This document shows, in pieces, positions 1-64,000 of a DNA stretch of 64,000 bases. The number at the start of each line of letters is the position of its first letter. The stretch's first letter is position 1. The translations under genes were made by a program, and so were the position numbers. The DNA is from Actinomycetospora sp. TBRC 11914 (GTDB lineage: Bacteria; Actinomycetota; Actinomycetes; Mycobacteriales; Pseudonocardiaceae). Location of the stretch: positions 62,001-126,000 of the forward strand of contig NZ_JABBND010000002.1 of assembly GCF_012933465.1 (NCBI RefSeq), written 5' to 3'. The notes under the pieces were generated by a model. The model searched no databases. It was not told the origin of the DNA and saw only the letters and a list, made by a program, of their open reading frames with translations.

Positions 1-1
1 C

Positions 2-1018
2 GTCTCCGAGGCGTGCGGCGGCGGGGGGTTCACCCGCGCGGAGATGCAGCACGTCGAGGAGTTCGTCTACCACCGCAGCGGCCTGGGGCTCGGGCTCGCC
101 GCGCTGGGCTGGACCGAGGGCCCCAACGCGGCGATCGAGCACTGCTCACCCGCCGCCCGGCAGCACTGGCTCGAGCCCCTGGTGGCCGGCGAGATCACGG
201 CGGCGTTCGCGAACACCGAGATCTCGGTGGGCACCGACGTGCTGGCGATGGAGACGCACGCGCGCCGCGACGGGGACTCGTGGGTGCTCGACGGCCGCAA
301 GGCGTGGATCACCAACGCCCACTTCGCCGACGTCCTGCAGGTCACCGCCGTGACCGAGCCCGGCGCGGGCACCCGCTCGCTGACGATGTTCCTGGTCGAC
401 GCGGACGCCCCCGGCGTCACCCGCGGCCGCGACATCCCGACGATGCTCGACGACGGCCTCACCGGCGAGCTGCACTTCGACGGGGTGCGGATCCCGGCCG
501 AGGACGTCGTCGGCGAGCCCGGGGACGGGTTCGCGCTGGCCATGGCGTGGATCAACTGGCGGCGGATGTGCCGGGGCGGGATGTGCGCGGGGTGGGGGGC
601 GTGGCTCCTGGAGCGCGCGCTCGACCGCGCGGCCACCCGGACCTCGGGCGGGAAGCCGATCGCGGAGCTGCAGGCGGTGCAGCACATGCTCGCCGACATG
701 GACGCCGACGTGTACACCGCGCGGGCCGCGTCGCTGCGGGCGCAGGTCGAGCTCGACGAGCTGCCCGGGGGGCCCTACGGGATGCCGCTGCACCCGGAGG
801 CCCCCCGCCTGATGAGCCTCATCAAGGTGATCAACGACGAGGCGTTCTTCCGGGTCGCCGACCGGGCGGTCCAGGTGCACGGCGGCACCGGCCTGCGGCT
901 CGGCTCCCCGGAGGAGAAGCTCTTCCGGCTCGCGCGCAACCTCAGGATCCCCGCGGGCACCGTCGAGATCCAGCGCAACGCGATCGCGCGGGGACTGTTG
1001 CGCCGGGACCACCGATGA
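2..1018 (+). CDS. Acyl-CoA dehydrogenase, 5'-truncated by window edge
   Basis: Flavin enzyme of the acyl-CoA dehydrogenase family, oxidising an acyl-CoA at the alpha-beta bond and passing electrons to ETF. The frame is open to the left edge, so the N-terminal helical domain is cut; 338 codons are visible. The middle beta-domain is clear (AFANTEISVGTD, then DGRKAWITNA), as is the C-terminal helical domain with QVHGGTGLRLGSPEEKLFR and GTVEIQRNAIARGLL. The usual Tyr-Glu-Gly-Thr (MCAD Glu376) position reads PAGT, so a catalytic base would have to lie elsewhere. The stop overlaps the next start (ATGA, 1015-1018), implying coupling to the nucleotidyltransferase gene. Substrate unknown. Confidence 0.85.
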   Translation, partial: VSEACGGGGFTRAEMQHVEEFVYHRSGLGLGLAALGWTEGPNAAIEHCSPAARQHWLEPLVAGEITAAFANTEISVGTDVLAMETHARRDGDSWVLDGRKAWITNAHFADVLQVTAVTEPGAGTRSLTMFLVDADAPGVTRGRDIPTMLDDGLTGELHFDGVRIPAEDVVGEPGDGFALAMAWINWRRMCRGGMCAGWGAWLLERALDRAATRTSGGKPIAELQAVQHMLADMDADVYTARAASLRAQVELDELPGGPYGMPLHPEAPRLMSLIKVINDEAFFRVADRAVQVHGGTGLRLGSPEEKLFRLARNLRIPAGTVEIQRNAIARGLLRRDHR

Positions 1019-1533
1019 GCCTGGCGGCGGTCACCGGGCGCTTCCAGCCGGTGCACGGCCAGCACCTCGAGCTGTTCGCGCACGCCCTGCGCCACCACGA
1101 CGAGCTCGTCGTCGCCGTCACCAACCCCGACACCGGCGCCCGCCGCGAGGAGGCGACGTCCGCGCACCGCCACACCGACGCCGCCAACCCCTTCACCTAC
1201 TTCGAGCGGCTGCGCCTGCTCACCGCCGCGCTCACCGGCGCGGGGATGGCCGACCGCGCCGTCGTCGTCCCCTTCGACCTCACCCGCCCGCACCTCTGGC
1301 CGGAGTACGTCCCGCGCCACGCGCGCCACTACGTGCGCGCCTACTCGCCCTGGGAGAAGGACAAGGCGGCACGGCTCGAGGCGGGCGGGTACGCGGTCAC
1401 GGTGCTCGACGGCGACCCGGCGGCCAAGCTCGACGCCGCCGCGATCCGGGCCGGGTTCGACGACGGGTCCTGGGTCACCATGGTCCCGACGACGACCGTG
1501 CCGGTGCTGCGGGCGCTGCTGGCGGAGCGGTGA
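1015..1533 (+). CDS. NMNAT-like nucleotidyltransferase
   Basis: 172-residue HIGH-type nucleotidyltransferase, size and layout of archaeal nicotinamide-nucleotide adenylyltransferases. Seen: N-terminal GRFQPVHGQHLELF, the G-R-F-x-P-x-H-x-x-H nucleotide-binding loop (about residues 8-17), and a C-terminal KLDAAAIRAG in the place of the family's S-T-x-x-R motif, with the serine/threonine part degenerate. Family enzymes transfer a nucleotidyl group from NTP to a phosphate or phosphonate. Both ends overlap neighbours by 4 bases (ATGA with the dehydrogenase, GTGA with the mutase-like gene), so the three form one translation unit. Substrate is open; NAD salvage is one option, phosphonate activation (PhpF-like) another. 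Confidence 0.75.
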   Translation: MSLAAVTGRFQPVHGQHLELFAHALRHHDELVVAVTNPDTGARREEATSAHRHTDAANPFTYFERLRLLTAALTGAGMADRAVVVPFDLTRPHLWPEYVPRHARHYVRAYSPWEKDKAARLEAGGYAVTVLDGDPAAKLDAAAIRAGFDDGSWVTMVPTTTVPVLRALLAER

Positions 1534-2984
1534 GCGCGCCGGGATCGCGGCCCCCGGGATGGGGGGAGACGCAGCCCCGCCTGGTCGACGACCGGCTGCC
1601 GGTCGTGCTCGTCGTGCTCGACGGCCTGGGGGACCGGCCGGTGCCGGAGCTCGGCGGCCGGACCCCGGCCGAGGCGGCGCACACCCCGGCGCTCGACGCG
1701 CTCGCCGCCCGCGGCTGCTCGGGCTGGCACCTGCCGTTCGGGTGGGGCCGGGCGCCGGCGTCGGAGCTGGCGCACTGGGCGATGTTCGGGTTCGCCGAGG
1801 TGCCCTTCCCCGGGCGGGCGGTGCTCGAGGCGCTGGGGGCCGGGGTCGACGTGCCGCGGGGGACGGCGGTGACGCACGCGGCGCTGCGGTCGTCGACGGT
1901 CGGCGACGACGGGCGGGTGTGGATCACCGGGCGGGTCGCGTCGGACGCCCGGGACGCGGCCGACGCGGCGGCGCTGCTCGAGGTGCTCGCGCCGGTGGTC
2001 GCCCGCCACGGCGCGGAGCTGGTGCCACTCGGCGGCCGGGGTGAGGCGCTGCTCGTCCTGCACGGGCACGCCGACGGCGCCGTCACCGACTCCGACCCGT
2101 TCTTCGAGGACCGTCATCCGTGGTTGCGGGTGCTGGCCTGCTCCCCGGAGTCGGGGCCCGGTGGCGGCGCCGGCGGCGGTGCCGATTCGAGCGCCGAGGT
2201 GCTGAACGCGCTGCTCCACGACACCCGCGACGCCCTGCGGGACCACCCGGTGAACCGGGCCCGGTGGGCGCGCCCGCCGCTGGACGTCCTGACGACGAAG
2301 TGGTCGGGCACGCGCGCGGAGGTCCCGGGCTTCGTCGACCGGAGCGGGGTCGCGGGTGCGGCGGTGACGAGCACCCGGCTCTACCGGGGCCTGGCGCGAC
2401 TCCTCGGGATGGCGGCCCGGCACCTCGCGCCGGTCGCCGACGCGGGGGAGGACCTGGCCGCGCGACTGGCGAGCGCCGAGGACCTGATCGCGGCCGGCGC
2501 GCGGTTCGTCCACGTCCACACCAAGGCCACCGACGACGCCGGCCACACCAAGGAGCCCCGCGCCAAGCTGGAGGTCCTCGAGGCGGCCGACCCGGGGCTC
2601 GCCGGGCTGCTCGACCTCGCCGACCGCGCCGTCGTCGCCGTCACCGGGGACCACGCCACGCCGTCGACGGGCGGCGTGCTGCACACCGGCGATCCGACCC
2701 CGCTCGTCGTCGCCGGCCCGACCGTGCGCCCGGACCCGGTGACGGCGTTCGGCGAGGGTCCGGCCGCGTCGGGCTGGTACGGCACGGTGCGCGCGGCCGA
2801 GCTGCTGCCGCTCCTGTTCGGCCACGCCAACCGGCCGGTCTTCCTCGGTCACCGCGCGACCGCCCGGCGGACGCTCGCGCTGCCCGACGACCCCGAGCCG
2901 ATGCTCGGAGCCGATGTTCCGGGGGCGGTGACCGGAGCGCCGGGGACTAGCGCGGGATCGTCGGCTGGAGCACCGCCTCGGTGA
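1530..2984 (+). CDS. Archaeal-type cofactor-independent phosphoglycerate mutase homologue
   Basis: 484-residue alkaline-phosphatase-superfamily protein resembling ApgM (2,3-bisphosphoglycerate-independent mutase). Metal-site motifs visible: VVLVVLDGLGDRP near the N-terminus, SELAHWAMFGF with the candidate nucleophile Ser (about residue 75), GRAVLEALGAGVD, HVHTKATDDAGH (about 330) and TGDHATPSTGGVLHTGD (about 374). The GTG start is chosen because it overlaps the upstream stop (GTGA). The last about 35 residues are low complexity and overlap the convergent DUF1330 gene by 38 bases. Actinomycetes normally have another glycolytic mutase, and the coupling to an NMNAT-like gene suggests a specialised phosphoryl-transfer or phosphonate role rather than glycolysis; that is inference. 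Confidence 0.75.
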   Translation: MSAPGSRPPGWGETQPRLVDDRLPVVLVVLDGLGDRPVPELGGRTPAEAAHTPALDALAARGCSGWHLPFGWGRAPASELAHWAMFGFAEVPFPGRAVLEALGAGVDVPRGTAVTHAALRSSTVGDDGRVWITGRVASDARDAADAAALLEVLAPVVARHGAELVPLGGRGEALLVLHGHADGAVTDSDPFFEDRHPWLRVLACSPESGPGGGAGGGADSSAEVLNALLHDTRDALRDHPVNRARWARPPLDVLTTKWSGTRAEVPGFVDRSGVAGAAVTSTRLYRGLARLLGMAARHLAPVADAGEDLAARLASAEDLIAAGARFVHVHTKATDDAGHTKEPRAKLEVLEAADPGLAGLLDLADRAVVAVTGDHATPSTGGVLHTGDPTPLVVAGPTVRPDPVTAFGEGPAASGWYGTVRAAELLPLLFGHANRPVFLGHRATARRTLALPDDPEPMLGADVPGAVTGAPGTSAGSSAGAPPR

Positions 2985-3306
2985 GCGCCTCGGTGCGCAG
3001 GTGCGTGCCCTCCTGGTAGCCGGGGTCGCGCACCATGTCCGAGAAGGCCCGGCGGCTCGGGTAGGAGACGAGCAGCACCGCGTCCCACTCCTGGCCGGGC
3101 TCGGCGACGACCGCCCGGGCCCCGTGCCCGAAGTAGACGATGCTGGCGCCGACTTTCTCCGCGAATGTCCGGAAATGGGCGATGTACTCGTCGTAGCGTT
3201 CGGCGCCGCGGTCGGCGAACCGCAGCAGGTTCAGCATGACGATCGGCTGGTCCGGATTCTCGGCGAGAAATGCCTTCATGTCCGGTCCGGAGGGGTTCAC
3301 GGCCAT
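2947..3306 (-). CDS. DUF1330 family protein
   Basis: 119-residue single-domain protein of the DUF1330 dimeric ferredoxin-like fold, recognised by MKAFLAENPDQPIVMLNLLRF at the start, YIAHFRTFAEKVGASIVYFG in the middle and WDAVLLVSYPSRRAFSDMV near the end. No enzymatic function is established for the family. I placed the start at the ATG at 3306, with AAGGT about 10 bases upstream; an in-frame extension to 3405 has no family similarity. It is divergent from the exporter gene (86-base gap) and overlaps the mutase-like gene tail to tail by 38 bases. Confidence 0.8.
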   Translation of the reverse strand: MAVNPSGPDMKAFLAENPDQPIVMLNLLRFADRGAERYDEYIAHFRTFAEKVGASIVYFGHGARAVVAEPGQEWDAVLLVSYPSRRAFSDMVRDPGYQEGTHLRTEALTEAVLQPTIPR

Positions 3307-3380
3307 ACCCCGGGACCTTACGGAGGTGTGCGAGGGCTCGACCGGGCCCGCGCTCGGGTTTGGTCCGGGTGAATCGGTGT

Positions 3381-3386
3381 CACAAT
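3381..3386 (+). promoter_or_regulatory. -10 hexamer CACAAT for a leaderless transcript
   Basis: CACAAT fits the actinobacterial TANNNT-like -10 class and lies 6 bases before the GTG at 3393, so transcription would start on or next to the start codon. No Shine-Dalgarno sequence precedes that GTG. Inference from spacing only. Confidence 0.45.
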
Positions 3387-3392
3387 TCTCTG

Positions 3393-5075
3393 GTGACGAC
3401 CACACCGACGGCTCCGGGTACCACCCTCACCGAGCCGGCCGAGCAGGACGTCAGGACCGCGCCCCCGCAGGCGCCCGCCCCTCCGGCCCCGCCGCCGACC
3501 CCGTCGGGATCGCCGGTCCGGTCCCGGGCCGCGTCGACGCCGTGGATCATCTCGCTGCTCGTCCTGGTCACCGGGATGTTCATGTCGGTGCTGGACGTCA
3601 GCATCGTCAACGTCGCGATCCCGTCCATGCAGAAGGACTTCGGGGTCACCACCGACGACATCCAGTGGGTCTCGACGGCGTACTCGCTCGCCCTGGGCGT
3701 CATCGTGCCGGTCAGCGCATGGCTGGGGGAGCGGCTCGGGCTCGGCCGGGCCTACGTGATGTCGCTGATCGGGTTCGGGCTCGGGTCCGCGCTGTGCGGG
3801 CTCGCCTGGGACCTCAACTCGATGATCGTGTTCCGCATCCTGCAGGCGATCCCGGGCGGGATCATCCCGGTCGTCGCGCTCTCGATGGTGTACCAGCTCG
3901 TCCCGCGGGAGCGGATCGGCGCGGCGATGGGGCTCTACGGGCTGGGCATCGTGTTCGCCCCGGCCGTCGGGCCCACCCTGGGTGGCTACCTCGTCGAGTA
4001 CGTCGACTGGCGGCTGATCTTCTTCATCAACGTCCCGGTCGGCATCGTCGGCGCGATCGCGGCGCTCTTCCTCCTGCCGTTGCCGAAGGGCACCAAGGGC
4101 AAGAAGTTCGACGTCCTCGGCTTCGTCGCGATCGCCAGCGGGCTCTTCTCGCTGCTCCTGGCGCTCTCCGAGGGCGAGTCCTGGGGCTGGACGTCCTACC
4201 GCGTGATGATCCTCTTCACCTACGGGGCGCTCGCGCTCGCCACGTTCGTCGTCATCGAGCTCGAGGTCGACCAGCCGCTGCTCAACGTCCGGGTGTTCAA
4301 GTACTGGGCGTTCACCAACTCGCTGCTGCTGATCACCGTCCTCTCGGTGGGCCTGTTCGGCGTGCTGTTCTTCATCCCGCTGTTCCTGCAGCAGACCCAG
4401 GACCTGGGCGCGTTCGACACCGGTCTGCTGTTGCTCCCGCAGGCGCTCGTCATGGGCGTCCTCATGCCGATCGCCGGCCGGATCTACGACCGCTTCGGCC
4501 CACGGATACCGGCGGTGGTCGGGCTGACCATCCTCGCCATCGGGACCTGGATGCTGCACGACCTGTCCACGACGACCCCGTGGAGCGACCTGCGGTGGAT
4601 CCTCATGTTCCGCGCCTGCGGCATGGGGCTCGCGATGATGCCGATCATGACCGGGGGGATCTCCGCGGTCCCGCCCGAGCACGTCACCGGGGCGTCGGCG
4701 TTCAACAACGTCACGCAGCGGACCGCGTCCGCGATGGGGCTCGCGGCGCTCACCGCCCTGCTGAGCAGCAAGGAGGCCCAGCAGGCCGCCGACGTCGGCG
4801 GCATGATGGGGCTGCGCTCGCCGTCGTCGGGGGCGGCGTCCTCCACGGCGTCCGCGGCGTCCTCGGCGGCCTCGGGGGCGTCCAGCGGCGGGATGTCGCC
4901 GATGCTCCAGCAGTACATGTCCTACACGCAGGTGCAGTCGGACGCGTTCGTGACGGGGCTGGACAACCTCATGATCGTGACCGCCGCGCTCACCGCGGTC
5001 GGTGTCGTGCTGGCCCTGTTCCTGCGCAACGGACCCGCGAAGTCGAGCGGAGGGCCGGCCGTCGTCGAGGCCTGA
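3393..5075 (+). CDS. DHA2-family (EmrB/QacA) MFS drug exporter
   Basis: 560-residue major facilitator with about 14 hydrophobic segments, the DHA2 proton-antiporter pattern. Seen: a Pro/Ala-rich cytoplasmic N-terminus (residues 1-50), then MFMSVLDVSIVNVAIPSM in TM1, WVSTAYSLALGVIVPVSAWL in TM2, and the antiporter motif C region GPTLGGYLVEYVDWRLIFFI. Near the C-terminus a Ser/Ala-rich loop (about 470-500) precedes the last TM helix. The GTG at 3393 is preferred over upstream codons because a -10 element sits just before it and TTTPTAPG then starts the protein. Substrate cannot be read from sequence. Convergent with the flavin monooxygenase, with which it shares a terminator hairpin. Confidence 0.9.
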   Translation: MTTTPTAPGTTLTEPAEQDVRTAPPQAPAPPAPPPTPSGSPVRSRAASTPWIISLLVLVTGMFMSVLDVSIVNVAIPSMQKDFGVTTDDIQWVSTAYSLALGVIVPVSAWLGERLGLGRAYVMSLIGFGLGSALCGLAWDLNSMIVFRILQAIPGGIIPVVALSMVYQLVPRERIGAAMGLYGLGIVFAPAVGPTLGGYLVEYVDWRLIFFINVPVGIVGAIAALFLLPLPKGTKGKKFDVLGFVAIASGLFSLLLALSEGESWGWTSYRVMILFTYGALALATFVVIELEVDQPLLNVRVFKYWAFTNSLLLITVLSVGLFGVLFFIPLFLQQTQDLGAFDTGLLLLPQALVMGVLMPIAGRIYDRFGPRIPAVVGLTILAIGTWMLHDLSTTTPWSDLRWILMFRACGMGLAMMPIMTGGISAVPPEHVTGASAFNNVTQRTASAMGLAALTALLSSKEAQQAADVGGMMGLRSPSSGAASSTASAASSAASGASSGGMSPMLQQYMSYTQVQSDAFVTGLDNLMIVTAALTAVGVVLALFLRNGPAKSSGGPAVVEA

Positions 5076-5098
5076 GTGCGGCGTGCCCCGCTCAGGCC
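5069..5098. terminator. Bidirectional hairpin between convergent genes
   Basis: Perfect 8-base inverted repeat, GGCCTGAG (5069-5076) and CTCAGGCC (5091-5098), 14-base loop. Both stop codons lie in it: TGA of the exporter at 5073-5075 and that of the monooxygenase (TCA on plus) at 5092-5094. No T tract on either side. Confidence 0.6.
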
Positions 5099-6390
5099 GC
5101 CCGCGGCGGCCGGAGGTGGCGGACCTCGTCGACGACGGCGGCGCGCGCCTCCCGCAGGAGCCGGCGCCGCTCGCCGGGCCGGTGCAGCAGCGCTCCACCG
5201 AGGGCGCCGAGGGCGAGCGGCGCGGTGAGGAGATCGCCCGGCGGCACGTCGTGGTTGAGCACCCGGAGCAGGGTCCGGCAGCGGCGGGGATCGGCGGCCA
5301 CCCGTCGCATCACCTCACGGGTGAGCAGCGGGACCGGGCCCGCGGCACCGAGGTCGCGGGCGAACCAGTACATCGCCCAGGCGTCGCGATCGCGCCACGT
5401 CCACCAGCGGCGGAGTCCGGCGTCGAGGTCGGCGTCGTCGTCGCCGTCCGCGAGGCCGGCGACGACGGCGGGGGCGAGCGCCGTGGTCTGGCGCAGCGCG
5501 TCGGCGATGCCCTGGCCCGGCGTCGGGTCCTTGACGTGCCCGGCGTCCCCGACCAGCACCCAGCCGGGTCCCGCCGAGCGGCGGAAGAACCCGTCGCGGT
5601 CCGGGACGGTGTGCAGGGGGCCCGTCCGGCGTCCCCCGGCGACCACGGCCTCGAGCTCCGGCCAGCTCCGGAGCCCTTCGGCGAACGCCCCGGGTCGGTC
5701 GGAGAGCACCTCGGCCCGACGCCGGCGCGAGGCGGCGACGACGGCCAGGAACGCGCCGCCGTCGGTCGGGCTGGCCAGGTAGCCGTGGTCGCCGATCCGC
5801 CCGAGCCACACGTGGCCGGGCGGGTGGTCGGTGTCCTCGAAGTAGCCCCAGAGGAAGACCCGCTCGGCGGGCGTGCGGCAGTACTCCCCGGCGCCCACGA
5901 GCCGCGCGACCGTCGAGCCGGCCCCGTCGGCGCCAACCACCAACCGGGCGGGCACCGGGCCGTCGGGCGTCACGACTCCGGCGACCCGCCCGCGCTCGTG
6001 GCGCAGCCCTGTCACCACGGTGCGGGTCCGGACCTCCGCGCCGGCCGCCCGGGCCGCGTCGAGGAGCACCGCGTCGAGGACGCCGCGGCGCACGTTCAGC
6101 ATCGGCGCACCGAGGAGCTCGTCGCCGCGGTCGAACTCGATGCGGGCGTCGTCGACGACGACGGTTCCCCGCACGATCGGGTCGGTGCGCGCCGCCAGGG
6201 TGTCGAAGCACCCGAGCTCGCGCAGGATCGTCGCTCCGGCCGGCTGGATGCCGTGGGTCGAGGGGACGTCGCTGGGGAAGCGGGCGCGGTCGAGCACACA
6301 GACCCGGAGGCCCGCGCGGGCCAGCCGGATCGCCAGAGAGGCGCCCGCGCACCGGCCGCCCACGATCGCCACGTCGTACTCGTCCTGCAC
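5092..6390 (-). CDS. FAD-dependent monooxygenase / geranylgeranyl-reductase-like flavoprotein
   Basis: 432-residue flavoprotein of the PHBH/geranylgeranyl reductase fold. Dinucleotide motif DVAIVGGRCAGASLAIRLA starts at residue 6; the middle VVGADGAGSTVARLVG is the DG motif; VLVGDAGHVKDPTPGQGIAD (about residue 285) is the GD motif binding FAD ribityl. The GTG start at 6390 has a strong GAGGAGG upstream. Divergent from a TetR gene across 100 bases, so it is a likely TetR target. Such enzymes hydroxylate or reduce small aromatics or polyprenyl groups with NAD(P)H; substrate is unknown. Confidence 0.8.
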   Translation of the reverse strand: MQDEYDVAIVGGRCAGASLAIRLARAGLRVCVLDRARFPSDVPSTHGIQPAGATILRELGCFDTLAARTDPIVRGTVVVDDARIEFDRGDELLGAPMLNVRRGVLDAVLLDAARAAGAEVRTRTVVTGLRHERGRVAGVVTPDGPVPARLVVGADGAGSTVARLVGAGEYCRTPAERVFLWGYFEDTDHPPGHVWLGRIGDHGYLASPTDGGAFLAVVAASRRRRAEVLSDRPGAFAEGLRSWPELEAVVAGGRRTGPLHTVPDRDGFFRRSAGPGWVLVGDAGHVKDPTPGQGIADALRQTTALAPAVVAGLADGDDDADLDAGLRRWWTWRDRDAWAMYWFARDLGAAGPVPLLTREVMRRVAADPRRCRTLLRVLNHDVPPGDLLTAPLALGALGGALLHRPGERRRLLREARAAVVDEVRHLRPPRAA

Positions 6391-6490
6391 GACTGTCCTC
6401 CTCTGGACTGCTAAAACACTGTTATGACGGCATCATGGCGGTGCCGTCCCGGTAGGGCAAGGGTCGGCGCAACGCTGCTATAACGACGTC
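6391..6490. promoter_or_regulatory. Divergent promoter/operator region of monooxygenase and TetR genes
   Basis: Two face-away -10 elements are visible: CATAAC on the minus strand (plus 6421-6426, GTTATG) for the monooxygenase and TATAAC at 6479-6484, 6 bases before the TetR ATG. Around them lie related blocks ATGACGGCATCAT (6424-6436, an ATGA-N5-TCAT inverted repeat) and AACGACGTCAT (6482-6492). These fit a TetR operator covering both promoters. Inference. Confidence 0.5.
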
Positions 6491-7186
6491 ATGACCAGGA
6501 GCGCGGTCCAGGCCGAGCTACGGGAGCGGCTCGTGGCGGTGGCAGTGCGGTCGGTGGCGGACCACGGGGTGGAGGCGTTGCGGGCGCGCGAGGTCTGCGC
6601 GGAGGTCGGGACGTCGACCCAGGCCCTCTACACCCTGTTCGGCGGGATGCCCGGCCTCATCGAGGCGGCGGTCGCGGCGGGCTTCGTCGGGCTGGCGGGC
6701 CACGTCGACGCCGTCCCCGAGAGCGACGACCCGGTCGCCGACCACCTGGTCAAGGGGTGGGCCTACACGGACTGGGCGCTCGCCCGGCCGTCGCTCTACC
6801 GCGCGATGTTCGGGGTCACCGATCCGTCGCTGCGCCACCACGTGCCGGTGGAGACGACAATGGCCGCCACCCACCTCGCCGTCGGGGACGGGCGCACGGC
6901 GCTCGACGTCCTCGTGCGCTCGGTGTCGCGGATGGTGGACGCGGGCCGGCTGCGGCCGGCGGAGCCGCTCCCCGTGGCCCGGCAGTTCCTCAGCGCGACC
7001 CACGGCTACGTCCTGCTCGAGCTCGCGGGCGCGTTCGGGGAGCCGGGCGGCGGGCTCGCGACGATGGCGGAGCTCGCCGTCACGCTGCTCGTCGGGCTGG
7101 GGGACGCCCGGGAGGACGCCGAGCGGTCGCTGCTCGCCGCCGTCGCGGCGCACCAGCGGCTCGTGGCCGGGGAACCGTCGTCATGA
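6491..7186 (+). CDS. TetR-family transcriptional regulator
   Basis: 231 residues. N-terminal helix-turn-helix: AVRSVADHGVEALRAREVCAEVG followed by TSTQALYTLFGGMPGLIEAA (about residues 15-60), the standard TetR recognition helix region. The C-terminal ligand domain resembles the WHG/TetR_C_33 group (WAYTDWALARPSLYRAMFG). ATG at 6491 follows TATAAC by 6 bases, so the message is probably leaderless. It is divergent from the flavin monooxygenase and 16 bases upstream of the EthD gene, with which it is likely cotranscribed. Ligand unknown. Confidence 0.88.
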   Translation: MTRSAVQAELRERLVAVAVRSVADHGVEALRAREVCAEVGTSTQALYTLFGGMPGLIEAAVAAGFVGLAGHVDAVPESDDPVADHLVKGWAYTDWALARPSLYRAMFGVTDPSLRHHVPVETTMAATHLAVGDGRTALDVLVRSVSRMVDAGRLRPAEPLPVARQFLSATHGYVLLELAGAFGEPGGGLATMAELAVTLLVGLGDAREDAERSLLAAVAAHQRLVAGEPSS

Positions 7187-7202
7187 GGGGTATCCACTCG
7201 GC

Positions 7203-7718
7203 ATGTTCGAGGTCATCGGCATCCTGAAGCGCCCCGAGGGCACGTCCTTCGAGGACTTCCGCCGGTGGTGGTTCGAGGAGCACGCGCCGAAGGTGAAGCG
7301 GTGGCCCGGTGTGGTCGGCTACCACATCACCATGGCTGTCTCCGAGGACGAGGAGTTCGACGGGGTCGCCGAGGTCTGGTTCGACTCCGAGCGTTCGGCG
7401 CGGGACGTGTTCTCGACGGCGGAGGGCGCGACCGCCCGCGAGTCCGCGATCGGCGGAGCGGGCCGCAGCGTCATCTTCGTCGCCGAGGAGACGGTGATGG
7501 TGCCGCTGACGGAGCCGCCGAGGTGGAGCGCTAGCGGGCCGCGTCCGGGGCTGTTGCGTCCGGGCCGGCCGCGTCCGGGGCTGTTGCGTCCGGGCCGGCC
7601 GCGTCCGGAGCTGCTGCGTCCGGACCGGCCGGGGCCAGGCCGGCCGCGACCAGGCGCGCGCCGGTGCGGGCGACCGCGGCGCGCAGCTGCGGCTCGGCCC
7701 CGTCGAGGAACCGCGTGA
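7203..7718 (+). CDS. EthD-domain protein with repeat-encoded C-terminal extension
   Basis: 171 residues. Residues 1-100 form an EthD-type dimeric alpha/beta barrel: MFEVIGILKRPEGTSFEDF, RRWWFEEHAPKVKRWPGVVG, and EEFDGVAEVWFDS. EthD proteins accompany P450 or monooxygenase systems; the enzymatic role is not settled. After the domain the frame continues for about 70 residues of Arg-Pro-Gly sequence (LLRPGRPRPG repeated) because no stop occurs until 7718. This tail is encoded opposite the C-terminus of the convergent HD gene, a 188-base antisense overlap containing a 30-base tandem repeat. The tail may be a by-product of the repeat expanding in the other gene. Confidence 0.75.
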   Translation: MFEVIGILKRPEGTSFEDFRRWWFEEHAPKVKRWPGVVGYHITMAVSEDEEFDGVAEVWFDSERSARDVFSTAEGATARESAIGGAGRSVIFVAEETVMVPLTEPPRWSASGPRPGLLRPGRPRPGLLRPGRPRPELLRPDRPGPGRPRPGARRCGRPRRAAAARPRRGTA

Positions 7719-8289
7719 CGGCGTGGTCCGGCCCGTAGCGGCGACGGATCTCGGTCCACCGGTCGTCCGGCGTCGTCGGGTCGCCGGTGGGTCCGCACAC
7801 CGCGGCGCACCACCAGAGGGCGTCGCGGGTCGGGGTGGCCTCGTCGTCGTACCGTCTGAGCTCGTGGTCGAGCCCCCGTACGCGGGCCTCGACGGCGGCG
7901 GCGCTGTGGTGGGCGACGACGGCGGTGCAGCGCGCGTCGTAGCCCCGCGTCCGCAGGAACCGGGCACCGTCGAGCGGGTGGAAGCCGGTGCGGGCGACGA
8001 CCGGGGAGTATCCGACGTCGTGCAGCACGGCGGCCACGAGCAGCGGCTCCCGGTCGACCTCCGGGAGTGCGCTGAGCCGCACCGCCTCCCGGACGACCGC
8101 CTGCGTGTGCCGCCACCGGTCCGGGAGGTGCTCGGCGAGCGTCAGCTCGGCCAGTGCCCTGGCCTCGGCGAACGACGGCACGGCGTCGACGGTAGGTGAC
8201 CGGTCGACCGCCGGCAGGTCCGCGGTGTGCTCCTCGAGCAGTCGGCCGAGCTCGACCCGGACGCGCTCGCGGCTCGTCGTGACGTCCAC
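7531..8289 (-). CDS. HD-domain phosphohydrolase-like protein
   Basis: About 252 residues. HD-superfamily metal motifs are clear: DRWRHTQAVVREAVRLS (first His), VAAVLHDVGYSPV (His-Asp) and AVVAHHSAAAVEARVRGL (distal His). Family members are metal-dependent phosphohydrolases; substrate not predictable. The last about 30 residues are a 10-residue repeat rich in APDAAGPDAT from the 30-base DNA repeat, and look disordered. Start: GTG at 8289 has GAGG five bases upstream; a TTG at 8310 that overlaps the upstream stop (TTGA) is an alternative. Lies 17 bases after the small membrane protein gene, probably one operon. Confidence 0.7.
   Translation of the reverse strand: MDVTTSRERVRVELGRLLEEHTADLPAVDRSPTVDAVPSFAEARALAELTLAEHLPDRWRHTQAVVREAVRLSALPEVDREPLLVAAVLHDVGYSPVVARTGFHPLDGARFLRTRGYDARCTAVVAHHSAAAVEARVRGLDHELRRYDDEATPTRDALWWCAAVCGPTGDPTTPDDRWTEIRRRYGPDHAVTRFLDGAEPQLRAAVARTGARLVAAGLAPAGPDAAAPDAAGPDATAPDAAGPDATAPDAAR
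7541..7630. repeat. Three tandem 30-base repeats in overlapping 3' ends
   Basis: Copies at 7541-7570, 7571-7600 and 7601-7630. The first two are identical; the third differs at three positions. Unit length is a multiple of three, so copy changes keep both the EthD (plus) and HD (minus) reading frames open. Confidence 0.9.
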
Positions 8290-8306
8290 CCGGGCCTCGG
8301 GGCTCG

Positions 8307-8669
8307 TCAATCCCGGCTCGACGCCGCGCGGCGTCGGCGTTCGGCGACGGCGGTGTCGAGGGCGCTCACCGTGAAGAAGAGCGTCATCGTCAGGACGACG
8401 CCGCCGACCCAGGCACCCCAACCGGCGGCGCCGACGCCGATCGCGGTCCAGCCGGCGTGGTCGACGGCGTGGTGGGCGACCCACGCGCCGAGGAGCACGG
8501 AGGCTGCCAGTCCGCCGAGTCCCGCGAGCTGCAGGACGCCGTGGCGCAACAGCGGGCCGCACCGGGGATCGTCGTTGGCCATCGCGAAGGGGATGAGCGC
8601 GTAGAGCGTGAACAGTCCGCCGACGCCGAGCAGGGCAACGACGTTGATCCAGGTCAGGACGGTGGCCAC
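8307..8669 (-). CDS. Small integral membrane protein
   Basis: 120 residues with three to four hydrophobic segments: about 7-30 (VVALLGVGGLFTLYALIPFA), 45-68 (LAGLGGLAASVLLGAWVAHH), 73-95 and 92-105 (VGGVVLTMTLFFTVSAL), ending in a basic tail AERRRRAASSRD that predicts a cytoplasmic C-terminus. I do not recognise the family. The GTG start at 8669 has AAGGT about 10 bases upstream. Its stop overlaps or nearly touches the HD-domain gene, suggesting cotranscription. Confidence 0.65.
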   Translation of the reverse strand: MATVLTWINVVALLGVGGLFTLYALIPFAMANDDPRCGPLLRHGVLQLAGLGGLAASVLLGAWVAHHAVDHAGWTAIGVGAAGWGAWVGGVVLTMTLFFTVSALDTAVAERRRRAASSRD

Positions 8670-8894
8670 GGTCTGGGACCTTGCCGGGACGTGCCCGGGC
8701 TCGGGAGCGGGGAACTACTCAGCTCCGGGCCGGGATGGCGTCGTCGTCCCGCGAGGCGCCTCGTGGGCGGCAGGACGTGATCTTGGATCTCCTGCTGCGA
8801 TCGACGACTCCGACGTGGATCGCCGTGGTCGTGCCCGGGTCGAGGATGATCCATTCGCCGAGATCGAATTGCGCCGTCTGTCGGCTTCCCTCGT

Positions 8895-8910
8895 TCGAAC
8901 ACGTGTTCGA
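8895..8910. promoter_or_regulatory. Perfect LexA (SOS) box
   Basis: TCGAACACGTGTTCGA is a perfect 16-base palindrome matching the actinobacterial/mycobacterial LexA consensus TCGAAC-N4-GTTCGA at every fixed position. It abuts a -10-like GATACT (8909-8914), itself 6 bases from the GTG at 8921, so bound LexA would block the promoter of the HNH gene. The rest of 8670-8894 shows no gene or other signal I can support. Confidence 0.85.
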
Positions 8911-8920
8911 TACTGGGTGC

Positions 8921-10960
8921 GTGGCCGCTCCTGCTGAGCCTCCCGGATGGGAGGACGACATCCCGGACTCGGTGCTCGACGCCGAGCTCGCGGCCTTCGA
9001 CGCCTCGCTGCGCGGCCCGCTGCCCGAAGAGGAATGGGGTGGCTGGATCGACGACGAGCTCTCCGCGTTGATCGACGCCGAGCTCGACCGCTCCGAAGGC
9101 CCCGACCCCGATCCCGGGTGGGTGGTGCCGGGGGTGTCCGCGGCCGACGACGATGACGGCGGGGTGTCGGCGGCGTCGCGGGCGGTGCTCGCCGAGCTGT
9201 CGGCGGCGTGGACGGTGCTGCGGCACGCCCACGCCCGCTGCTACCGGGCGCTGACGGCGCTGGCGGCGTCGGACGCGCTGGCCGAGTCCGGCTACCGGTA
9301 CGCCTCCCGGCTGCTGGAGGACCAGCTGCGCATCGACCCAGCCGAAGCCACCCGCCTGGCCCGCCACGCCCGGGTGTTGACGGCGTCGGTGTCACCGTCC
9401 GGGGCGGTGGTGGCGGCGGAGCTGCCCGCGACCGCCGAACAGGTGGGGGCCGGGGTGATCGGGCCCGGCCACGTCGAGGTGATCCGCCGGAGCATGGACC
9501 GCCTCGGGCTCGTGCAACCCGCCCTGCCCGCCGAGGTGCTGGCCACCACCGAGACCGAGCTCGCGGCGCTGGCGGCCACCCACAGCCCCGCCGCGCTGGC
9601 CCAGGCCGCGACCGCGATCCTGGCGTTGCTCGACCCCGATGGCACCGCCCCCACCGACACCCCGGCCCCGGACAACGAGCTGCACTACCTGCGGCGGCGC
9701 AACGGCAGTCTGGTCGGCCGGTTCACCTACCGCGACCCCGCCGCCGCCGAAGCCCTGCACACCGCGCTGACCGCGGCGACCCCACCACCGGACCAGGTCC
9801 CCGACGACCACCCCGCCCCCAACACCGCAATCAGCGGCGGCACCGGCACGGGCACCGGCGCCGGGCCGCGGGGCTACAGCGCCGACGAGGCCGCGCTGCG
9901 CACCCTGCCCGCCCGCCGCGCCCACGCCCTGCTCGACCTCGCCACCGAAGCCCTCACCCGCGGCCTCAACACCCCCGACCAGCCCGACCAGCCCGGCCAG
10001 CCCGGCCAGCCCGGCCAGCCCGGCCAGCCCGGCCAGCCCGGCCAGCCCGGCCAGCCCGGCCAGCCCGGCCAGCCCGGCCAGCCCGGCCAGCCCGGCCAGC
10101 CCGGCCAGCCCGGCCAGCCCAACTATGGCGAGCCGGAGGGCACCACCGACGCCGGGATCTTCCCCGACCTCGACGCCGACCCCGGTGAGCGCGAGGACCC
10201 CGACGAGGCAGCCGCCGACATCGACGACAGCGCCGTCGAAGGCTCCGCCGACGAAGGCTGCGCCGGCCAAGGCTGCGCCGACGACAGCGAGGACACCGAT
10301 GCGGCAGGCGCCGACGACGTCCCCGCTGCCCCGCGCGCCGGCGGGGACGCCACGCCACCTGGTGAGGGGGCGCCGCCAGGTCAGGGCCCGCCGCGCTGGA
10401 CCCGCGCCGACGTCGAAGGTGGGGAACGGGTCGCGCTCACCCTCACCCTGAACTACCAAACCCTGCGCCAGGCCCTGTCGAGCCTGCCCGAGGCCACCAC
10501 CAGCCCCGGCGACGGCCACACCGGCCGACTCGCCCTGCTCGGCGAGAACACCTGGATCCGCCCCGACACCGCCCGACGACTGGCCTGCGACGCCGAACTG
10601 ATCCCCCTCGTCCTGGGCACCCAGGGCGAACCCCTCGATCTGGGCCGCAGCCACCGCCTGGTCACCCGCGCCCTGCGCCGCGCCGTAATCGCCCGCGACC
10701 GCCACTGCGCCCACCCCGGCTGCCGCCGCCGCGCCCGCCGCTGCCAGGTCCACCACATCCGCCACTGGGCCGACGACGGCGACACCAGCCTCGACAACTG
10801 CGTGCTGCTCTGCAGCTACCACCACAGCCTGATCCACCACTCCGGCTGGCACGTCGACATGGTCGACGGGCTGCCCTGGTTCACCCCACCCGCCTACATC
10901 GACCCCCAGCAAAGACCACGCCACAACCGCCCCTGGCAGACCGTCAGCGACGCGGCCTGA
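8921..10960 (+). CDS. DUF222 / HNH endonuclease domain protein (13E12-repeat family type)
   Basis: 679 residues. An N-terminal DUF222 helical region (about 60-300) is followed by a Gln-Pro-Gly minisatellite (353-400), an acidic Asp/Glu/Ala linker (400-480), and a C-terminal HNH nuclease: RAVIARDRHCAHPGCRR, CQVHHIRHWADDGDTSLDN and CVLLCSYHHSLIHH hold the zinc cysteines and the H-N-H residues. The GTG at 8921 is chosen because the LexA box and -10 element end just before it; a longer in-frame extension to 8681 would run through that operator. In mycobacteria such genes are multicopy and several are SOS-induced; DNA-cleaving role is inferred from the HNH fold. Confidence 0.88.
   Translation: MAAPAEPPGWEDDIPDSVLDAELAAFDASLRGPLPEEEWGGWIDDELSALIDAELDRSEGPDPDPGWVVPGVSAADDDDGGVSAASRAVLAELSAAWTVLRHAHARCYRALTALAASDALAESGYRYASRLLEDQLRIDPAEATRLARHARVLTASVSPSGAVVAAELPATAEQVGAGVIGPGHVEVIRRSMDRLGLVQPALPAEVLATTETELAALAATHSPAALAQAATAILALLDPDGTAPTDTPAPDNELHYLRRRNGSLVGRFTYRDPAAAEALHTALTAATPPPDQVPDDHPAPNTAISGGTGTGTGAGPRGYSADEAALRTLPARRAHALLDLATEALTRGLNTPDQPDQPGQPGQPGQPGQPGQPGQPGQPGQPGQPGQPGQPGQPGQPGQPNYGEPEGTTDAGIFPDLDADPGEREDPDEAAADIDDSAVEGSADEGCAGQGCADDSEDTDAAGADDVPAAPRAGGDATPPGEGAPPGQGPPRWTRADVEGGERVALTLTLNYQTLRQALSSLPEATTSPGDGHTGRLALLGENTWIRPDTARRLACDAELIPLVLGTQGEPLDLGRSHRLVTRALRRAVIARDRHCAHPGCRRRARRCQVHHIRHWADDGDTSLDNCVLLCSYHHSLIHHSGWHVDMVDGLPWFTPPAYIDPQQRPRHNRPWQTVSDAA
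9977..10120 (+). repeat. 9-base minisatellite, 16 units, in DUF222/HNH gene
   Basis: Sixteen contiguous 9-base units: two encode Asp-Gln-Pro, fourteen encode Gly-Gln-Pro with identical codons GGC CAG CCC. Perfect nucleotide identity of the fourteen indicates recent expansion by slippage. In-frame, so copy-number change only alters linker length between the DUF222 and HNH domains. Confidence 0.95.
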
Positions 10961-11232
10961 TGTCGCTCGGCGGGTGCAGACTGCGCGCCATGGACGTGCT
11001 CGATCCCCGTCGGGAGCTGCGCAGGGCGGTGGCGCGAGGCGACGGGCCCGCGGTCGTCGTCGTGCTCCGGGAGTTCCCACCGGGCGGCTGGCTACAGGTC
11101 GCTGGCGACGGCCTGCTCCTCGCGCTCCACCAGGGCTCGTCGGGAGCGGTGGAGGTGGCCCGCCCCCGGGTCGTGGAGCTTCGCGAACGCGGTTGGATGG
11201 GGGACGCCGAATCGGCCGAGCTGGGGCTCTGA
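10960..11232 (+). CDS. Small hypothetical protein
   Basis: 90 residues from an ATG that overlaps the HNH stop by one base (TGATG), or 80 residues from the ATG at 10990. Sequence features: a basic helix DPRRELRRAVARGDG, a hydrophobic strand AVVVVLREF, then GGWLQVAGDGLLLALHQGSSG and a C-terminal VVELRERGWMGDAESAELGL. No family recognised. Position suggests cotranscription with the SOS-controlled nuclease gene. Codon pattern is plausible for a real gene; homology is unproven. The following 157 bases to the cupin gene show nothing I can name. Confidence 0.5.
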   Translation: MSLGGCRLRAMDVLDPRRELRRAVARGDGPAVVVVLREFPPGGWLQVAGDGLLLALHQGSSGAVEVARPRVVELRERGWMGDAESAELGL

Positions 11233-11389
11233 CCGGGCCCGGGGCGCCACCGAGTGGGCGTCCACGGCTGCTCTGGCAACCCTCAGGGCCCACTCGGTCA
11301 CCACGACAGCCGCCCGGGCCTGGCTCGCGGATGCTCCGGCTACCGCCCGGCCCCGCGGGGCGAGCAGCCGACGTCCTGAGCGGTCCGCC

Positions 11390-11773
11390 TCACTCCGTGG
11401 GGTGGAGGTGGTGGATGTCGAAGGGCTTGTTGGTGATGAACAGGAAGGTGCAGTCGGCGTCGTCGGTGGCGCCGTGCTCCATCGAGCCGCCCTCGGGGAA
11501 CCACACGAAGCTGCCCGGGCCGTAGGTGCCCTGGTGGGTGTTCAGCGTCCCCGAGAGCACGTAGATCCCGTGGCCGCAGGGATGGGTGTGCCAGGGGTTC
11601 GTGAACCCGGCCCGGTACACCATCTTGATCACCTGCATGCCGGTGTCCGGGTCGTCGAGGAGCGGCACGTGCTCGAGCACCGCCCCGATCGCCGGCACGG
11701 GGAAGTCCTGCCACTCGGCGGTGGTCGTGTCGGTGACGGCGAGCTGGACGGGATCGGGTGCGGTACTGGTCAT
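11390..11773 (-). CDS. Cupin-domain protein
   Basis: 127-residue single cupin, resembling small quercetinase-like or acetylacetone-dioxygenase-like cupins. Motif 1 is NPWHTHPCGHGIYVLSGTL (two His of the metal site plus a third after Cys-Gly), motif 2 is GSFVWFPEGGSMEHG with the last His. A metal-dependent dioxygenase, isomerase or sensor role is possible; substrate not predictable. ATG at 11773. It lies 67 bases downstream of the enoyl-CoA hydratase gene on the same strand and may be the last gene of that operon. Confidence 0.78.
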   Translation of the reverse strand: MTSTAPDPVQLAVTDTTTAEWQDFPVPAIGAVLEHVPLLDDPDTGMQVIKMVYRAGFTNPWHTHPCGHGIYVLSGTLNTHQGTYGPGSFVWFPEGGSMEHGATDDADCTFLFITNKPFDIHHLHPTE

Positions 11774-11840
11774 GGCGCCGAAGCGTCGGTCACCGGCGTT
11801 GCCGTCCGGTGTCGACCGGACGACGACGAGGTCACCGTGA

Positions 11841-12626
11841 TCAGCGGCCGGTCCAGACGGGCGAACGCTTCTCGGCGAACGCCCGAGGGCCCTCCTTCGC
11901 GTCCTCGCTGGAGAAGATCCGGCCCATGACGGCGGCGTTGTCGTCCCAGATGGCGTCGTCGTCCTCGTCGGCGTGCACGGCGCGCAGCATCAGCGCCCGC
12001 GACTCCCGCACGGCCAGGGGTGCGTTGGCGGCGATCGTGGCGGCCATGGCCCGCGCCCCGTCGAGGGCGGTCCCGGCCGGCGCGACCCGGTTCACGAGGC
12101 CCAGCTCGTAGGCCCGCGCCGCGCTGATCGGCGCGCCCGTCATCGCGATCTCCAGCGCGACCACCCGCGGGATGCGCTGCGGCAGGCGCACCAGCCCGCC
12201 CGCGCCCGCGGCCAGCCCGCGGGTCACCTCGGGGAGGCCGAACCGGGCGTCCTCGTCGGCGATCGCGAGGTCGCAGAAGAGCATGAGCTCCAGGCCGCCG
12301 CCGAAGGCCAGGCCGTTGACGGCGGCGATCGTCGGCGTCGAGAGCGGGTGCCGGGTGAACCCGCCGAAGCCCCACTCCGGGTGGTCGGGGTCGGTGAGCG
12401 AGTCGCCCTGCGCGACGGCCTTGAGGTCGGCGCCGGCGCTGAAGGCCCGGCCCGTCCCGGTCACGACGATCGCCCGCACCGCCTCGTCCTGCTCCGCGGC
12501 CTCCAGCGCCCCGCCGAGCGCGACGGCGACCGCCGAGTTCAGGGCGTTGAGCGCCTGCGGGCGGTCGAGGGTGATGACCGTGACCCCGCCGTCCGTCTCG
12601 ACGTGCACCGATTCGTCGTCAGACAC
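11841..12626 (-). CDS. Enoyl-CoA hydratase/isomerase (crotonase) family protein
   Basis: 261 residues. Crotonase motifs in order: VITLDRPQALNALN (about 13), GRAFSAGADLKAVAQGD with the first oxyanion-hole segment (about 60), and IAAVNGLAFGGGLELMLFCD, DARFGLPEVTRGL (about 100-140). Converts 2-enoyl-CoA to 3-hydroxyacyl-CoA or acts as an isomerase. GTG start at 12626 overlaps the stop of the upstream LLM oxidoreductase by 8 bases (GTGTCTGA), so the two are translationally coupled; longer in-frame starts would run further into that gene. Confidence 0.87.
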   Translation of the reverse strand: MSDDESVHVETDGGVTVITLDRPQALNALNSAVAVALGGALEAAEQDEAVRAIVVTGTGRAFSAGADLKAVAQGDSLTDPDHPEWGFGGFTRHPLSTPTIAAVNGLAFGGGLELMLFCDLAIADEDARFGLPEVTRGLAAGAGGLVRLPQRIPRVVALEIAMTGAPISAARAYELGLVNRVAPAGTALDGARAMAATIAANAPLAVRESRALMLRAVHADEDDDAIWDDNAAVMGRIFSSEDAKEGPRAFAEKRSPVWTGR

Positions 12627-13749
12627 CCGCTGTCTCCCCTCGGACACCCGTGATCTCCGCGCGTGCGGCCTCGTCGTCGGCACCCTGCACCACCGCGGCC
12701 AGGGTCCGCAGGGTCTTCCGGTCGGCCTCGTGGTGCTCCGGGTCGGGGCTGACCGCGATCGAGAACTCGACGTCGGTCACCACGCCCGAGTACCGCTCCA
12801 GCAGCCGCTCGCCGATGTCGTCGTAGGTGCCGATGACGGCGAACCGGTCGAGGGTCGCGTCGTCGATCATCGCGGGCAGCTCCTCCCAGCGCTGGGCCCT
12901 GGAGAGCTCCTTGGCGTCGGTGGCGAGGTCGCCCAGGCCCAGGTGGTCGAACGCCGCGCGGTAGCCCGGGGTGGAGGCGTAGAAGGCGATCCGGGCGCGG
13001 GCGTCGCGGATCTTGACCTGCAGCTCCTCCTCGGTCCGGGCGGACGCCACGAGGGGTTTCATGGCGACGCGGAACCCGTCGAGTGACCGGCCCGAGCGGG
13101 CGGCGCCGCGCCGGACCGCCGGGAGCATGACCTCGGCGATGTAGCTCGGCGTGCACACCGGGTGGGGCCGGATGCCGTCCGCGACCTCCCCGGCCACGGC
13201 GCACATGTTGGTGTTCACCGCGGCCAGGTGCACCGGGATCCCCGGGTGCTCGATCGGGCCGGCGTCGAAGAGCGGCACCATGAGGTCGAGGTCGTAGTGC
13301 TCGCCGTGGTGGTCGAGCCGCTCCCCGGTCTGCCAGGTGTGCCACACGGCCCGCACCGCCCGGACGTAGTCGCGCATCCACGGGGCCGGCGGGTGCCACT
13401 CCAGGCCGTAGCGCCGCCGGATGTGCCCGCGGACCTGGGTGCCGAGCCCGAGGGTGAACCGGCCGCCGGAGAGCTTCTGCTGGGTCCAGGCGTGCAGGGC
13501 CGTCGTCGTGGGGCTGCGGGGGAAGGCGATGGCGACGGCGGTGGTGAGCCGCAGGCGCCGCGTCGCCGCGGCCGCGAGGGCGAGCACGACGAACGGGTCG
13601 TCCTTGGTCTCCTCGACGGCGAGCCCGCCGTAGCCGATCTCCTCGAGGAACGCCGCGGTCGCCGCGACGCCGCCGAGGTCCAGGGGCGCCTCCGGGGCCC
13701 GCAGCCCCGGGTCGACCTTCCCCAGCGGCAGCAGGGTCTCCAGACGCAT
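12619..13749 (-). CDS. LLM-class F420-dependent oxidoreductase
   Basis: 376-residue luciferase-like monooxygenase, a TIM barrel that typically uses F420 in actinomycetes. Seen: [23 protein letters not shown] near the N-terminus, [20 protein letters not shown] (about residue 95), and [20 protein letters not shown] (about 180), the flavin/F420-pocket segments. ATG at 13749 is preceded by GAGGAGG, whereas upstream in-frame codons to 14058 fall in the antisense of the TDO region. First gene of an operon with the enoyl-CoA hydratase; together they suggest oxidation of an acyl-CoA or terpenoid-like compound. Substrate unknown. Confidence 0.85.
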
Positions 13750-13838
13750 CGTCCGCCTCCTCGTCGCGTGCAGCGCCACCGGGACCGCGGCGGATCGAGT
13801 CTGGCAGCCGACCCGTCCGGGCGCGCAGGATCGTCGTC

Positions 13839-14006
13839 GTGAGCGTGGAGCGGACCGAGTACGAGCCCGAGGGCGGCGACCCCGTCTGCTGGATGCACCT
13901 GCTCTGCCCGTCCTGCGGGGCGATGCCGGATCCCGACGACGACGGGGCCGCGCCGGACCGGTGCCCCCGCTGCGGCGAGGAGCGGGAGGAGGTGGGCGGG
14001 GGATGA
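13839..14006 (+). CDS. 55-residue double-CxxC zinc-ribbon protein upstream of kynA
   Basis: Short gene: GTG start at 13839 with AGGA about 9 bases upstream, TGA at 14004-14006. The product has [20 protein letters not shown] followed by [15 protein letters not shown]: two C-x-x-C knuckles about 17 residues apart, a rubredoxin/zinc-ribbon-like fold. The stop overlaps the TDO start (ATGA 14003-14006), so translation is coupled. Role unknown; it could bind metal, DNA or the dioxygenase. The coupling and the paired cysteines support a real gene. Confidence 0.65.
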
Positions 14007-14851
14007 GCACCGAGCGAGGCACCCGGCCCCTGGAGTCCGGGATCGTCCGGGACTTCACCGGGAACCTGTCGTACGGCCGCTACCTGCACCTCGACGAGCT
14101 GCTGGCGGCCCAGCACCCGCTCTCGCGCCCGGAGCACCACGACGAGCTGCTGTTCGTCATCCAGCACCAGACCTCGGAGCTCTGGCTCAAGCTCGCCCTG
14201 CACGAGCTGACCACCGCCTGCGACGACCTCGCCCGCGACGACCTGCCGCTCGCGCTCAAGCGGCTGGCCCGGGTCAAGCACGTGCAGCGCCAGCTCATCG
14301 AGCAGTGGTCGGTGCTCGCCACGCTGACGCCGAGCGAGTACGGGCAGTTCCGGGGGTTCCTCGGGACGTCGTCGGGGTTCCAGAGCTACCAGTACCGCGC
14401 GGTGGAGTTCGTGCTCGGCAACAAGAACGAGGCCATGCTCGAGCTGTTCGCCGACGACGAGACGGCTCGCCGGATCCTCACCGAGGCCCTCGACCGCCCC
14501 AGCCTGTACGACGAGTTCCTCCGGCTGCTCGCACGTCGCGGCCACCCCGTGCCCGACGAGCTGCTGCAGCGCGACGTGCGCGCGGCCCACGTCGAGCACC
14601 CCGGCCTCGTCGAGGTGTTCCGCGCGATCTACGCCGACCCCGACCGGTACTGGGACGTCTACGAGACCTGCGAGGAGCTCGTCGACATCGAGGAGAACAT
14701 CCAGCTCTGGCGCTTCCGGCACCTCAAGACCGTCGAGCGGACGATCGGGTTCCGCACCGGCACCGGCGGCTCGAGCGGAGCGGACTTCCTGCGCCGGGCC
14801 CTCGAGCTCACCTTCTTCCCGGAGCTCTACTCCGTCCGGACGGCGCTCTGA
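14003..14851 (+). CDS. kynA: Tryptophan 2,3-dioxygenase
   Basis: 282 residues, normal size for bacterial TDO. Heme enzyme that opens the tryptophan indole ring to N-formylkynurenine, first step of the kynurenine pathway. Seen: [34 protein letters not shown] (substrate-pocket His/Arg region, residues about 40-60), [20 protein letters not shown], and [19 protein letters not shown] with proximal heme ligand His240. The ATG at 14003 has GAGGAGG about 10 bases upstream and overlaps the zinc-ribbon gene stop. No kynurenine formamidase or kynureninase gene is adjacent. Confidence 0.95.
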
Positions 14852-14972
14852 GGCTTCCCGACAGTTTCCGACGGTTCCCGACGCGCCGGGTGAGAGGAGT
14901 TCCGGCCCGGTGCCCTCGGCGCTAGCGTCCGTCCTGACCAGCACGTTGACGACACAGCGGGGAGGCAGGCGC

Positions 14973-15149
14973 ATGTCTGGGAAGTTCGAGGTCTACGAGG
15001 ACCGCTCCGGGAAGTTCCGGTTCCGCCTCAAGGCGAGCAACGGGCAGATCGTCGCGTCGGGCGAGGCCTACGAGTCCAAGGCCGCCGCCAAGAAGGGCTG
15101 CGAGTCGGTCCAGAAGGCCGCCGAGGGCGCGCCGGTCGTCGACGCCTGA
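14973..15149 (+). CDS. YegP family (DUF1508) protein
   Basis: 58 residues: one YegP repeat, GKFEVYEDRSGKFRFRLKAS then NGQIVASGEAYESKAAAKKG. Family members have a small beta-rich fold of unknown function, often two repeats in proteobacteria but one in actinomycetes. ATG at 14973 with GGAGG about 8 bases upstream; the 21-residue upstream extension has no family similarity. Monocistronic, followed by a strong hairpin at 15161. Confidence 0.85.
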   Translation: MSGKFEVYEDRSGKFRFRLKASNGQIVASGEAYESKAAAKKGCESVQKAAEGAPVVDA

Positions 15150-15160
15150 GCCGCGGGCGG

Positions 15161-15195
15161 ACCCGGTGGGGCGCCTCCGGGTCGCCCCGCCGGGT
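15161..15195 (+). terminator. Intrinsic terminator-like hairpin after yegP-like gene
   Basis: Arms 15161-15173 and 15183-15195 pair over 13 positions (one G-U wobble) around a 9-base loop, starting 12 bases after the stop codon. Very GC-rich and without a T tract, as usual for actinomycete I-shaped terminators. Confidence 0.7.
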
Positions 15196-15299
15196 CGTGC
15201 CCCGTGCGCGGCGGCCCGTAGGTGGCGGCGACGGTCGGAATCCCCGGGAGGTGCGGGCGGTTGTGCCGGAGAGCACACCCGAGACCCGGAGGACGCCCG

Positions 15300-16106
15300 A
15301 TGACCGTCACCGAGGACCACCGGACGCTGCAGGCGGACTGGCAGCGCTGGCACGACGAGCGCGAGGCTACGCTGCGCGAGCCCCACGGCTGGCTCTCCCT
15401 CACCGCGCTCGAGTGGCTCGACGAGACCCCGCGGGCCATCGCCGACCTGCCGGGCACGTGGCGCGCGCCCGGCGACGGCACCGTCGAGATCACGGCGTCG
15501 GCCGACGACGGCGTCTCGGTCGACGGCGAGCCGGTCGACGGCACCCGCAGCGTGTCGCCCGTCGACGGCGCGCCCGGGGTCCTCGTCGCGGTGGGGGAGC
15601 GGGTGGTCGAGCTCGCCCGGCGCACCGACTCCTACGCGCTGCGCGTCCGTGACCCGCGCGCCACCACGCGCGCCGCGTTCGACGGCGTCCCGCACTTCCC
15701 CGTCGACCCGCGATGGGTGGTCACCGGTCGCTTCGAGGCCTACGACACGCCGCAGCGGATCACGGTCGGGGCCGTGGTCGACGGCCTGCAGCACTTCCCG
15801 ACGGCGATCGGGACGGTGACCTTCGACGTGGCCGGCTCCCCACGCCGCCTCGTGGCCCTCGCCGGCAAGGGCGGCGGGCTCTCGCTGCACTTCCGCGACG
15901 CGACCAACGGCTCCACGACCTACGGCGGCGGCCGCATCCTGCGCACGGACGACCCGGCGCCCGACGGCACGGTGGTGGTCGACCTCAACCGCACCGTCAA
16001 CCTGCCGTGCGCCCTCACCGCGTACGCGACCTGCCCGCTGCCGCCGGCGGACAACGTGCTCGACGTCGCCGTGGAGGCCGGCGAGAAGCTCCCCGGAGCG
16101 GCCTGA
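15300..16106 (+). CDS. DUF1684 domain protein
   Basis: 268 residues matching DUF1684: an N-terminal DWQRWHDEREATLREPHGWL, central strands around FPVDPRWVVTGRFEAYDTP, and the characteristic C-terminal LNRTVNLPCALTAYATCPLP followed by ADNVLDVAVEAGEK. Here the family's aromatic/Gly signature FRDATNGSTTYGGGR appears (about residue 200). No biochemical role is established. ATG at 15300 with GGAGG about 7 bases upstream. Stands alone between terminators. Confidence 0.82.
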   Translation: MTVTEDHRTLQADWQRWHDEREATLREPHGWLSLTALEWLDETPRAIADLPGTWRAPGDGTVEITASADDGVSVDGEPVDGTRSVSPVDGAPGVLVAVGERVVELARRTDSYALRVRDPRATTRAAFDGVPHFPVDPRWVVTGRFEAYDTPQRITVGAVVDGLQHFPTAIGTVTFDVAGSPRRLVALAGKGGGLSLHFRDATNGSTTYGGGRILRTDDPAPDGTVVVDLNRTVNLPCALTAYATCPLPPADNVLDVAVEAGEKLPGAA

Positions 16107-16292
16107 CCCGGCTGTCCCGCCGCTGCGCCCGGCGAACGCTGAACGACGGATGAGAGAACACGCCGGGGCCTTGTGGTCGGGCGGCGTGCGTGCTGTGTGA
16201 GCCCCCGCGGAGCGGGTAAGAACTCCTCGACTCGTGACCTGGACGAGACCTGGCCCCATGAGAACGGGCCGGACGAGACGGGGAGGACTGTC

Positions 16293-16853
16293 ATGACGCG
16301 AGGGACCGTGACCCGCGCCGGGATGGTGGTCGCGGCGGCGACGCTGTCGGTCGGCGCGCTCGCTGCGTGCTCGAGCGGGGCGACGCCGCCACCGCCGCCC
16401 AGCAGCACCGCGGGCACCAGCACCGCGGGGGGTGGGACGGCCGGCGGCAGCACCGCCGCGACCGCGGGCGGCAGCACCGCCGGTGGTGCGACCGCTGGTG
16501 GCGCGACGGCGGGTGGCAGCACGGCCGGTGGCGCGACCGCTGGTGGCGCGACGGCGGGTGGCAGCACGGCGGGTGGCGCGACGGCGGGCGGCAGCACGGC
16601 CGGTGGCGCGACCGCCGGCGGCAGCACGTCCGGGACGTCCGGGACGTCCGGCGGCAGCACGTCCGGGACGTCGGGCTCCGGCTCGACCACCGGCGGTGCC
16701 CCCAGCCAGACGCCATCCGGTGGCGTGCAGACCGGTGCGGGCAGCACCGCGGGCGTCGAGCACGGCGAGCTGCTCGGCGTCGGCGGGGTGGCGCTGGTGG
16801 CCGCGGGCGGCATCGCGGTCGTCGCGACCCGCCGTCGTCGCACGCAGGACTGA
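16293..16853 (+). CDS. Repeat-rich lipoprotein with C-terminal membrane anchor
   Basis: 186 residues. N-terminal signal: basic TRGTVTRAG, hydrophobic MVVAAATLSVGALAAC with lipobox LAAC (Cys about residue 26). The middle (about 40-140) is Gly/Ser/Thr/Ala repeat, units of GGSTA and GGATA, then SGTSGTSGG. The C-terminus has GGVQTGAGSTAGVEHGELLG, a hydrophobic span (VGGVALVAAGGIAVVA) and RRRRTQD, the layout of a cell-wall sorting signal without LPxTG. ATG at 16293 with GGAGGA about 8 bases upstream. The next gene is a class F sortase, so this is the likely substrate or partner. Probably an extracellular stalk. Confidence 0.75.
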   Translation: MTRGTVTRAGMVVAAATLSVGALAACSSGATPPPPPSSTAGTSTAGGGTAGGSTAATAGGSTAGGATAGGATAGGSTAGGATAGGATAGGSTAGGATAGGSTAGGATAGGSTSGTSGTSGGSTSGTSGSGSTTGGAPSQTPSGGVQTGAGSTAGVEHGELLGVGGVALVAAGGIAVVATRRRRTQD

Positions 16854-17587
16854 GCACGGGAACGACCCCGGACGGCGCCGAGGCCCCGGCCCCGGCGCCG
16901 TCCGACCCCCCACCGGGCGAGCCCGCCGCCCGGCCCTCCGGCCGGACCCGTCGGGCGCTCCTGGTGCTCGCGGGGGTGCTGGCCCTGGTCGGGATCGGCG
17001 CGATCGTGGCCGCGCTGCTCGGCCAGCAGCACGCGCCCGCCGAGCACGACGCGGGCGCGCTGCCCGCGCCGGCCCCCGCCACGACCGCGCCCCCGCACCC
17101 GACCACTCCCGCCGGGCCGCCGCCGTCCCCGCCCGCGCGCATCGTCATCGGGAAGATCGGCGTCGACTCGCGGGTGGCCTCCGTCGGGCTGAACCCGGAC
17201 CACACCATGGAGGTCCCGGCCAAGGGCCCGCTCTACGACCTGGCCGCCTGGTACCGCTACTCGGTCACCCCGGGGCAGCAGGGGCCGTCGGTGATCATCG
17301 GGCACATCGACTCGGCCGAGAACGGCCCCTCGGTGTTCTTCCGGCTCGGCGCCCTCGCCCCCGGCGACACCGTCACCGTCACCCGCGACGACGGCCGGAC
17401 CGTACCGTTCATCGTCTACGCCACGCGCTCGTTCCCGAAGGACGCGTTCCCGACCGCCGACGTCTACGCCGGCACCGCCGGCCCGGAACTGCGGCTGATC
17501 ACCTGCAGCGGGTCGTTCGACGCGAGCGTGCGGTCCTACCGCGACAACACCGTCGTCTTCCTCCGGGAGAGCGGGCCACCGACCTAG
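16850..17587 (+). CDS. Class F sortase, apparent CTG start
   Basis: About 245 residues. Pro-rich N-terminus, RTRR then a TM segment (LLVLAGVLALVGIGAIVAALL, about 38-60), a Pro/Ala linker, and the sortase barrel: IVIGKIGVDSRVASVGLN, GPSVIIGHIDSAENGPSVFF (catalytic His about 152), LRLITCSGSFDASVRSYRDN (catalytic Cys about 219, Arg nearby). Class F enzymes cleave and transfer C-terminal sorting signals at the membrane. No ATG, GTG or TTG occurs in frame before the TM; CTG at 16850 overlaps the lipoprotein stop (CTGA) and is my tentative start. A GTG at 16964 would remove the basic N-terminus. The stop TAG overlaps that of the convergent GNAT gene. Confidence 0.75.
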   Translation: MSTGTTPDGAEAPAPAPSDPPPGEPAARPSGRTRRALLVLAGVLALVGIGAIVAALLGQQHAPAEHDAGALPAPAPATTAPPHPTTPAGPPPSPPARIVIGKIGVDSRVASVGLNPDHTMEVPAKGPLYDLAAWYRYSVTPGQQGPSVIIGHIDSAENGPSVFFRLGALAPGDTVTVTRDDGRTVPFIVYATRSFPKDAFPTADVYAGTAGPELRLITCSGSFDASVRSYRDNTVVFLRESGPPT

Positions 17588-18114
17588 CGGTCGCGCGCGG
17601 CCAGGGCAGCCAGCGCGTCGCCATCGACGCGGTGGGTGGTCCAGCCGTCCTGCGGGGTCGAGGAGAGGGTGGCGTAGAAGTCGAGCGCCGGGGTGTTCCA
17701 GTCGAGCACCGCCCACTCCAGCCGGGCCCACCCGCGGGCGGCGCAGGTCGCGGCGAGGCGGGCCAGCAGCGCCCGGGCGATGCCGAAGCGCCGGTGCGAG
17801 GGCGAGACGTAGAGGTCCTCGAGGTGCATCCCGTGCACCCCGGTCCACGTCGAGAACGTCATGAACCACAGGGCCGTGCCGGCGACGACGCCGTCGACCT
17901 CGGCGACGTGCCCGAAGACCGCCGGCCGGTCGCCGAACAGCGCGGCGTGCAGCTGCTGCTCGGTCAGCAGGCACGACTCCGGCTCACGCTCGTACTCGGC
18001 GAGCTCGTGGACGAACCGGACCAGCGTGGGCACGTCCTCGGGGCGGACGTCGCGGACGGTCACGGCGGGGCGGGCGTCGGCGTTCACCGCGGTCGCGGCG
18101 GGTCGGGGATCCAC
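17584..18114 (-). CDS. GNAT-family N-acetyltransferase
   Basis: 176 residues, resembling diamine/spermidine N1-acetyltransferase-like GNATs. Seen: VTVRDVRPEDVPTLVRFVHE, then HGMHLEDLYVSPSHRRFGIA (acetyl-CoA pyrophosphate loop, R-x-x-G-x-A form, about residue 105), and LEWAVLDWNTPALDFYATL (motif B). Transfers acetyl from acetyl-CoA to an amine. Start GTG at 18114; an alternative GTG at 18087 exists. Divergent from an SDR gene 47 bases away; its stop shares bases with the sortase stop (CTAG at 17584-17587). Confidence 0.85.
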   Translation of the reverse strand: MDPRPAATAVNADARPAVTVRDVRPEDVPTLVRFVHELAEYEREPESCLLTEQQLHAALFGDRPAVFGHVAEVDGVVAGTALWFMTFSTWTGVHGMHLEDLYVSPSHRRFGIARALLARLAATCAARGWARLEWAVLDWNTPALDFYATLSSTPQDGWTTHRVDGDALAALAARDR

Positions 18115-18161
18115 GGGACCATCATCGTCGTCCGGTCGACGACGACGGTGCGGAGGACCTC

Positions 18162-18884
18162 ATGACGGCGCTGGTGACGGGGGGCGGAACGGGCATCGGG
18201 CGGGCCGTCGCGGAAGCGCTCGCCGGGCTCGGCCACCCGGTGGCCGTCGTCTACAGCCGCTCGGCCGACGACGCCGCCGCCACCGTCGACGGCATCCGCG
18301 CCGCGGGCGGCACCGCCGGGGCGTTCCGGGCCGACGTCACCGACGACACCGCGGTGCGCGGCCTGCTCGACGACGTCCGCGCGGACCTCGGGCCGGTGTC
18401 GGTGCTGGTCAACAACGCGGGCGGGACCGAGCACATCGCGCTGGACGACCTCGAGGGCGCCACCGACGAGGTCTTCGAGCGGCTCTTCCGGCTGAACACG
18501 CTCTCGGCCTGGCACTGCGCGCGGGCCGCGGCGGAGGACCTGCGCGCCGCCGACGACGGCTGCGTGGTCAACGTGGGCAGCGCGTCGGTCTCGTCGGGGC
18601 GCGGCTCGTCGGTGCCCTACGTCGTGTCCAAGGCGGCCCTGTCGGGGCTCACGCGCGCGCTCGCCAACGCGCTCGCGCCGGTCCGGGTCAACGAGGTGTG
18701 GCCGGGCCTGGTCATGACGCGCTGGTGGGCCGGCAAGGAGGAGCAGGGGCACCGGCTCGCCGCGAACGCGATCGTCGGGCGGGAGACGACGGTCGACGAC
18801 GTCGCCGCGGCCGTCGTCGGGCTGGTGACGTCCCGGGCGATCACCGGCCAGACGATCACCATCGACGGCGGCCAGACGCTGTGA
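18162..18884 (+). CDS. Short-chain dehydrogenase/reductase (SDR), FabG-like
   Basis: 240-residue classical SDR. NAD(P) motif TALVTGGGTGIGRAVAEAL at the N-terminus, LVNNAGGTEH (about 85), catalytic Ser in VNVGSASVSSGRGS and Tyr-x-x-x-Lys in VPYVVSKAALSGL (about 152), C-terminal GQTITIDGGQTL. Reduces or oxidises a carbonyl/alcohol; substrate not predictable. ATG at 18162 lacks a clear Shine-Dalgarno. Apparently monocistronic. Confidence 0.88.
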   Translation: MTALVTGGGTGIGRAVAEALAGLGHPVAVVYSRSADDAAATVDGIRAAGGTAGAFRADVTDDTAVRGLLDDVRADLGPVSVLVNNAGGTEHIALDDLEGATDEVFERLFRLNTLSAWHCARAAAEDLRAADDGCVVNVGSASVSSGRGSSVPYVVSKAALSGLTRALANALAPVRVNEVWPGLVMTRWWAGKEEQGHRLAANAIVGRETTVDDVAAAVVGLVTSRAITGQTITIDGGQTL

Positions 18885-19180
18885 TGATCTCGTGAAACCC
18901 GGACGCAGGAAGATCACGCCTTCGGGTGGCGTCGGACCGGCGCCGTCCGGTCGCGCAGTGCTCCGTCGCGGGCCCGGCGCTCGACCGTTCGGGGACCCGC
19001 CGTCACCGGCGACGGCGTGGCGGACGAGGACCCGCCGCGCGGGCCGGGCCGGGCCGCGACGCCGCGTGAGCCGATCAGCGGCGTGATCGGCGACCGGGGG
19101 AGCGCTGCGCCACGGTCGGCCCTTCCACCGCGTCCGGGGGCAGGCTCAAGACCGCGCGCGGCGCCGCCGTCGATGGACCC
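18885..19180. other. Intergenic region with one hairpin
   Basis: 296 bases without a gene I can support; a 64-codon open frame from 18892 is Arg/Pro-rich and looks spurious. It holds a perfect hairpin at 19070-19091, GCCGATCA and TGATCGGC around GCGGCG, which could be a terminator or an operator for the following small gene. Confidence 0.5.
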
Positions 19181-19480
19181 GTGACCATCTCCGACGATCT
19201 CCGCCCCGCCGTCGCCCTCGTCCCGGCGCAGGCCACCGCCGTCCCCGCTCCAGCCTCGATCCCGGCCCCGGCCGGCTCGCCCGAGGTCGACGTCGCGGCC
19301 CGCGTCCGCGACGCCGTCCAGTCGCTGCGCCGGGCCCTGGCCGACGGCACGGTCCACCAGCACCGGTGCGCCGGCGTCCCGGAGAGCTGGACGGCGCTCG
19401 GCGTGGAGGTCGTGCGCGCGTGGACGTCCGGTCTCGACCTCGACGCCCAGCGCCGCGTCTGCCGGACCTGCGCGCCCTGA
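19181..19480 (+). CDS. Small hypothetical protein with Cys/His C-terminus
   Basis: 99 residues from GTG at 19181. The first about 45 residues are Ala/Pro-rich and probably disordered; the rest, ARVRDAVQSLRRALADGTVH then QHRCAGVPESWTALGVEVVR, ends CRTCAP. His-x-His-x-x-Cys plus a terminal Cys-x-x-Cys could bind a metal. Family not recognised. TGGA lies 6 bases before the start as a weak ribosome site. Real-gene status rests on codon pattern and the compact folded-looking half. Confidence 0.45.
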   Translation: MTISDDLRPAVALVPAQATAVPAPASIPAPAGSPEVDVAARVRDAVQSLRRALADGTVHQHRCAGVPESWTALGVEVVRAWTSGLDLDAQRRVCRTCAP

Positions 19481-19542
19481 CCCCACGAGCCGGCTCAGCG
19501 TCGAGCCGGCTCAGAGACCGACCAGCTCACAGGAGGCTCGGC

Positions 19543-20484
19543 TCAGAGGCCGAGCAGCGCCTCGGCGTTGCCGTGGGCGATGCGCTCGCGATCGGCCTCG
19601 TCGAGGGCGGCGTCGGTCAGGAACGACGTCGCCTCCCGCGAGTCGGCGAACGGGTGGTCGACCGAGAACAGGATCCGCTCCGGGCCGAACGTCGCGAGCG
19701 CGCACACCAGCGGCGGCGCGGTGGTGTAGCCCGCCGTCGTGATCACCACCTGGTCGAGGACGGTGCGCCACACCGACCGCTCGCCCCGGCTGGCGTGGTT
19801 CAGCCGCTCGTCGGCCCGGGCGAGGGAGAACGGCAGGTTCTCGCCCATGTGCCCGACGACGATCCGCAGGTCCGGGTGGGCGTCGAACGTGCCGGTCACC
19901 ACGAGGCGCAGCACGTGCATCCCGGTCTCGGCGTGCCAGCCCCAGCCGGCCGTCGCCAGCGTCGGTCCGGCGCCCTCCGGGAGCCGGGCGTAGTACACGT
20001 CGGCGACGGCGGGCGGGGGCGGCGCCGGGTGCAGGTAGAGGGGCACGCCGAGCTCGGCGCAGGCAGCGAGGACGGGCGCGAACTCGGGGTCGTCGAGGAA
20101 GCGCCCGTGGGTCTGGCCGAACAGCATCGTCCCGACGAAGCCGGCCTCGCCGACGGTGCGCCGCAGTTCCTCGACGGCGGCCGCCGGGTCGCCCAGGGGC
20201 AGCGTGGCGAAGGCGGCGAACCGGCCGGGGTGCTCGCGCACGGCGGCCGCGAGCCGGTCGTTCGCCGCCCGGGCGAATCCGACCCCCGCCGCGCCGGCTT
20301 CCTGGATGCCGTGGCCGAGCACCGAGAGGACCTGGACGTCGACCCCCGCCGCGTCCATCACCGCGACCCGGCCCTCGCCGAGGTCGTCGAGCTCGTCGAG
20401 CACGCCGGGCATGCCCGAGCCCATCCCGCCGGGGAGGTCCAGGTCCTTCGGGAAGGCGTGCTCCTCGATCGCGATGATCCGCAT
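19543..20484 (-). CDS. Amidohydrolase-2 family protein (ACMSD/gamma-resorcylate decarboxylase-like)
   Basis: 313-residue metal-dependent TIM barrel. Motifs: MRIIAIEEHAFP (E-E-H in place of HxH, as in non-oxidative decarboxylases), VPLYLHPAPPP (about 175), RIVVGHMGENLPFSLARAD (about 230), ERILFSVDHPFADSREA with the metal Asp (about 285). Relatives decarboxylate hydroxybenzoates or related acids, or hydrolyse cyclic esters. ATG at 20484. It follows the DUF2236 gene by 20 bases on the same strand, so the pair is an operon, probably controlled by the divergent GntR regulator. Confidence 0.85.
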   Translation of the reverse strand: MRIIAIEEHAFPKDLDLPGGMGSGMPGVLDELDDLGEGRVAVMDAAGVDVQVLSVLGHGIQEAGAAGVGFARAANDRLAAAVREHPGRFAAFATLPLGDPAAAVEELRRTVGEAGFVGTMLFGQTHGRFLDDPEFAPVLAACAELGVPLYLHPAPPPPAVADVYYARLPEGAGPTLATAGWGWHAETGMHVLRLVVTGTFDAHPDLRIVVGHMGENLPFSLARADERLNHASRGERSVWRTVLDQVVITTAGYTTAPPLVCALATFGPERILFSVDHPFADSREATSFLTDAALDEADRERIAHGNAEALLGL

Positions 20485-20504
20485 GCCCCCAGCCTGACCC
20501 CGCG

Positions 20505-21329
20505 TCAGACCAGCGGCATGCCGAGCCGGCGACGCAGGCGCACGTCGGCAAGGTAGGCGTTGTACGGGAAGCGACGCAACGCGCCGGGCGTCCGGTTCAG
20601 CACGGCGCCGATCCGGCGCATCACCGTCTCGAACCGCTGCTGGTCGTCCGCGGACCAGTCGAAGCCCATCAGCGAGCGGAACGGCTCGCGCAGGAAGCCG
20701 GCGGTGAGGAACCGGCTCACCGGGGACAGGGCGGGGCGCAGCGGGGCCGGCAGGAACTCCTGGTCGACCAGCCCCCAGAGGTAGCCCCGCACGGTGTCGT
20801 CCAGCCCGACGTGCCCGAGCTGGGCGTCCCACCAGCGCTCGAACGCCGCGCGGTCCTCCGGCCACTGCTCGGGGCGGACCTGCAGCCCGGTGCCCAGCGG
20901 GGCGCAGGCGCGGTAGACGTCGTCGGGCAGCCACGCGCCGGGCCGGCCGGCCAGCAGCGCCCAGGTGTCCTCGAAGGCGCGGACGAGGCAGCCGGCGACC
21001 CACATCTGCAGCTCGCGGTCGAAGGCGTCGTAGGCGACCGGGCTGGCGTCGGTGGAGCGCACCTGCGCGTGCGAGCGCCCGACGGCGCGGCGGTAGGCCC
21101 GCACGTCGCGCTCGTCGCCGAGCATCGTGACGGCGAGGTAGGTGCTCGTCGTCCGGAGCCGGTGCCACGGGTGGAGCATGAGGTTGCCGCTGTCGACCCG
21201 GCTCTCCACCACGCCGTACCCGACGCCCGGCCGGGCCAGCTGCATGATCACGTTGGCGGTGGCGCCCAGCGCGACGGCGCCGCTCACGGTGTCCGCGGGC
21301 TGGTGCGGCCGGTCCGTCGCCTCGACCAT
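20505..21329 (-). CDS. DUF2236 (MpaB-like oxygenase) family protein
   Basis: 274 residues. DUF2236 signatures: GATANVIMQLARPGVGYGVV near the N-terminus, then YLAVTMLGDERDVRAYRRAV, the VRSTDASPVAYDAFD loop, the ELQMWVAGCLVRAFEDTWAL segment with conserved Trp/His-type residues, and a C-terminal RRFPYNAYLADVRLR. Fungal MpaB and bacterial latex-clearing protein (Lcp) relatives are heme oxygenases that cleave C=C bonds; heme binding here is inference. ATG at 21329. First gene of an operon with the amidohydrolase; the GntR operator lies in the 36-base divergent gap. Confidence 0.8.
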   Translation of the reverse strand: MVEATDRPHQPADTVSGAVALGATANVIMQLARPGVGYGVVESRVDSGNLMLHPWHRLRTTSTYLAVTMLGDERDVRAYRRAVGRSHAQVRSTDASPVAYDAFDRELQMWVAGCLVRAFEDTWALLAGRPGAWLPDDVYRACAPLGTGLQVRPEQWPEDRAAFERWWDAQLGHVGLDDTVRGYLWGLVDQEFLPAPLRPALSPVSRFLTAGFLREPFRSLMGFDWSADDQQRFETVMRRIGAVLNRTPGALRRFPYNAYLADVRLRRRLGMPLV

Positions 21330-21335
21330 GTGTCG

Positions 21336-21354
21336 ATCCTATATCCGATAGGAT
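21336..21354. promoter_or_regulatory. Palindromic operator in the GntR divergent gap
   Basis: Perfect inverted repeat ATCCTAT (21336-21342) and ATAGGAT (21348-21354) around ATCCG, centred in the 36-base gap between DUF2236 and GntR genes. AT-rich in a GC-rich context and of the size used by FadR-type GntR dimers. Likely the regulator's own site; inference. Confidence 0.65.
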
Positions 21355-21365
21355 AACGTGGCGCC

Positions 21366-22121
21366 ATGACCTCCGGGACGGGACGCGCCGCGGCCCCGCT
21401 CGGGGACGGGGTGGCGCTGCCGGACCGCGTCGCCCTGCTGCTGCGCGACCGGATCCTCTCCGGGGAGCTGGCGCCCGGGACGTTCCTGCGGGTCGACCGG
21501 CTGGGCGAGGAGCTCGGCGTCAGCCAGACCCCGGTGCGCGAGGCGCTGCAGTCGCTGCGCGCGGACGACATGGTGCGGGCGCTGCCGCGCCGCGGCTACG
21601 TCGTCGCCGAGATGACCCGCGGCGACGTCGCGGACCTGTTCGCCGCCCAGGCCCACCTCACCGGCGAGCTCGCCGCCCGCGCGGCGGTCGCGGTCGGGTC
21701 CACCGCTCCGGGGCACCTCGCGACGCTGCGGGAGCACGACGCCGAGGTCGGCCGGCTCCTCGCGGTCTGCGACGGCCAGGACGGGGGGCCGCTCGAGACC
21801 GGCCTGGCCCTCGCGCACGCCGAGCACGGGTTCCACGCGGCGGTGAACCGTGCGGCCGGCTCCCGCAAGCTGGCCTGGCTCGCCGGGTGCGCCGAGCGCT
21901 ACCTCCCGCCGCGCTTCTACACGGCCAGCGCCGCGTGGCGCTCGGCCACGCGGCGCTCCCACGCCACCCTGCTCGACGCGCTCGCGGCCGGCGACGCCGA
22001 GGCGGCCCGCGAAGCCATGTCCCGCCACGTCCTCGACGGCCGGGACCTGCTCCTGGCCCACCTCGACACCATCGCCTTCTGGCCAGGTGACAGTTCCACC
22101 GACCCGACCGAGGAGTCCTGA
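21366..22121 (+). CDS. GntR-family (FCD) transcriptional regulator
   Basis: 251 residues. N-terminal winged helix: LPDRVALLLRDRILSGELAP, GTFLRVDRLGEELGVSQTPV, REALQSLRADDMVRALPRRG (about 20-80). C-terminal FCD ligand domain: VADLFAAQAHLTGELAARAA, AHAEHGFHAAVNRAAGSRKL with metal-type His, and RRSHATLLDALAAGDAEAAR. Such regulators sense acids or acyl compounds. ATG at 21366. One base separates its stop from the downstream acyl-CoA dehydrogenase, so both are cotranscribed; the palindrome at 21336 suits control of both directions. Confidence 0.9.
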   Translation: MTSGTGRAAAPLGDGVALPDRVALLLRDRILSGELAPGTFLRVDRLGEELGVSQTPVREALQSLRADDMVRALPRRGYVVAEMTRGDVADLFAAQAHLTGELAARAAVAVGSTAPGHLATLREHDAEVGRLLAVCDGQDGGPLETGLALAHAEHGFHAAVNRAAGSRKLAWLAGCAERYLPPRFYTASAAWRSATRRSHATLLDALAAGDAEAAREAMSRHVLDGRDLLLAHLDTIAFWPGDSSTDPTEES

Positions 22122-22122
22122 C

Positions 22123-23259
22123 ATGCCCGTCACGCTCACCGAGGAGCAGGACGCCCTCGCGGGCGCCATCGCCGAGTTCGCCCGCCGTGAGATCCCGGAC
22201 AAGGCGGCCCGCGACCGGCTCACCGCCGACGGCCCGCACTCCGACGAGATCTACCGGAAGATGGCCGACCTCGGCTGGCTCGGCATCGCGCTGCCGGAGG
22301 CCTACGGCGGCGCCGACGGCTCCATGACCGATCTGCTGGTCTTCCTCGAGGAGACCGCCTACCAGCAGGCGCCGATCGGCGGGTTCGGCACGACGATCAT
22401 CACCGCGGAGGCGATCAAGAAGTTCGGGTCCGAGGAGCAGAAGACCGCGCTGCTCGGCGGGATGATCCGCGGCGACGTCCTGTCGATCTCGATGTCCGAG
22501 CCGGGCGCGGGCTCCGACGTGGGCGGGCTGACCTGCAAGGCGGTCAAGACCGAGGACGGCTGGGTGGTCGACGGCCAGAAGACCTGGTGCTCGAACGCCC
22601 ACATCGCCTCCCACATCCTGCTCGTGGCGCGCACCTCGACCGCGGGCGGCAAGCACGACGGCCTGACGATGTTCGTCGTCCCCACCGACGCCGACGGCCT
22701 CGAGATCCGCGGCATCGAGACGATGGGCGGCAAGGAGGTCAACGACCTCTACTTCACCGACTGCCACCTGCCCGCGGACGCCGTCGTCGGCACCGAGGGG
22801 CAGGGCTGGCGCCAGCTCATGGCCGGGCTGAACCTGGAGCGGATGATCCTCGCCGGGCTGATGCTCGGCCTCGGGCGCCGGGCGTTCGACGACACGCTGG
22901 CCTACGTCAAGGAGCGGCAGCAGTTCGGTCGGCCGGTCGGCAGCTTCCAGGCGATGCGCCACCGGATCGCCGACAACGCCACCGAGCTCGCCGCGACGAA
23001 GCTGCTCGTGCACGACACCGCGCGCACCATCGACGCGCACCCGGAGGCGCTGTTCCCGAAGGAGGCGTCGATGGCGAAGCTCAAGGCCACCGAGCTCGCC
23101 AAGCACCTCTCGCTCGAGGGCATGCAGATGCTGGGCGGCTACGGCTACGCCACCGAGTACGGGATGGAGCGGCTGCTGCGGCAGTCGGTCGTCTCGACGG
23201 TGTACGGCGGCACCAGCGAGATCCAGCGCGACATCATCGGGAAGACGCTGGGCCTGTAG
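22123..23259 (+). CDS. Acyl-CoA dehydrogenase
   Basis: 378 residues, complete. Helical N-domain with MADLGWLGIALPEAYGGADG; beta-domain with SISMSEPGAGSDVGGLTC (FAD contacts, about 122) and WVVDGQKTWCSNAHIA; C-domain with LGGYGYATEYGMERLLRQ and TVYGGTSEIQRDIIGKTLGL. Oxidises an acyl-CoA with ETF as acceptor. At the MCAD Glu376 position the sequence is Y-G-G-T, not Y-E-G-T, so the base is elsewhere, as in isovaleryl-CoA-type enzymes. ATG at 22123 with GAGGAG 8 bases upstream. Coupled to the GntR gene; probable substrate linked to the DUF2236/amidohydrolase pathway. Confidence 0.9.
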   Translation: MPVTLTEEQDALAGAIAEFARREIPDKAARDRLTADGPHSDEIYRKMADLGWLGIALPEAYGGADGSMTDLLVFLEETAYQQAPIGGFGTTIITAEAIKKFGSEEQKTALLGGMIRGDVLSISMSEPGAGSDVGGLTCKAVKTEDGWVVDGQKTWCSNAHIASHILLVARTSTAGGKHDGLTMFVVPTDADGLEIRGIETMGGKEVNDLYFTDCHLPADAVVGTEGQGWRQLMAGLNLERMILAGLMLGLGRRAFDDTLAYVKERQQFGRPVGSFQAMRHRIADNATELAATKLLVHDTARTIDAHPEALFPKEASMAKLKATELAKHLSLEGMQMLGGYGYATEYGMERLLRQSVVSTVYGGTSEIQRDIIGKTLGL

Positions 23260-23275
23260 CGGGAGCGGGGTCAGG

Positions 23276-23950
23276 TCAACCCTGCGCGACCCCGTGGCGC
23301 CAGGCCCACGCCACCAGCGCGGGCCGGCCGTCCACGCCGAGCTTCGAGATCAGGTGGTTGACGTGGGTCTTCACGGTGGCCTCGCTGACGAAGAGCTTGG
23401 AGGCGACCTGCTGGTTGGAGAGCCCCTCGGCCACCAGGCGCAGCGTGTCGACCTCCCGGGCGGTGAGGCCCTCGGGGATCTCCGGCCCCATGGCTGATGA
23501 CCGGGCCGGGGCCGGGGCCGGGGCCCCGGCGAGGTCGACCAGGCGGCGCTGCACGGCCGCGTCGAGGACCGACCCGCCGGCCGCCACGGTGCGGATCGCC
23601 GAGACCAGCGCCTCCCCGGTGGTGTCCTTGGTGAGGTAGCCGGCGGCGCCCGCGCGCAGGGCGGGCAGGACGGCGTCGTCGTCGGCGAAGGTCGTGAGGA
23701 TCAGGACCCGGACCTCGGGCGCGGCGCGGCGCACGGCCGCCGTCACCTCGGCGCCGTCGAGGCCGGGCATGCGCAGGTCCACCAGGGCCACGTCGGGACG
23801 CCGCGCGAGCACGACCTCGACGGCGGCGGTGCCGTCGGCGGCGGTGCCGACGACCTCGAGGTCGTCGGCGGCCGAGAGCAGCATGCCGAGGCCGTCGCGG
23901 ACCACGGCCTGGTCGTCGGCGAGCACGACGCGCACGGGCGGGGTGGTCAC
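23276..23950 (-). CDS. NarL/LuxR-family response regulator
   Basis: 224 residues. Receiver domain: RVVLADDQAVVRDGLGMLLS, phospho-acceptor Asp58 in VALVDLRMPGLDG, Lys in AAGYLTKDTTGEAL. C-terminal LuxR HTH: EGLTAREVDTLRLVAEGLSN then QQVASKLFVSEATVKTHVNH. An Ala/Pro linker of about 20 residues joins them. GTG at 23950 overlaps the kinase stop (GTGA), so the pair is coupled. Controls unknown targets in answer to the adjacent kinase; the membrane protein divergent from the kinase gene is a candidate. Confidence 0.92.
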   Translation of the reverse strand: MTTPPVRVVLADDQAVVRDGLGMLLSAADDLEVVGTAADGTAAVEVVLARRPDVALVDLRMPGLDGAEVTAAVRRAAPEVRVLILTTFADDDAVLPALRAGAAGYLTKDTTGEALVSAIRTVAAGGSVLDAAVQRRLVDLAGAPAPAPARSSAMGPEIPEGLTAREVDTLRLVAEGLSNQQVASKLFVSEATVKTHVNHLISKLGVDGRPALVAWAWRHGVAQG

Positions 23951-25275
23951 CCGGTCACCCTGCCCGACACCGGGTCGCCCGCGGGCAGCGGGACGTGCAG
24001 GGCCACGCGCCAGCCCCCGTCGTGAGGGCCGCACCACAGCGTCCCGCCGACGAGGGCCGCCCGTTCGCGCAGCCCGACGAGGCCCTGGCCGCCGCCGACG
24101 TCGCCGCGGGCGCCGGCCGGGGCGGCGTCGGGGCCGGGCCCGTCGTCGGTCACCCGGACCGCCACGGCGTCGGTGACCGTCACCGACACGGCGGCGGCGG
24201 CGCCCGGCGCGTGCCGGCCGACGTTCGTGAGCGCCTCGCGCACCGTCGCGAACACCGTCTCCCGCACCCGCGGGGACAGGGCGTCGACGTCGCCGGACAC
24301 GTCCAGAGCGGCCCCGTGCTCCGCCGCGAGCGCCCGGAGGTCGGGGAGCCCGGGAGCGGACGCGCCGGCGTCCTCGCGCAGCGCGGCGACGGCCTCCTTC
24401 GCCTCGGCGAGCCCGGTGCGGGCGAGCTCGGCGGCCCGGTCGACGGACGTGATGACCGGGTCGTCGGCACCCAGCCGCTTCGCCGCCACCGCCCGGATCC
24501 CCTGCAGGTGCAGCGAGAGCCCCGAGAGGGTGTGGGCGAGGACGTCGTGCAGGTCGCGGGCGATCCGGGCGCGCTCCTGCCCGGCCGCCGCCGCGAGCTC
24601 GACCTCGCGCAGCGCGTCCCGCTCGGTGAGCAGCGCGAGGACCCGGGCGTGCTCGCGGTGCAGCCGCGCCCGGTCGAGCGACCGCGACGCGAGGGCCGGC
24701 ACGGCCAGCCCGATCAGCAGGGCCCACGGCGACCCCAGCCGCAGCGCCATCGCCACGCCGACGGCGATCCCGGCGCCGGCGGAGAACCCCCAGACGAGCC
24801 GGGGATCGATGACGATGCGCCCGATCAGCGCGCCGCTCGCGAGCGCGCACGCGTAGCCGGCCCCGCGCGGCTCGAGGACGATCGCGGCGAGCCCGGCGAC
24901 GGTGCAGAGCGAGAGCAGGAGCGTGCGCCACCGCGCGCCCTCGCCGGTGACCGAGGGGATGCGCGGGTCGCGCGCCGCGATCACCGCACACACCGCCCCG
25001 GCCATGGTGAGGACGGCCGCGACGATCGCGGCGGGGGTCAGCGGCCACACCGTCCCGACGGCCACCGCCAGCCAGAGCGCCGGGCGCCCGGCCTGGACCA
25101 GCGAGGCCCACGGCGAGGCGCTGCGCGGCGGCGGCACCCCGGCGGTCTGGAACGCGGGCCGGGGAGCAGGTTCGCGCCGGGCGGGGCCGGGCACGGCGGT
25201 CTCCGGGCCCGCCGTCGGGCCTGCCCCCTCGTCCCGCGCCCCCTCGTCCCACGCCGCGTCGCTCCGCACCGTCAC
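23947..25275 (-). CDS. Sensor histidine kinase, HisKA_3 type
   Basis: 442 residues. Long disordered Ala/Pro/Glu N-terminus (1-60), about five TM segments (80-205) such as LWLAVAVGTVWPLTPAAIVA and GFSAGAGIAVGVAMALRLG, then coiled-coil, HisKA_3 box ERARIARDLHDVLAHTLSGL with phospho-His243, and HATPase_c: REALTNVGRHAPGA (N box), VRVTDDGPGPDA (G1) and GGGQGLVGLRERAAL (G2). Senses an unknown envelope signal. GTG at 25275 has a -10-like CAGACT 6 bases before it (minus strand), implying a leaderless message; it is partner of the downstream response regulator. Confidence 0.9.
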   Translation of the reverse strand: MTVRSDAAWDEGARDEGAGPTAGPETAVPGPARREPAPRPAFQTAGVPPPRSASPWASLVQAGRPALWLAVAVGTVWPLTPAAIVAAVLTMAGAVCAVIAARDPRIPSVTGEGARWRTLLLSLCTVAGLAAIVLEPRGAGYACALASGALIGRIVIDPRLVWGFSAGAGIAVGVAMALRLGSPWALLIGLAVPALASRSLDRARLHREHARVLALLTERDALREVELAAAAGQERARIARDLHDVLAHTLSGLSLHLQGIRAVAAKRLGADDPVITSVDRAAELARTGLAEAKEAVAALREDAGASAPGLPDLRALAAEHGAALDVSGDVDALSPRVRETVFATVREALTNVGRHAPGAAAAVSVTVTDAVAVRVTDDGPGPDAAPAGARGDVGGGQGLVGLRERAALVGGTLWCGPHDGGWRVALHVPLPAGDPVSGRVTG

Positions 25276-25422
25276 GTCACGAGTCTGGACCCCCGCCCGC
25301 CGTCGCACACCCGTTCTCCACCCGGCCTCCACCCGCGGGTGGAGGCCCGCAGCCCCGCCCCGTGACGACGCTGATCACCACGCCGGGCCGCACGGGCCGG
25401 GCACGCGGGGAGGGCGGGTCGG

Positions 25423-25917
25423 ATGAGCGGGCCGGTGCAGGTCGTCGTCGGGGTCCTGGTGCTGGGGTGGATCCTGTGGAACCAGCTGCGGGTGCGGCAG
25501 TTCTCGCCGCGCCGGCTGCGGGTGGCGGCGGTCCTCGGGGTCGTCGGCGTCGTCGAGGTCGTCTCGACCGCCGGGGCGCACCCGGTGTCGGTGACCGGGT
25601 GGGCACTGCTGGTCGTCGGGCTCCTGATCGGCGCGGCGCTCGGGCTGGTCCGGGCCGCGACGGTGCGGCTCTGGGTCCGCGACGGCGCGGTCTGGACGCA
25701 GGGACACGCGCTGACGGCGGCGCTGTGGATCGTCGGGATCGCCGCGCACCTCGGCCTCGACCTGCTGGCCCGGGCGGTCGCGCCCTCGGCCGACGCGGTG
25801 AACGCGTCCAGCGTGCTGCTGTTCATCGCGGTCAGCCTGGGCGTGCAGGGCCTGATGACGCTGCGGCGGGCGCAGTCGCTGCCGGGGGCGCCGGACCTGA
25901 CCGGGGTGCGGTCGTGA
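25423..25917 (+). CDS. Four-TM membrane protein (DUF1453/CcdC-like)
   Basis: 164 residues with four to five hydrophobic spans: QVVVGVLVLGWILWNQLRVR, VAAVLGVVGVVEVVSTAGA, WALLVVGLLIGAALGLVRAA and ALTAALWIVGIAAHLGLDLL, with basic loops RQFSPRRLRV. The TM1-RVRQFSPRRL pattern and length resemble DUF1453-type proteins often adjacent to two-component systems. No enzymatic motif. ATG at 25423 with GGGAGGG about 9 bases upstream. Divergent from the kinase gene; could be a regulon member. Confidence 0.65.
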   Translation: MSGPVQVVVGVLVLGWILWNQLRVRQFSPRRLRVAAVLGVVGVVEVVSTAGAHPVSVTGWALLVVGLLIGAALGLVRAATVRLWVRDGAVWTQGHALTAALWIVGIAAHLGLDLLARAVAPSADAVNASSVLLFIAVSLGVQGLMTLRRAQSLPGAPDLTGVRS

Positions 25918-26001
25918 GCGGCGGGGGAGGGGTCGGATTCGTCCGAGCCCGGGCCGGCCGCCGTCGGGGAGGCTCGAGGCGGCCGATGATCTGATGGAGC
26001 C

Positions 26002-26739
26002 GTGCGGACACTGATCACGGGAGCCAGCTCGGGACTCGGCGCGGGCATGGCCCGGGAGCTCGCCGGGCGGGGCCACGACCTCGCGCTCGTCGCGCGGCGG
26101 ACCGACCGCCTGGAGGCCCTGGCCGCGGAGCTGACCGCCCGGCCCGGGGCGCCGGCGGTGCACACGGCCGCCCTCGACGTCACCGACGACGAGGCCGTCG
26201 CCCGGGTGGTCCCGGCGATGCGGGACGCGCTGGGCGGGCTGGACCGGGTGGTCGTCAACGCGGGCGCCGGCGGAGGACGCCCGATCGGCAGTGGGCGACC
26301 GGGCGCCAACCTCGCGACCGCGCGGACCAACTTCGTCGGCGCGATCGCGACGTGCGAGGCGGCCATGGAGATCTTCCGGGCGCAGGGCTCGGGACACCTG
26401 GTGGTCGTCACCTCGGTGGCCGCCGACCGCGGGCTGCGCGGGGCCTCGACCGTGTACGCCGCGACGAAGGCCGGCCTGCACACGTTCGTGGAGGGCCTGC
26501 AGGCCGACGTCGTCGGCACCCCGATCGCGGTCACCGAGCTCGCGCCGGGATTCATCCGGACCGACCTCAACGAGGGCATGACGATGCCGTTCGCGGTGGA
26601 CCTGACCCCGGGTGTGGTGGCGATGGTCGAGGCGATCGAGCGCCGGCCGGCCCACGCCTACGTACCCCGGTGGCCGTGGGCGGTGCTCGGGCGGGCGCTG
26701 CGGGTCATGCCGATGCCGCTGCTGCGTCGGATCACCTGA
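26002..26739 (+). CDS. SDR-family NAD(P)-dependent oxidoreductase
   Basis: 245 residues. Cofactor loop RTLITGASSGLGAGMARELA, Arg-rich NADPH patch VARRTDRLEAL, VVVNAGAGGGRP, catalytic Ser in VVVTSVAADRG and Tyr-Lys in TVYAATKAGLHTFVEGLQAD. The C-terminus carries a hydrophobic stretch (AYVPRWPWAVLGRALRVMPM) typical of DltE/YdfG-like membrane-edge SDRs. GTG at 26002, GATGGAG 3-9 bases upstream. No neighbour clarifies its substrate. Confidence 0.85.
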   Translation: MRTLITGASSGLGAGMARELAGRGHDLALVARRTDRLEALAAELTARPGAPAVHTAALDVTDDEAVARVVPAMRDALGGLDRVVVNAGAGGGRPIGSGRPGANLATARTNFVGAIATCEAAMEIFRAQGSGHLVVVTSVAADRGLRGASTVYAATKAGLHTFVEGLQADVVGTPIAVTELAPGFIRTDLNEGMTMPFAVDLTPGVVAMVEAIERRPAHAYVPRWPWAVLGRALRVMPMPLLRRIT

Positions 26740-26780
26740 GGGCGCCCTGGCGTGACCGTCCTGACCCGGCCGATCTGACC

Positions 26781-26786
26781 TAGGGT
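26781..26786 (+). promoter_or_regulatory. -10 TAGGGT before yqeY-like gene
   Basis: TAGGGT lies 6 bases before the GTG at 26793 with no Shine-Dalgarno between, the same arrangement and hexamer as before the universal stress protein gene (minus, 58058-58063). Leaderless start is inferred. Confidence 0.5.
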
Positions 26787-26792
26787 GGGGGC

Positions 26793-27245
26793 GTGCTCAA
26801 GGAGAGGCTGCGCAGCGACCTGACCGCCGCCATGAAGGCCCGCGACGAGGTCCGGGTCGCGACGCTGCGGATGGCGCTGACCGCGGTGACCACCGCCGAG
26901 ACCTCCGGCGACACGCACCACGACCTGTCCGACGACGACGTCCTGGGCGTCCTCTCACGCGAGACCAAGAAGCGCCGGGAGTCCGCCGAGGCGTTCGACG
27001 GGGCGGGCCGCTCCGAACTGGCCGAGCGCGAGCGGGCCGAGGAGAAGGTCCTCGCCGAGTACCTCCCGCAGCCGCTCTCCGACGACGAGCTCGCCGCCCT
27101 GGTGGCGGCGGCGATCGCCGAGACCGGGGCGGACTCGCCGCGGCAGATGGGGCAGGTCATGAAGGTGGTCCAGCCGCAGGTGGGGCAGCGCGCGGACGGC
27201 AAGCGGGTGTCGACCGAGGTGAAGCGGCAGCTGTCCGAAGCCTGA
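26793..27245 (+). CDS. GatB/YqeY domain protein
   Basis: 150 residues, full-length YqeY: LKERLRSDLTAAMKARDEVR, VLGVLSRETKKRRESAEAF, VLAEYLPQPLSDDELAALV, and MGQVMKVVQPQVGQRADGKR. The fold equals the tRNA-binding tail of GatB amidotransferase; free-standing YqeY has no settled function. GTG at 26793 is a probable leaderless start. Its 3' end forms part of an inverted repeat shared with the convergent TSUP gene. Confidence 0.92.
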   Translation: MLKERLRSDLTAAMKARDEVRVATLRMALTAVTTAETSGDTHHDLSDDDVLGVLSRETKKRRESAEAFDGAGRSELAERERAEEKVLAEYLPQPLSDDELAALVAAAIAETGADSPRQMGQVMKVVQPQVGQRADGKRVSTEVKRQLSEA

Positions 27246-27280
27246 CCGCCCGGGTTCTGACGCTTCGGGGCTCAGCCCCG
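27235..27280. terminator. Bidirectional terminator region with stop codon as loop
   Basis: Outer inverted repeat CCGAAGC (27235-27241) and GCTTCGG (27262-27268). Overlapping it, CGGGGC-TCA-GCCCCG (27266-27280) is a 6-base stem whose loop TCA is the TSUP stop codon on the minus strand. The two hairpins are mutually exclusive, one for each direction. Confidence 0.6.
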
Positions 27281-28045
27281 CACGGCGTCGACGAAGAGCA
27301 CCACCGCGAGGACGAGTCCGGCGACGGCGATGCCGACCCGCAGCACCGTCGGCGGCAGCCGTCGGGCGATCGCCGGGCCGGTGTAGTTCCCGACGAGCAG
27401 GCCGGCCGTCAGCGGGAGCGCCGCGCTCCACGCCACGTGCCCGAGCACGATGAACCCGATCGCCGCCACCGCGTTCGACGCGCCCAGCAGCACGTTCTTC
27501 ACCGCGTTGACGCGGACCAGGGTGTCGGCGAGCAGGCGCGAGAGCAGCGCGAGCATGAGCACGCCGGCTGCCGCGCCGAAGTAGCCGGAGTAGACCCCGA
27601 TCGCGATGGCGCCGAGCACCGTCGCGGGACCCGGGCGGCCGGGGGACCGGGCCGCGCGCGCCGTGCCCGGCTCCGCGGGCCGCGGTGGGCGCAGGAGCAC
27701 GAGCGAGGCCCCGCCGACGAGGAAGGGGACGATCAGCGCGAACGTCTCGGACGGGGTGACGAGCACCAGCGCGCCGCCGATCACCCCGCCGAGCACCGTC
27801 AGCGGGAGCAGTCGGAGCACGCGGGCCCGCTGACCGCGCAGCTCCGGGCGGGAGCTGACGATGGAGCCGATGCTGGAGGTCGCGAGCGCGATCGTGTTGG
27901 TCTGGTTCGCGACCGTGGGTGGGAGACCGACGGCGAGCAGGGCGGGGTAGGAGAAGAGCGACGCGAGGCCGGCCATGGAGCCCGAGAGCCCGGCGCCCAC
28001 GCCGGCGAGGACGAGCAGGACGGGCGCCGGGAGCACGACCGTCAT
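27272..28045 (-). CDS. TSUP (TauE/SafE) family permease
   Basis: 257 residues, about eight TM helices in two four-helix repeats, typical TSUP. Repeat 1 has GVGAGLSGSMAGLASLFSYP and repeat 2 GVYSGYFGAAAGVLMLALLS, both with the Gly-rich re-entrant motif; ANQTNTIALATSSIGSIVS and NAVKNVLLGASNAVAAIGF follow each. Exports sulfite, sulfoacetate or related organosulfur anions in characterised cases; substrate here unknown. ATG at 28045. Divergent from the S4 gene over 30 bases. Confidence 0.88.
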   Translation of the reverse strand: MTVVLPAPVLLVLAGVGAGLSGSMAGLASLFSYPALLAVGLPPTVANQTNTIALATSSIGSIVSSRPELRGQRARVLRLLPLTVLGGVIGGALVLVTPSETFALIVPFLVGGASLVLLRPPRPAEPGTARAARSPGRPGPATVLGAIAIGVYSGYFGAAAGVLMLALLSRLLADTLVRVNAVKNVLLGASNAVAAIGFIVLGHVAWSAALPLTAGLLVGNYTGPAIARRLPPTVLRVGIAVAGLVLAVVLFVDAVRG

Positions 28046-28075
28046 CCGAGCAGACCGCCACAGGAGGGAGCACCG

Positions 28076-28306
28076 GTGGGTGCAGGGACGCCGATCCGGG
28101 ACGTGGACGTCCGGGGGACGATCCGCCTCGGCCAGTTCCTCAAGCTGTCGGGCCTGGTCGAGCAGGGCGCCGACGCCAAGGACGTGGTGGCCGCGGGGGA
28201 GGTGACGGTCAACGGGCGGGCCGAGACGCGCCGCGGACGCCAGCTCGCGCCCGGCGACGTCGTCGCCTGCGGCGGGGAGCGCGCCCGGGTGGCCGCGGAG
28301 ACGTGA
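28076..28306 (+). CDS. S4-domain RNA-binding protein (YbcJ/RlbA-like)
   Basis: 76 residues, a lone S4 domain: RGTIRLGQFLKLSGLVEQGA then VVAAGEVTVNGRAETRRGRQ and LAPGDVVACGG. Similar small proteins (YbcJ, YaaA) bind RNA, possibly in ribosome assembly. GTG at 28076 has AGGAGGGAG about 6 bases upstream, a very strong site, so longer in-frame extensions are rejected. Confidence 0.88.
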   Translation: MGAGTPIRDVDVRGTIRLGQFLKLSGLVEQGADAKDVVAAGEVTVNGRAETRRGRQLAPGDVVACGGERARVAAET

Positions 28307-28720
28307 GCAGGGCTCGTCAGACCGGCTCGTCGGACGGGATCGTGAGCAGGCGCAACGAAACCCGGAGTCGCCGTCCCGGCGGACCGGGTGGAACGACGAC
28401 GACCCCGGGTTCCGCCGAGATGAGCCCTGCCGAGAGGTCAGAGGCAGAGCCACGGTCAGCTTAGTCCGAGGGCTCGTGCAGCGGTGGTGAGGGCCACTCC
28501 CATCACCGGAACGGCGCACTCCCGGAGTCCTGTCTCATCGACCAGGGAGCCGAAGGCCCGGCTGTCGCAGCGTCGTCGCCCGTTCGGCCCTGGCCGGTGC
28601 TGCGACACGTGACCCGCTCCACGGAGGGTGATGCTCGTCGCGGTCGACCCCGTACGGTGATCCTGCCCGTTCGTGTTCGGGCGACCGATGTCACTCGCGG
28701 ATGGGAAGCAGACACACAGC
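28307..28720. other. 414-base intergenic region with several hairpins, no gene seen
   Basis: No convincing frame. Structures: an 8-base-pair hairpin with one bulge at 28486-28507 (GGTGAGGG, CCACT loop, CCC-A-TCACC); TGTCGCAGC (28563-28571) paired with GCTGCGACA (28599-28607), enclosing a tight CGGCC-CT-GGCCG hairpin (28585-28596). Near-repeats GGCTCGTCAGACCGG and GGCTCGTCGGACGGG lie at its left end. Could hold a small RNA or a long regulated leader for the DUF742 gene. Confidence 0.45.
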
Positions 28721-29488
28721 GTGACTGACGACGACGGCGAGCGCCCGGAGCGCGGGCGCCCGCGCCGCCGACAGGGTGTCGGCCGCACGGGTGCACGGTT
28801 TCCCCGACCCGCCGAGGACGTCGTGGTGGTCGGGCACGAGCCGCCGGAGTTGCCGGACCTGCCCGACCTGCCCGCCGCCGATCCGCTGGTCGGGCGGACG
28901 GGGGCCCGCTTCGCCTCCCACGCGCGGCGCGCCCGGCGCGAGGCCGCGCGGCGCGCCGCGGAGGACGCCGTCGTCCCGGAGCAGGCCGGCCCGGTGGTCC
29001 GCCGCGGACGGCCCGCGGCCGACGACCCCGACCTCCGCGCTCTCACCGCGGCCGACCCGTGGCCGCGCCCGGCCCTGACCGACGACGCCGACGACGCGCC
29101 GACCGCCCCGCTGCACCTCGCGGAGCTGCGCAACCGCGCGGAGGGGATCGAGTCCCGGGTCTCGGTGCGGCCCTACGTCCGCACGCGGGGGCGCACCCAC
29201 GCGCGGGCGGACCTGCGCGTCGAGACCCTGGTGTCGGTGCCGTCGCCGCGCCGGCCGCTGGAGGACCCGGAGCACCGCGCGATCAGCGACCTCTGCGACG
29301 GCCCGCGCTCGGTCGCCGAGCTCGCCGCGCTGCTGCGCCTCCCGCTCGGCGTCGCGCGCATCCTCATCGACGACATGGCCGAGGACGGGACGCTCACCGT
29401 GCACCCGACGGCCGACCGGCTCAGCCCCGGACGCGGTCCGGACCGCGAGGTCATGGCCCGCGTGCTCCGGGGCCTGCACCGCCTGTAG
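28721..29488 (+). CDS. DUF742 (CvnC-like) protein with long disordered N-terminus
   Basis: 255 residues from GTG at 28721 (ATG at 28688 is an alternative). Residues 1-140 are charged, low complexity, with two copies of VGRTGARF. The C-terminal about 110 residues are a DUF742 domain: RVSVRPYVRTRGRTHARADL, RVETLVSVPS, PEHRAISDLCDGPRSVAELA and LLRLPLGVARILIDDMAEDG. In conservons (cvnA-D) this winged-helix-like protein sits with a sensor kinase, a Roadblock protein and a Ras-like GTPase. None is adjacent here, so it is an orphan. Expect a cytoplasmic regulatory adapter. Confidence 0.8.
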   Translation: MTDDDGERPERGRPRRRQGVGRTGARFPRPAEDVVVVGHEPPELPDLPDLPAADPLVGRTGARFASHARRARREAARRAAEDAVVPEQAGPVVRRGRPAADDPDLRALTAADPWPRPALTDDADDAPTAPLHLAELRNRAEGIESRVSVRPYVRTRGRTHARADLRVETLVSVPSPRRPLEDPEHRAISDLCDGPRSVAELAALLRLPLGVARILIDDMAEDGTLTVHPTADRLSPGRGPDREVMARVLRGLHRL

Positions 29489-29544
29489 AGCCGCACCGCC
29501 GGGAGAGCTGCACCAGCGGCGGACCGGGGCGCAGGATGGTCGGC

Positions 29545-30549
29545 ATGAGCACCGCCACCCCGACCCGACTGACCGGCTACGCCCACGGCGGGGGGTGCGC
29601 CTGCAAGATCCCGCCCGGCGAGCTCGAGTCGGTGGTCCGGGGGCTGGCGCCGTCGCCGTCCACGCCGCGCACCGGGGAGCTCCTCGTCGGTCTCGAGGAC
29701 GGTGACGACGCGGCAGCGGTGACCCTCCGCGACGGCCTCGCGCTCATCGCGACCACCGACTTCTTCACGCCGGTGGTCGACGACCCCTACGACTGGGGCC
29801 GCATCGCCGCCGCCAACGCCCTCTCCGACGTCTACGCGATGGGCGGGCGGCCCGTGGTGGCGCTCAACCTGCTCTGCTGGCCGCGGGACCTGCTGCCCCT
29901 CGAGCTCGCCGCCGAGGTGCTCCGCGGCGGGCTCGCCGTCGCCGACACCGCGGGCTGCCACGTCGCCGGGGGGCACTCGGTGGACGACCCCGAGCCCAAG
30001 TACGGCATGGCGGTCACCGGCACCGCGGACCCGTCGCAGCTCATCCGCAACGACGCCGGGCGCGCGGGCCTGCCGCTCTCGCTCACCAAGCCGCTGGGCC
30101 TCGGCGTCCTCAACAACCGGCACAAGGTCACCGGCGAGGTCTTCGGCCACGCCGTCGAGACCATGGCGACGCTCAACGCCGAGGCTTCGGCCGCCGCGGT
30201 GGCGGCGGGCATCGTCGCGGGCACCGACGTGACCGGGTTCGGGCTGCTCGGGCACGCCTTCAAGCTGGCCCGCGCGTCGGGGGTGACCGCGGTGATCGAC
30301 AGCGCGGCCGTGCCCTACCTCGACGGTGCCCGCGAGGCGGTGCGGGACGGGTTCGTCTCCGGCGGCACGCGCCGCAACCTCGACTGGGTCGCGCCGGAGA
30401 CCGACGCCGGGTCGGTGGGGGAGGAGGACCGGCTGCTGCTCGCGGACGCGCAGACCTCGGGCGGGCTGCTGCTCGTCGGGGAGATCCCCGGCGCCCCGGT
30501 GATCGGCGAACTGGTCCCGGCGGAGGGGAAGAGCCTTCGGCTCAGGTGA
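29545..30549 (+). CDS. selD: Selenide, water dikinase
   Basis: 334 residues. Makes selenophosphate from selenide and ATP for selenocysteine or selenouridine. Active-site GGGCACKIPPGELESV contains Cys18, Cys20 and Lys21, matching E. coli Cys17/Lys20, so the enzyme uses cysteine rather than selenocysteine. AIRS/PurM-type fold with TTDFFTPVVDDPYDWGRIAA, NALSDVYAMGGRPVVALNLL and TDVTGFGLLGHAFKLARASG. ATG at 29545 with AGGA 6-10 bases upstream; ATG at 29536 is also in frame. No selA, selB or Sec tRNA gene in this window. The stop lies within a long palindrome. Confidence 0.93.
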   Translation: MSTATPTRLTGYAHGGGCACKIPPGELESVVRGLAPSPSTPRTGELLVGLEDGDDAAAVTLRDGLALIATTDFFTPVVDDPYDWGRIAAANALSDVYAMGGRPVVALNLLCWPRDLLPLELAAEVLRGGLAVADTAGCHVAGGHSVDDPEPKYGMAVTGTADPSQLIRNDAGRAGLPLSLTKPLGLGVLNNRHKVTGEVFGHAVETMATLNAEASAAAVAAGIVAGTDVTGFGLLGHAFKLARASGVTAVIDSAAVPYLDGAREAVRDGFVSGGTRRNLDWVAPETDAGSVGEEDRLLLADAQTSGGLLLVGEIPGAPVIGELVPAEGKSLRLR

Positions 30550-30585
30550 ACGATCCTGGTCGCCCGGGCGACCACAATCGTTCAC
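30546..30585. promoter_or_regulatory. 40-base near-perfect palindrome at selD / oxidoreductase junction
   Basis: GTGAACGAT (30546-30554) pairs with ATCGTTCAC (30577-30585), and inside TGGTCGCCC/GGGCGACCA (30557-30574) is a perfect 18-base palindrome; only two base pairs mismatch. It contains the selD stop (30547-30549) and ends directly at the ATG of the oxidoreductase. CACAAT at 30573-30578 is a -10 element 7 bases before that ATG. May act as terminator for selD and as repressor operator for the next gene. Confidence 0.75.
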
Positions 30586-31500
30586 ATGCGCAGCTACATC
30601 ACCGACCCCGACGCGCCCCGCGGGCTCCGGCTCGACGAGGACGCGCCCGAGCCGCAGCCGGCCCCCGACGAGGCCGTGCTCGCCGTCGAGGCGTTCGGGG
30701 TGAACCGGGGCGAGCTCGCCCTCCTCGCGGTCCGTGACCGCGACTGGCGCCCGGGCCAGGACGTGGCGGGCACGGTGGTGACCGCCGCCGCCGACGGGAC
30801 CGGGCCGGGCGTCGGGACCCGCGTCGTCGCGATCGTCGACGGCGGCGGCTGGTCGGAGCGCGTCGCGTGCCCCACGAACCGGCTCGCCCCGCTCGACGAC
30901 GCCGTGTCCGCCACCGACGCCGCCGCCCTGCCCATCGCCGGGCTCACCGCGCTGCGCGCGCTGCGCGAGGGCGGGTCGCTGCTGGGCGAGCGGGTGCTGG
31001 TGACGGCGGCGACGGGGGCGGTGGGCCAGTTCGCGATCCAGCTCGCCCGGGCCGCCGGCGCGCAGGTCACCGCGCTGGTGAGCCGCCCGGAGTCGACGGA
31101 CGAGGCCCGGGCGGTGGGCGCCGACGTCGTCGTCGCCGACCTCGAGGACGGCCCGGGCGGCTACCGGCTGGTGACCGACGGCGCCGGCGGGGACGTGCTG
31201 CGGCAGGCGCTGCACCACCTCGCGCCGCACGGGGTGATCGCGACCTACGGTGCGATGGCCGGGAGGACCGAGCTCGGGCTGCGCGACCTGCTGTCGGTCG
31301 CCAACCCGCGCATCGTCGGGCTCGTGCACTCCGAACCGCCGGGCACCCGCGGCGCCGACCTCGGCGTGCTCGCCGGGCTCGTGGCGTCCGGGGCGCTGCG
31401 CCCGCGGATCGGGCTCACCGGTGACTGGACCGAGGTCCGCGACGCCCTCGACGCGATGGCCGACCACCGGGTGCGGGGGAAGGTCGTCCTCACGACGTGA
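30586..31500 (+). CDS. Zinc-independent MDR / quinone oxidoreductase-like protein
   Basis: 304 residues, medium-chain dehydrogenase/reductase. GroES-like N-terminus EAFGVNRGELALLAVRDRDW, WRPGQDVAGTVVTAAADG, then Rossmann GERVLVTAATGAVGQFAIQL (A-x-x-G-x-V-G, about 140) and GGDVLRQALHHLAPHGVIAT. No catalytic zinc Cys or His ligands are seen, so it belongs to the NADPH quinone reductase branch. ATG at 30586 follows a -10 CACAAT by 7 bases and abuts a 40-base palindrome, with no Shine-Dalgarno: leaderless and probably repressor-controlled. Overlaps the convergent hydrolase gene by 11 bases. Confidence 0.88.
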   Translation: MRSYITDPDAPRGLRLDEDAPEPQPAPDEAVLAVEAFGVNRGELALLAVRDRDWRPGQDVAGTVVTAAADGTGPGVGTRVVAIVDGGGWSERVACPTNRLAPLDDAVSATDAAALPIAGLTALRALREGGSLLGERVLVTAATGAVGQFAIQLARAAGAQVTALVSRPESTDEARAVGADVVVADLEDGPGGYRLVTDGAGGDVLRQALHHLAPHGVIATYGAMAGRTELGLRDLLSVANPRIVGLVHSEPPGTRGADLGVLAGLVASGALRPRIGLTGDWTEVRDALDAMADHRVRGKVVLTT

Positions 31501-32329
31501 CGGCGGTCGGGGCCTCCCGGCGGGCGTGGGCGGTCAGGAAGGGGTCGAGCGCCGCGTTGAGCTCGTCGGGGCGCTCCAGCCACACCAGGTGCCCGGCGTC
31601 CGTGATCGTCTCGAGCCGCGCCCCGGGGACCGCCTCGGCGACCGCGCGGTTGTACCAGGGCAGCGTGATGAGGTCCTGGTCGCCGTGCACCACCAGGCAC
31701 GGCGTGGTGATCGACGCCAGCCGGTCGCGGGTCTCGTGGGACAGGTCGGCCCGGAAGTGGGCGGCCGTCCCGGCGGTGTCCCGCGAGGTGTGGGCGGCGA
31801 GCAGCGACTCGACGCGGGCCTGCCGGTCCGGCTCGCGGTCGACCACCGCGGGCGCGGACATCCAGAAGGCGAACTGCGCGAACACATCGAGCGGACCGTG
31901 CTCCAGCGCGTAGACCCGCGAGGCGAAGTGGCGGCGGATGTGGTGCTCGCGCGCGGTGGACGACCAGGTCGCGACGAGGCCGAGCGCGGCGACGAGGTCC
32001 GGCCGGGCCAGGGCGAGCTCCTGCGCGACGGCCGACCCCAGCGAGAGACCGACCACGGCGGCCGGCCCGACGCCCAGGTCGTCCATCCACCCCGCGACGT
32101 CGGCGGCGAGCCGGGCGACGGTCAGGCCGGCGAGGTCCCCGGTGGATCCGGCGCCGCGCAGGTCCACGGTGAGGCAGCGGAAGCGGTCGGCGAAGTGGGC
32201 CACCTGCGGGGCCCAGCTGCTGCCGCGCAGCCCGGTCCCGGGGATCCAGACGATCGGCGGCCCGTCCCCGGTCTCCTCGTGGTGGACCGTGACCGGGTCC
32301 GACTGCGCGCCGCAGGATGTGGTGGGCAC
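31490..32329 (-). CDS. Alpha/beta hydrolase
   Basis: 279 residues. Oxyanion strand PPIVWIPGTGLRGSSWAPQV, nucleophile elbow VVGLSLGSAVAQELAL (Ser about residue 110), acid in LVVHGDQDLITLPWYN and His in ITDAGHLVWLERPDELNAAL. Closest in layout to 3-oxoadipate enol-lactonase or lipase-like esterases. GTG at 32329 has GGAGGA about 5 bases upstream on the minus strand; in-frame extensions upstream lack a ribosome site. Divergent from the large regulator gene; may belong to the same catabolic function. Confidence 0.85.
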   Translation of the reverse strand: MPTTSCGAQSDPVTVHHEETGDGPPIVWIPGTGLRGSSWAPQVAHFADRFRCLTVDLRGAGSTGDLAGLTVARLAADVAGWMDDLGVGPAAVVGLSLGSAVAQELALARPDLVAALGLVATWSSTAREHHIRRHFASRVYALEHGPLDVFAQFAFWMSAPAVVDREPDRQARVESLLAAHTSRDTAGTAAHFRADLSHETRDRLASITTPCLVVHGDQDLITLPWYNRAVAEAVPGARLETITDAGHLVWLERPDELNAALDPFLTAHARREAPTAVTS

Positions 32330-32444
32330 GACGTCCTCCGTCCGTCTCGGGGACGGTGACGGTAACGCGGGCGTTGCACGTCGCCGGGAGACTGCGTGAA
32401 CGTCGGCGAAACGGGGGCCAGCGGGGGCGGGACCGGGAGGAGCC

Positions 32445-35400
32445 GTGGTGGACAGTCCGGAGTGGGTCATCCAGCGCAAGATCGTGCCCCCGCGCCCGGA
32501 CACGACGGCGACACCCCGGCCGCGGGTGTCCGCGCTGCTGGCCCGGCTGCTCGAGGCCCACCGGCTGGTGTTCGTCTACGCCTCGGCCGGCGCGGGCAAG
32601 ACGACCGCGGTGCTGCACGCCGCGGCGCAGATCGGGCGGCCGCTCGCCTGGCTGGACCTCGACACCACCGACGTCGCCACCGGGCGCCTGCTGGTCTACC
32701 TCGAGGCCGCGCTGGCGCGGCAGGTGCCGACGGTGCGCGGCATCGCGAGCGGCGCGCTCGCCGCGAACCTCGCCCACCCCGAGGTGGCCGGCCTGCTCGC
32801 CGAGGCGGTCGGCGACAGCGAGGTCATGGTCGTGGTCGACGACGCCGAGCGGCTCGCCGACTCCCCGGCGGCGCTCGCCGTCCTCGGGGCGTTCGCCCGC
32901 TACCTCCCCGAGTCCGCGCGGCTCGTGCTGCTCAGCCGTGTCGAGCTGCGCTTCTCCACCGTGCTCGACACCTCCCCGTGGGTCGCCGCGGTGGGGGAGG
33001 AGGACCTGGCCCTCACCGTCGGGGAGGCGACGGCGGCCCTCGCCCGCACCGGACGCACCGACGTCGACCCGGTCGAGGCCCTCATCGAGACCGGCGGCTG
33101 GCTCACCGGGGTGCTGTTCGAGGCGTGGCGCTCGCAGGACCACGTCATCGGGCTCGGCGGCGAGGCCGACCCGCTGCACGGCTACCTGTCGACCCAGATC
33201 CTCGGCCAGCTCGACGAGGCGGACCGGGAGTTCCTGGTGACCACCGCCGTGCTGGAGGAGGTCACCGCGGCCCACGCCGAGGCGCTGGGCCTCGCCGCGG
33301 CGTCGTCGCGTCTGCACGCGCTGCGCGGTCGGCGCCTGCCGGTGAGCTGGGACGGGGCGGGCACCCGGCTGCGCTGCCACCCGCGGTTCCGGGAGTTCCT
33401 CCTGCGCCGGCTGGCGTGGCGCGGGGAGGACGAGCTGCGCCGGCTGCGTCGGGCCCACGCGGAGCTCCTGCTGGCCGCCGGCCACGACGAGGAGGCGGTC
33501 GAGGAGCTGCTCGCCGCGCAGTGCCTCGAGCGGGCCGTCGCGGTCGTCTCCCCGGTCCTCGAGCGCCTCATCGAGCGCACCGACTTCCGGCTGGCCGAGC
33601 GGTGGCTGGCCCGGCTCGACCCGGTGCGCCGCGAGCACCACGGGGAGCTGGCGGGCGCCGAGCTCATGCTGGCCGTGGTCCGCGAGGACTTCGCGGCCGG
33701 GGTGCGCCTGGCCGACCGGCTCGCCGCGAGCGGGCACCGCGACGAGCTGGCGAAGAGCTCCGGCCGGGCCGCGGCGCTGATGGCGTGGTGCTACCTGCAC
33801 GCGGGCCGCCCGGCCGACATGCAGGCGGTCATCGAGTCCGCCGTCCCCGGGCCGGACGTCGACGCGGCGCGCTACGCGATGCGCCTGGTCGACACCGAGC
33901 GCAGCTCCTCGGACGAGGTCGATCCCTCCCTCGGCGCGCTGACCGGTGGCCCGATGGACGCGCTGGTGATGCGGGCGCACTTCGACCTCGGACGGCTGGG
34001 GGACATGGGCAGCCGGCCCGCCTCGCCCTGGGCGGTCCGGGCCGCCGAGTCCTGGCGGGTCAGCGGGCTGCTCGCGACCGGCCGGACCGCCGAGGCCTTC
34101 GAGCTCTACCACCGCCTCGTCGACACCGGTGCCGGCGGCTCGGGGGAGCACAGCGTCTGGCTCGAGGGGCTCGTCGGGCCGCGGTTGATGGCCGAGATCG
34201 GCGAGCCCGACGCGGCGTGGCGGCTGCTGCGCGAGGGCCGCGCCCGCATCGCCGCGACCGGCTCGGCGCTGTTCGAGGTCTACAGCCGGGGCATCGAGGT
34301 CGAGCTCGAGCTGCGGCTGCACGACGACCCGGCGGCGGCGCGGCGGGCGCTGCACCAGGTCGCCGAGCACCCGATCGGGCGGGGCTACGCGCTCGTGGCC
34401 GAGCACGTGGAGATGCTGCGCGGCCGGATCGCGCTGGCCGAGCGGGAGCCGGCCGCCGCGGCGGTCCGCCTGCGCCGTGCGGTGGCGGGGATGCGGCACG
34501 GCGGGCGGCTGCTCTACCTCCCCGCGGCCGCGGTCTACCTCGCCGAGGCCGCCTGGCGCAGCGGCGACGAGGACGGCGCCGACGCCGCGGCCGACGTCGC
34601 GCTCGCCGCCGCCCGCGGGCAGGGGTCGGTGCACGGGCTGCTGTCGGCCCTCGCCGAGTTCCCCGACGTCCTCGCCCGCCGTCTCGACCTCGAGGTCGAC
34701 GCGGACTCGCCCTGGCACGAGCTCGGCCGCGCCCTGCGCACCCGGGTCGAGGGACTGGACGACCTCATCGGGTCGGCGGTGCACGTCGCCGAGTTCGGGC
34801 GGACGGCGATCACCCTCGACGGCCGCGAGGTCAAGCCGCGGCTGGCCAAGAGCGTCGAGCTGCTCGCCCACCTCGCCACCCGGGGCGACGCCGAAGCCGT
34901 CGGCCGGCCCGAGCTGCTCGGCGCCCTGTTCGAGGGAAGGCGCGACGAGTCGGCCACCTCCTACCTGCGCCAGGCGATCCTGCACCTGCGCAAGGTGCTC
35001 CCGGACGTCGTCGGGACGGTGGACGGCTCGCCCGGGGCGCTGCGCCTGTGTCCCGGGGTCCGGGTCACCACGGAGTCCCGCCGCGTCGTCGCCCTCGTCG
35101 CCCAGGCCACCACGCGACGCGGCGAGGAGCGGCTGCGCCTGCTGCTCGACGCGCTGGAGCTGGTGGACCGCGGCCCGTACCTGCCGGGCCTGCGCTCGGC
35201 GTGGGTGGAGGAGCGGCGGCTGCAGCTGGCCGAGATCACCAAGGACGTGCGCTTCGAGGCCGCCGAGGCGGCCTTCGCGACCGGGGGGCTGCGCCGGGCC
35301 GAGGAGCTGCTCGACGAGGTCCTGCGGGCCGACCCCGCCCGGGAGGCCGGCTGGCGGCTGCGGATGCGGCTGGCCCACGCCCACGGCGACCCGGACCGGG

Positions 35401-35498
35401 TGCTCGCGGCCTACCGCTCCTGCGAGCGGGCCCTCGGGGAGCTCGGGGCGCAGCCCTCGGCCACCACCGTCGCCCTCCTGCGGGACCTGCGACGCTGA
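32445..35498 (+). CDS. Large STAND-ATPase / TPR / winged-helix-BTAD transcriptional regulator
   Basis: 1017 residues. N-terminal MalT-like NTPase: Walker A ASAGAGKTTAV (Lys52), Walker B VMVVVDDAERL (about 130), sensor LVLLSRVELRF. Residues about 300-770 are TPR-like helical repeats (AWCYLHAGRPADMQAVIES and similar). Unlike MalT, the C-terminus (about 779-1017) is an OmpR-type winged helix (GREVKPRLAKSVELLAHLAT, LRQAILHLRKVLPDVVGTV) followed by a BTAD domain (AYRSCERALGELGAQPSATT), the SARP arrangement. GTG at 32445 with GGAGGA 4 bases before. Stands 136 bases before the eleven-gene catabolic operon, on the same strand, so it is its likely activator. ATP and a ligand presumably switch it. Confidence 0.88.
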   Translation: MVDSPEWVIQRKIVPPRPDTTATPRPRVSALLARLLEAHRLVFVYASAGAGKTTAVLHAAAQIGRPLAWLDLDTTDVATGRLLVYLEAALARQVPTVRGIASGALAANLAHPEVAGLLAEAVGDSEVMVVVDDAERLADSPAALAVLGAFARYLPESARLVLLSRVELRFSTVLDTSPWVAAVGEEDLALTVGEATAALARTGRTDVDPVEALIETGGWLTGVLFEAWRSQDHVIGLGGEADPLHGYLSTQILGQLDEADREFLVTTAVLEEVTAAHAEALGLAAASSRLHALRGRRLPVSWDGAGTRLRCHPRFREFLLRRLAWRGEDELRRLRRAHAELLLAAGHDEEAVEELLAAQCLERAVAVVSPVLERLIERTDFRLAERWLARLDPVRREHHGELAGAELMLAVVREDFAAGVRLADRLAASGHRDELAKSSGRAAALMAWCYLHAGRPADMQAVIESAVPGPDVDAARYAMRLVDTERSSSDEVDPSLGALTGGPMDALVMRAHFDLGRLGDMGSRPASPWAVRAAESWRVSGLLATGRTAEAFELYHRLVDTGAGGSGEHSVWLEGLVGPRLMAEIGEPDAAWRLLREGRARIAATGSALFEVYSRGIEVELELRLHDDPAAARRALHQVAEHPIGRGYALVAEHVEMLRGRIALAEREPAAAAVRLRRAVAGMRHGGRLLYLPAAAVYLAEAAWRSGDEDGADAAADVALAAARGQGSVHGLLSALAEFPDVLARRLDLEVDADSPWHELGRALRTRVEGLDDLIGSAVHVAEFGRTAITLDGREVKPRLAKSVELLAHLATRGDAEAVGRPELLGALFEGRRDESATSYLRQAILHLRKVLPDVVGTVDGSPGALRLCPGVRVTTESRRVVALVAQATTRRGEERLRLLLDALELVDRGPYLPGLRSAWVEERRLQLAEITKDVRFEAAEAAFATGGLRRAEELLDEVLRADPAREAGWRLRMRLAHAHGDPDRVLAAYRSCERALGELGAQPSATTVALLRDLRR

Positions 35499-35634
35499 TC
35501 ACGCCCCCGGCGGGTTTCGGTGGTTTCGGCGCCGTTCACGGCCGTCCTTCCGGCGCCCGGCCCCGGCCGGTCAGTCTCCTCGGCGACATCCGCGACCGAC
35601 CGGAGCCGCGGACCGATCCCGGGGAGCACCGCGC

Positions 35635-37062
35635 ATGCCGTCCACCTGGCTGCTCATCGCGAACGGCACCGTCGTCGACGGCGCCGGCAACCCGCCCGTG
35701 CCGAACGCCTCGGTGCTGGTGCGCGACGGACGCATCCACGACGTCGGCCCCCACGTCACCCGCGACGCGGTGCCGCGGGGCGAGACCCTCCGCGAGCTCG
35801 ACGCCACCGGGAAGACCGTGATGCCCGGCCTCGTCGACGCCCACTGCCACATGACCTACGGCGAGAGCCGGTCCGAGGAGGAGATCGACCTCTACACCAG
35901 CCCCGAGTCGCGCACCCTCAAGGCGGCGTTCCACGCCCAGAAGGTGCTGCGCTCCGGCGTCACCGGCATCTCCCAGCCCGGCGGCAGCTACTACATCGGG
36001 GTGGCGCTGCGCGAGGCGATCGCCGACGGCATCGTCCAAGGCCCGCGCATGACCTCGGCCGGGCGCTACCTCTCGACGAGCAACGGCCTCACCGACTGGT
36101 ACCCCGACGGGGTCGGCGTCCCCGAGGGCTCGATCGGGATCGTCCACAACCGGCTCGACGACATGATCGACGAGGTCCGCCACCAGGCCAAGAACGGCGT
36201 CGACCTCATCAAGCTGGCCGACAGCCCCTACGGCGACTTCCAGGCGTTCACCACCCACGAGATGACGGTGCTCGCCGACCTCGCCCACCAGCTCGGCAAG
36301 AAGATCACCATCCACGCCCGCGGCTCGGCGGAGGTCGACGCCGCCGTCACCGCCGGCATGGACTGGATCATGCACGGCAACATCATGGACGAGGCCACCG
36401 TCGACCACCTGGCCGCGTCGGGCATCCCGCTGGTGCCGACCCTGCTGCTGCTGGCCAACGCCGGCGACTGGGGCCACCTCGTCGGCGCGCCCGTGCCGCT
36501 GCGCGACGGGATGAAGCGCATGCTCGAGGTCTCGGCGGACTCGCTGCACCGGGCCCACGCGGCCGGCGTCCCGATGGTGCTCGGCACCGACAGCGGCTTC
36601 TCCCTCAGCCCGTACGGCGTCTGGCACGCCCGCGAGCTGGACCTGCTCATGCGCTACGCCGGGCTCACCGCGCTCGAGGCCATCCAGGCCGGGACGAGCA
36701 ACGGCGCGCAGATGCTGGGGCTCGCCGGCGAGATCGGCACCGTCGCGCCGGGCATGATCGCCGACCTGCTGGTGGTCGACGGCGACCCGGTCGCCGACAT
36801 CACCGTCCTGCAGCGGCGCGAGGCCATCGAGACCGTGATCCAGGACGGCGCGGTGGTGACCTTCGACGAGGAGGCCATCGCCCGCTCCTGGCCCCACGAG
36901 CGCGGCATCGGCTACTCGGTCACCGACCTCACCTACGACGTCGTGCACGGCGCCGATCCCCGCGATCTCCCCGCCCCGGACCAGTTCCGCTACTCCGCCG
37001 AGCAGGCCGGAGACCTCGTCTCCGACATGCGCCGCCGCGAGCGCTCCGTCCAGACCTCCTGA
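35635..37062 (+). CDS. Metal-dependent amidohydrolase (imidazolonepropionase-like)
   Basis: 475 residues. Composite-domain start LLIANGTVVDGAGNPPVPNA, then PGLVDAHCHMTYGESRSEEE (HxH motif about 65-67), DLIKLADSP (bridging-Lys position about 200), ITIHARGSAEVD, IMHGNIMDEATVDHLA (metal His) and MVLGTDSGFSL (metal Asp about 324), ending IADLLVVDGDPVADITVLQR. Hydrolyses cyclic amides, amidines or deaminates; similar proteins act on dipeptides or heterocycles. ATG at 35635 with GGGGAG 8 bases upstream. First gene of the block; no canonical promoter seen in the 136 bases before it. Precise substrate unknown. Confidence 0.87.
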   Translation: MPSTWLLIANGTVVDGAGNPPVPNASVLVRDGRIHDVGPHVTRDAVPRGETLRELDATGKTVMPGLVDAHCHMTYGESRSEEEIDLYTSPESRTLKAAFHAQKVLRSGVTGISQPGGSYYIGVALREAIADGIVQGPRMTSAGRYLSTSNGLTDWYPDGVGVPEGSIGIVHNRLDDMIDEVRHQAKNGVDLIKLADSPYGDFQAFTTHEMTVLADLAHQLGKKITIHARGSAEVDAAVTAGMDWIMHGNIMDEATVDHLAASGIPLVPTLLLLANAGDWGHLVGAPVPLRDGMKRMLEVSADSLHRAHAAGVPMVLGTDSGFSLSPYGVWHARELDLLMRYAGLTALEAIQAGTSNGAQMLGLAGEIGTVAPGMIADLLVVDGDPVADITVLQRREAIETVIQDGAVVTFDEEAIARSWPHERGIGYSVTDLTYDVVHGADPRDLPAPDQFRYSAEQAGDLVSDMRRRERSVQTS

Positions 37063-37129
37063 CCCTCCCCGAACAGCGCCGTTCCCCGCTCGTCCCACCA
37101 CCCCTGCGCGACCACGAGAGAGGTACGAC

Positions 37130-38524
37130 ATGTCCACCAGCGAGGAACTGTCGGAGGAGGGGCTCGAGGACATCGAGCTCGTCGACGAGAAACCGTTGTC
37201 GTGGTTCGACGTCTCGGCCATCGGCACCGGCGAGATGCTGTTCACCGCGGGGTGGGCGTGGATCGTCTACACCGCGTCGTCCTACGGGATCCTCTGGACG
37301 CTGCTGGGCTTCCTCGGCGGCGTCGTGGTCATCCACACCGCCTGGTGGCTCTACCGCGAGATGATCACCGCGGTGCCCGAGCCCGGCTCGCTCCAGTCCT
37401 ACGCCCGCGAGGCGGGCGTGTTCTCCCTCGGGACGTCCTACCTCATCCTCTACGCCCCGGTGTACGGCGCGTTCATGTGGCTCGAGCTGCTGATCGCCGA
37501 CGAGCTGCTGGCGCTGCTGTTCCCGGCGGTGCCCTCCGGGATCTGGCCCTACGTCGTGCTCGTGCCGGTCATGGCGCTCAACCTGCTCGGCCACCAGATC
37601 ACCGGCAAGGTGCAGTCGGCGCTCGTCGTCATCACCCTCGTCGCCGACATCGTGCTCGCGGTCGCCGTCGGCGTCCTCATCGCCAACACCGACTCGTTCG
37701 CGCTGAACTGGCCCTCGCCGACCCCCATCGACTTCTGGACGTTCTTCACCGTCACCGGGCTCTGGCTCGGGATCATGGCCGGGATCATGGAGGTGCAGCA
37801 GGTCCTCGTCGACGAGTGGCGGGACTTCGGCCGCTCCCGCGACGTCGGGCTGCTCTCGGCCGCCTGGCAGCTGTGGATCCGCCAGATCCCGCTCGCGGTC
37901 GGGGTGCTCTCCAGCCTCCCGCTCGCCGCGCTCGCCGTCATGCCGGTCCCGACCATCGGCGTCGTCGAGGCCAAGTTCGGCCACAGCGCGCTGTTCTACC
38001 TGGCGCTGTTCGCGATGCTCGTCGCCACCTACACCACGCTGTCGGTCTACTTCATGGGCATGGGTCGGATCCTGGCCCTCTACTCCCAGCAGGGCGCGCT
38101 GCCGCGGGCCGTCGGGCGGTACTCCCGGCGCTCGGTGCCCTGGGTGGCGATCATCGTCCTGGGTCTCTTCGCCCTCATCGGTGCCTACGTCTCGGACTTC
38201 ACCTTCGTGTCCCACGTGCTGTCGACCTGGTCGACGACGCTCTACTTCGTGGTCGCGCTGGTCTACCTCCTCCTGCGGCGGCGCACCGACCTCGACCGGC
38301 CGCTGGTCGCCCGCTTCGGCACTCCGCTGGCCGTGTTCCTCCTGGTGCTCACCGCGCTCATCGGGATCGCCATCGCCATGACCGACTGGGCCGCCGCGCT
38401 CACCTGGGTGGCGCTGGTGGTGGTCCTCGTCCTCTACGACCGGTTCGTCGTGCCCCGGACCAAGCGCGGCTCCTTCTACCGCGAGCAGGTGCTGCGCCGC
38501 CGCACCTCGGCCGCCCGGCTCTGA
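37130..38524 (+). CDS. APC-superfamily permease
   Basis: 464 residues, about 12 TM helices with an acidic cytoplasmic N-terminus (EELSEEGLEDIELVDEK). TM1 AIGTGEMLFTAGWAWIVYTA has the unwound Gly-rich segment of the APC/LeuT fold; TM2 VVVIHTAWWLYREMITAVPE carries the PEPGS motif after it (PEPGSLQSYAREAG). A basic tail RTKRGSFYREQVLRRR ends it. Imports an amino acid, amide or heterocyclic base; within this operon, presumably the substrate. ATG at 37130 with GAGAGAGG about 9 bases upstream; 67 bases after the amidohydrolase. Confidence 0.87.
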   Translation: MSTSEELSEEGLEDIELVDEKPLSWFDVSAIGTGEMLFTAGWAWIVYTASSYGILWTLLGFLGGVVVIHTAWWLYREMITAVPEPGSLQSYAREAGVFSLGTSYLILYAPVYGAFMWLELLIADELLALLFPAVPSGIWPYVVLVPVMALNLLGHQITGKVQSALVVITLVADIVLAVAVGVLIANTDSFALNWPSPTPIDFWTFFTVTGLWLGIMAGIMEVQQVLVDEWRDFGRSRDVGLLSAAWQLWIRQIPLAVGVLSSLPLAALAVMPVPTIGVVEAKFGHSALFYLALFAMLVATYTTLSVYFMGMGRILALYSQQGALPRAVGRYSRRSVPWVAIIVLGLFALIGAYVSDFTFVSHVLSTWSTTLYFVVALVYLLLRRRTDLDRPLVARFGTPLAVFLLVLTALIGIAIAMTDWAAALTWVALVVVLVLYDRFVVPRTKRGSFYREQVLRRRTSAARL

Positions 38525-38570
38525 CCGGCGCCACCCCACGACGACCCCCACACGCACCGGAAGGGAACCC

Positions 38571-39701
38571 ATGGGCAAGGCCAGGCACGCGGAGATCGCG
38601 GGCGCCGGGCTCGGCGGGCTGGCCGTCGCGATCGCGCTCGCCCAGCACGGGTGGAGCGTCCGCGTCCACGAGCGGTCGGACCAGCTGCGCATGTTCGGCG
38701 CCGGCATCTGGCTCTGGGAGAACGGGCTCCGCTCGCTGGACGCCCTCGGCGTCGAGGCCGCGGCGACCAAGCGGGCGCAGCGCATCGAGTCGATGGTCGC
38801 CCGCGACCAGGAGGGCCGCCCGCTGCTGCACCGCTCGTTCGCCACGGGCGACCGGCTGCTCCTCCCGCCGCGGGCCGACCTGTACGACGCGCTGATCGCC
38901 CGGGCCGAGGAGCTGCACGTCGAGGTCGCCCTGCGGTCCACGGCCGTGGCGGCCACGGCGCACGGGGAGCTCGAGCTCGAGGACGGCACCCGCCACCGCG
39001 GCGACCTCGTGGTGGCCGCCGACGGGGTCTTCTCCCGGCTGCGGGAGACGCTGCTGCTGACCCGCCGGGTGGACTACCTCGAGGAGGGCTACACCCGGCT
39101 GCTCATCCCGCGCCTCCCGGAGGACTCGCCGACCGAGATCACCGAGTACTGGAGCGGCTCGCGGCGGCTGCTCTACGACCCGTGCACCGACGAGGTCAAC
39201 TACGTCTGCCTCTGCTGCCCGGTCGGCGACGAGGCCGGCCGCCGCGTGCCGGTGGACAAGGCCGGCTGGCTGGAGTCCTTCCCGACGCTCGGCGGGATCA
39301 TCGAGCGGATCGCCGACGGCGGCCGCTGGGACCGGGGGATGCGGGTCACGACCCGGGCGTGGTCGTCGGGCGTCGCCGCCGTCGTGGGCGACGCCGCCCA
39401 CGCCCAGCCGCCCAACCTCGGCCAGGGCGCCAACCTCACCTTCCAGAACGCGCTCTCGCTGGCCGAGTACCTCGAGCGCGCACCCGACGTGGCCGCGGGC
39501 CTCGCCCGCTGGGAGCGGGCCGAGCGCCCGCTGACCGACCACATCCAGCGCTGGACCGACCTCTACGGCCGGGTCGCGAGCGCCTGGCCCGACCGCTTCG
39601 CCCACCGGCGCAGCCAGGTCCTGGAGACCGTCACCCGCATCCCGTGGGTGGACCGGCAGATGAACAAGGCGGCCCGGCACCGGCCGGTCGGCGCCCGGTG
39701 A
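38571..39701 (+). CDS. FAD-dependent aromatic-hydroxylase-like monooxygenase
   Basis: 376 residues of the PHBH fold. ADP motif AEIAGAGLGGLAVAIALAQH (residues 7-26), DG motif DLVVAADGVFSRLRETLL (about 145), GD motif AAVVGDAAHAQPPNLGQGAN (about 268). Such single-component NAD(P)H enzymes add one oxygen to an activated (hydroxylated) ring, often leading to ring opening in N-heterocycle pathways. ATG at 38571 with GGAAGGGAA about 6 bases upstream. Between the permease and the SCP2-like gene, and upstream of the Mo hydroxylase it could follow in the pathway. Confidence 0.87.
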   Translation: MGKARHAEIAGAGLGGLAVAIALAQHGWSVRVHERSDQLRMFGAGIWLWENGLRSLDALGVEAAATKRAQRIESMVARDQEGRPLLHRSFATGDRLLLPPRADLYDALIARAEELHVEVALRSTAVAATAHGELELEDGTRHRGDLVVAADGVFSRLRETLLLTRRVDYLEEGYTRLLIPRLPEDSPTEITEYWSGSRRLLYDPCTDEVNYVCLCCPVGDEAGRRVPVDKAGWLESFPTLGGIIERIADGGRWDRGMRVTTRAWSSGVAAVVGDAAHAQPPNLGQGANLTFQNALSLAEYLERAPDVAAGLARWERAERPLTDHIQRWTDLYGRVASAWPDRFAHRRSQVLETVTRIPWVDRQMNKAARHRPVGAR

Positions 39702-39724
39702 CCCACGACGTGCAGGAGGCAGCG

Positions 39725-40132
39725 ATGACCGATCAGCGGGACCGGGCGACGGGGTATCTGCCGCGCCCGGAGACGATCACCCCGGAGTACATGCGCGACG
39801 TGCTCGACGAGTACTACGCGACGAAGTGGAACGCCAACCCGGACACCGTGGCCGCCGTCGCGAGCTGGCGGAACTGGCCGCTGGTCGTGCGCATGCCCGA
39901 CCTCAAGCAGGACTTCACCGTGCTCATCGACGCGGGCGTGGTCCAGCAGGTCTCGATCGGTCTCCCGGAACGTCCCCGCATCCTCACCGTGATGCTGGCC
40001 GACACGATGCAGCGGATCTACTACGACGAGACGACGTCGGCGATCGAGTCGATCTCCGGTCGCATCAAGATCCGTGGCAACGAGGTGGAGCGACGCCGGC
40101 TCCTCGCCGCCATCTCCTTCCTCACCTGGTGA
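39725..40132 (+). CDS. Small SCP2-like sterol-carrier-fold protein
   Basis: 135 residues. The pattern TVAAVASWRNWPLVVRMPDL, DFTVLIDAGVVQQVSIGLPE, RPRILTVMLADTMQRIYY and GRIKIRGNEVERRRLLAAIS follows the SCP2 ligand-binding fold (strand-strand-substrate pocket, then the G-x-x-K-x-x-G turn before the last helix). I call this moderately. Possible roles: carrying the hydrophobic substrate between enzymes. ATG at 39725 with CAGGAGGCAG about 6 bases upstream; 23 bases after the monooxygenase. Confidence 0.6.
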   Translation: MTDQRDRATGYLPRPETITPEYMRDVLDEYYATKWNANPDTVAAVASWRNWPLVVRMPDLKQDFTVLIDAGVVQQVSIGLPERPRILTVMLADTMQRIYYDETTSAIESISGRIKIRGNEVERRRLLAAISFLTW

Positions 40133-40175
40133 TCCGCGGACACCGCCCGCCCGCTCCCGCGCGAAAGGCACGCCC

Positions 40176-42707
40176 GTGACCGAAGCCCCACCCCGCACCG
40201 CCGGTCCCGGACCGGCGGCGACCGGCCCCCGCCTCGTCGGCACCTCGGTGCCGCGCAAGGAGGACCTCGCGCTGCTGACCGGCACCGCCCGGTTCATCGA
40301 CGACATCCGGCTCCCCGGGATGGTCCACGCGACGATCCTGCGCAGCACCGTCGCCCACGCGCGCGTCCGCTCGATCGACACCGCTCCCGCGCGTGCCGTC
40401 CCCGGCGTGCTCGACGTCCTGGCCGGCGCCGAGCTCGTCGGCAAGGTCAAGCCGTGGGGCGACCTCATGCAGGACCTGCTGGTCGGCGACCACTTCCCGT
40501 TCGCCACCGACAAGGTCCTCTACGAGGGCCAGGAACTGGCGGCGGTGGTCGCGGGGACGCGCTACCAGGCGCTGGACGGCTGCGAGGCCGTCGCGGTGGA
40601 CCTGGAGGAGCTGCCCGCCGTCGTCGATCCCGAGCAGGCGCTGCGCCCGGACGCCCCGCTCGTCCAGGAACGGATCGTCTACGAGTTCGGCGAGGGCAAC
40701 GTCTTCGACCGCTACCGGGTCCGGGTCGGGGACTTCGCGGCGGCGGAGCGGGACGCGGCCGTGGTGGTCCGCCAGCGGTTCACCACCAACAAGCAGGCCG
40801 GCGCGGCCCTGGATCCGCACGGGTGCGTGGCGAGCCACGACCCGTTCACCGGGGTGCTGACCCTCTGGTCCTCCACCCAGTCGGTGTACATGGTCCGCGA
40901 CGTGCTGGCCGACGTCCTCCAGATCCCGCGCACCAAGGTGCGGGTGATGGTGCCCGAGGTCGGTGCCGGGTTCGGCTCCAAGGCCCAGATGTTCGGCCAC
41001 GAGGTGATCGCGGCTCTGTTCTCGATGCGGCTGGGGCGCCCGGTGAAGCTGGTGCTGCGCCGGGACGAGATCTTCCGGGCGGGCACCACGCGCAACTCGC
41101 AGGTGCGCTACGCCGAGCTGGCCATGGCGGCGGACGGCGAGATCACCGGCTACCGCGACTACGTGGTGCACAACACCGGCGCCATGTCGGTGTGGGGCAA
41201 CCAGGTGGTCCACATCGGCACCAACGTCGGGATGCTGCCCTACCCGATCCCGAACGTGCACGTGGACTCGGACATCGTGCACACCACGACCGCCCCGGGC
41301 GGCCCGCTGCGCGGCTTCGGCATCCCGCAGACGGTGTGGGCCAAGGAGCAGCTCGTCGACATGGCCGCGCGCGAGCTCGGTCTCGACCCGCTGGCGGTCC
41401 GCGAGCGCAACGTCGTCGACCCCGCGACCTTCCCCTACCGGACCCCCATGGGGCAGGTCATCGACTCGACGTCGATCAAGCAGTGCCTGACCGCCTGCGC
41501 CGAGGCCATCGACTGGGCCGCCAAGCGCGCGGCGCCGGTGCCCCACGAGGGTCTGGGGCTGGCGGTGTCGATGAAGTACACGAGCTGTCGCCACCCCTCG
41601 TTGGACACCGACCTGTCCGCGGTGCGGCTGCGCCTCGAGACCGACGGCACGGTGACGATCTACTCCAGCGACGTCTCCCACGGCCAGAGCCACGCCACGA
41701 TGCTGTCCCAGATCGTCGCCGACGGGCTCGGCGTCGGCATCGAGAAGGTCACCCTGGCGCCGCCGGACAGCATGACCGCGCCGTTCGGGCTGGGCACCTA
41801 CGCCAGCCGCGGCGCCGCCGTGCTGGGGACCGCCTGCCGGCTGGCCACCGAGCGGCTGCGCGACAAGGTCCTCGCGATCGCCGCCCACGTGCTCGAGGTC
41901 GGACCGGGCGACCTCGACACCGGCAACGACCGCGTGTTCGTCAAGGGCCTCCCGGACAGCGGCATCTACCTGGAGATCCTCGCGGCCACCGCGGCCTACC
42001 GCACCCACCAGCTGCCGCCGGACTTCGAGCCGACGCTGGAGACCGTCGCGACCTACGACACGCCCACCGAGCGGGAGGCCTCCGACGGCTCGGGGAACCT
42101 CAGCGTCACCTACTCCGGCGCCGCCCACGCCGCCCACGTGCGGGTGGACCCGGAGACCGGGCGGGTCACCGTCGTCGACTACGCGATGGTCCACGACACC
42201 GGCACGGTGATCAATCCGCTCGTCGTCGAGGGCCAGCACCAGGGCGGCTTCCTCATGGGCATGGGGATGGCGCTCTCCGAGGACTACGTCTACGACGAGA
42301 ACGGCCACCAGCTCAACGCGAGCTTCAAGGACTACCTCGCGGTCACCGCCCCCGAGGTCCCGGAGCTGACCAGGATGTCGGAGATCCCGGCGCCGTCGAC
42401 GACGATCCCGGGCGGCCAGAAGGGCGCGGGGGAGTCGGGCACCGGGCCGGTGCCCGCCGCCATCGGCAACGCGGTCCTCGACGCGACCGGGATCCGGTTC
42501 ACCGCCCTGCCCATCACCCCGCAGCGGATGCTGACGGCGCTGCGGGAGAAGGAGCGCCGGGGCGTCGAGACGCTGCGCTACCCCGACGACATGCCCGACT
42601 TCACCGGACCGCGCTGCCCCGACGAGTGGCCGTCGCCGACCGCCGCCGAGGCGGACGACTTCGACTTCGACTTCGACTTCGACCTCGACCCGGAGGAGGG
42701 CGCGTGA
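40176..42707 (+). CDS. Molybdenum hydroxylase, large (Mo-binding) subunit
   Basis: 843 residues, xanthine dehydrogenase family. Domain I: GTSVPRKEDLALLTGTARFI. Active-site region: FGSKAQMFGHEVIAALFSMR (about 265), APGGPLRGFGIPQTVWAKEQ (about 375), MKYTSCRHPSL, GTYASRGAAVLGTA, and the catalytic Glu in PGGQKGAGESGTG (about 750). PLRGFG resembles xanthine-dehydrogenase FRGFGGPQ rather than the CO dehydrogenase AYxCSFR loop, so a hydroxylase of a ring or aldehyde is expected. The tail is a (Asp-Phe)n run, DDFDFDFDFDFDLDPEEGA. GTG at 40176, GAAAGG upstream; GTGA overlap with the next gene. Confidence 0.93.
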   Translation: MTEAPPRTAGPGPAATGPRLVGTSVPRKEDLALLTGTARFIDDIRLPGMVHATILRSTVAHARVRSIDTAPARAVPGVLDVLAGAELVGKVKPWGDLMQDLLVGDHFPFATDKVLYEGQELAAVVAGTRYQALDGCEAVAVDLEELPAVVDPEQALRPDAPLVQERIVYEFGEGNVFDRYRVRVGDFAAAERDAAVVVRQRFTTNKQAGAALDPHGCVASHDPFTGVLTLWSSTQSVYMVRDVLADVLQIPRTKVRVMVPEVGAGFGSKAQMFGHEVIAALFSMRLGRPVKLVLRRDEIFRAGTTRNSQVRYAELAMAADGEITGYRDYVVHNTGAMSVWGNQVVHIGTNVGMLPYPIPNVHVDSDIVHTTTAPGGPLRGFGIPQTVWAKEQLVDMAARELGLDPLAVRERNVVDPATFPYRTPMGQVIDSTSIKQCLTACAEAIDWAAKRAAPVPHEGLGLAVSMKYTSCRHPSLDTDLSAVRLRLETDGTVTIYSSDVSHGQSHATMLSQIVADGLGVGIEKVTLAPPDSMTAPFGLGTYASRGAAVLGTACRLATERLRDKVLAIAAHVLEVGPGDLDTGNDRVFVKGLPDSGIYLEILAATAAYRTHQLPPDFEPTLETVATYDTPTEREASDGSGNLSVTYSGAAHAAHVRVDPETGRVTVVDYAMVHDTGTVINPLVVEGQHQGGFLMGMGMALSEDYVYDENGHQLNASFKDYLAVTAPEVPELTRMSEIPAPSTTIPGGQKGAGESGTGPVPAAIGNAVLDATGIRFTALPITPQRMLTALREKERRGVETLRYPDDMPDFTGPRCPDEWPSPTAAEADDFDFDFDFDLDPEEGA

Positions 42708-43579
42708 GGGCGTTCACCTGGCTCGAGCCGGGGACCACCACCGACGCCGTCGCGCTCCTGCGCGAGCACGCGCCCGGGGCCCGGCTGATCGCCGGCGGGC
42801 AGAGCCTGCTGCTGGCGATGAAGGACCGCACGGCGGGCCCGACGCACCTGGTGTCGCTGGCCGGCGTCGAGGGCCTCGCGGGGGTGCGGACCGCCGACGA
42901 CGGCTCCCTGGTCGTCGGCGCCGCCACGACCTACACGGCCCTGACCCGGCTCGACGCCACCGCCCTGGGCGGCTGGCACGGCGTGCTGGGCGCGGTGGCC
43001 GGTGACCTCGCGGACCGGCCGGTGCGCAACCGCGGCACCGTCGGCGGCTCGCTGTGCACCGGCGACCCGCGCTACGACGTCCCCGTCCTCGCCGCCGGCG
43101 TCGACGCCACCCTGCGCATCACCGGCGCCGGCGGCGACCGGGAGGTGCCCGCCACCGGGTTCGCCCAGGGCCCCGGCCTCGTCGCGCTGCGCCCTGACGA
43201 GGTGCTCACCGCGCTGGTGCTGCCGCCGCGGCCGCGGTGGGACGCCGTGGCCTTCGAGAAGTTCCGCCACCGGGTGTTCGACGCCGCCATCGTGTCGGTG
43301 ACCTGCGCCCTGCGCGCGGGTGCGGACGGAGTGGCCGAGGCCCGGCTCACCGTCGGCGGGGCCACCCCGGCACCCACCCCCGTGCCCGGCGCCGCCGCGC
43401 GGCTCGTCGGGCCGCTGCCCGACCCCGACGCCGTCGCGGCCGCAGCCGACGCGGCCGCCGAGGAGGTCCTGCCCGGCGGCGCCACCGCCGGCGAGGCCGT
43501 CCGGTACCGCCACGAGCTCGTCCGCACCCTCGTCCGCCGCGCGGTCACCCGCGCCGCCGCCGACCTCCGGAGGTCGTGA
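42704..43579 (+). CDS. Molybdenum hydroxylase, FAD-binding (medium) subunit
   Basis: 291 residues, CoxM/XdhB-like. Seen: AGGQSLLLAMKDRTAGPTHL (FAD-binding AGGxS, about residue 27), VGAATTYTAL, and the second FAD motif RPVRNRGTVGGSLCTGDPRY (about 105), with PRPRWDAVAFEKFRHRVFDA near the C-terminal CO_deh_flav_C domain. It passes electrons from the iron-sulfur subunit to the acceptor. GTG start overlaps the large-subunit stop (GTGA, 42704-42707) and is preceded by GGAGGAGGG. One-base overlap with the small subunit (TGATG). Confidence 0.92.
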   Translation: MRAFTWLEPGTTTDAVALLREHAPGARLIAGGQSLLLAMKDRTAGPTHLVSLAGVEGLAGVRTADDGSLVVGAATTYTALTRLDATALGGWHGVLGAVAGDLADRPVRNRGTVGGSLCTGDPRYDVPVLAAGVDATLRITGAGGDREVPATGFAQGPGLVALRPDEVLTALVLPPRPRWDAVAFEKFRHRVFDAAIVSVTCALRAGADGVAEARLTVGGATPAPTPVPGAAARLVGPLPDPDAVAAAADAAAEEVLPGGATAGEAVRYRHELVRTLVRRAVTRAAADLRRS

Positions 43580-44151
43580 TGCAGCAGGTCACCCTGACCG
43601 TCAACGGCCGCGAGGTCACCGCCGAGATCGACGAGCGGACCCTGTTGCTGGAGTTCGTGCGCGAGGTCGCGGGCTTCACCGGCGCCCACAACGGCTGCCT
43701 CGAGGCGCGCTGCGGCTGCTGCGCGATCGAGGTCGACGGCGAGATCACCAAGTCCTGCAACGTGCTCGCGGTGCAGGTCGACGGGGCCGAGGTCACGACC
43801 GTCGAGGGCCTCGCGCCGCAGCGGCTCGCCCCCGTCGAGCACGTGACCACGCAGAGCCTGGCGGGCATGTACGCGCCGCTGGAGGCGGTGCGGACCCGCG
43901 CCGAGGACCTGCACCCGCTGCAGGAGGCGTTCCACCGCTGCCACGCCCTGCAGTGCGGGTTCTGCACGCCCGGGATGCTGATGGTGCTCAAGGGCCACCT
44001 CGAGGAGAACCCGGAGCCGACGCGCGACGGCGTGCGGCACGCCATCGCCGGCAACCTCTGCCGCTGCACCGGCTACCAGCACATCGTCGACGCGGCCATG
44101 GAGGCCGCCGAGGTGATGCGGGGCGACGCCCCGGTCCCCGCCGATGGCTGA
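43579..44151 (+). CDS. Molybdenum hydroxylase, 2Fe-2S (small) subunit
   Basis: 190 residues, CoxS-like. Plant-type 2Fe-2S domain with GCLEARCGCCAIEVDGEI and SCNVLAV (four Cys, about residues 38-62), then the all-helical domain with CHALQCGFCTPGMLM (about 120) and GNLCRCTGYQHIVDA (about 155) for the second cluster. A 25-residue insert between the domains (LAPVEHVTTQSLAGMYAPLE) is longer than usual. ATG at 43579 overlaps TGA of the previous gene; GGAGG about 6 bases before. Ends 8 bases inside the MoxR gene. Confidence 0.93.
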   Translation: MQQVTLTVNGREVTAEIDERTLLLEFVREVAGFTGAHNGCLEARCGCCAIEVDGEITKSCNVLAVQVDGAEVTTVEGLAPQRLAPVEHVTTQSLAGMYAPLEAVRTRAEDLHPLQEAFHRCHALQCGFCTPGMLMVLKGHLEENPEPTRDGVRHAIAGNLCRCTGYQHIVDAAMEAAEVMRGDAPVPADG

Positions 44152-45061
44152 GGCGGGCCATCCGGTCACCGACCCGGACCCGGTCGCCGCCCTGGTGGCG
44201 GACCTGGCGGCCACCGGGTACGTCGCGGACCGGTCGCTGGCGACGGTGCTGCGGCTGGCCGGGGCGCTCGAGCTGCCGGTGCTGCTCGAGGGCGAGCCGG
44301 GGGTGGGCAAGACCGCCGTCGCCGAGGCGCTCGCCGAGGCCACCGGGGCCCGGCTGGTGCGGCTGCAGTGCTACGAGGGGCTGGCCGCCCACCACGCGCT
44401 CTACGAGTGGGACTACCCCCGTCAGCTGCTGGCGATCCGGCTGGCGGAGGCCCGGGGTGCGGCGGGGGAGGATCTGGAGCGCACGATCTTCTCCGAGGCC
44501 TTCCTGCTGCGTCGTCCGCTGCTCGAGGCGATCAGCCCGAGCCACGACGACCGCCCCGTCGTGCTGCTGGTCGACGAGGTCGACCGGGCCGACGAGGAGT
44601 TCGAGGCGCTGCTGCTCGAGGTGCTCGGGCAGTTCCAGGTGACGGTGCCCGAGCTCGGCACGATCACCGCGACCCGCCGGCCCCGGATCGTGCTCACCGC
44701 GAACCGGTCCCGCCCGCTGTCGGACGCGCTGCGGCGCCGCTGCCTCTATCATTGGCTGCCCTACCCGGACACCGGGCGCGAGACCGAGATCGTGGCGGCG
44801 CGCGTGCCCGGCGCCCCGGAGGCCCTGGTCCGCCGGGTGTGCGAGCTCGTCGCCCGGGTGCGGGCGGGGTCCTACCGCAAGACGCCCGGCGTCTCGGAGA
44901 CCGTCGACTGGGTCCGTGCCCTCGCGCTCAGCGGCGACGGCGGGCTCGACGCGACCACCGTCGACGAGACCCTGGGCTGCCTGCTCAAGGACGGCACCGA
45001 CCTCGCCCGGTTCCGCGGCGAGGACGGCCGCCGCGCCCTGCGCGAGGCGGGCGTGGCGTGA
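44144..45061 (+). CDS. MoxR-family AAA+ ATPase (CoxD-like)
   Basis: 305 residues. Walker A LLEGEPGVGKTAVAEALAEA (about residue 48), VRLQCYEGLAAHHALYEWDY, Walker B DRPVVLLVDEVDRADEEFEA (about 140), sensor IVLTANRSRPLSDALRRRC. MoxR/CoxD proteins work with VWA proteins to mature molybdenum hydroxylases (CoxD and CoxE in Oligotropha). ATG at 44144 overlaps the small subunit gene by 8 bases. Coupled to the VWA gene (GTGA). Confidence 0.92.
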   Translation: MAEAGHPVTDPDPVAALVADLAATGYVADRSLATVLRLAGALELPVLLEGEPGVGKTAVAEALAEATGARLVRLQCYEGLAAHHALYEWDYPRQLLAIRLAEARGAAGEDLERTIFSEAFLLRRPLLEAISPSHDDRPVVLLVDEVDRADEEFEALLLEVLGQFQVTVPELGTITATRRPRIVLTANRSRPLSDALRRRCLYHWLPYPDTGRETEIVAARVPGAPEALVRRVCELVARVRAGSYRKTPGVSETVDWVRALALSGDGGLDATTVDETLGCLLKDGTDLARFRGEDGRRALREAGVA

Positions 45062-46287
45062 CCGCCGGCGATCTGCGGCGCCCGGTCGACCGGGCCGGCG
45101 CCCGCGACGCGCTCCTCGCGCGGGCCCGGGCGGCCCGCCGCCGGCGGACCGGGCACCCGGCGCAGGACGTGGTGCTCTTCGCCGAGCTGCTGCGCGACTG
45201 CGGAGCCACGGTGCCCGGCGGTGCCCCGGTGCGCGCGGTCCGGGCCCTCGGCCTCGTCGACGTGGCCCGCCGCGACGACGTCCGCGACGCGCTGCGCGCC
45301 ACGCTCGCCGGTGACCGGGCCGCCCAGCGCCTGGTCGACCTGCTGTTCGGGGTCTTCTGGAGCGCGCGCGACGACGCCACCACCCGCACCGGTGCCGACG
45401 CGGCGCCCGCGCCCGACGCCCCGGGCACGACCGGAGGGGCAGCGCGCGAGTCTCCCGGGCCCGACGACGAGGCCCGGTCCGGTCAGCGGCGCAGCCCCCG
45501 GGCGACCCGCGGCCGCGGCGCCGGACGCCGGGTGCCCGTCGACGACCTCGGCGCCCTCGACGCCCGCGAGGTCGACGAGCTGGCCCGCCGCGTCGTCGTC
45601 GCCCTGCGCCGGGACCCGGGCCGGCGGCGCCGGACCGCGGCGCACGGTGACGCCGTCGACGCCCGGGCCGGGCTGCGCCACGCGCTCGCCACCGGCGGGG
45701 AGCCGCTGGTGCTCCCTCGCACCGCGCCCCGCCCCCGCCGCACGCGCGTGGTGGTGCTCTGCGACGTCAGCTCGTCGATGGCCGCGGTGACCCCGTTGTT
45801 CCTCACCTTCGTCCACGCCCTGGCGCGGCACGCCCGGCTGGTCGAGCTCGGCGTGTTCAACGTCGAGCTCACCCTGGTCGGGGAGCCGTTCCGTCGCCGT
45901 GACCGCGCCGCGGCGCTGCGCTGGCTGCACGCCCAGGAGCACGCGCTCGCCGGCGGCACCCGCATCGGTCACTGCCTGCGCGCCTTCCTCGACGCCGCCG
46001 GGGACCGGATCACCGCCGATACCGTCGCGTTCGTCCTCAGCGACGGGTGGGACGTCGGCGAGCCCGACCTGCTGACCGAGCAGATGCACCGGCTGCGCGA
46101 CCGCGTGCGCCGGATCGTCTGGTGCGACCCGCACGCCGCCGCGTCCGGCCACGACCCGCAGGTGCGCGGGATGCGTGACGTCGTCCCCCTCGTCGACGAC
46201 CACGTCGACCTGTCCGGCCCGCCGGCGCTGCGGGCCCTGGCCGACCACCTCGAACACCACCCCACGACCCCCCGGAGGTCCGCATGA
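45058..46287 (+). CDS. CoxE-like VWA-domain protein
   Basis: 409 residues. N-terminal helical region with GHPAQDVVLFAELLRDCGAT, a Pro/Ala/Gly/Glu linker (about 110-160), DDLGALDAREVDELARRVVV, then VWA with MIDAS VVVLCDVSSSMAAVTPLFLT (D-x-S-x-S about 237), LAGGTRIGHCLRAFLDAAG and AFVLSDGWDVGEPDLLTEQM. Partner of the MoxR ATPase in Mo-hydroxylase maturation or copper/sulfur insertion. GTG start overlaps the ATPase stop. Ends in ATGA overlap with the RidA-like gene. Confidence 0.9.
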   Translation: MTAGDLRRPVDRAGARDALLARARAARRRRTGHPAQDVVLFAELLRDCGATVPGGAPVRAVRALGLVDVARRDDVRDALRATLAGDRAAQRLVDLLFGVFWSARDDATTRTGADAAPAPDAPGTTGGAARESPGPDDEARSGQRRSPRATRGRGAGRRVPVDDLGALDAREVDELARRVVVALRRDPGRRRRTAAHGDAVDARAGLRHALATGGEPLVLPRTAPRPRRTRVVVLCDVSSSMAAVTPLFLTFVHALARHARLVELGVFNVELTLVGEPFRRRDRAAALRWLHAQEHALAGGTRIGHCLRAFLDAAGDRITADTVAFVLSDGWDVGEPDLLTEQMHRLRDRVRRIVWCDPHAAASGHDPQVRGMRDVVPLVDDHVDLSGPPALRALADHLEHHPTTPRRSA

Positions 46288-46691
46288 CCGCCCCTGCCCG
46301 CCCGGTCCGTGAGGAGCTCGACGTCCCGGGGCTCCCGCCCGCGGTGTCGCACTACACCGACGCCGTCCGCTTCGGCGACCTGCTGTTCGTCTCCGGCATG
46401 GTCGCGTTCGACGAGGACGGCGGCGTCGTCGGCGCGGGCGACGTCGCCGCCCAGGCCCGCCGGGTGCACGAGCACCTGGCGGCGGTCTTCGCCCACGTCG
46501 GGGCCTCGTTCGCCGACGTGCTCAAGGTGACCGTCTTCCTCCGCGACGTCCGCGACCGGGCCGCGGTCAACGAGGTGCGCCGGGAGTTCTTCGGGCCGGC
46601 GCTGCCGGCGAGCACGCTCGTCGAGGTGAGCGCGCTCGTGCACCCCGAGCTCCTCGTCGAGGTCGAGGCCGTCGTGGGGGTGCCGGCGTGA
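46284..46691 (+). CDS. RidA/YjgF-family protein lacking the catalytic arginine
   Basis: 135 residues. Core: VSHYTDAVRFGDLLFVSGMV, VAAQARRVHEHLAAVFAHVG, ADVLKVTVFLRDVRDRAAVN, FFGPALPASTLVEVSALVHP and LLVEVEAVVGV. RidA deaminases use an Arg in PxRxxVEV; here the segment reads PASTLVEV, so the Arg is absent, as in Rid subfamilies without 2-aminoacrylate deaminase activity. In catabolic operons such homologues assist ring-cleavage or imine/carbamate steps. ATG start overlaps the CoxE-like stop; GTGA overlap with the FAH gene. Confidence 0.88.
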   Translation: MTAPARPVREELDVPGLPPAVSHYTDAVRFGDLLFVSGMVAFDEDGGVVGAGDVAAQARRVHEHLAAVFAHVGASFADVLKVTVFLRDVRDRAAVNEVRREFFGPALPASTLVEVSALVHPELLVEVEAVVGVPA

Positions 46692-47542
46692 CCGGCTTCT
46701 GCCGGCTGGGGGAGCCCGGCCGGGAACGCCCCGCCGTCGTCGTCGACGACGTCACCTACGACCTCTCCGACCTGACCGACGACATCGACGGCGCGTTCCT
46801 CGCCGCCGGCGGCCTCGAGCGCGCCCGGGACGCGGCCCGCGCCGGGCGCCTGCCGGTGCTCGACGGCGCCGACCGGCTGCGGACCGGGCCACCGGTCGCC
46901 CGGCCCGCCGCGGTGCTGTGCATCGGCCAGAACTACGCCGCGCACGCGGCCGAGTCCGGAAGCGCCGTCCCGGAGCACCCGATCCTCTTCCTCAAGCACC
47001 CCAACACCGTCGTCGGCCCGGACGACGACGTGCACCTGCCCGCCGGCTCGGAGCGCGGCGACTGGGAGGTCGAGCTCGTGGCGGTGATCGGTCGCCGCGC
47101 GTGGGCGCTGGACTCGGACGAGGACGCGCTCGCCCACGTCGCCGGCTACGCGGTCGGCAACGACGTCTCCGAGCGCACCCACCAGTTCGACCTCTCCGGC
47201 GGGCAGTGGTCGACCGGGAAGACGTTCCCCACCTTCGCCCCGCTGGGACCCCTGCTGGTGCCCGCCGACGAGGTCGACCCGCAGGGGCTGCGGCTGCGGT
47301 CGCACGTCAACGGCGAGCCCCGGCAGGACTCCTCCACGAAGGACATGGTGTTCGGGGTGGGCGCGCTGGTCCGCGTGCTCTCGCGGCGGATGGTGCTCGA
47401 GGCGGGCGACCTGGTGTTCACGGGCACCCCCGAGGGCGTCGCGCTCTCCGGGCGCTTCCCCTACCTGCGGGACGCCGACGTCGTCGAGCTCGAGATCGAC
47501 GGGCTCGGCCGGCAGCGCCAGCGGGTGGTGGCCGGCGGCTAG
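46688..47542 (+). CDS. Fumarylacetoacetate hydrolase (FAH) family protein
   Basis: 284 residues. Metal-binding core: VLCIGQNYAAHAAE, PILFLKHPNTVVGPDDDV, GDWEVELVAVIGRRAWALDS (Glu/Asp ligands), GYAVGNDVSERTHQFD, GKTFPTFAPLGPLL and LEAGDLVFTGTPEGVAL. Hydrolyses C-C bonds of acylpyruvates or hydrates/decarboxylates ring-cleavage products; the last step of the operon's pathway is a fair guess. GTG start overlaps the RidA-like stop (GTGA). Its stop shares CTAG with the convergent glycosyltransferase. Confidence 0.9.
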   Translation: MTGFCRLGEPGRERPAVVVDDVTYDLSDLTDDIDGAFLAAGGLERARDAARAGRLPVLDGADRLRTGPPVARPAAVLCIGQNYAAHAAESGSAVPEHPILFLKHPNTVVGPDDDVHLPAGSERGDWEVELVAVIGRRAWALDSDEDALAHVAGYAVGNDVSERTHQFDLSGGQWSTGKTFPTFAPLGPLLVPADEVDPQGLRLRSHVNGEPRQDSSTKDMVFGVGALVRVLSRRMVLEAGDLVFTGTPEGVALSGRFPYLRDADVVELEIDGLGRQRQRVVAGG

Positions 47543-48735
47543 ACCCCGACCTGGGCCCACAGCTCGGTCGCGGCCTCGACGACGTCCTCGACCGGTACGT
47601 CGTGGGTGGCCGAGGCGCCGTGCCCGCACCAGCCCTCGAGCACCCGCAGCCCGCACACCTGGCAGCCGCCGTGCCACGACACCAGCACCCGGTGCCAGAC
47701 GCGGGTGAGCGGCGCGACGTCGGCGAGGTTGGCGTAGGTGAAGACGGCGACGGTCGGCGTCCCCACCGCGCCGGCGAGGTGGCGCGGGCCGGAGTCGTTG
47801 CCGACCACCATGTCCGCGCGGGCGAGCAGCCCGACGAGGCCGGGCAGCGACAGCGTGCCGACCGCGGTCTCGGGGTCGCGCCCGGTCGCGGCGCGGTAGC
47901 CCTCGGCGACCCGCCCGACCCGGTCGGCCTCGTCCGGCCCGCCCACGACGACGACGCGGGCTCCGGACAGGGCGGCCGCGACCGTCCCGAGCCGGTCCTC
48001 CGGGTAGCAGCGGCGGGCGTCGGTGGCGCCCGGGTGCACGACCACGAGGGGCTCGTCGGCGGCGGGGACGACGTCGAGGGAGGCGGCGAGGTCGTCGGCG
48101 GTCACCGCGAGGCGCGGCTCGACGCGGTCCGCGCGGGCCCCGACGGCGGCCGCGAGCTCGTTCCAGCGCAGCGTGTCGTGCTGGTAGGGGGTGTAGGGCA
48201 CCCAGCGGTCGGGCCGCGGGGCGTCCGGGGCCGCGGTGCCCGCCGTCACGCGCGCGCCCAGGCGGTCGATGAGCCGGTTCGAGTTGCCGCCACCGCCGTG
48301 CATCTGGATCGCGAGGTCGTAGCCGTACTCCCGCAGCGGCGCGACCCACGCCTCGAGCTCGGCCTCGGAGACGTCCGGGACCGAGTGCGGGTAGGCCCGG
48401 ACCCCGTGCACCGGAGGCACCACGACGACCCGGTCGACCGGGAACGGGCGCCCCGCCAGCAGCGCCTCGTGGTGCGGGGCGCCCAGCAGCGTGATCTCCG
48501 CGTCCGGGTAGGCGGCGCGCACGGCCGAGAGCGCCGGCTCGGCGACGACCAGGTCGCCCAGGCCGTTGGCGCGCAGCACCGCGAGGCGCCGGACGTCGGG
48601 CACCGTCGGGACCGGGTCCGCGGGGACGCCGAGCGCGGGGGCGGATGGTGCCGGGGTGGCCGGTGCGGGGGCGGCTGAGGTGGGGGCGGCTGGGGTGCGG
48701 GTGGCAGGGGTGCCGGTCGCGGGCGGGGCGTCCAC
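47539..48735 (-). CDS. Glycosyltransferase family 9 (heptosyltransferase-like)
   Basis: 398 residues. N-terminus is a 45-residue Ala/Pro/Thr spacer; then GT9 core: RRLAVLRANGLGDLVVAEPA, YDLAIQMHGGGGNSNRLIDR, VVVHPGATDARRCYPEDRLG (donor-binding HPG, about 230) and MVVGNDSGPRHLAGAVGTPT (D-S-G-P about 310). In LPS bacteria GT9 uses ADP-heptose; in actinomycetes the donor and acceptor are unknown, probably a cell-surface or secondary-metabolite glycan. C-terminal GCQVCGLRVLEGWCGHGASA has Cys residues that could bind metal. GTG at 48735. Confidence 0.87.
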   Translation of the reverse strand: MDAPPATGTPATRTPAAPTSAAPAPATPAPSAPALGVPADPVPTVPDVRRLAVLRANGLGDLVVAEPALSAVRAAYPDAEITLLGAPHHEALLAGRPFPVDRVVVVPPVHGVRAYPHSVPDVSEAELEAWVAPLREYGYDLAIQMHGGGGNSNRLIDRLGARVTAGTAAPDAPRPDRWVPYTPYQHDTLRWNELAAAVGARADRVEPRLAVTADDLAASLDVVPAADEPLVVVHPGATDARRCYPEDRLGTVAAALSGARVVVVGGPDEADRVGRVAEGYRAATGRDPETAVGTLSLPGLVGLLARADMVVGNDSGPRHLAGAVGTPTVAVFTYANLADVAPLTRVWHRVLVSWHGGCQVCGLRVLEGWCGHGASATHDVPVEDVVEAATELWAQVGV

Positions 48736-48843
48736 GTCGCGTGATGCTGGCAGCTCCGCGGTGACCTCGCCGCCCGGCGGCCGCCCGGCCGGGAGTGGGG
48801 GCGCTCTTCCGCCCGGCGTCCCCGCGACCTACGGTCGGCGACC

Positions 48844-49587
48844 GTGAGTGAACGCGCCGCCCTCGTCACCGGCTCGGCCAGCGGCATCGGCCGCGCCGTC
48901 GTCGAACGCCTCGTCTCCGACGGCTGGCAGGTCCTCGGGGTGGACCTCGAGGAACCGGACCTCAAGGGCGCGGAGGGCCTGGGCGCCGACCTCACGACGC
49001 GCGAGGGCAACCGCGCCGCCGTCGACACCGCGCTCGGGCGCTTCGGCCGCCTCGACCTCGTCGTGCCCAACGCCGGGTTCCAGCACGTCTCGCCGATCGA
49101 GGACTTCCCCGAGGAGCGCTGGGACGCGCTGCTCGCCATCCTGCTGACCAGCCCGTTCCTGCTCGCGAAGTACGCGTGGGACGCGCTGCGTGCCGCCCCG
49201 GAGGGTGGCCGGTTCATCCCGATCGCCTCGGCCCACGCCCTCGCGGCGAGCCCGTACAAGGCGGGCTACGTGTCGGCGAAGCACGGCGTGCTGGGCCTGG
49301 TGAAGACCCTCGCGCTCGAGGGCGCGACCGACGGCATCACCGCCGCCGCCGTCTGCCCCGGCTACGTGCGCACGCCGCTGGTGGAGAAGCAGATCGCCGA
49401 CCAGGCGAAGGCCCACGGCATCAGCGAGGACCGGGTGCTCGAGGAGGTCATCCTCACCCCGCACGTCCGCAAGGCCCTCATCGAGCCGAGCGACGTGGCC
49501 GACGTCGTCGCGTTCCTCACCACCCCGGCGGGCCGCACCTTCACCGGGGGCCCGGTGACGATGGACATGGGGTGGACCGCGCGCTGA
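48844..49587 (+). CDS. SDR, 3-hydroxybutyrate dehydrogenase-like
   Basis: 247 residues. NAD site ALVTGSASGIGRAVVERL, Asp for NAD in VLGVDLEE, VPNAGFQHVSPIEDFPEERW (the NAGFQHV pattern is typical of D-3-hydroxybutyrate dehydrogenases), Ser in IASAHALAASPYKAGYVSAK with Tyr-x-x-x-Lys, and CPGYVRTPLVEKQIADQAKA with the lid motif. Interconverts 3-hydroxybutyrate and acetoacetate if the call holds. GTG at 48844 follows TACGGT (48830-48835) by 8 bases, probably leaderless. Ends in a hairpin whose loop is the stop codon. Confidence 0.85.
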   Translation: MSERAALVTGSASGIGRAVVERLVSDGWQVLGVDLEEPDLKGAEGLGADLTTREGNRAAVDTALGRFGRLDLVVPNAGFQHVSPIEDFPEERWDALLAILLTSPFLLAKYAWDALRAAPEGGRFIPIASAHALAASPYKAGYVSAKHGVLGLVKTLALEGATDGITAAAVCPGYVRTPLVEKQIADQAKAHGISEDRVLEEVILTPHVRKALIEPSDVADVVAFLTTPAGRTFTGGPVTMDMGWTAR

Positions 49588-49594
49588 GCGCGCG
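49578..49594 (+). terminator. Hairpin with the stop codon as loop
   Basis: CGCGCGC (49578-49584), TGA, GCGCGCG (49588-49594): 7-base stem, loop equal to the SDR stop codon. Downstream, CACACT (49610-49615) is a candidate -10 for the next gene. Confidence 0.6.
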
Positions 49595-49622
49595 AGGGCC
49601 ACCCTGGTCCACACTCCCCGCC

Positions 49623-50213
49623 GTGACGATCCGCGAGATCGCCGCCGAGCGGTGGCTGACGGTGCCCAACCTGCTGTCGGTGATCCGGCTCGCGGGCGTG
49701 CCGGTGTTCCTGTGGCTGCTGCTCGGCCCGCGCGCCGACGGGTGGGCGCTGATCGTGCTGGTGATCTCCGGGATCACCGACTGGCTCGACGGCAAGATCG
49801 CCCGCTGGCTCGACCAGTACAGCCGGCTCGGCGAGGCCCTGGACCCGCTCGCCGACCGGATGTACACCCTCGCGGCGCTGGTGGCCTTCGTCGTGCGCGA
49901 CATCGTGCCGTGGTGGGTGGTGGTGCTCATCGTCGGCCGCGACGTCGTCGTCTCCGCCGCCCTGCCGCTGCTCCGGCGCAAGGGCTACCTCGCCTTCCCC
50001 GTGCTCTACATCGGCAAGGCCGCCACGCTCTGCCTGCTCTACGCCTTCCCGCTGCTGCTGCTCGCCCAGATGGACTGGCCCGGCGCCGACGCCGCGCGGC
50101 CGTTCGCCTACGCGTTCACGGTGTGGGGCATCGCGCTGCACCTCTACTCCGGAGCGTTGTACGTCACGCAGCTGGTCCGGACCCCGGCCCGGACGCTCGA
50201 TTGCCCGTCCTGA
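49623..50213 (+). CDS. CDP-alcohol phosphatidyltransferase family protein
   Basis: 196 residues, five to six TM helices. The CDP-alcohol signature D-G-x2-A-R-x8-G-x3-D-x3-D is complete in WLDGKIARWLDQYSRLGEAL then DPLADR (about residues 58-83). First helix begins TVPNLLSVIRLAGVPVFLWL. Transfers a phosphatidyl group from CDP-diacylglycerol to glycerol phosphate, inositol phosphate or similar. It resembles PgsA2 (Rv1822), which lies near gcvH in M. tuberculosis. GTG at 49623, 7 bases after CACACT, without Shine-Dalgarno: leaderless. Confidence 0.88.
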   Translation: MTIREIAAERWLTVPNLLSVIRLAGVPVFLWLLLGPRADGWALIVLVISGITDWLDGKIARWLDQYSRLGEALDPLADRMYTLAALVAFVVRDIVPWWVVVLIVGRDVVVSAALPLLRRKGYLAFPVLYIGKAATLCLLYAFPLLLLAQMDWPGADAARPFAYAFTVWGIALHLYSGALYVTQLVRTPARTLDCPS

Positions 50214-50298
50214 ACGGGGCCCTCTACGCTCGCCGCCGCCGTTCGACGATCACCGTCGGGCGCCGTGAGCACCGCACCGAGAGACGAGGGAGTCGAGC

Positions 50299-50685
50299 GT
50301 GGTCCCCGAGGGTCTGCACTACACCGCCGAGCACGAGTGGGTCGCGACGGCGGAGGACGAGGGGACGGTGCGGGTCGGCATCACCGACTACGCCCAGGAG
50401 CAGCTCGGCGACGTGGTCTTCGTGCAGCTGCCGACGGTCGGCGACACCGTCTCGGGCGGCGACTCGATCGCCGAGGTGGAGTCCACCAAGTCGGTCTCCG
50501 AGATCTACGCGCCGCTCGCCGGGGAGATCACCGCGGTGAACGACTCGCTCGGCGACACCCCGGAGCAGCTCAACTCCGACCCGTACGGCTCGGGGTGGAT
50601 GTTCGAGCTGCGGCTCTCCGACCCGGGAGCGCGCTCGGAGCTCCTGGACGCCTCGGCGTACCAGGCGCTGATCGACGGGGAGTAG
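50299..50685 (+). CDS. gcvH: Glycine cleavage system H protein
   Basis: 128 residues, standard GcvH. Lipoyl attachment Lys64 in AEVESTKSVSEIYAPLAG; LHYTAEHEWVATAEDEGTVR and GITDYAQEQLGDVVFVQLP precede it, NSDPYGSGWMFELRLSDP follows. Carries the aminomethyl group from GcvP to GcvT. GTG at 50299 with GAGGGAG 4-10 bases upstream. Begins the conserved block with garA, ftsR, DUF151, merR and gcvP. Confidence 0.95.
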   Translation: MVPEGLHYTAEHEWVATAEDEGTVRVGITDYAQEQLGDVVFVQLPTVGDTVSGGDSIAEVESTKSVSEIYAPLAGEITAVNDSLGDTPEQLNSDPYGSGWMFELRLSDPGARSELLDASAYQALIDGE

Positions 50686-50737
50686 ATCCCCGGCCCGGCC
50701 TGCGCGGGAACGTCGAGTCGGGACCGCAACACGGGCC

Positions 50738-50765
50738 GGTGGTGACGCACGGTACCGTGACCACC
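50738..50765. promoter_or_regulatory. Palindrome upstream of garA
   Basis: CACGGTACCGTG (50748-50759) is a perfect 12-base palindrome, flanked by GGTGGT (50738-50743) and ACCACC (50760-50765). TACCGT inside it could be a -10 box. A regulator site or RNA hairpin in the 194-base garA leader; inference. Confidence 0.4.
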
Positions 50766-50879
50766 ACCTCGTCGCGGCGCCCCGAGCGGGGCGTATCGCG
50801 GGACGCGGCACCCGCTCCCGGGCTCGGCTCGGTGAGGCCCCGAACGGCAGTGGCAGGCGAGCATCGACGGAGGAGCACG

Positions 50880-51353
50880 GTGAGCACAGGCGGTCCGGTC
50901 CCCCCCGAGCGTCAGGGCGAGACGACGTCGGTCTTCCGGGCCGACTTCCTCGCCGAGTCCGATGCGGACACCCGCGGCGGCGGGGGCGTCTCCGGCGTCG
51001 ACTCGCTGCCCGCCGGGTCCGCGCTGCTGGTGGTCAAGCGGGGCCCGAACGCGGGGTCGCGCTTCCTGCTCGACCGCGACACCACGAGCGCGGGCCGGCA
51101 CCCCGACAGCGACATCTTCCTCGACGACGTGACGGTGTCGCGCCGCCACGCCGAGTTCCGGCGGGACGGGGCGGAGTTCGTCGTCGTCGACGTCGGCAGC
51201 CTCAACGGCACCTACGTGAACCGGGAGCCGGTGGACACCGCCGTGCTCGCCAACGGCGACGAGGTGCAGATCGGCAAGTTCCGCCTGGTCTTCCTGACCG
51301 GGCCGCGCGACGCCGGCTCCGCCGGTCAGGGGGCCGGACTGGAGTACTCGTGA
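50880..51353 (+). CDS. garA: FHA-domain regulator GarA/OdhI
   Basis: 157 residues. N-terminal phospho-site GETTSVFRADFLAESDA contains the E-T-T-S motif phosphorylated by PknB/PknG in mycobacteria and corynebacteria (Thr about 15-16). FHA domain: SRFLLDRDTTSAGRHPDSDI, FLDDVTVSRRHAEFRR and VVDVGSLNGTYVNREPVD, with the phosphopeptide-binding Arg, Ser and Asn. Unphosphorylated GarA inhibits 2-oxoglutarate dehydrogenase and activates glutamate synthase. GTG at 50880 with GGAGGAG 5 bases upstream. Synteny with gcvH is as in Rv1826-Rv1827. Confidence 0.95.
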   Translation: MSTGGPVPPERQGETTSVFRADFLAESDADTRGGGGVSGVDSLPAGSALLVVKRGPNAGSRFLLDRDTTSAGRHPDSDIFLDDVTVSRRHAEFRRDGAEFVVVDVGSLNGTYVNREPVDTAVLANGDEVQIGKFRLVFLTGPRDAGSAGQGAGLEYS

Positions 51354-51399
51354 GCCCGGCGAGTGCACAGACGGGTCCGACGACGGCGAGGGGGGATCG

Positions 51400-52299
51400 G
51401 TGACGGCGGCCGGGCTCTCGCACGGTGACCGCGCCGGTCGGGGCGCGCTCTCCATCGGCTCGGTCCTCGACGCCCTGCGCGAGGACTTCCCCGAGATCAC
51501 GATCTCCAAGATTCGGTTTCTCGAGTCGGAGGGCCTGATCTCGCCGGCGCGGACGCCGTCGGGCTACCGGCAGTTCTCCCACGCCGACATCCGGCGGCTG
51601 CGCTTCGTGCTGTCGGCGCAGCGGGACCACTACCTGCCGCTCAAGGTCATCCGGGCGAAGCTCGACGAGTTCGACCGCGACCCGACCCCCGACGGCCCCG
51701 TCCTCACCGCCTCCGCGGACCCGGTCAGCCCGACCGACGCGCTGGTCGGCACCGGCGGCCCGGGCGGGGGCGGCGGCGACGGCGGGGACGGGTCGCGCGG
51801 GCAGGCCGACGCCCGGCCGACGCGGCCCCGCGGGCTCACCGCGGTGGGCCCGCCGGCGGACCCGGAGCTCGCCGACCAGGACCCGGAGCGGGCGGTGCCC
51901 GCGGACGCGGGCGCGGGTCCCGACGACGTCGAGGGCGTCGAGCGGGAGGCCGTGCTCGCCGAGGACGGCGTCGACGAGGCGCTGCTGACCTCGCTGGAGC
52001 ACCACGGGATCCTGCGGCCCGACGTCACCGGGCGTTACGAGCCGGAGGCGCCGGTGATCGCGCGGACCGCGGCCGCGCTGGCCGCGCTCGGCGTCGAGCC
52101 CCGGCTGCTGCGGGGCCTGCGGGCGGGCGCCGACCGGGAGGTCGGGCTGCTCACCCAGCTCGTCACCCCGGTGGCGCGCAGCCGGGCCCCCGAGGCCTCG
52201 CGGCGTGCCCGGGAGCTGTCCGGGGAGCTGGCCGGTCTCTCGGGCCGGCTGCACGCCCTGCTCGTCGGCGCCGGGCTGCGCCACGGCCTCCGCCGCTGA
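51400..52299 (+). CDS. ftsR: MerR-family regulator FtsR (Rv1828-like)
   Basis: 299 residues. N-terminal MerR winged helix LSIGSVLDALREDFPEITIS, KIRFLESEGLISPARTPSGY, RQFSHADIRRLRFVLSAQRD. Middle (about 105-185) is Gly/Asp/Pro low complexity, an expansion relative to the shorter mycobacterial protein. The C-terminal domain LLTSLEHHGILRPDVTGRYE and VIARTAAALAALGVEPRLLR resembles the Rv1828/FtsR effector region. Activates ftsZ and other cell-division genes in corynebacteria. GTG at 51400 with GGGGGGAT about 5 bases upstream; 46 bases after garA. Confidence 0.9.
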   Translation: MTAAGLSHGDRAGRGALSIGSVLDALREDFPEITISKIRFLESEGLISPARTPSGYRQFSHADIRRLRFVLSAQRDHYLPLKVIRAKLDEFDRDPTPDGPVLTASADPVSPTDALVGTGGPGGGGGDGGDGSRGQADARPTRPRGLTAVGPPADPELADQDPERAVPADAGAGPDDVEGVEREAVLAEDGVDEALLTSLEHHGILRPDVTGRYEPEAPVIARTAAALAALGVEPRLLRGLRAGADREVGLLTQLVTPVARSRAPEASRRARELSGELAGLSGRLHALLVGAGLRHGLRR

Positions 52300-52484
52300 G
52301 CGACCCGCCGTGCCGGGCCCCGAACCCGGCTCGCGTCACCGCCCCTGGACCCGCGTGAGCGTGTAGCGTTCCCGGGGTCGACGGGGTCGCCCCACCCACC
52401 TCGTGGGGGCGTCGGGAGCGACCGTCGTCCGACCGGGATCCGACGGTGCGGGGACGCGCCACGTGGGAAACAGGGAGGCGACGC

Positions 52485-52952
52485 ATGAGCGAGATGCGTG
52501 TCGTGGGGGTGCGGGTCGAGCTGCCCGCGAACCAGCCGATCCTCCTGCTGCGGGAGTCCGACGGGGACCGCTACCTGCCGATCTGGATCGGGTCGGTCGA
52601 GGCCACCGCGATCGCCCTCGAGCAGCAGGGCGTCAAGCCGGCGCGGCCGCTCACCCACGACCTCCTCAAGGACGTGCTCGGCGCGCTGGACCGCCGGCTC
52701 GAGCAGGTGCGGATCACCGACCTGCAGGAGGGCACCTTCTACGCCGAGCTGGTCTTCGACGGCGACGTCCGCGTCTCGGCCCGCCCCAGCGACTCGGTGG
52801 CCCTGGCGCTGCGGGTCGGGGTGCCGATCCACGCCGAGGAGGGGGTCCTCTCCGAGGCCGGGCTGGTCATCCCGGACGAGCAGGAGGACGAGGTCGAGAA
52901 GTTCCGCGAGTTCCTCGACACGGTCTCCCCGGAGGACTTCGCGGGGACCTGA
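52485..52952 (+). CDS. DUF151 bifunctional-nuclease-family protein (Rv1829-like)
   Basis: 155 residues. DUF151 (BFN) core: MRVVGVRVELPANQPILLLR, RYLPIWIGSVEATAIALEQQ, LEQVRITDLQEGTFYAELVF, and ARPSDSVALALRVGVPIHAE. Plant relatives cleave DNA and RNA; bacterial function is unproven. A Glu-rich tail EQEDEVEKFREFLDTVSPED is typical. ATG at 52485 with GGAGG about 7 bases upstream. Preceded by 185 bases with a TAGCGT -10-like box (about 52363) but no gene. Confidence 0.92.
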   Translation: MSEMRVVGVRVELPANQPILLLRESDGDRYLPIWIGSVEATAIALEQQGVKPARPLTHDLLKDVLGALDRRLEQVRITDLQEGTFYAELVFDGDVRVSARPSDSVALALRVGVPIHAEEGVLSEAGLVIPDEQEDEVEKFREFLDTVSPEDFAGT

Positions 52953-53078
52953 TCGGTCTGACCCTGAAGTCGAGGTGCAGAGTTCGCCGCGCGTCGCGTT
53001 GACCCCCGTGGACGCCCCTCGTACGGTCGTCTGACCAGGGCCGGGAGCAGGCTCTGCAGAAGTCTCGAGGAGGCAGGT

Positions 53079-53768
53079 GTGGCGGGAGCCGGAGAGCGGC
53101 CCGGAGCACGGGACGCGGCTGCCCAGAACCCGTCTCCCCAGAACTCGTCTCCCTCGGCACCGTCCTCGTCGGCGCCGGACGCGGCGGTCCTCCAGCCGCT
53201 CGGGCCGGCGGGCGAGCAGGGGTCGCTGTTCCCCGACGAGCTGTTCGGGGAGAGCCCGAACGACGAGGTCCTCGGGTACCGCGGGCCGGCGGCCTGCCAG
53301 ATCGTCGGGATCACCTACCGGCAGCTGGACTACTGGGCCCGGACCAAGCTCGTCGTCCCCAGCATCCGCACCGCGACCGGGTCGGGCTCGCAGCGGCTGT
53401 ACTCCTTCAAGGACCTCGCGGTGCTCAAGGTGGTCAAGAACCTCCTCGACACCGGGGTCTCGCTGAACAACATCCGCACCGCCGTCGAGCAGCTGCGCCG
53501 CCACGGGGTGCGCGACCTCGCGAAGATCACGCTGTTCTCCGACGGCGTCACGGTCTACGAGTGCACCTCGCCCGAGGAGGTCGTCGACCTGCTCCAGGGC
53601 GGCCAGGGTGTCTTCGGCATCGCGGTCGGCGGGGCGATGCGCGAGCTGTCGGGCTCCATCGCGCACTTCCCGGCCGAGCGGGCCGGGGCGGGTGCCGCCG
53701 TCATGGACCACGCCCCCGAGGACGAGCTCGCCTCGCGGCGTCACCGGGGCGCGCGCTCGGCCGGGTGA
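53079..53768 (+). CDS. MerR-family regulator (Rv1830-like)
   Basis: 229 residues. Disordered Ala/Pro/Ser N-terminus (1-60), then MerR domain VLGYRGPAACQIVGITYRQL, DYWARTKLVVPSIRTATGSG and SQRLYSFKDLAVLKVVKNLL, and a C-terminal region VRDLAKITLFSDGVTVYECT with GVFGIAVGGAMRELSGSIAH, conserved among Rv1830 proteins. Function unsettled; essential or growth-linked in mycobacteria. GTG at 53079 with GAGGAGG about 7 bases upstream. Immediately upstream of the gcvP riboswitch. Confidence 0.92.
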   Translation: MAGAGERPGARDAAAQNPSPQNSSPSAPSSSAPDAAVLQPLGPAGEQGSLFPDELFGESPNDEVLGYRGPAACQIVGITYRQLDYWARTKLVVPSIRTATGSGSQRLYSFKDLAVLKVVKNLLDTGVSLNNIRTAVEQLRRHGVRDLAKITLFSDGVTVYECTSPEEVVDLLQGGQGVFGIAVGGAMRELSGSIAHFPAERAGAGAAVMDHAPEDELASRRHRGARSAG

Positions 53769-53806
53769 GTCACGCCCGGGCGGCGTGACGTGGCCCTCGC
53801 TCGGGG

Positions 53807-53835
53807 CTGACACCGGATGCCGGTGCCGGTATCGT
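53807..53835 (+). promoter_or_regulatory. Predicted promoter of riboswitch-gcvP transcript
   Basis: -35 CTGACA (53807-53812) and -10 TATCGT (53830-53835) are separated by exactly 17 bases, so the start would be near 53842, some 15 bases before the first glycine aptamer. Confidence 0.65.
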
Positions 53836-53855
53836 GCGCCGCGTCGGTCTACGAC

Positions 53856-54112
53856 TCCACGCGGGAGAGACCTGCAGTCAGAAGCCTCTGGACGCAGGCG
53901 CCGAAGGAGCAACTCCTCCCCGGAATCTCTCAGGCATCGGGTACCGCGTGGGCGAGACGACCTCTGGAAAGTGGTGCGATCCCCCCGGGGCCAGGTCCCG
54001 AGGGGCGAGTACCCGCCGATGGTGCAAGCCGGCCCGAGAAGTCGGGGTTGAGGTCCGGTGAAGCTCTCAGGCGCCCGTGCAGGTGGCGGGCAGCGGCAGA
54101 GGGGGAGGGACC
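53856..54112 (+). promoter_or_regulatory. Tandem glycine riboswitch upstream of gcvP
   Basis: Aptamer I: GGGAGAGACC (53863-53872), GCGCCGAAGGAGCAACTCC (53898-53916) and GGAATCTCTCAGGCA (53922-53936), textbook glycine-aptamer elements. Aptamer II: GGGCGAGAC (53950-53958), GCCGATGGTGCAAGCC (54015-54030) and GGTGAAGCTCTCAGGC (54057-54072), then a GC-rich tail to about 54112. The second aptamer has an enlarged middle arm. In actinobacteria such switches raise gcv expression when glycine is high. About 97 bases separate it from the gcvP start, holding a GC-rich expression platform. Confidence 0.9.
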
Positions 54113-54209
54113 CGGCGCGTCCGTCGAGGCACGCGTCGGGGCGACCCTGACCGAGACCGGTCGCGGCCGGCACACCCCCGGCCCACCGGCAGCCACCGGG
54201 AGGCCCCGC

Positions 54210-57125
<2,916 letters not shown>

Positions 57126-57137
57126 TCGCGCCTCACC

Positions 57138-57254
57138 CGCACGAGGGGAACCCTCGTGCGCCTCCAGCGACCGGATCCTCCCCTCGCGTGTCGACCCGCC
57201 GACCGCGAGGGGAGGATGCCGTCGCTCTAGACGGTCGAGGGTTCCCCTCGCGCA
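57138..57254. repeat. Nested palindromic (REP-like) element
   Basis: Left hairpin: 10-base stem around GAA, CGCACGAGGG (57138-57147) and CCCTCGTGCG (57151-57160). Central hairpin: ATCCTCCCCTCGCG (57175-57188) and CGCGAGGGGAGGAT (57204-57217), a perfect 14-base pair, extended by GTCG/CGAC inside. Outer pair: CGAGGGGAACCCTCG (57143-57157) is the exact reverse complement of CGAGGGTTCCCCTCG (57236-57250). CGAGGG or its complement occurs six times. Lies between convergent gcvP and stress protein genes. Confidence 0.8.
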
Positions 57255-57268
57255 AGGGACGGGTCACG

Positions 57269-58051
57269 CTACGCCCGGACGATCACCGCGGGCACCGGCG
57301 CCGCCTGCAGGATGGCGCCCACCCGGTCGCCGAGGAACCAGCGGGTGGCCGCGCCGGGGGAGCCGCCGACGACGAGCAGGTCGCCCGGGCCCCAGTCGGC
57401 GGCGTGCACGGCCTCGTCCCACGTGGCGCCCGCGTGGACGCCGGTCTCGGCCTCCCGCCCGAGCAGCGCCAGCTCCTCGGCCTGGGCCGCCGCGATCTGC
57501 TCCGACCAGGCCAGCACCACCGCGGCCCGCGGGGAGTCCGCCCGACGGACCGCGAACGACGCCACCCGCAGGGTCGCCGACGACCGCTCGGCCAGCGCCG
57601 CGGCCGCGGCCAGCACGCCCGGGGCGGCGGCGGTCCCGTCGAACGCGCAGGTCACACGGGTGATCGGCAGGCCGGGGTGGGCCACGGCCCCGCGGGCGAG
57701 CACCACGGGCACCGGGGAGCTGCGGGCGACGCGGACGGCGATCCGGCCCGAGCGGTCGGGGTCGGTGCCCAGCACGACGGCGGTGACTCCCGCGGCGCCG
57801 GCGGCCTCCAGGAGCGCCTCCGCGACCGACCGGCCGCGCACGGTCTCCCACTGCACGGTGCGCCCGGTGTCGGACAGCAGGCCCGCCACCGCCGCCCGCG
57901 CCGCGGTGCCGTCCGGGTGGCGGGAGCCCGGGGTGACGACCACCGCGACCCGCAGGTCCTCGTCCCACGCGAGCGCGAGGCGCACGGCGAGCCCGATCGC
58001 GCCGCCGGCGTCGTCCCGGGCGTCGGGGGAGAGGCCCACCAGCAGGGTCAC
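57269..58051 (-). CDS. Universal stress protein family, two-domain
   Basis: 260 residues with two UspA-like halves. Half 1: MTLLVGLSPDARDDAGGAIG, VVLGTDPDRSGRIAVRVARS and SPVPVVLARG. Half 2: RVTCAFDGTAAAPGVLAAAA, GPGDLLVVGGSPGAATRWFL, GDRVGAILQAAPVPAVIVRA, with the G-x2-G-x9-G-S/T-type ATP loop (degenerate in half 1). Likely binds ATP and acts in stress survival. GTG at 58051 is preceded by TAGGGT (minus, 58063-58058) with 6-base spacing: leaderless. Confidence 0.8.
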   Translation of the reverse strand: MTLLVGLSPDARDDAGGAIGLAVRLALAWDEDLRVAVVVTPGSRHPDGTAARAAVAGLLSDTGRTVQWETVRGRSVAEALLEAAGAAGVTAVVLGTDPDRSGRIAVRVARSSPVPVVLARGAVAHPGLPITRVTCAFDGTAAAPGVLAAAAALAERSSATLRVASFAVRRADSPRAAVVLAWSEQIAAAQAEELALLGREAETGVHAGATWDEAVHAADWGPGDLLVVGGSPGAATRWFLGDRVGAILQAAPVPAVIVRA

Positions 58052-58083
58052 GGCCGCACCCTAACCGGGTGCGGCCCGGATGA

Positions 58084-59157
58084 TCAGCAGCTGACGCGCG
58101 CGGCGAGGGCCCGCCCGAGCAGCGTCCCCGACCGCCACGCGGTCTCGACCTTCGGGCTGCCCCACGCGTCGCCGACGACGGCGAGGAGGTCGTCGTCGAG
58201 GTGGTACGCCGCGTCGTGGGGCTGCGCCGGGCTCGCGTAGGTCCAGCGGTGCGCGTGGGTCCAGGCCGGTCGGCCCTCGAGCCCGAGCAGCTCGCCGACC
58301 GCGTCGACGACCGTCGGTACGACGGCGTCGGGGTCGTCGAGGTGGCGGCGCGCGAGGTCGCCGGTGGTGTGCGCGACGAGCACCGGCGCGCGGTCGCCGC
58401 GGCGGGCCCCGTCGTCGGCGATCAGGGAGAGGTCGGGGTGGCCGTTGACGAAGGCGGCGGTGAAGTCGTCGCGCCAGCCCCGCTCCCCGTAGCCCAGCGC
58501 CACCGCGATCACCGGCTCCCACTCCCGGCCCGCCAGGACCCCGGCGGCCCGCAGCGGCGGTTCCACCAGCCGCGCGGCCTGCGGGTCGGGCATCGCGAGC
58601 ACCACCGCGCAGGCCGCCTCGTCGTCGACGGCGGGCCCGGGCGTCACCCGGGTGACCGTCCGGTGCGTCTCCACCCGCAGCCCCCGAGCGAGGTCGGCGA
58701 CCAGCGAGCGCAGCCCGCCCGGCGCCGCCCAGCGCTGCGGGCCCCGCTTCGGCTCCCAGGTGCCGTCGCCGTCGCGGGCGGCGAGCGTGTCGGTCCACGG
58801 CCGGGCGAGGCCGCGGGCGTCCCAGTCGGAGACGAGCGCGGCGAACTCGGGCGCGCCGGGCTCGTCGGAGCCCGAGACCGTGAAGTAGGCGGCGCCGAGG
58901 TCGACCGGGCGGGCGGACCCGGCACCCTCACCGCGGGGCAGGTCGGGGCTGGCGAGCCGCCCGCCCACGTGCCCGGCCCGCTCGAGGACGCGCACCGCCA
59001 CGCCGGCCTCGGTCAGGGCCCGGGCGCAGGCGATCCCGCTGATCCCGGCACCCACGACGAGGACGTCGGTGCGGTGGGGGGCACCGGAAGGATCCGCGGG
59101 GGACACACCCGAGTCGGCGACCATGCCCGACAGGTCCCCCCGCGCGCCCGATTCCAT
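58084..59157 (-). CDS. FAD-dependent amine-oxidase/renalase-like oxidoreductase
   Basis: 357 residues. FAD motif TDVLVVGAGISGIACARALT (about 31-50), the second E-R-A-G-H-V-G-G-R GG-motif (AGHVGGRLASPDLPRGEGAG), DLGAAYFTVSG, CAVVLAMPDPQAARLVEPPL and a C-terminal LLAVVGDAWGSPKVETAWRS binding FAD. Renalase-like proteins oxidise dihydronicotinamides or amines. ATG at 59157; the ATG at 59124 is an alternative. Twelve bases after the CNNM gene, probably one transcript with it. Confidence 0.83.
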   Translation of the reverse strand: MESGARGDLSGMVADSGVSPADPSGAPHRTDVLVVGAGISGIACARALTEAGVAVRVLERAGHVGGRLASPDLPRGEGAGSARPVDLGAAYFTVSGSDEPGAPEFAALVSDWDARGLARPWTDTLAARDGDGTWEPKRGPQRWAAPGGLRSLVADLARGLRVETHRTVTRVTPGPAVDDEAACAVVLAMPDPQAARLVEPPLRAAGVLAGREWEPVIAVALGYGERGWRDDFTAAFVNGHPDLSLIADDGARRGDRAPVLVAHTTGDLARRHLDDPDAVVPTVVDAVGELLGLEGRPAWTHAHRWTYASPAQPHDAAYHLDDDLLAVVGDAWGSPKVETAWRSGTLLGRALAARVSC

Positions 59158-59169
59158 GCGGCGCCCGCG

Positions 59170-60315
59170 TCAGGCGCCGCCCCGGGAGCGGGCCACGTGG
59201 GTGCTGTCGCGGACGGTGCCGACGTACTCCTCGACGAGGTCCTCCAGGGCGACGACGCCGACCGTGCTCCCGTCGCCGTCCACCGCCCGCGCGAGGTGGG
59301 AGCCCTCGCGGCGCATGGTGGCGAGGGCCTCGTCGACCGGCGCGTCGACCGAGAGCCGGGGGAGCGCGCGCACCCGCTCGGCGGGCACGACGTCGTCCGG
59401 GTCGCCGTCCAGGTCGAGCACGTCCTTGATGTGCAGGTAGCCGTCGAGCTCCACGCTCGGCGCGACCCCGGTGCGGTGGGGCAGGACGGGGTCGGTGCCC
59501 GGCTCGAGCGGGTCGGTGTCGAGGCGGGGATGGGCGTCCGGCGCCTCGGGCGCCTGGACCGGGTAGCGGGAGAACCCGGTCCGGGCCACCGCCTCCTCGA
59601 GGGCGCCCACGGTGGGGTGCGCGGGGAGCACCGTGAGCCGCTCCCGGGGGATCAGGACGTCGGCGACGGTCCGCTCGGCGGTGTGCAGCGCCTGCGTGAG
59701 ACGCCGGGTCTGGGAGGCGTCGAGCAGGCCCTCGCGGCGGGACTCCGAGAGCATCTCGGCGAGCTCGGACGGCGTGTACGCGGACTCCTTCTCGTCGCGG
59801 GGCTCGACGCCGAGGAGCTTCAGCACGTGGTTGGCGATCCAGTTCAGCAGCGCGATCACCGGGCGCGTGATCCGGGCGAACCACACCAGCGGCGGCACCA
59901 GCCAGACCGCGGTGCGCTCCGGCCCGGCGATCGCGATGTTCTTCGGGACCATCTCGCCGATGACGATGTGCAGGACGGTGACGGCGAGCAGGGCGATCAC
60001 GAACGCGATCGGGTGCACCACGGCGTCGGGCACCCCGAGCGGGCCGAACACCTCCTCGAGCAGGTGGGCCACCGCCGGCTCGCCCAGCGCGCCGAGGGCG
60101 AGCGAGCAGATCGTGATCCCCAGCTGCGCCGCGGCGAGCATCATCGACAGGTGCTCGCTGGCCCGCAGCACGGTCCCGGCGCCGGAGGTGCCGGCGTCGA
60201 CCATCGTCTCCAGCCGGTCGCGCCGGGCCGAGATCAGCGCGAACTCGCCGCCGACGAAGAACGCGTTGAGCAGCAGCAGCGCGACCATCACGAGCAGCGC
60301 GACCCCGTCGCTCAC
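59170..60315 (-). CDS. CNNM/HlyC-CorC membrane protein, second of pair
   Basis: 381 residues. DUF21 (CNNM) membrane domain with LLVMVALLLLNAFFVGGEFA, LGITICSLALGALGEPAVAH, MVPKNIAIAGPERTAVWLV (three to four TMs), then two CBS domains TVADVLIPRERLTVLPAHPT and LDGYLHIKDVLDLDGDPDDV, RVRALPRLSVDAPVDEALAT. Lacks the C-terminal CorC_HlyC domain its neighbour has. Probably transports or regulates Mg/Co. GTG at 60315 overlaps the upstream stop (GTGA). Confidence 0.85.
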   Translation of the reverse strand: MSDGVALLVMVALLLLNAFFVGGEFALISARRDRLETMVDAGTSGAGTVLRASEHLSMMLAAAQLGITICSLALGALGEPAVAHLLEEVFGPLGVPDAVVHPIAFVIALLAVTVLHIVIGEMVPKNIAIAGPERTAVWLVPPLVWFARITRPVIALLNWIANHVLKLLGVEPRDEKESAYTPSELAEMLSESRREGLLDASQTRRLTQALHTAERTVADVLIPRERLTVLPAHPTVGALEEAVARTGFSRYPVQAPEAPDAHPRLDTDPLEPGTDPVLPHRTGVAPSVELDGYLHIKDVLDLDGDPDDVVPAERVRALPRLSVDAPVDEALATMRREGSHLARAVDGDGSTVGVVALEDLVEEYVGTVRDSTHVARSRGGA

Positions 60316-61655
60316 GAGCCCACCCCCGTCGGCCGGGCGTCGGCCGGGTCCGGCGCGGTGATCCGCACGTCGGCGATCCGGCGCCGGTCCATGCGGGTCA
60401 CCACGAGGGTGCGGCCGTCGTGGGTCACGCGGTCCCCGACCGAGGGGATGCGGCCCAGCTCGGCGAGCAGGAACCCGGCCAGCGTCTCGTAGACCTCGGA
60501 GTCGGGGAACGACCAGCCGACGAGGTCGGCGAGCTCGTCGGGGCGCAGCGTCCCCGACACCACCCAGCTGTCCGGCCCGGCGTCGCGGAACCGCGCCGCC
60601 TCGCCGCGGTCGTGCTCGTCGCGGACGTCGCCGACGATCTCCTCCACGAGGTCCTCGAGCGTGACGATCCCGGCCGTGCCGCCGTACTCGTCGACGACGA
60701 CGGCCATCTGGAAGCCCGCGCCGCGCAGCCGGTCGAGCAGCTCGTCGCCGTCGAGGGAGTCGGGGACGGTGGTGGGGGTGCGCATGAGGTTGCGGACCAG
60801 GGTGTTCCCCCGGCGCGCCCGCGGCTCGGCGAACGCCTGCTTGACGTGCACGACGCCGCGGACGTCGTCGAGGTCGCCCTCCACCACCGGGAACCGCGAG
60901 AGCCCGGTGCGCACCGCGGCGGCGAGCAGGTCGTCCACGGTGTCGTCGATCGCGAGGGTCTCCACCCGGACCCGCGGGGTCATCAGCTCGTCCGCGGTGC
61001 GCTCGCCGACCCGCAGCGAGCGGGTGAGGACGGCGGCCGTGCCCTCGTCGATCGTGCCCTGCTCGGCGCTCGTGGCCACCAGCGAGCCCAGCTCCTGGGG
61101 GGAGCGGGCCGAGCGCAGCTCCTCGGCGGGCTCCACGCCGAGCCGGCGCACGATCCAGTTGGCGGCGCCGTTGAGCCCGGAGATGAACCACGACAGCACC
61201 CGCGAGAACGCGGCCTGGAGCCCGGCGACGGCGCGCGCGGTCCGCAGCGGCACCGCGATCGCGAGGTTCTTCGGCACCAGCTCGCCGAACACCATCGACA
61301 GCGCGGTCGCGAGGACCAGCGCGATCACCGCCGCCGTCCCGGTCGCGGCGCCCTCGGACAGCCCGACGTCGGCCAGCAGCGGGGAGATGAGCGTCGCGAT
61401 CGCCGGCTGCGCCATGTAGCCGGTGACCAGCGTGGTGATCGTGATCCCCAGCTGGGCCCCGGAGAGCTCGAAGGAGAGGTTGCGGTGGGCCTTCGCGACG
61501 GCCCGGGCCCGCCGGTCACCGACCTCGGCGACGTGGTGGTCGACCTGGCTGCGCTCGAGCGTGGTCAGCGAGAACTCGGCCGCGACGAACACCGCCGTGC
61601 CGAGCGTGACCGCGAGGACCCCGACGAGGCCGAGCACGGAGAGCAGGACGTCCAT
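60312..61655 (-). CDS. CNNM/HlyC-CorC membrane protein, first of pair
   Basis: 447 residues. DUF21 domain (GTAVFVAAEFSLTTLERSQV, GAQLGITITTLVTGYMAQPA, MVFGELVPKNLAIAVPLRTA), two CBS domains (ELMTPRVRVETLAIDDTVDD and VRNLMRTPTTVPDSLDGDEL), and C-terminal CorC_HlyC domain (GTLRPDELADLVGWSFPDSE, ETLAGFLLAELGRIPSVGDR). Associated with Mg/Co efflux or Mg homeostasis. ATG at 61655. Coupled to the second CNNM gene; actinomycetes often carry such a tandem pair. Confidence 0.9.
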   Translation of the reverse strand: MDVLLSVLGLVGVLAVTLGTAVFVAAEFSLTTLERSQVDHHVAEVGDRRARAVAKAHRNLSFELSGAQLGITITTLVTGYMAQPAIATLISPLLADVGLSEGAATGTAAVIALVLATALSMVFGELVPKNLAIAVPLRTARAVAGLQAAFSRVLSWFISGLNGAANWIVRRLGVEPAEELRSARSPQELGSLVATSAEQGTIDEGTAAVLTRSLRVGERTADELMTPRVRVETLAIDDTVDDLLAAAVRTGLSRFPVVEGDLDDVRGVVHVKQAFAEPRARRGNTLVRNLMRTPTTVPDSLDGDELLDRLRGAGFQMAVVVDEYGGTAGIVTLEDLVEEIVGDVRDEHDRGEAARFRDAGPDSWVVSGTLRPDELADLVGWSFPDSEVYETLAGFLLAELGRIPSVGDRVTHDGRTLVVTRMDRRRIADVRITAPDPADARPTGVGS

Positions 61656-61673
61656 CGGGACCGGGGTGTCCTC

Positions 61674-62138
61674 TCAGTCGGACTGGAGCCGTGCCGGGAA
61701 GCCGCCGGTGGCGATCGGGCCCCAGCGCTCGACCGAGAGGCGCACCAGGCACTTGCCCTGCGACGCCATCGCCTCCTTGTACTCGTCCCAGTCCGGGTGC
61801 TCGCCGGAGATGGACCGGAAGTACTCGCACAGCGGGTCGAGGGCCTCGGGGAGGTCGAGGACCTCGGCGGTGCCCTCGACGTGCACCCACGGGCCGTCGA
61901 AGTCGTCCGAGAGCACGCACATCGCGACGGCCGGGTCGCGGCGGATGTTGTGGACCTTGGCGCGCTCCGGGTAGGTCGAGACGAGCAGCCGGCCCTGGGC
62001 GTCGATCCCCAGGGTCACCGGGGAGGTCTGCTCGCCGCCGTCCTTGCGCCGGGTCACCACGATCGCGTGGTGCCGGGTGCGCAGGAACTCCGTGAGCTCC
62101 TCGCGCTCGACCCGGTCGTTCGTCGCCGTCTTCGCCAC
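61674..62138 (-). CDS. PPOX-class F420-dependent protein
   Basis: 154 residues, split-barrel flavin/F420 fold. Seen: ELTEFLRTRHHAIVVTRRKD, GEQTSPVTLGIDAQGRLLVS, TYPERAKVHNIRRDPAVAMC, and GPWVHVEGTAEVLDLPEALD, the Rv1155/PPOX group. May use F420 to reduce a tetrapyrrole, mycotoxin-like or quinone substrate. GTG at 62138 is chosen because TACCCT (minus, 62150-62145) sits 6 bases before it; an upstream in-frame ATG at 62186 lies before that promoter. Leaderless by inference. Confidence 0.83.
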   Translation of the reverse strand: MAKTATNDRVEREELTEFLRTRHHAIVVTRRKDGGEQTSPVTLGIDAQGRLLVSTYPERAKVHNIRRDPAVAMCVLSDDFDGPWVHVEGTAEVLDLPEALDPLCEYFRSISGEHPDWDEYKEAMASQGKCLVRLSVERWGPIATGGFPARLQSD

Positions 62139-62308
62139 GGCCCCAGGGTACGGGCCGGGTCCGACACCCTCCGCACCGATGATCACTCCGGGGGCGAACC
62201 GGGGCGGCGTGACCAGCGGCGCGCCGGGGTGCTGAATCGAGACCGCGACGTGACGTCCGGGACAGCCGGTGGCGGGCGGCGGGGTGGGCCCCGCCAGAAT
62301 GGGACCCC

Positions 62309-63244
62309 ATGAGCGGGTCCCCGTTCGTCGACTTCGACCGTTCCGCCTGGGCCGAGCTGCGGGACGAGTCCGGCGACCTCCCCCTGACCGCGGACGAGCT
62401 CGAGGAGCTCCGCTCCCTCGGCGACCCGGTGGACCTCGACGAGGTCCGGGACGTCTACCTGCCCGTCTCCCGGCTGCTCGACCTGCACGTGCGCGCCTCG
62501 GCCGGGCTGCTCGAGGCGTACCGGACGTTCCTGCGCCAGGACGAGGAGCGCACCCCGTTCGTCATCGGGATCGCCGGGTCGGTGTCGGTCGGCAAGTCGA
62601 CCACCGCCCGGCTGCTGCGCCTGCTGCTCGCGCGCTGGGACGACCACCCGGACGTCGCGCTGGTGACCACCGACGGGTTCCTCTACCCCAACGCCGAGCT
62701 CGAGCGGCGGGGGATCATGACCCGCAAGGGGTTCCCGGAGTCCTACGACCGGCGGGCGCTGCTGCGGTTCGTCTCCGACGTCAAGGCGGGCAAGCCCGAG
62801 GTCCCGGCGCCGGTCTACTCCCACCTCGTCTACGACGTGCTCGACGAGCAGCGCCCGGTGGCGCGGCCGGACATCCTCGTGCTCGAGGGGCTCAACGTGC
62901 TGCAGCCGGCGCCGCAGACCGGGGAACGGGCGAGCGCGCTCGCGGTCAGCGACCTCATCGACTTCTCGATCTACGTCGACGCCCACCCCGCGGACGTCCG
63001 CCGCTGGTACATCGAGCGCTTCCTCGCGCTGCGCGAGACCGCGTTCCGCGACCCGGCGTCGTACTTCCGCCGCTACGCCGAGATGGACACCGAGGCGGCC
63101 CGGGCCCGCGCCGCGCAGCTCTGGGACGAGATCAACGGCCCGAACCTGCGGGAGAACATCGCGCCCACCCGGTCGCGGGCCGGGCTCGTGCTGACGAAGG
63201 GTCCTGATCACTCCGTGCGACGGATCCGGCTCCGCAAGCTCTGA
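62309..63244 (+). CDS. coaA: Pantothenate kinase, type I
   Basis: 311 residues, size of type I PanK. First step of CoA synthesis: pantothenate to 4'-phosphopantothenate with ATP. P-loop [20 protein letters not shown] (Lys about 96), [39 protein letters not shown]-like [32 protein letters not shown] and [20 protein letters not shown] are the diagnostic blocks. ATG at 62309; CAGAAT at 62295-62300 is a -10 box 8 bases before, so probably leaderless. Divergent from the PPOX gene. Confidence 0.95.
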
Positions 63245-63269
63245 GCTGCCCCCGGACGGCCGTACCGCT

Positions 63270-63301
63270 GGCCGGAAACAGGACGAAAGCGGCCGGAAAC
63301 A
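63270..63301. repeat. Direct repeat upstream of MarR gene
   Basis: GGCCGGAAACA occurs at 63270-63280 and 63291-63301, 21 bases apart (two helical turns), between coaA and the MarR gene. Candidate operator half-sites; inference. Confidence 0.45.
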
Positions 63302-63348
63302 CCCCGCCCGGTGGTGTGTGCGGAGGCTAAGTAGTGCGACGATGAGGT

Positions 63349-63822
63349 ATGGCCGCCTCTTCGTCCGCCACCACCACCGAGCCGGGCACGCCGACGATCG
63401 ACGACCCGATGCTCCCCGCCCGCCTGCGCCTCGCGATCGGCCGGCTGAACCGCCGCATCCGCGTGGACTCCGCCGCGGTGCTGCCCCCGCTGCAGACCTC
63501 GGTGCTCGTCACGCTCGAGGAGCACGAGCCGCTGCGCCTCTCCGAGCTCGCCCGCCGCGAGGCGGTCACCCCGCCGACCATGAGCCGCGTCCTCGCCGCG
63601 CTCGACGACGCCGGGCTCCTGGTCCGCACGCCGGACCCGCAGGACGCGCGGTCGGCGCTCGTCGAGCTCTCGCCCGAGGGCCGCGCCATGATCGAGCAGC
63701 TGCGCACCGAGCGGACCGCGGTCCTCGCCGAGCGCCTGGAGCGGCTCGCCCCCGAGCACCGGGAGGCGCTCGCCGCGGCCGTGCCCGCGCTCGAGGCGCT
63801 GGTCACGATGCCCTCGGACTGA
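63349..63822 (+). CDS. MarR-family transcriptional regulator
   Basis: 157 residues. MarR fold with LPARLRLAIGRLNRRIRVDS, winged helix PLRLSELARREAVTPPTMSR then VLAALDDAGLLVRTPDPQDA (the D-x-R-S wing: DARSALVELSPEG), and C-terminal helices ERLAPEHREALAAAVPALEA. Ligand unknown. ATG at 63349; GAGG lies 2-5 bases upstream, too close to be decisive. The upstream direct repeat may be its operator. The region after its stop (63823-63959) has only short GC-rich inverted repeats such as GGCGCC pairs. Confidence 0.85.
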   Translation: MAASSSATTTEPGTPTIDDPMLPARLRLAIGRLNRRIRVDSAAVLPPLQTSVLVTLEEHEPLRLSELARREAVTPPTMSRVLAALDDAGLLVRTPDPQDARSALVELSPEGRAMIEQLRTERTAVLAERLERLAPEHREALAAAVPALEALVTMPSD

Positions 63823-63959
63823 GTCCCCGTGCGGGCCCGACCCCCGATAGCGGCTTGTCGCGGACGGGTCGGGCAGGCATGCTCCCTCGTTGCCCCTTGT
63901 GGGAGGGCGCCCCGCGGGGGTGGCGCCGCGCGCCCGCACCGGCCGACCCCGGGACGAGA

Positions 63960-64000
63960 GTGACCTTCGACGAGCAGCACGGCCGTGACCCCGACGCACC
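63960..64000 (+). CDS. Possible start of a gene cut by the right edge
   Basis: GTG at 63960 with GGGACGAGA directly before opens a frame reading VTFDEQHGRDPDA to the edge. Too short to identify; start and even existence are uncertain. Confidence 0.3.
   Translation, partial: MTFDEQHGRDPDA

Follow-up and report, generated by a model that had tools for sequence, protein, structure and literature searches.

A conserved gene block of Actinomycetospora sp. TBRC 11914 with a proposed role in the breakdown of a pyridine-type ring

Which compound is broken down, and by which route, by a gene block that joins a molybdenum (Mo) hydroxylase to an FAD monooxygenase, an amidohydrolase-fold protein, a Rid-family protein and an FAH-family protein? 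The block lies in a window of 64,000 nucleotides (the whole stretch of DNA analyzed; contig NZ_JABBND010000002.1, positions 62,001 to 126,000). A preliminary description had proposed the catabolism of one cyclic compound by a pathway that it could not name. The answer we favor, with slightly better than even confidence, is that the block serves to take up a compound with a pyridine-type ring and to degrade it aerobically via a 3,4-dihydroxypyridine-type intermediate.

Layout and conservation of the gene block

For the regulator and each of the eleven same-strand genes described previously (A to L), we found an open frame whose GC3 signal was as expected, and the divergent gene Z adds a thirteenth. 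Z had been left out of the earlier gene list. The features are as follows.

31490-32329, minus strand: Z, alpha/beta-hydrolase, divergent (Abhydrolase_6; GTG start at 32329 after GGAGG; conserved with the block)
32330..32444, no strand: divergent intergenic region with the conserved block TGCGTGAACGnnGCCGAAAC, a possible operator (alignment of five)
32445..35498, plus strand: A, regulator with a MalT-like NTPase part and a C-terminal BTAD domain (domain matches)
35635..37062, plus strand: B, amidohydrolase-fold protein of 475 aa (Amidohydro_1); proposed to open the ring like KpiC or to hydrolyze an N-acyl enamine
37130..38524, plus strand: C, APC-type permease, proposed substrate importer (AA_permease_2)
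38571..39701, plus strand: D, FAD monooxygenase, proposed 4-pyridone 3-hydroxylase (FAD_binding_3; MHPCO best PDB match)
39725..40132, plus strand: E, small protein, possibly of SCP2 fold (weak profile and fold matches)
40176..42707, plus strand: F, Mo-hydroxylase large subunit, quinaldine 4-oxidase-like (scores and identities)
42704..43579, plus strand: G, FAD (medium) subunit (FAD_binding_5, CO_deh_flav_C; 34.6% to QoxM)
43579..44151, plus strand: H, 2Fe-2S (small) subunit (Fer2_2, Fer2; 52.8% to QoxS)
44144..45061, plus strand: I, AAA ATPase resembling CoxD/MoxR, putative maturation factor of the Mo enzyme (AAA family match)
45058..46287, plus strand: J, VWA protein resembling CoxE, putative maturation factor of the Mo enzyme (VWA_CoxE)
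46284..46691, plus strand: K, Rid-family protein without an Arg105 equivalent, proposed enamine deaminase (Ribonuc_L-PSP)
46688..47542, plus strand: L, FAH-family protein, proposed acylpyruvate hydrolase (FAA_hydrolase)

Profile matches agreed with the families assigned earlier to the Mo hydroxylase, FAD monooxygenase, amidohydrolase, FAH and CoxD/CoxE genes, and A was found to combine a BTAD domain with a MalT-like NTPase part. Overlaps of 1-8 bases had been reported from 40176 on; there, however, F starts 43 bases after E. The overlaps are 4 bases at F/G (F stop 42707, G start 42704), 1 base at G/H (G stop and H start both 43579; 4 bases if H starts at GTG 43576), 8 bases at H/I (H stop 44151, I start 44144), and 4 bases each at I/J (45061, 45058), J/K (46287, 46284) and K/L (46691, 46688). 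The overlapping run therefore starts at the F/G junction and extends through L. Between Z and A, TGCGTGAACGnnGCCGAAAC is kept in all five aligned sequences and might serve as an operator.

Of 48 named loci, 11 have all of the ten genes Z, A, B, C, D, E, F, G, H and K (the thirteen less coxD, coxE and FAH), and eight of these 11 are from Pseudonocardia. Because of this co-occurrence, the block is a real unit and not a product of chance. One cultured strain with the block is Pseudonocardia dioxanivorans CB1190. The earlier inference is borne out in part: the genes form a single conserved catabolic unit that has a permease, a Mo hydroxylase and an aromatic-ring monooxygenase and probably acts on a nitrogenous ring. 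F, G and H adjoin B to E in all 12 loci with F, and I and J are absent from two (L051 and L054). A cassette of B, Z, K and L recurs across the loci compared, also with HpaB-type and tropone-monooxygenase-like enzymes. In two loci (L084 and L087) the cassette is present and the genome has no D homologue at a threshold of E 1e-25, and five sister clusters carry PydA-like dioxygenase genes.

Genes were counted by six-frame profile searches reaching 9 kb from B, since clustering had merged Rid proteins with alpha/beta-hydrolases; owing to this reach, the block's own K and L do not appear in them. Script-called genes in other loci sometimes have over-long starts, so their sizes are approximate, and some short genes were missed.

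Proposed ring-hydroxylating enzymes

Judged by scores and identities, F-G-H is of the three-subunit quinaldine 4-oxidase type, the closest characterized relative found for F being QoxL, the large subunit encoded by plasmid pAL1 (48.8% identity). The next plasmid match among the matches listed reached 37%, and paralogues in the same genome up to 38%. At 49% identity, F and QoxL may differ in substrate, which counts against the proposed route. The best PDB match of F is the CO dehydrogenase subunit CoxL (8uem; 391 bits), and CoxD- and CoxE-like genes are present, so that F-G-H-I-J might be an aerobic CO dehydrogenase situated within a catabolic operon to which it is unrelated. We consider this very improbable and reject F as a CO dehydrogenase: the corresponding models, with cut-offs of 950 and 991 bits, scored 442-443, the QoxL score was twice that of CoxL, and the active-site loop, GPLRGFG, differs from the CoxL form I motif. 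The constant place of F, G and H beside B to E and the two loci lacking I and J also speak against it. Xanthine dehydrogenase models likewise remained below cut-off in the profile search of the block proteins. Quinaldine 4-oxidase of Arthrobacter sp. Rue61a hydroxylates ring carbon 4 (PMC3534580).

D is 38.7% identical to the pAL1 4-oxoquinaldine 3-monooxygenase and 37.4% (over 334 aa) to MHPCO, its best PDB match by far (215 bits against 101 for the next). Of eight active-site residues of MHPCO, R181, R211, Y223 and P295 are kept in D, while Y54, Y82, Y270 and C294 are changed. The vitamin B6 pathway was considered because MHPCO heads the PDB list of D, and was rejected since no other B6 gene was recognized in the block. 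In two plasmid clusters, an MHPCO-like gene stands beside another amidohydrolase and a sugar-type ABC transporter, and one of the two has a succinate-semialdehyde dehydrogenase. A caffeine/urate pathway was also rejected (HpxO model, 122 bits against a cut-off of 500).

Proposed lower-pathway proteins and gene E

In 47 of 47 rows, B retains all six of the metal-binding residues that a two-metal hydrolase has, and its nearest PDB entries are hydrolases. The preliminary description had the amidohydrolase opening a cyclic amide. This is probably wrong: its putative counterpart KpiC, an amidohydrolase-family protein of the 4-hydroxypyridine catabolism (kpi) cluster of Arthrobacter sp. IN13, is reported to be a ring-opening dioxygenase using O2 (PMC7356986); alternatively, B would work on what ring opening yields. 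No LigB-domain protein was found around B in the window, and the best LigB match of the genome was 35% over query residues 40-195.

For Z, the nearest NCBIfam models were PcaD and RutD, all below cut-off (RutD, 101 bits against 238.5). K belongs to the Rid/YjgF family (Ribonuc_L-PSP, 98 bits against a cut-off of 27.3) and scored 71.5 bits with the RutC model (cut-off 169). At the position of E. coli RidA Arg105, by which a RidA-type imine deaminase is recognized, all 42 Rid rows (from 41 proteins, as K itself was counted twice) show Ser or Asn, so that K is indeed an arginine-less RidA homologue, as described earlier. L is closest in the PDB to L-2,4-diketo-3-deoxyrhamnonate hydrolase.

E was present in its own block and in L045-L057 only, among 51 loci; as a marker it was found in its own genome only among 298 of its order, and on no plasmid. 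Pfam Alkyl_sulf_C, an SCP2-type domain, matched 14 of 14 E homologues (best E value, 6.9e-5), whereas the block's own E remained below the model cut-off (E value, 0.036). Foldseek ranks 1-13 were all SCP2-type entries, but with E values of at least 0.085. The earlier SCP2-like call is therefore weakly supported, and it stays so because the structure model is of low confidence (mean pLDDT 56.5).

Proposed route and rival readings

The gene families, the conservation of the block, the kinship of F with quinaldine 4-oxidase and the recurrence of the B-Z-K-L cassette are observations; each reaction, the order of the steps, the substrate and any role for E are inferred. Under the control of A, permease C would import the compound, F-G-H, probably matured by I-J, would place a hydroxyl group on ring carbon 4, and D would place one on carbon 3. 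B would then use O2 to cleave the ring at the C2-C3 bond, giving an N-acyl enamine, which for an unsubstituted ring would be 3-(N-formyl)-formiminopyruvate. Z may take off the acyl group, K may free ammonia from the enamine, and L may cleave the acylpyruvate to pyruvate and a short carboxylic acid (formate if the ring is unsubstituted). It is also possible, though we put this forward tentatively, that Pseudonocardia and relatives degrade pyridine or a simple alkylpyridine in this way, with B-Z-K-L as a common lower pathway for several plugged-in ring oxygenases.

Several observations count against the main route. These are the intact metal site and hydrolase neighbors of B, the lack of an explained role for E, and the 11 Acidimicrobiia loci with B (53-58% identity), where the searches within 9 kb of B found FAH in none and Rid in only three. 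Furthermore, B is 82-84% identical between D-type loci (L026, L088) and LigB-type loci (L065, L067, L069), and the latter would have no need of another ring opener. This near constancy beside D or a PydA-like ring opener, the intact hydrolase site, and the pre-eminence of MHPCO among solved relatives of D with four of its residues kept, favor a reading in which the ring class and end products are similar and D opens the ring as MHPCO does. B would be a true amidohydrolase removing the N-acyl group or hydrolyzing the enamine, and Z would act on another intermediate. We regard this as unlikely, if credible: the other four residues are changed, D resembles just as closely a 3-hydroxylase without ring-opening activity, and the cassette also occurs with other oxygenases and in the two genomes without D.

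A different N-heterocycle (nicotinate-like, purine, pyrimidine or bicyclic quinoline), degraded by the same families in another order, as the preliminary description had allowed, seems improbable. The families are versatile, the sequence does not reveal the substrate, and K and Z do recall RutC and RutD; however, the nearest relative of F hydroxylates C4 of a pyridine ring, the xanthine dehydrogenase, Rut and HpxO models all fell below cut-off, and the PydA-like dioxygenases lie in sister clusters.

Comparison with known systems

If the pyridine-type route is correct, two separately known modules are joined into one pyridine pathway, the little-studied amidohydrolase-fold ring opener KpiC extends to a recognizable family in Actinomycetota, and a biochemical setting is provided for a subfamily of Rid proteins that lack the substrate arginine. 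The block is directly testable because a cultured strain, CB1190, carries it. In the literature searched, where subscription papers were mostly beyond reach, no characterized operon matched the block gene for gene, no report joined a quinaldine-4-oxidase-type enzyme with 4-hydroxypyridine genes, and growth or expression data for the block were not found.

As in the Rut pyrimidine pathway, ring opening would be followed by a Rid protein and an alpha/beta-hydrolase acting on the enamine, but the block has neither RutA nor RutB. The product proposed for ring cleavage is the same as that of PydA/PydB in the degradation of mimosine and 3-hydroxy-4-pyridone, although the block is without a LigB gene. 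MHPCO of vitamin B6 degradation and D share one flavoprotein family and differ at half of the active-site positions. The pAL1 quinaldine upper pathway (L040) also pairs a carbon-4 Mo hydroxylase with a related 3-monooxygenase (PMC3534580); it continues with meqE (3-hydroxy-2-methylquinolin-4-one 2,4-dioxygenase) and an adjoining alpha/beta-hydrolase, and B, C, E, I and J matched none of the seven pAL1 proteins compared.

The pathway is thus less nameless than first described, the front end being nearest to quinaldine 4-oxidase and the lower part having the families and sizes of kpi. The published kpi cluster lists no Mo hydroxylase, CoxD/CoxE, Rid or SCP2-like gene, and its pseudogene ORF8 is annotated MopB_CT (PMC7356986). 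Its regulators are FadR- and AraC-type, unlike A, and KpiP is an NCS1/SLC5-6-type permease, unlike the APC-type C. The absent Mo hydroxylase and Rid genes and the permease type count against the proposed route, although a permease swap need not change the pathway. At the level of family and size, the two systems share an FAD monooxygenase (D and KpiA), a 475-aa amidohydrolase-family protein of one Pfam family (B and KpiC) and, at family level only, an alpha/beta-hydrolase and an FAH protein (Z and L), all of closely similar sizes (PMC7356986). The same products, pyruvate, formate and ammonia, would be expected from both.

Layout and conservation of the catabolic block

The frames, strands and overlaps claimed for the block in the preliminary description were all found in the window sequence, where the run of overlapping genes extends from F, the large subunit of the Mo hydroxylase, to the FAH gene L. 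The protein families named there were also correct, except that the SCP2 likeness of the small protein E was weakly supported. A divergent alpha/beta-hydrolase gene, Z, had been overlooked and belongs beside the regulator gene A:

Z start, divergent from A: likely GTG at 32329, 115 bases from A
32330-32444, Z/A intergenic gap: contains the block TGCGTGAACGnnGCCGAAAC, kept in 5/5 aligned sequences

The conserved block TGCGTGAACGnnGCCGAAAC is a candidate operator for this divergent gap.

Genome contigs were scanned with the amidohydrolase-fold protein B and one B homologue as queries, which yielded 48 loci. Z, A, B, the permease C, the FAD monooxygenase D, E, the Mo-hydroxylase genes F, G and H, and the Rid gene K occurred all together in 11 of them (L045-L049, L051 and L053-L057). 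Pseudonocardia accounts for eight of the labels (P. dioxanivorans CB1190, P. sulfidoxydans, P. thermophila, P. acidicola, P. bannensis and P. oceani among others); the remaining three loci come from MAGs under the names Actinomycetota, Marmoricola and Actinoallomurus. A Modestobacter MAG (L050) carries B to H and a partial I on a contig that ends on both sides. Gene mapping of the full-block loci demonstrated that L051 and L054 lack both the CoxD-like gene I and the CoxE-like gene J. Gene L is present in L046 and L047, where it is cut by the locus end, adjoins Z in L051 and L054, and lies on the opposite strand in L049, more distant (43%) and cut; it was not seen in the other six, which stop about where L would be. 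These genes were rare in evenly drawn samples: among 298 genomes of the order, E turned up in one, the own genome, and B was found in two of 396 genomes of the phylum (E 1e-90), own genome included. Z, A to H and K thus form one conserved unit, and the window block is a real, conserved and largely interpretable catabolic operon. In the literature searched, neither growth nor expression or enzyme data were found for this operon.

The B-Z-K-L cassette and its variants

Adding the window, L026 and L095 to the 48 loci gave 51, of which 25 remained once the 13 loci encoding a Mo hydroxylase, the short contigs L061 and L074 and the 11 Acidimicrobiia loci had been set aside. Relatives of K and Z were located no further than 9 kb from B, irrespective of strand, in 25/25, and L relatives in 24/25, the exception (L066) being cut by the contig end. 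The breadth of the alpha/beta-hydrolase family makes the count for Z the least secure of the three. The Acidimicrobiia MAG loci (L063, L064, L071, L075, L079-L083, L085, L092) are counter-examples, with FAH in 0/11 and Rid in 3/11 by profile searches within 9 kb of B. B may therefore have another role there.

Several variants were observed. L090:13047-14369 is a single 440-aa frame with an alpha/beta-hydrolase part, 28.6% identical to Z (residues 40-301), and then a Rid part, 52.8% identical to K (residues 314-438), so that two proposed consecutive steps are naturally fused. On a Rhodococcus rhodochrous BX2 plasmid (L095:13081-19252), a compact unit between transposase genes comprises a GntR gene, a B-like amidohydrolase (64.5%), an HpaB-type hydroxylase, an alpha/beta-hydrolase, RidA and FAH. 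Nocardioides sp. (L087:6475-11437) has an aminotransferase followed by FAH, Rid, hydrolase and B, with MoaA and XdhC genes downstream; a mimosine-like substrate is conceivable. A phage-type integrase gene adjoins the cassette of Kineosporia babensis (L084:12546-14039).

Oxygenases and the proposed ring-opening step

The best solved relative of D was MHPCO (215 bits vs 101 for the next), a ring-opening hydroxypyridine oxygenase of vitamin B6 degradation. The identity of D was 37.4% with MHPCO and 38.7% with the monooxygenase of pAL1, the quinaldine plasmid of Arthrobacter sp. Rue61a. Among eight MHPCO positions compared, R181, R211, Y223 and P295 are kept and Y54, Y82, Y270 and C294 are changed. 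On sequence grounds, D may act either as a 3-hydroxylase or as a ring opener. The P. acidicola genome (L053) has a second D homologue (G687:C143:136-1248; 57%) on the same contig as the 78% copy. In plasmid clusters of Arthrobacter (L042:9884-16367) and Rhodococcus (L043:11935-20604), a monooxygenase resembling MHPCO occurs together with another amidohydrolase and an ABC transporter of the sugar type, and in L043 also with a succinate-semialdehyde dehydrogenase; these clusters are possibly for vitamin B6-type degradation.

Profile searches and a LigB search within 9 kb of B in the 51 loci detected D-type monooxygenases at 21 loci and a short fragment of one at L074. FAD monooxygenases of a second type were present at five loci (nearest to tropone 2-monooxygenase in L059), an HpaB-type hydroxylase at three (L061, L090, L095) and a strong LigB match (at least 679 bits) at five. 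None of these types was found within this distance in 16 loci, 11 of them Acidimicrobiia; weak LigB matches (70-107 bits) occurred near B in L062, which belongs to these 16, and in L056, which belongs to the 21 loci with a D-type monooxygenase. The Mycolicibacterium/Mycobacterium loci L065, L067, L068, L069 and L073 (about 7.5-8.7 kb) join the cassette to a LigB dioxygenase. The LigB protein of L067 carries DDHFENH, a region that PMC3637104 describes as conserved in 3-hydroxy-4-pyridone dioxygenase. This motif offers a second line of support for a cassette intermediate of the 3,4-dihydroxypyridine type.

B ranks first as the putative ring opener and D second. By analogy, B would act like KpiC, an amidohydrolase-family protein published as an O2-dependent ring opener (PMC7356986), and the window block showed no further recognisable ring-cleaving family. 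The cassette-bearing L084 and L087 genomes also point to B, since a D homologue was not found in them at E 1e-25 and their LigB proteins are distant (33% over part, and 31%). The L078 genome has no oxygenase near B, yet encodes a D homologue (45%) elsewhere, so absence near B does not equal absence. Doubt on B comes from its six hydrolase ligands, which are intact in 47/47 rows. In addition, the B proteins of D-type loci (L026, L088) share 82-84% identity with those of LigB-type loci (L065, L067, L069); the latter would have no need of a second ring opener, which counts against B.

The molybdenum hydroxylase and the quinaldine plasmid

F is 48.8% identical to QoxL, the quinaldine 4-oxidase large subunit of pAL1, over 789 residues, and G and H, the medium and small subunits, are 34.6% and 52.8% identical to QoxM and QoxS. 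With the same program, F scored 787 bits against QoxL, 391 against CoxL and 383 against quinoline 2-oxidoreductase. The own genome holds 11 matches to F, of which the other 10 are all at most 38% identical. Among the best 40 of 119 matched plasmid records, pAL1 ranked top for F (48.9%), followed by one at 37.4%. The gene combination of the block is new within the literature searched, rather than categorically new. For the same pAL1 region, PMC3534580 assigns a quinaldine 4-oxidase and names a 1H-4-oxoquinaldine 3-monooxygenase; based on this assignment and the kinship with QoxL, QoxM and QoxS, our best guess is that F-G-H hydroxylates ring carbon 4.
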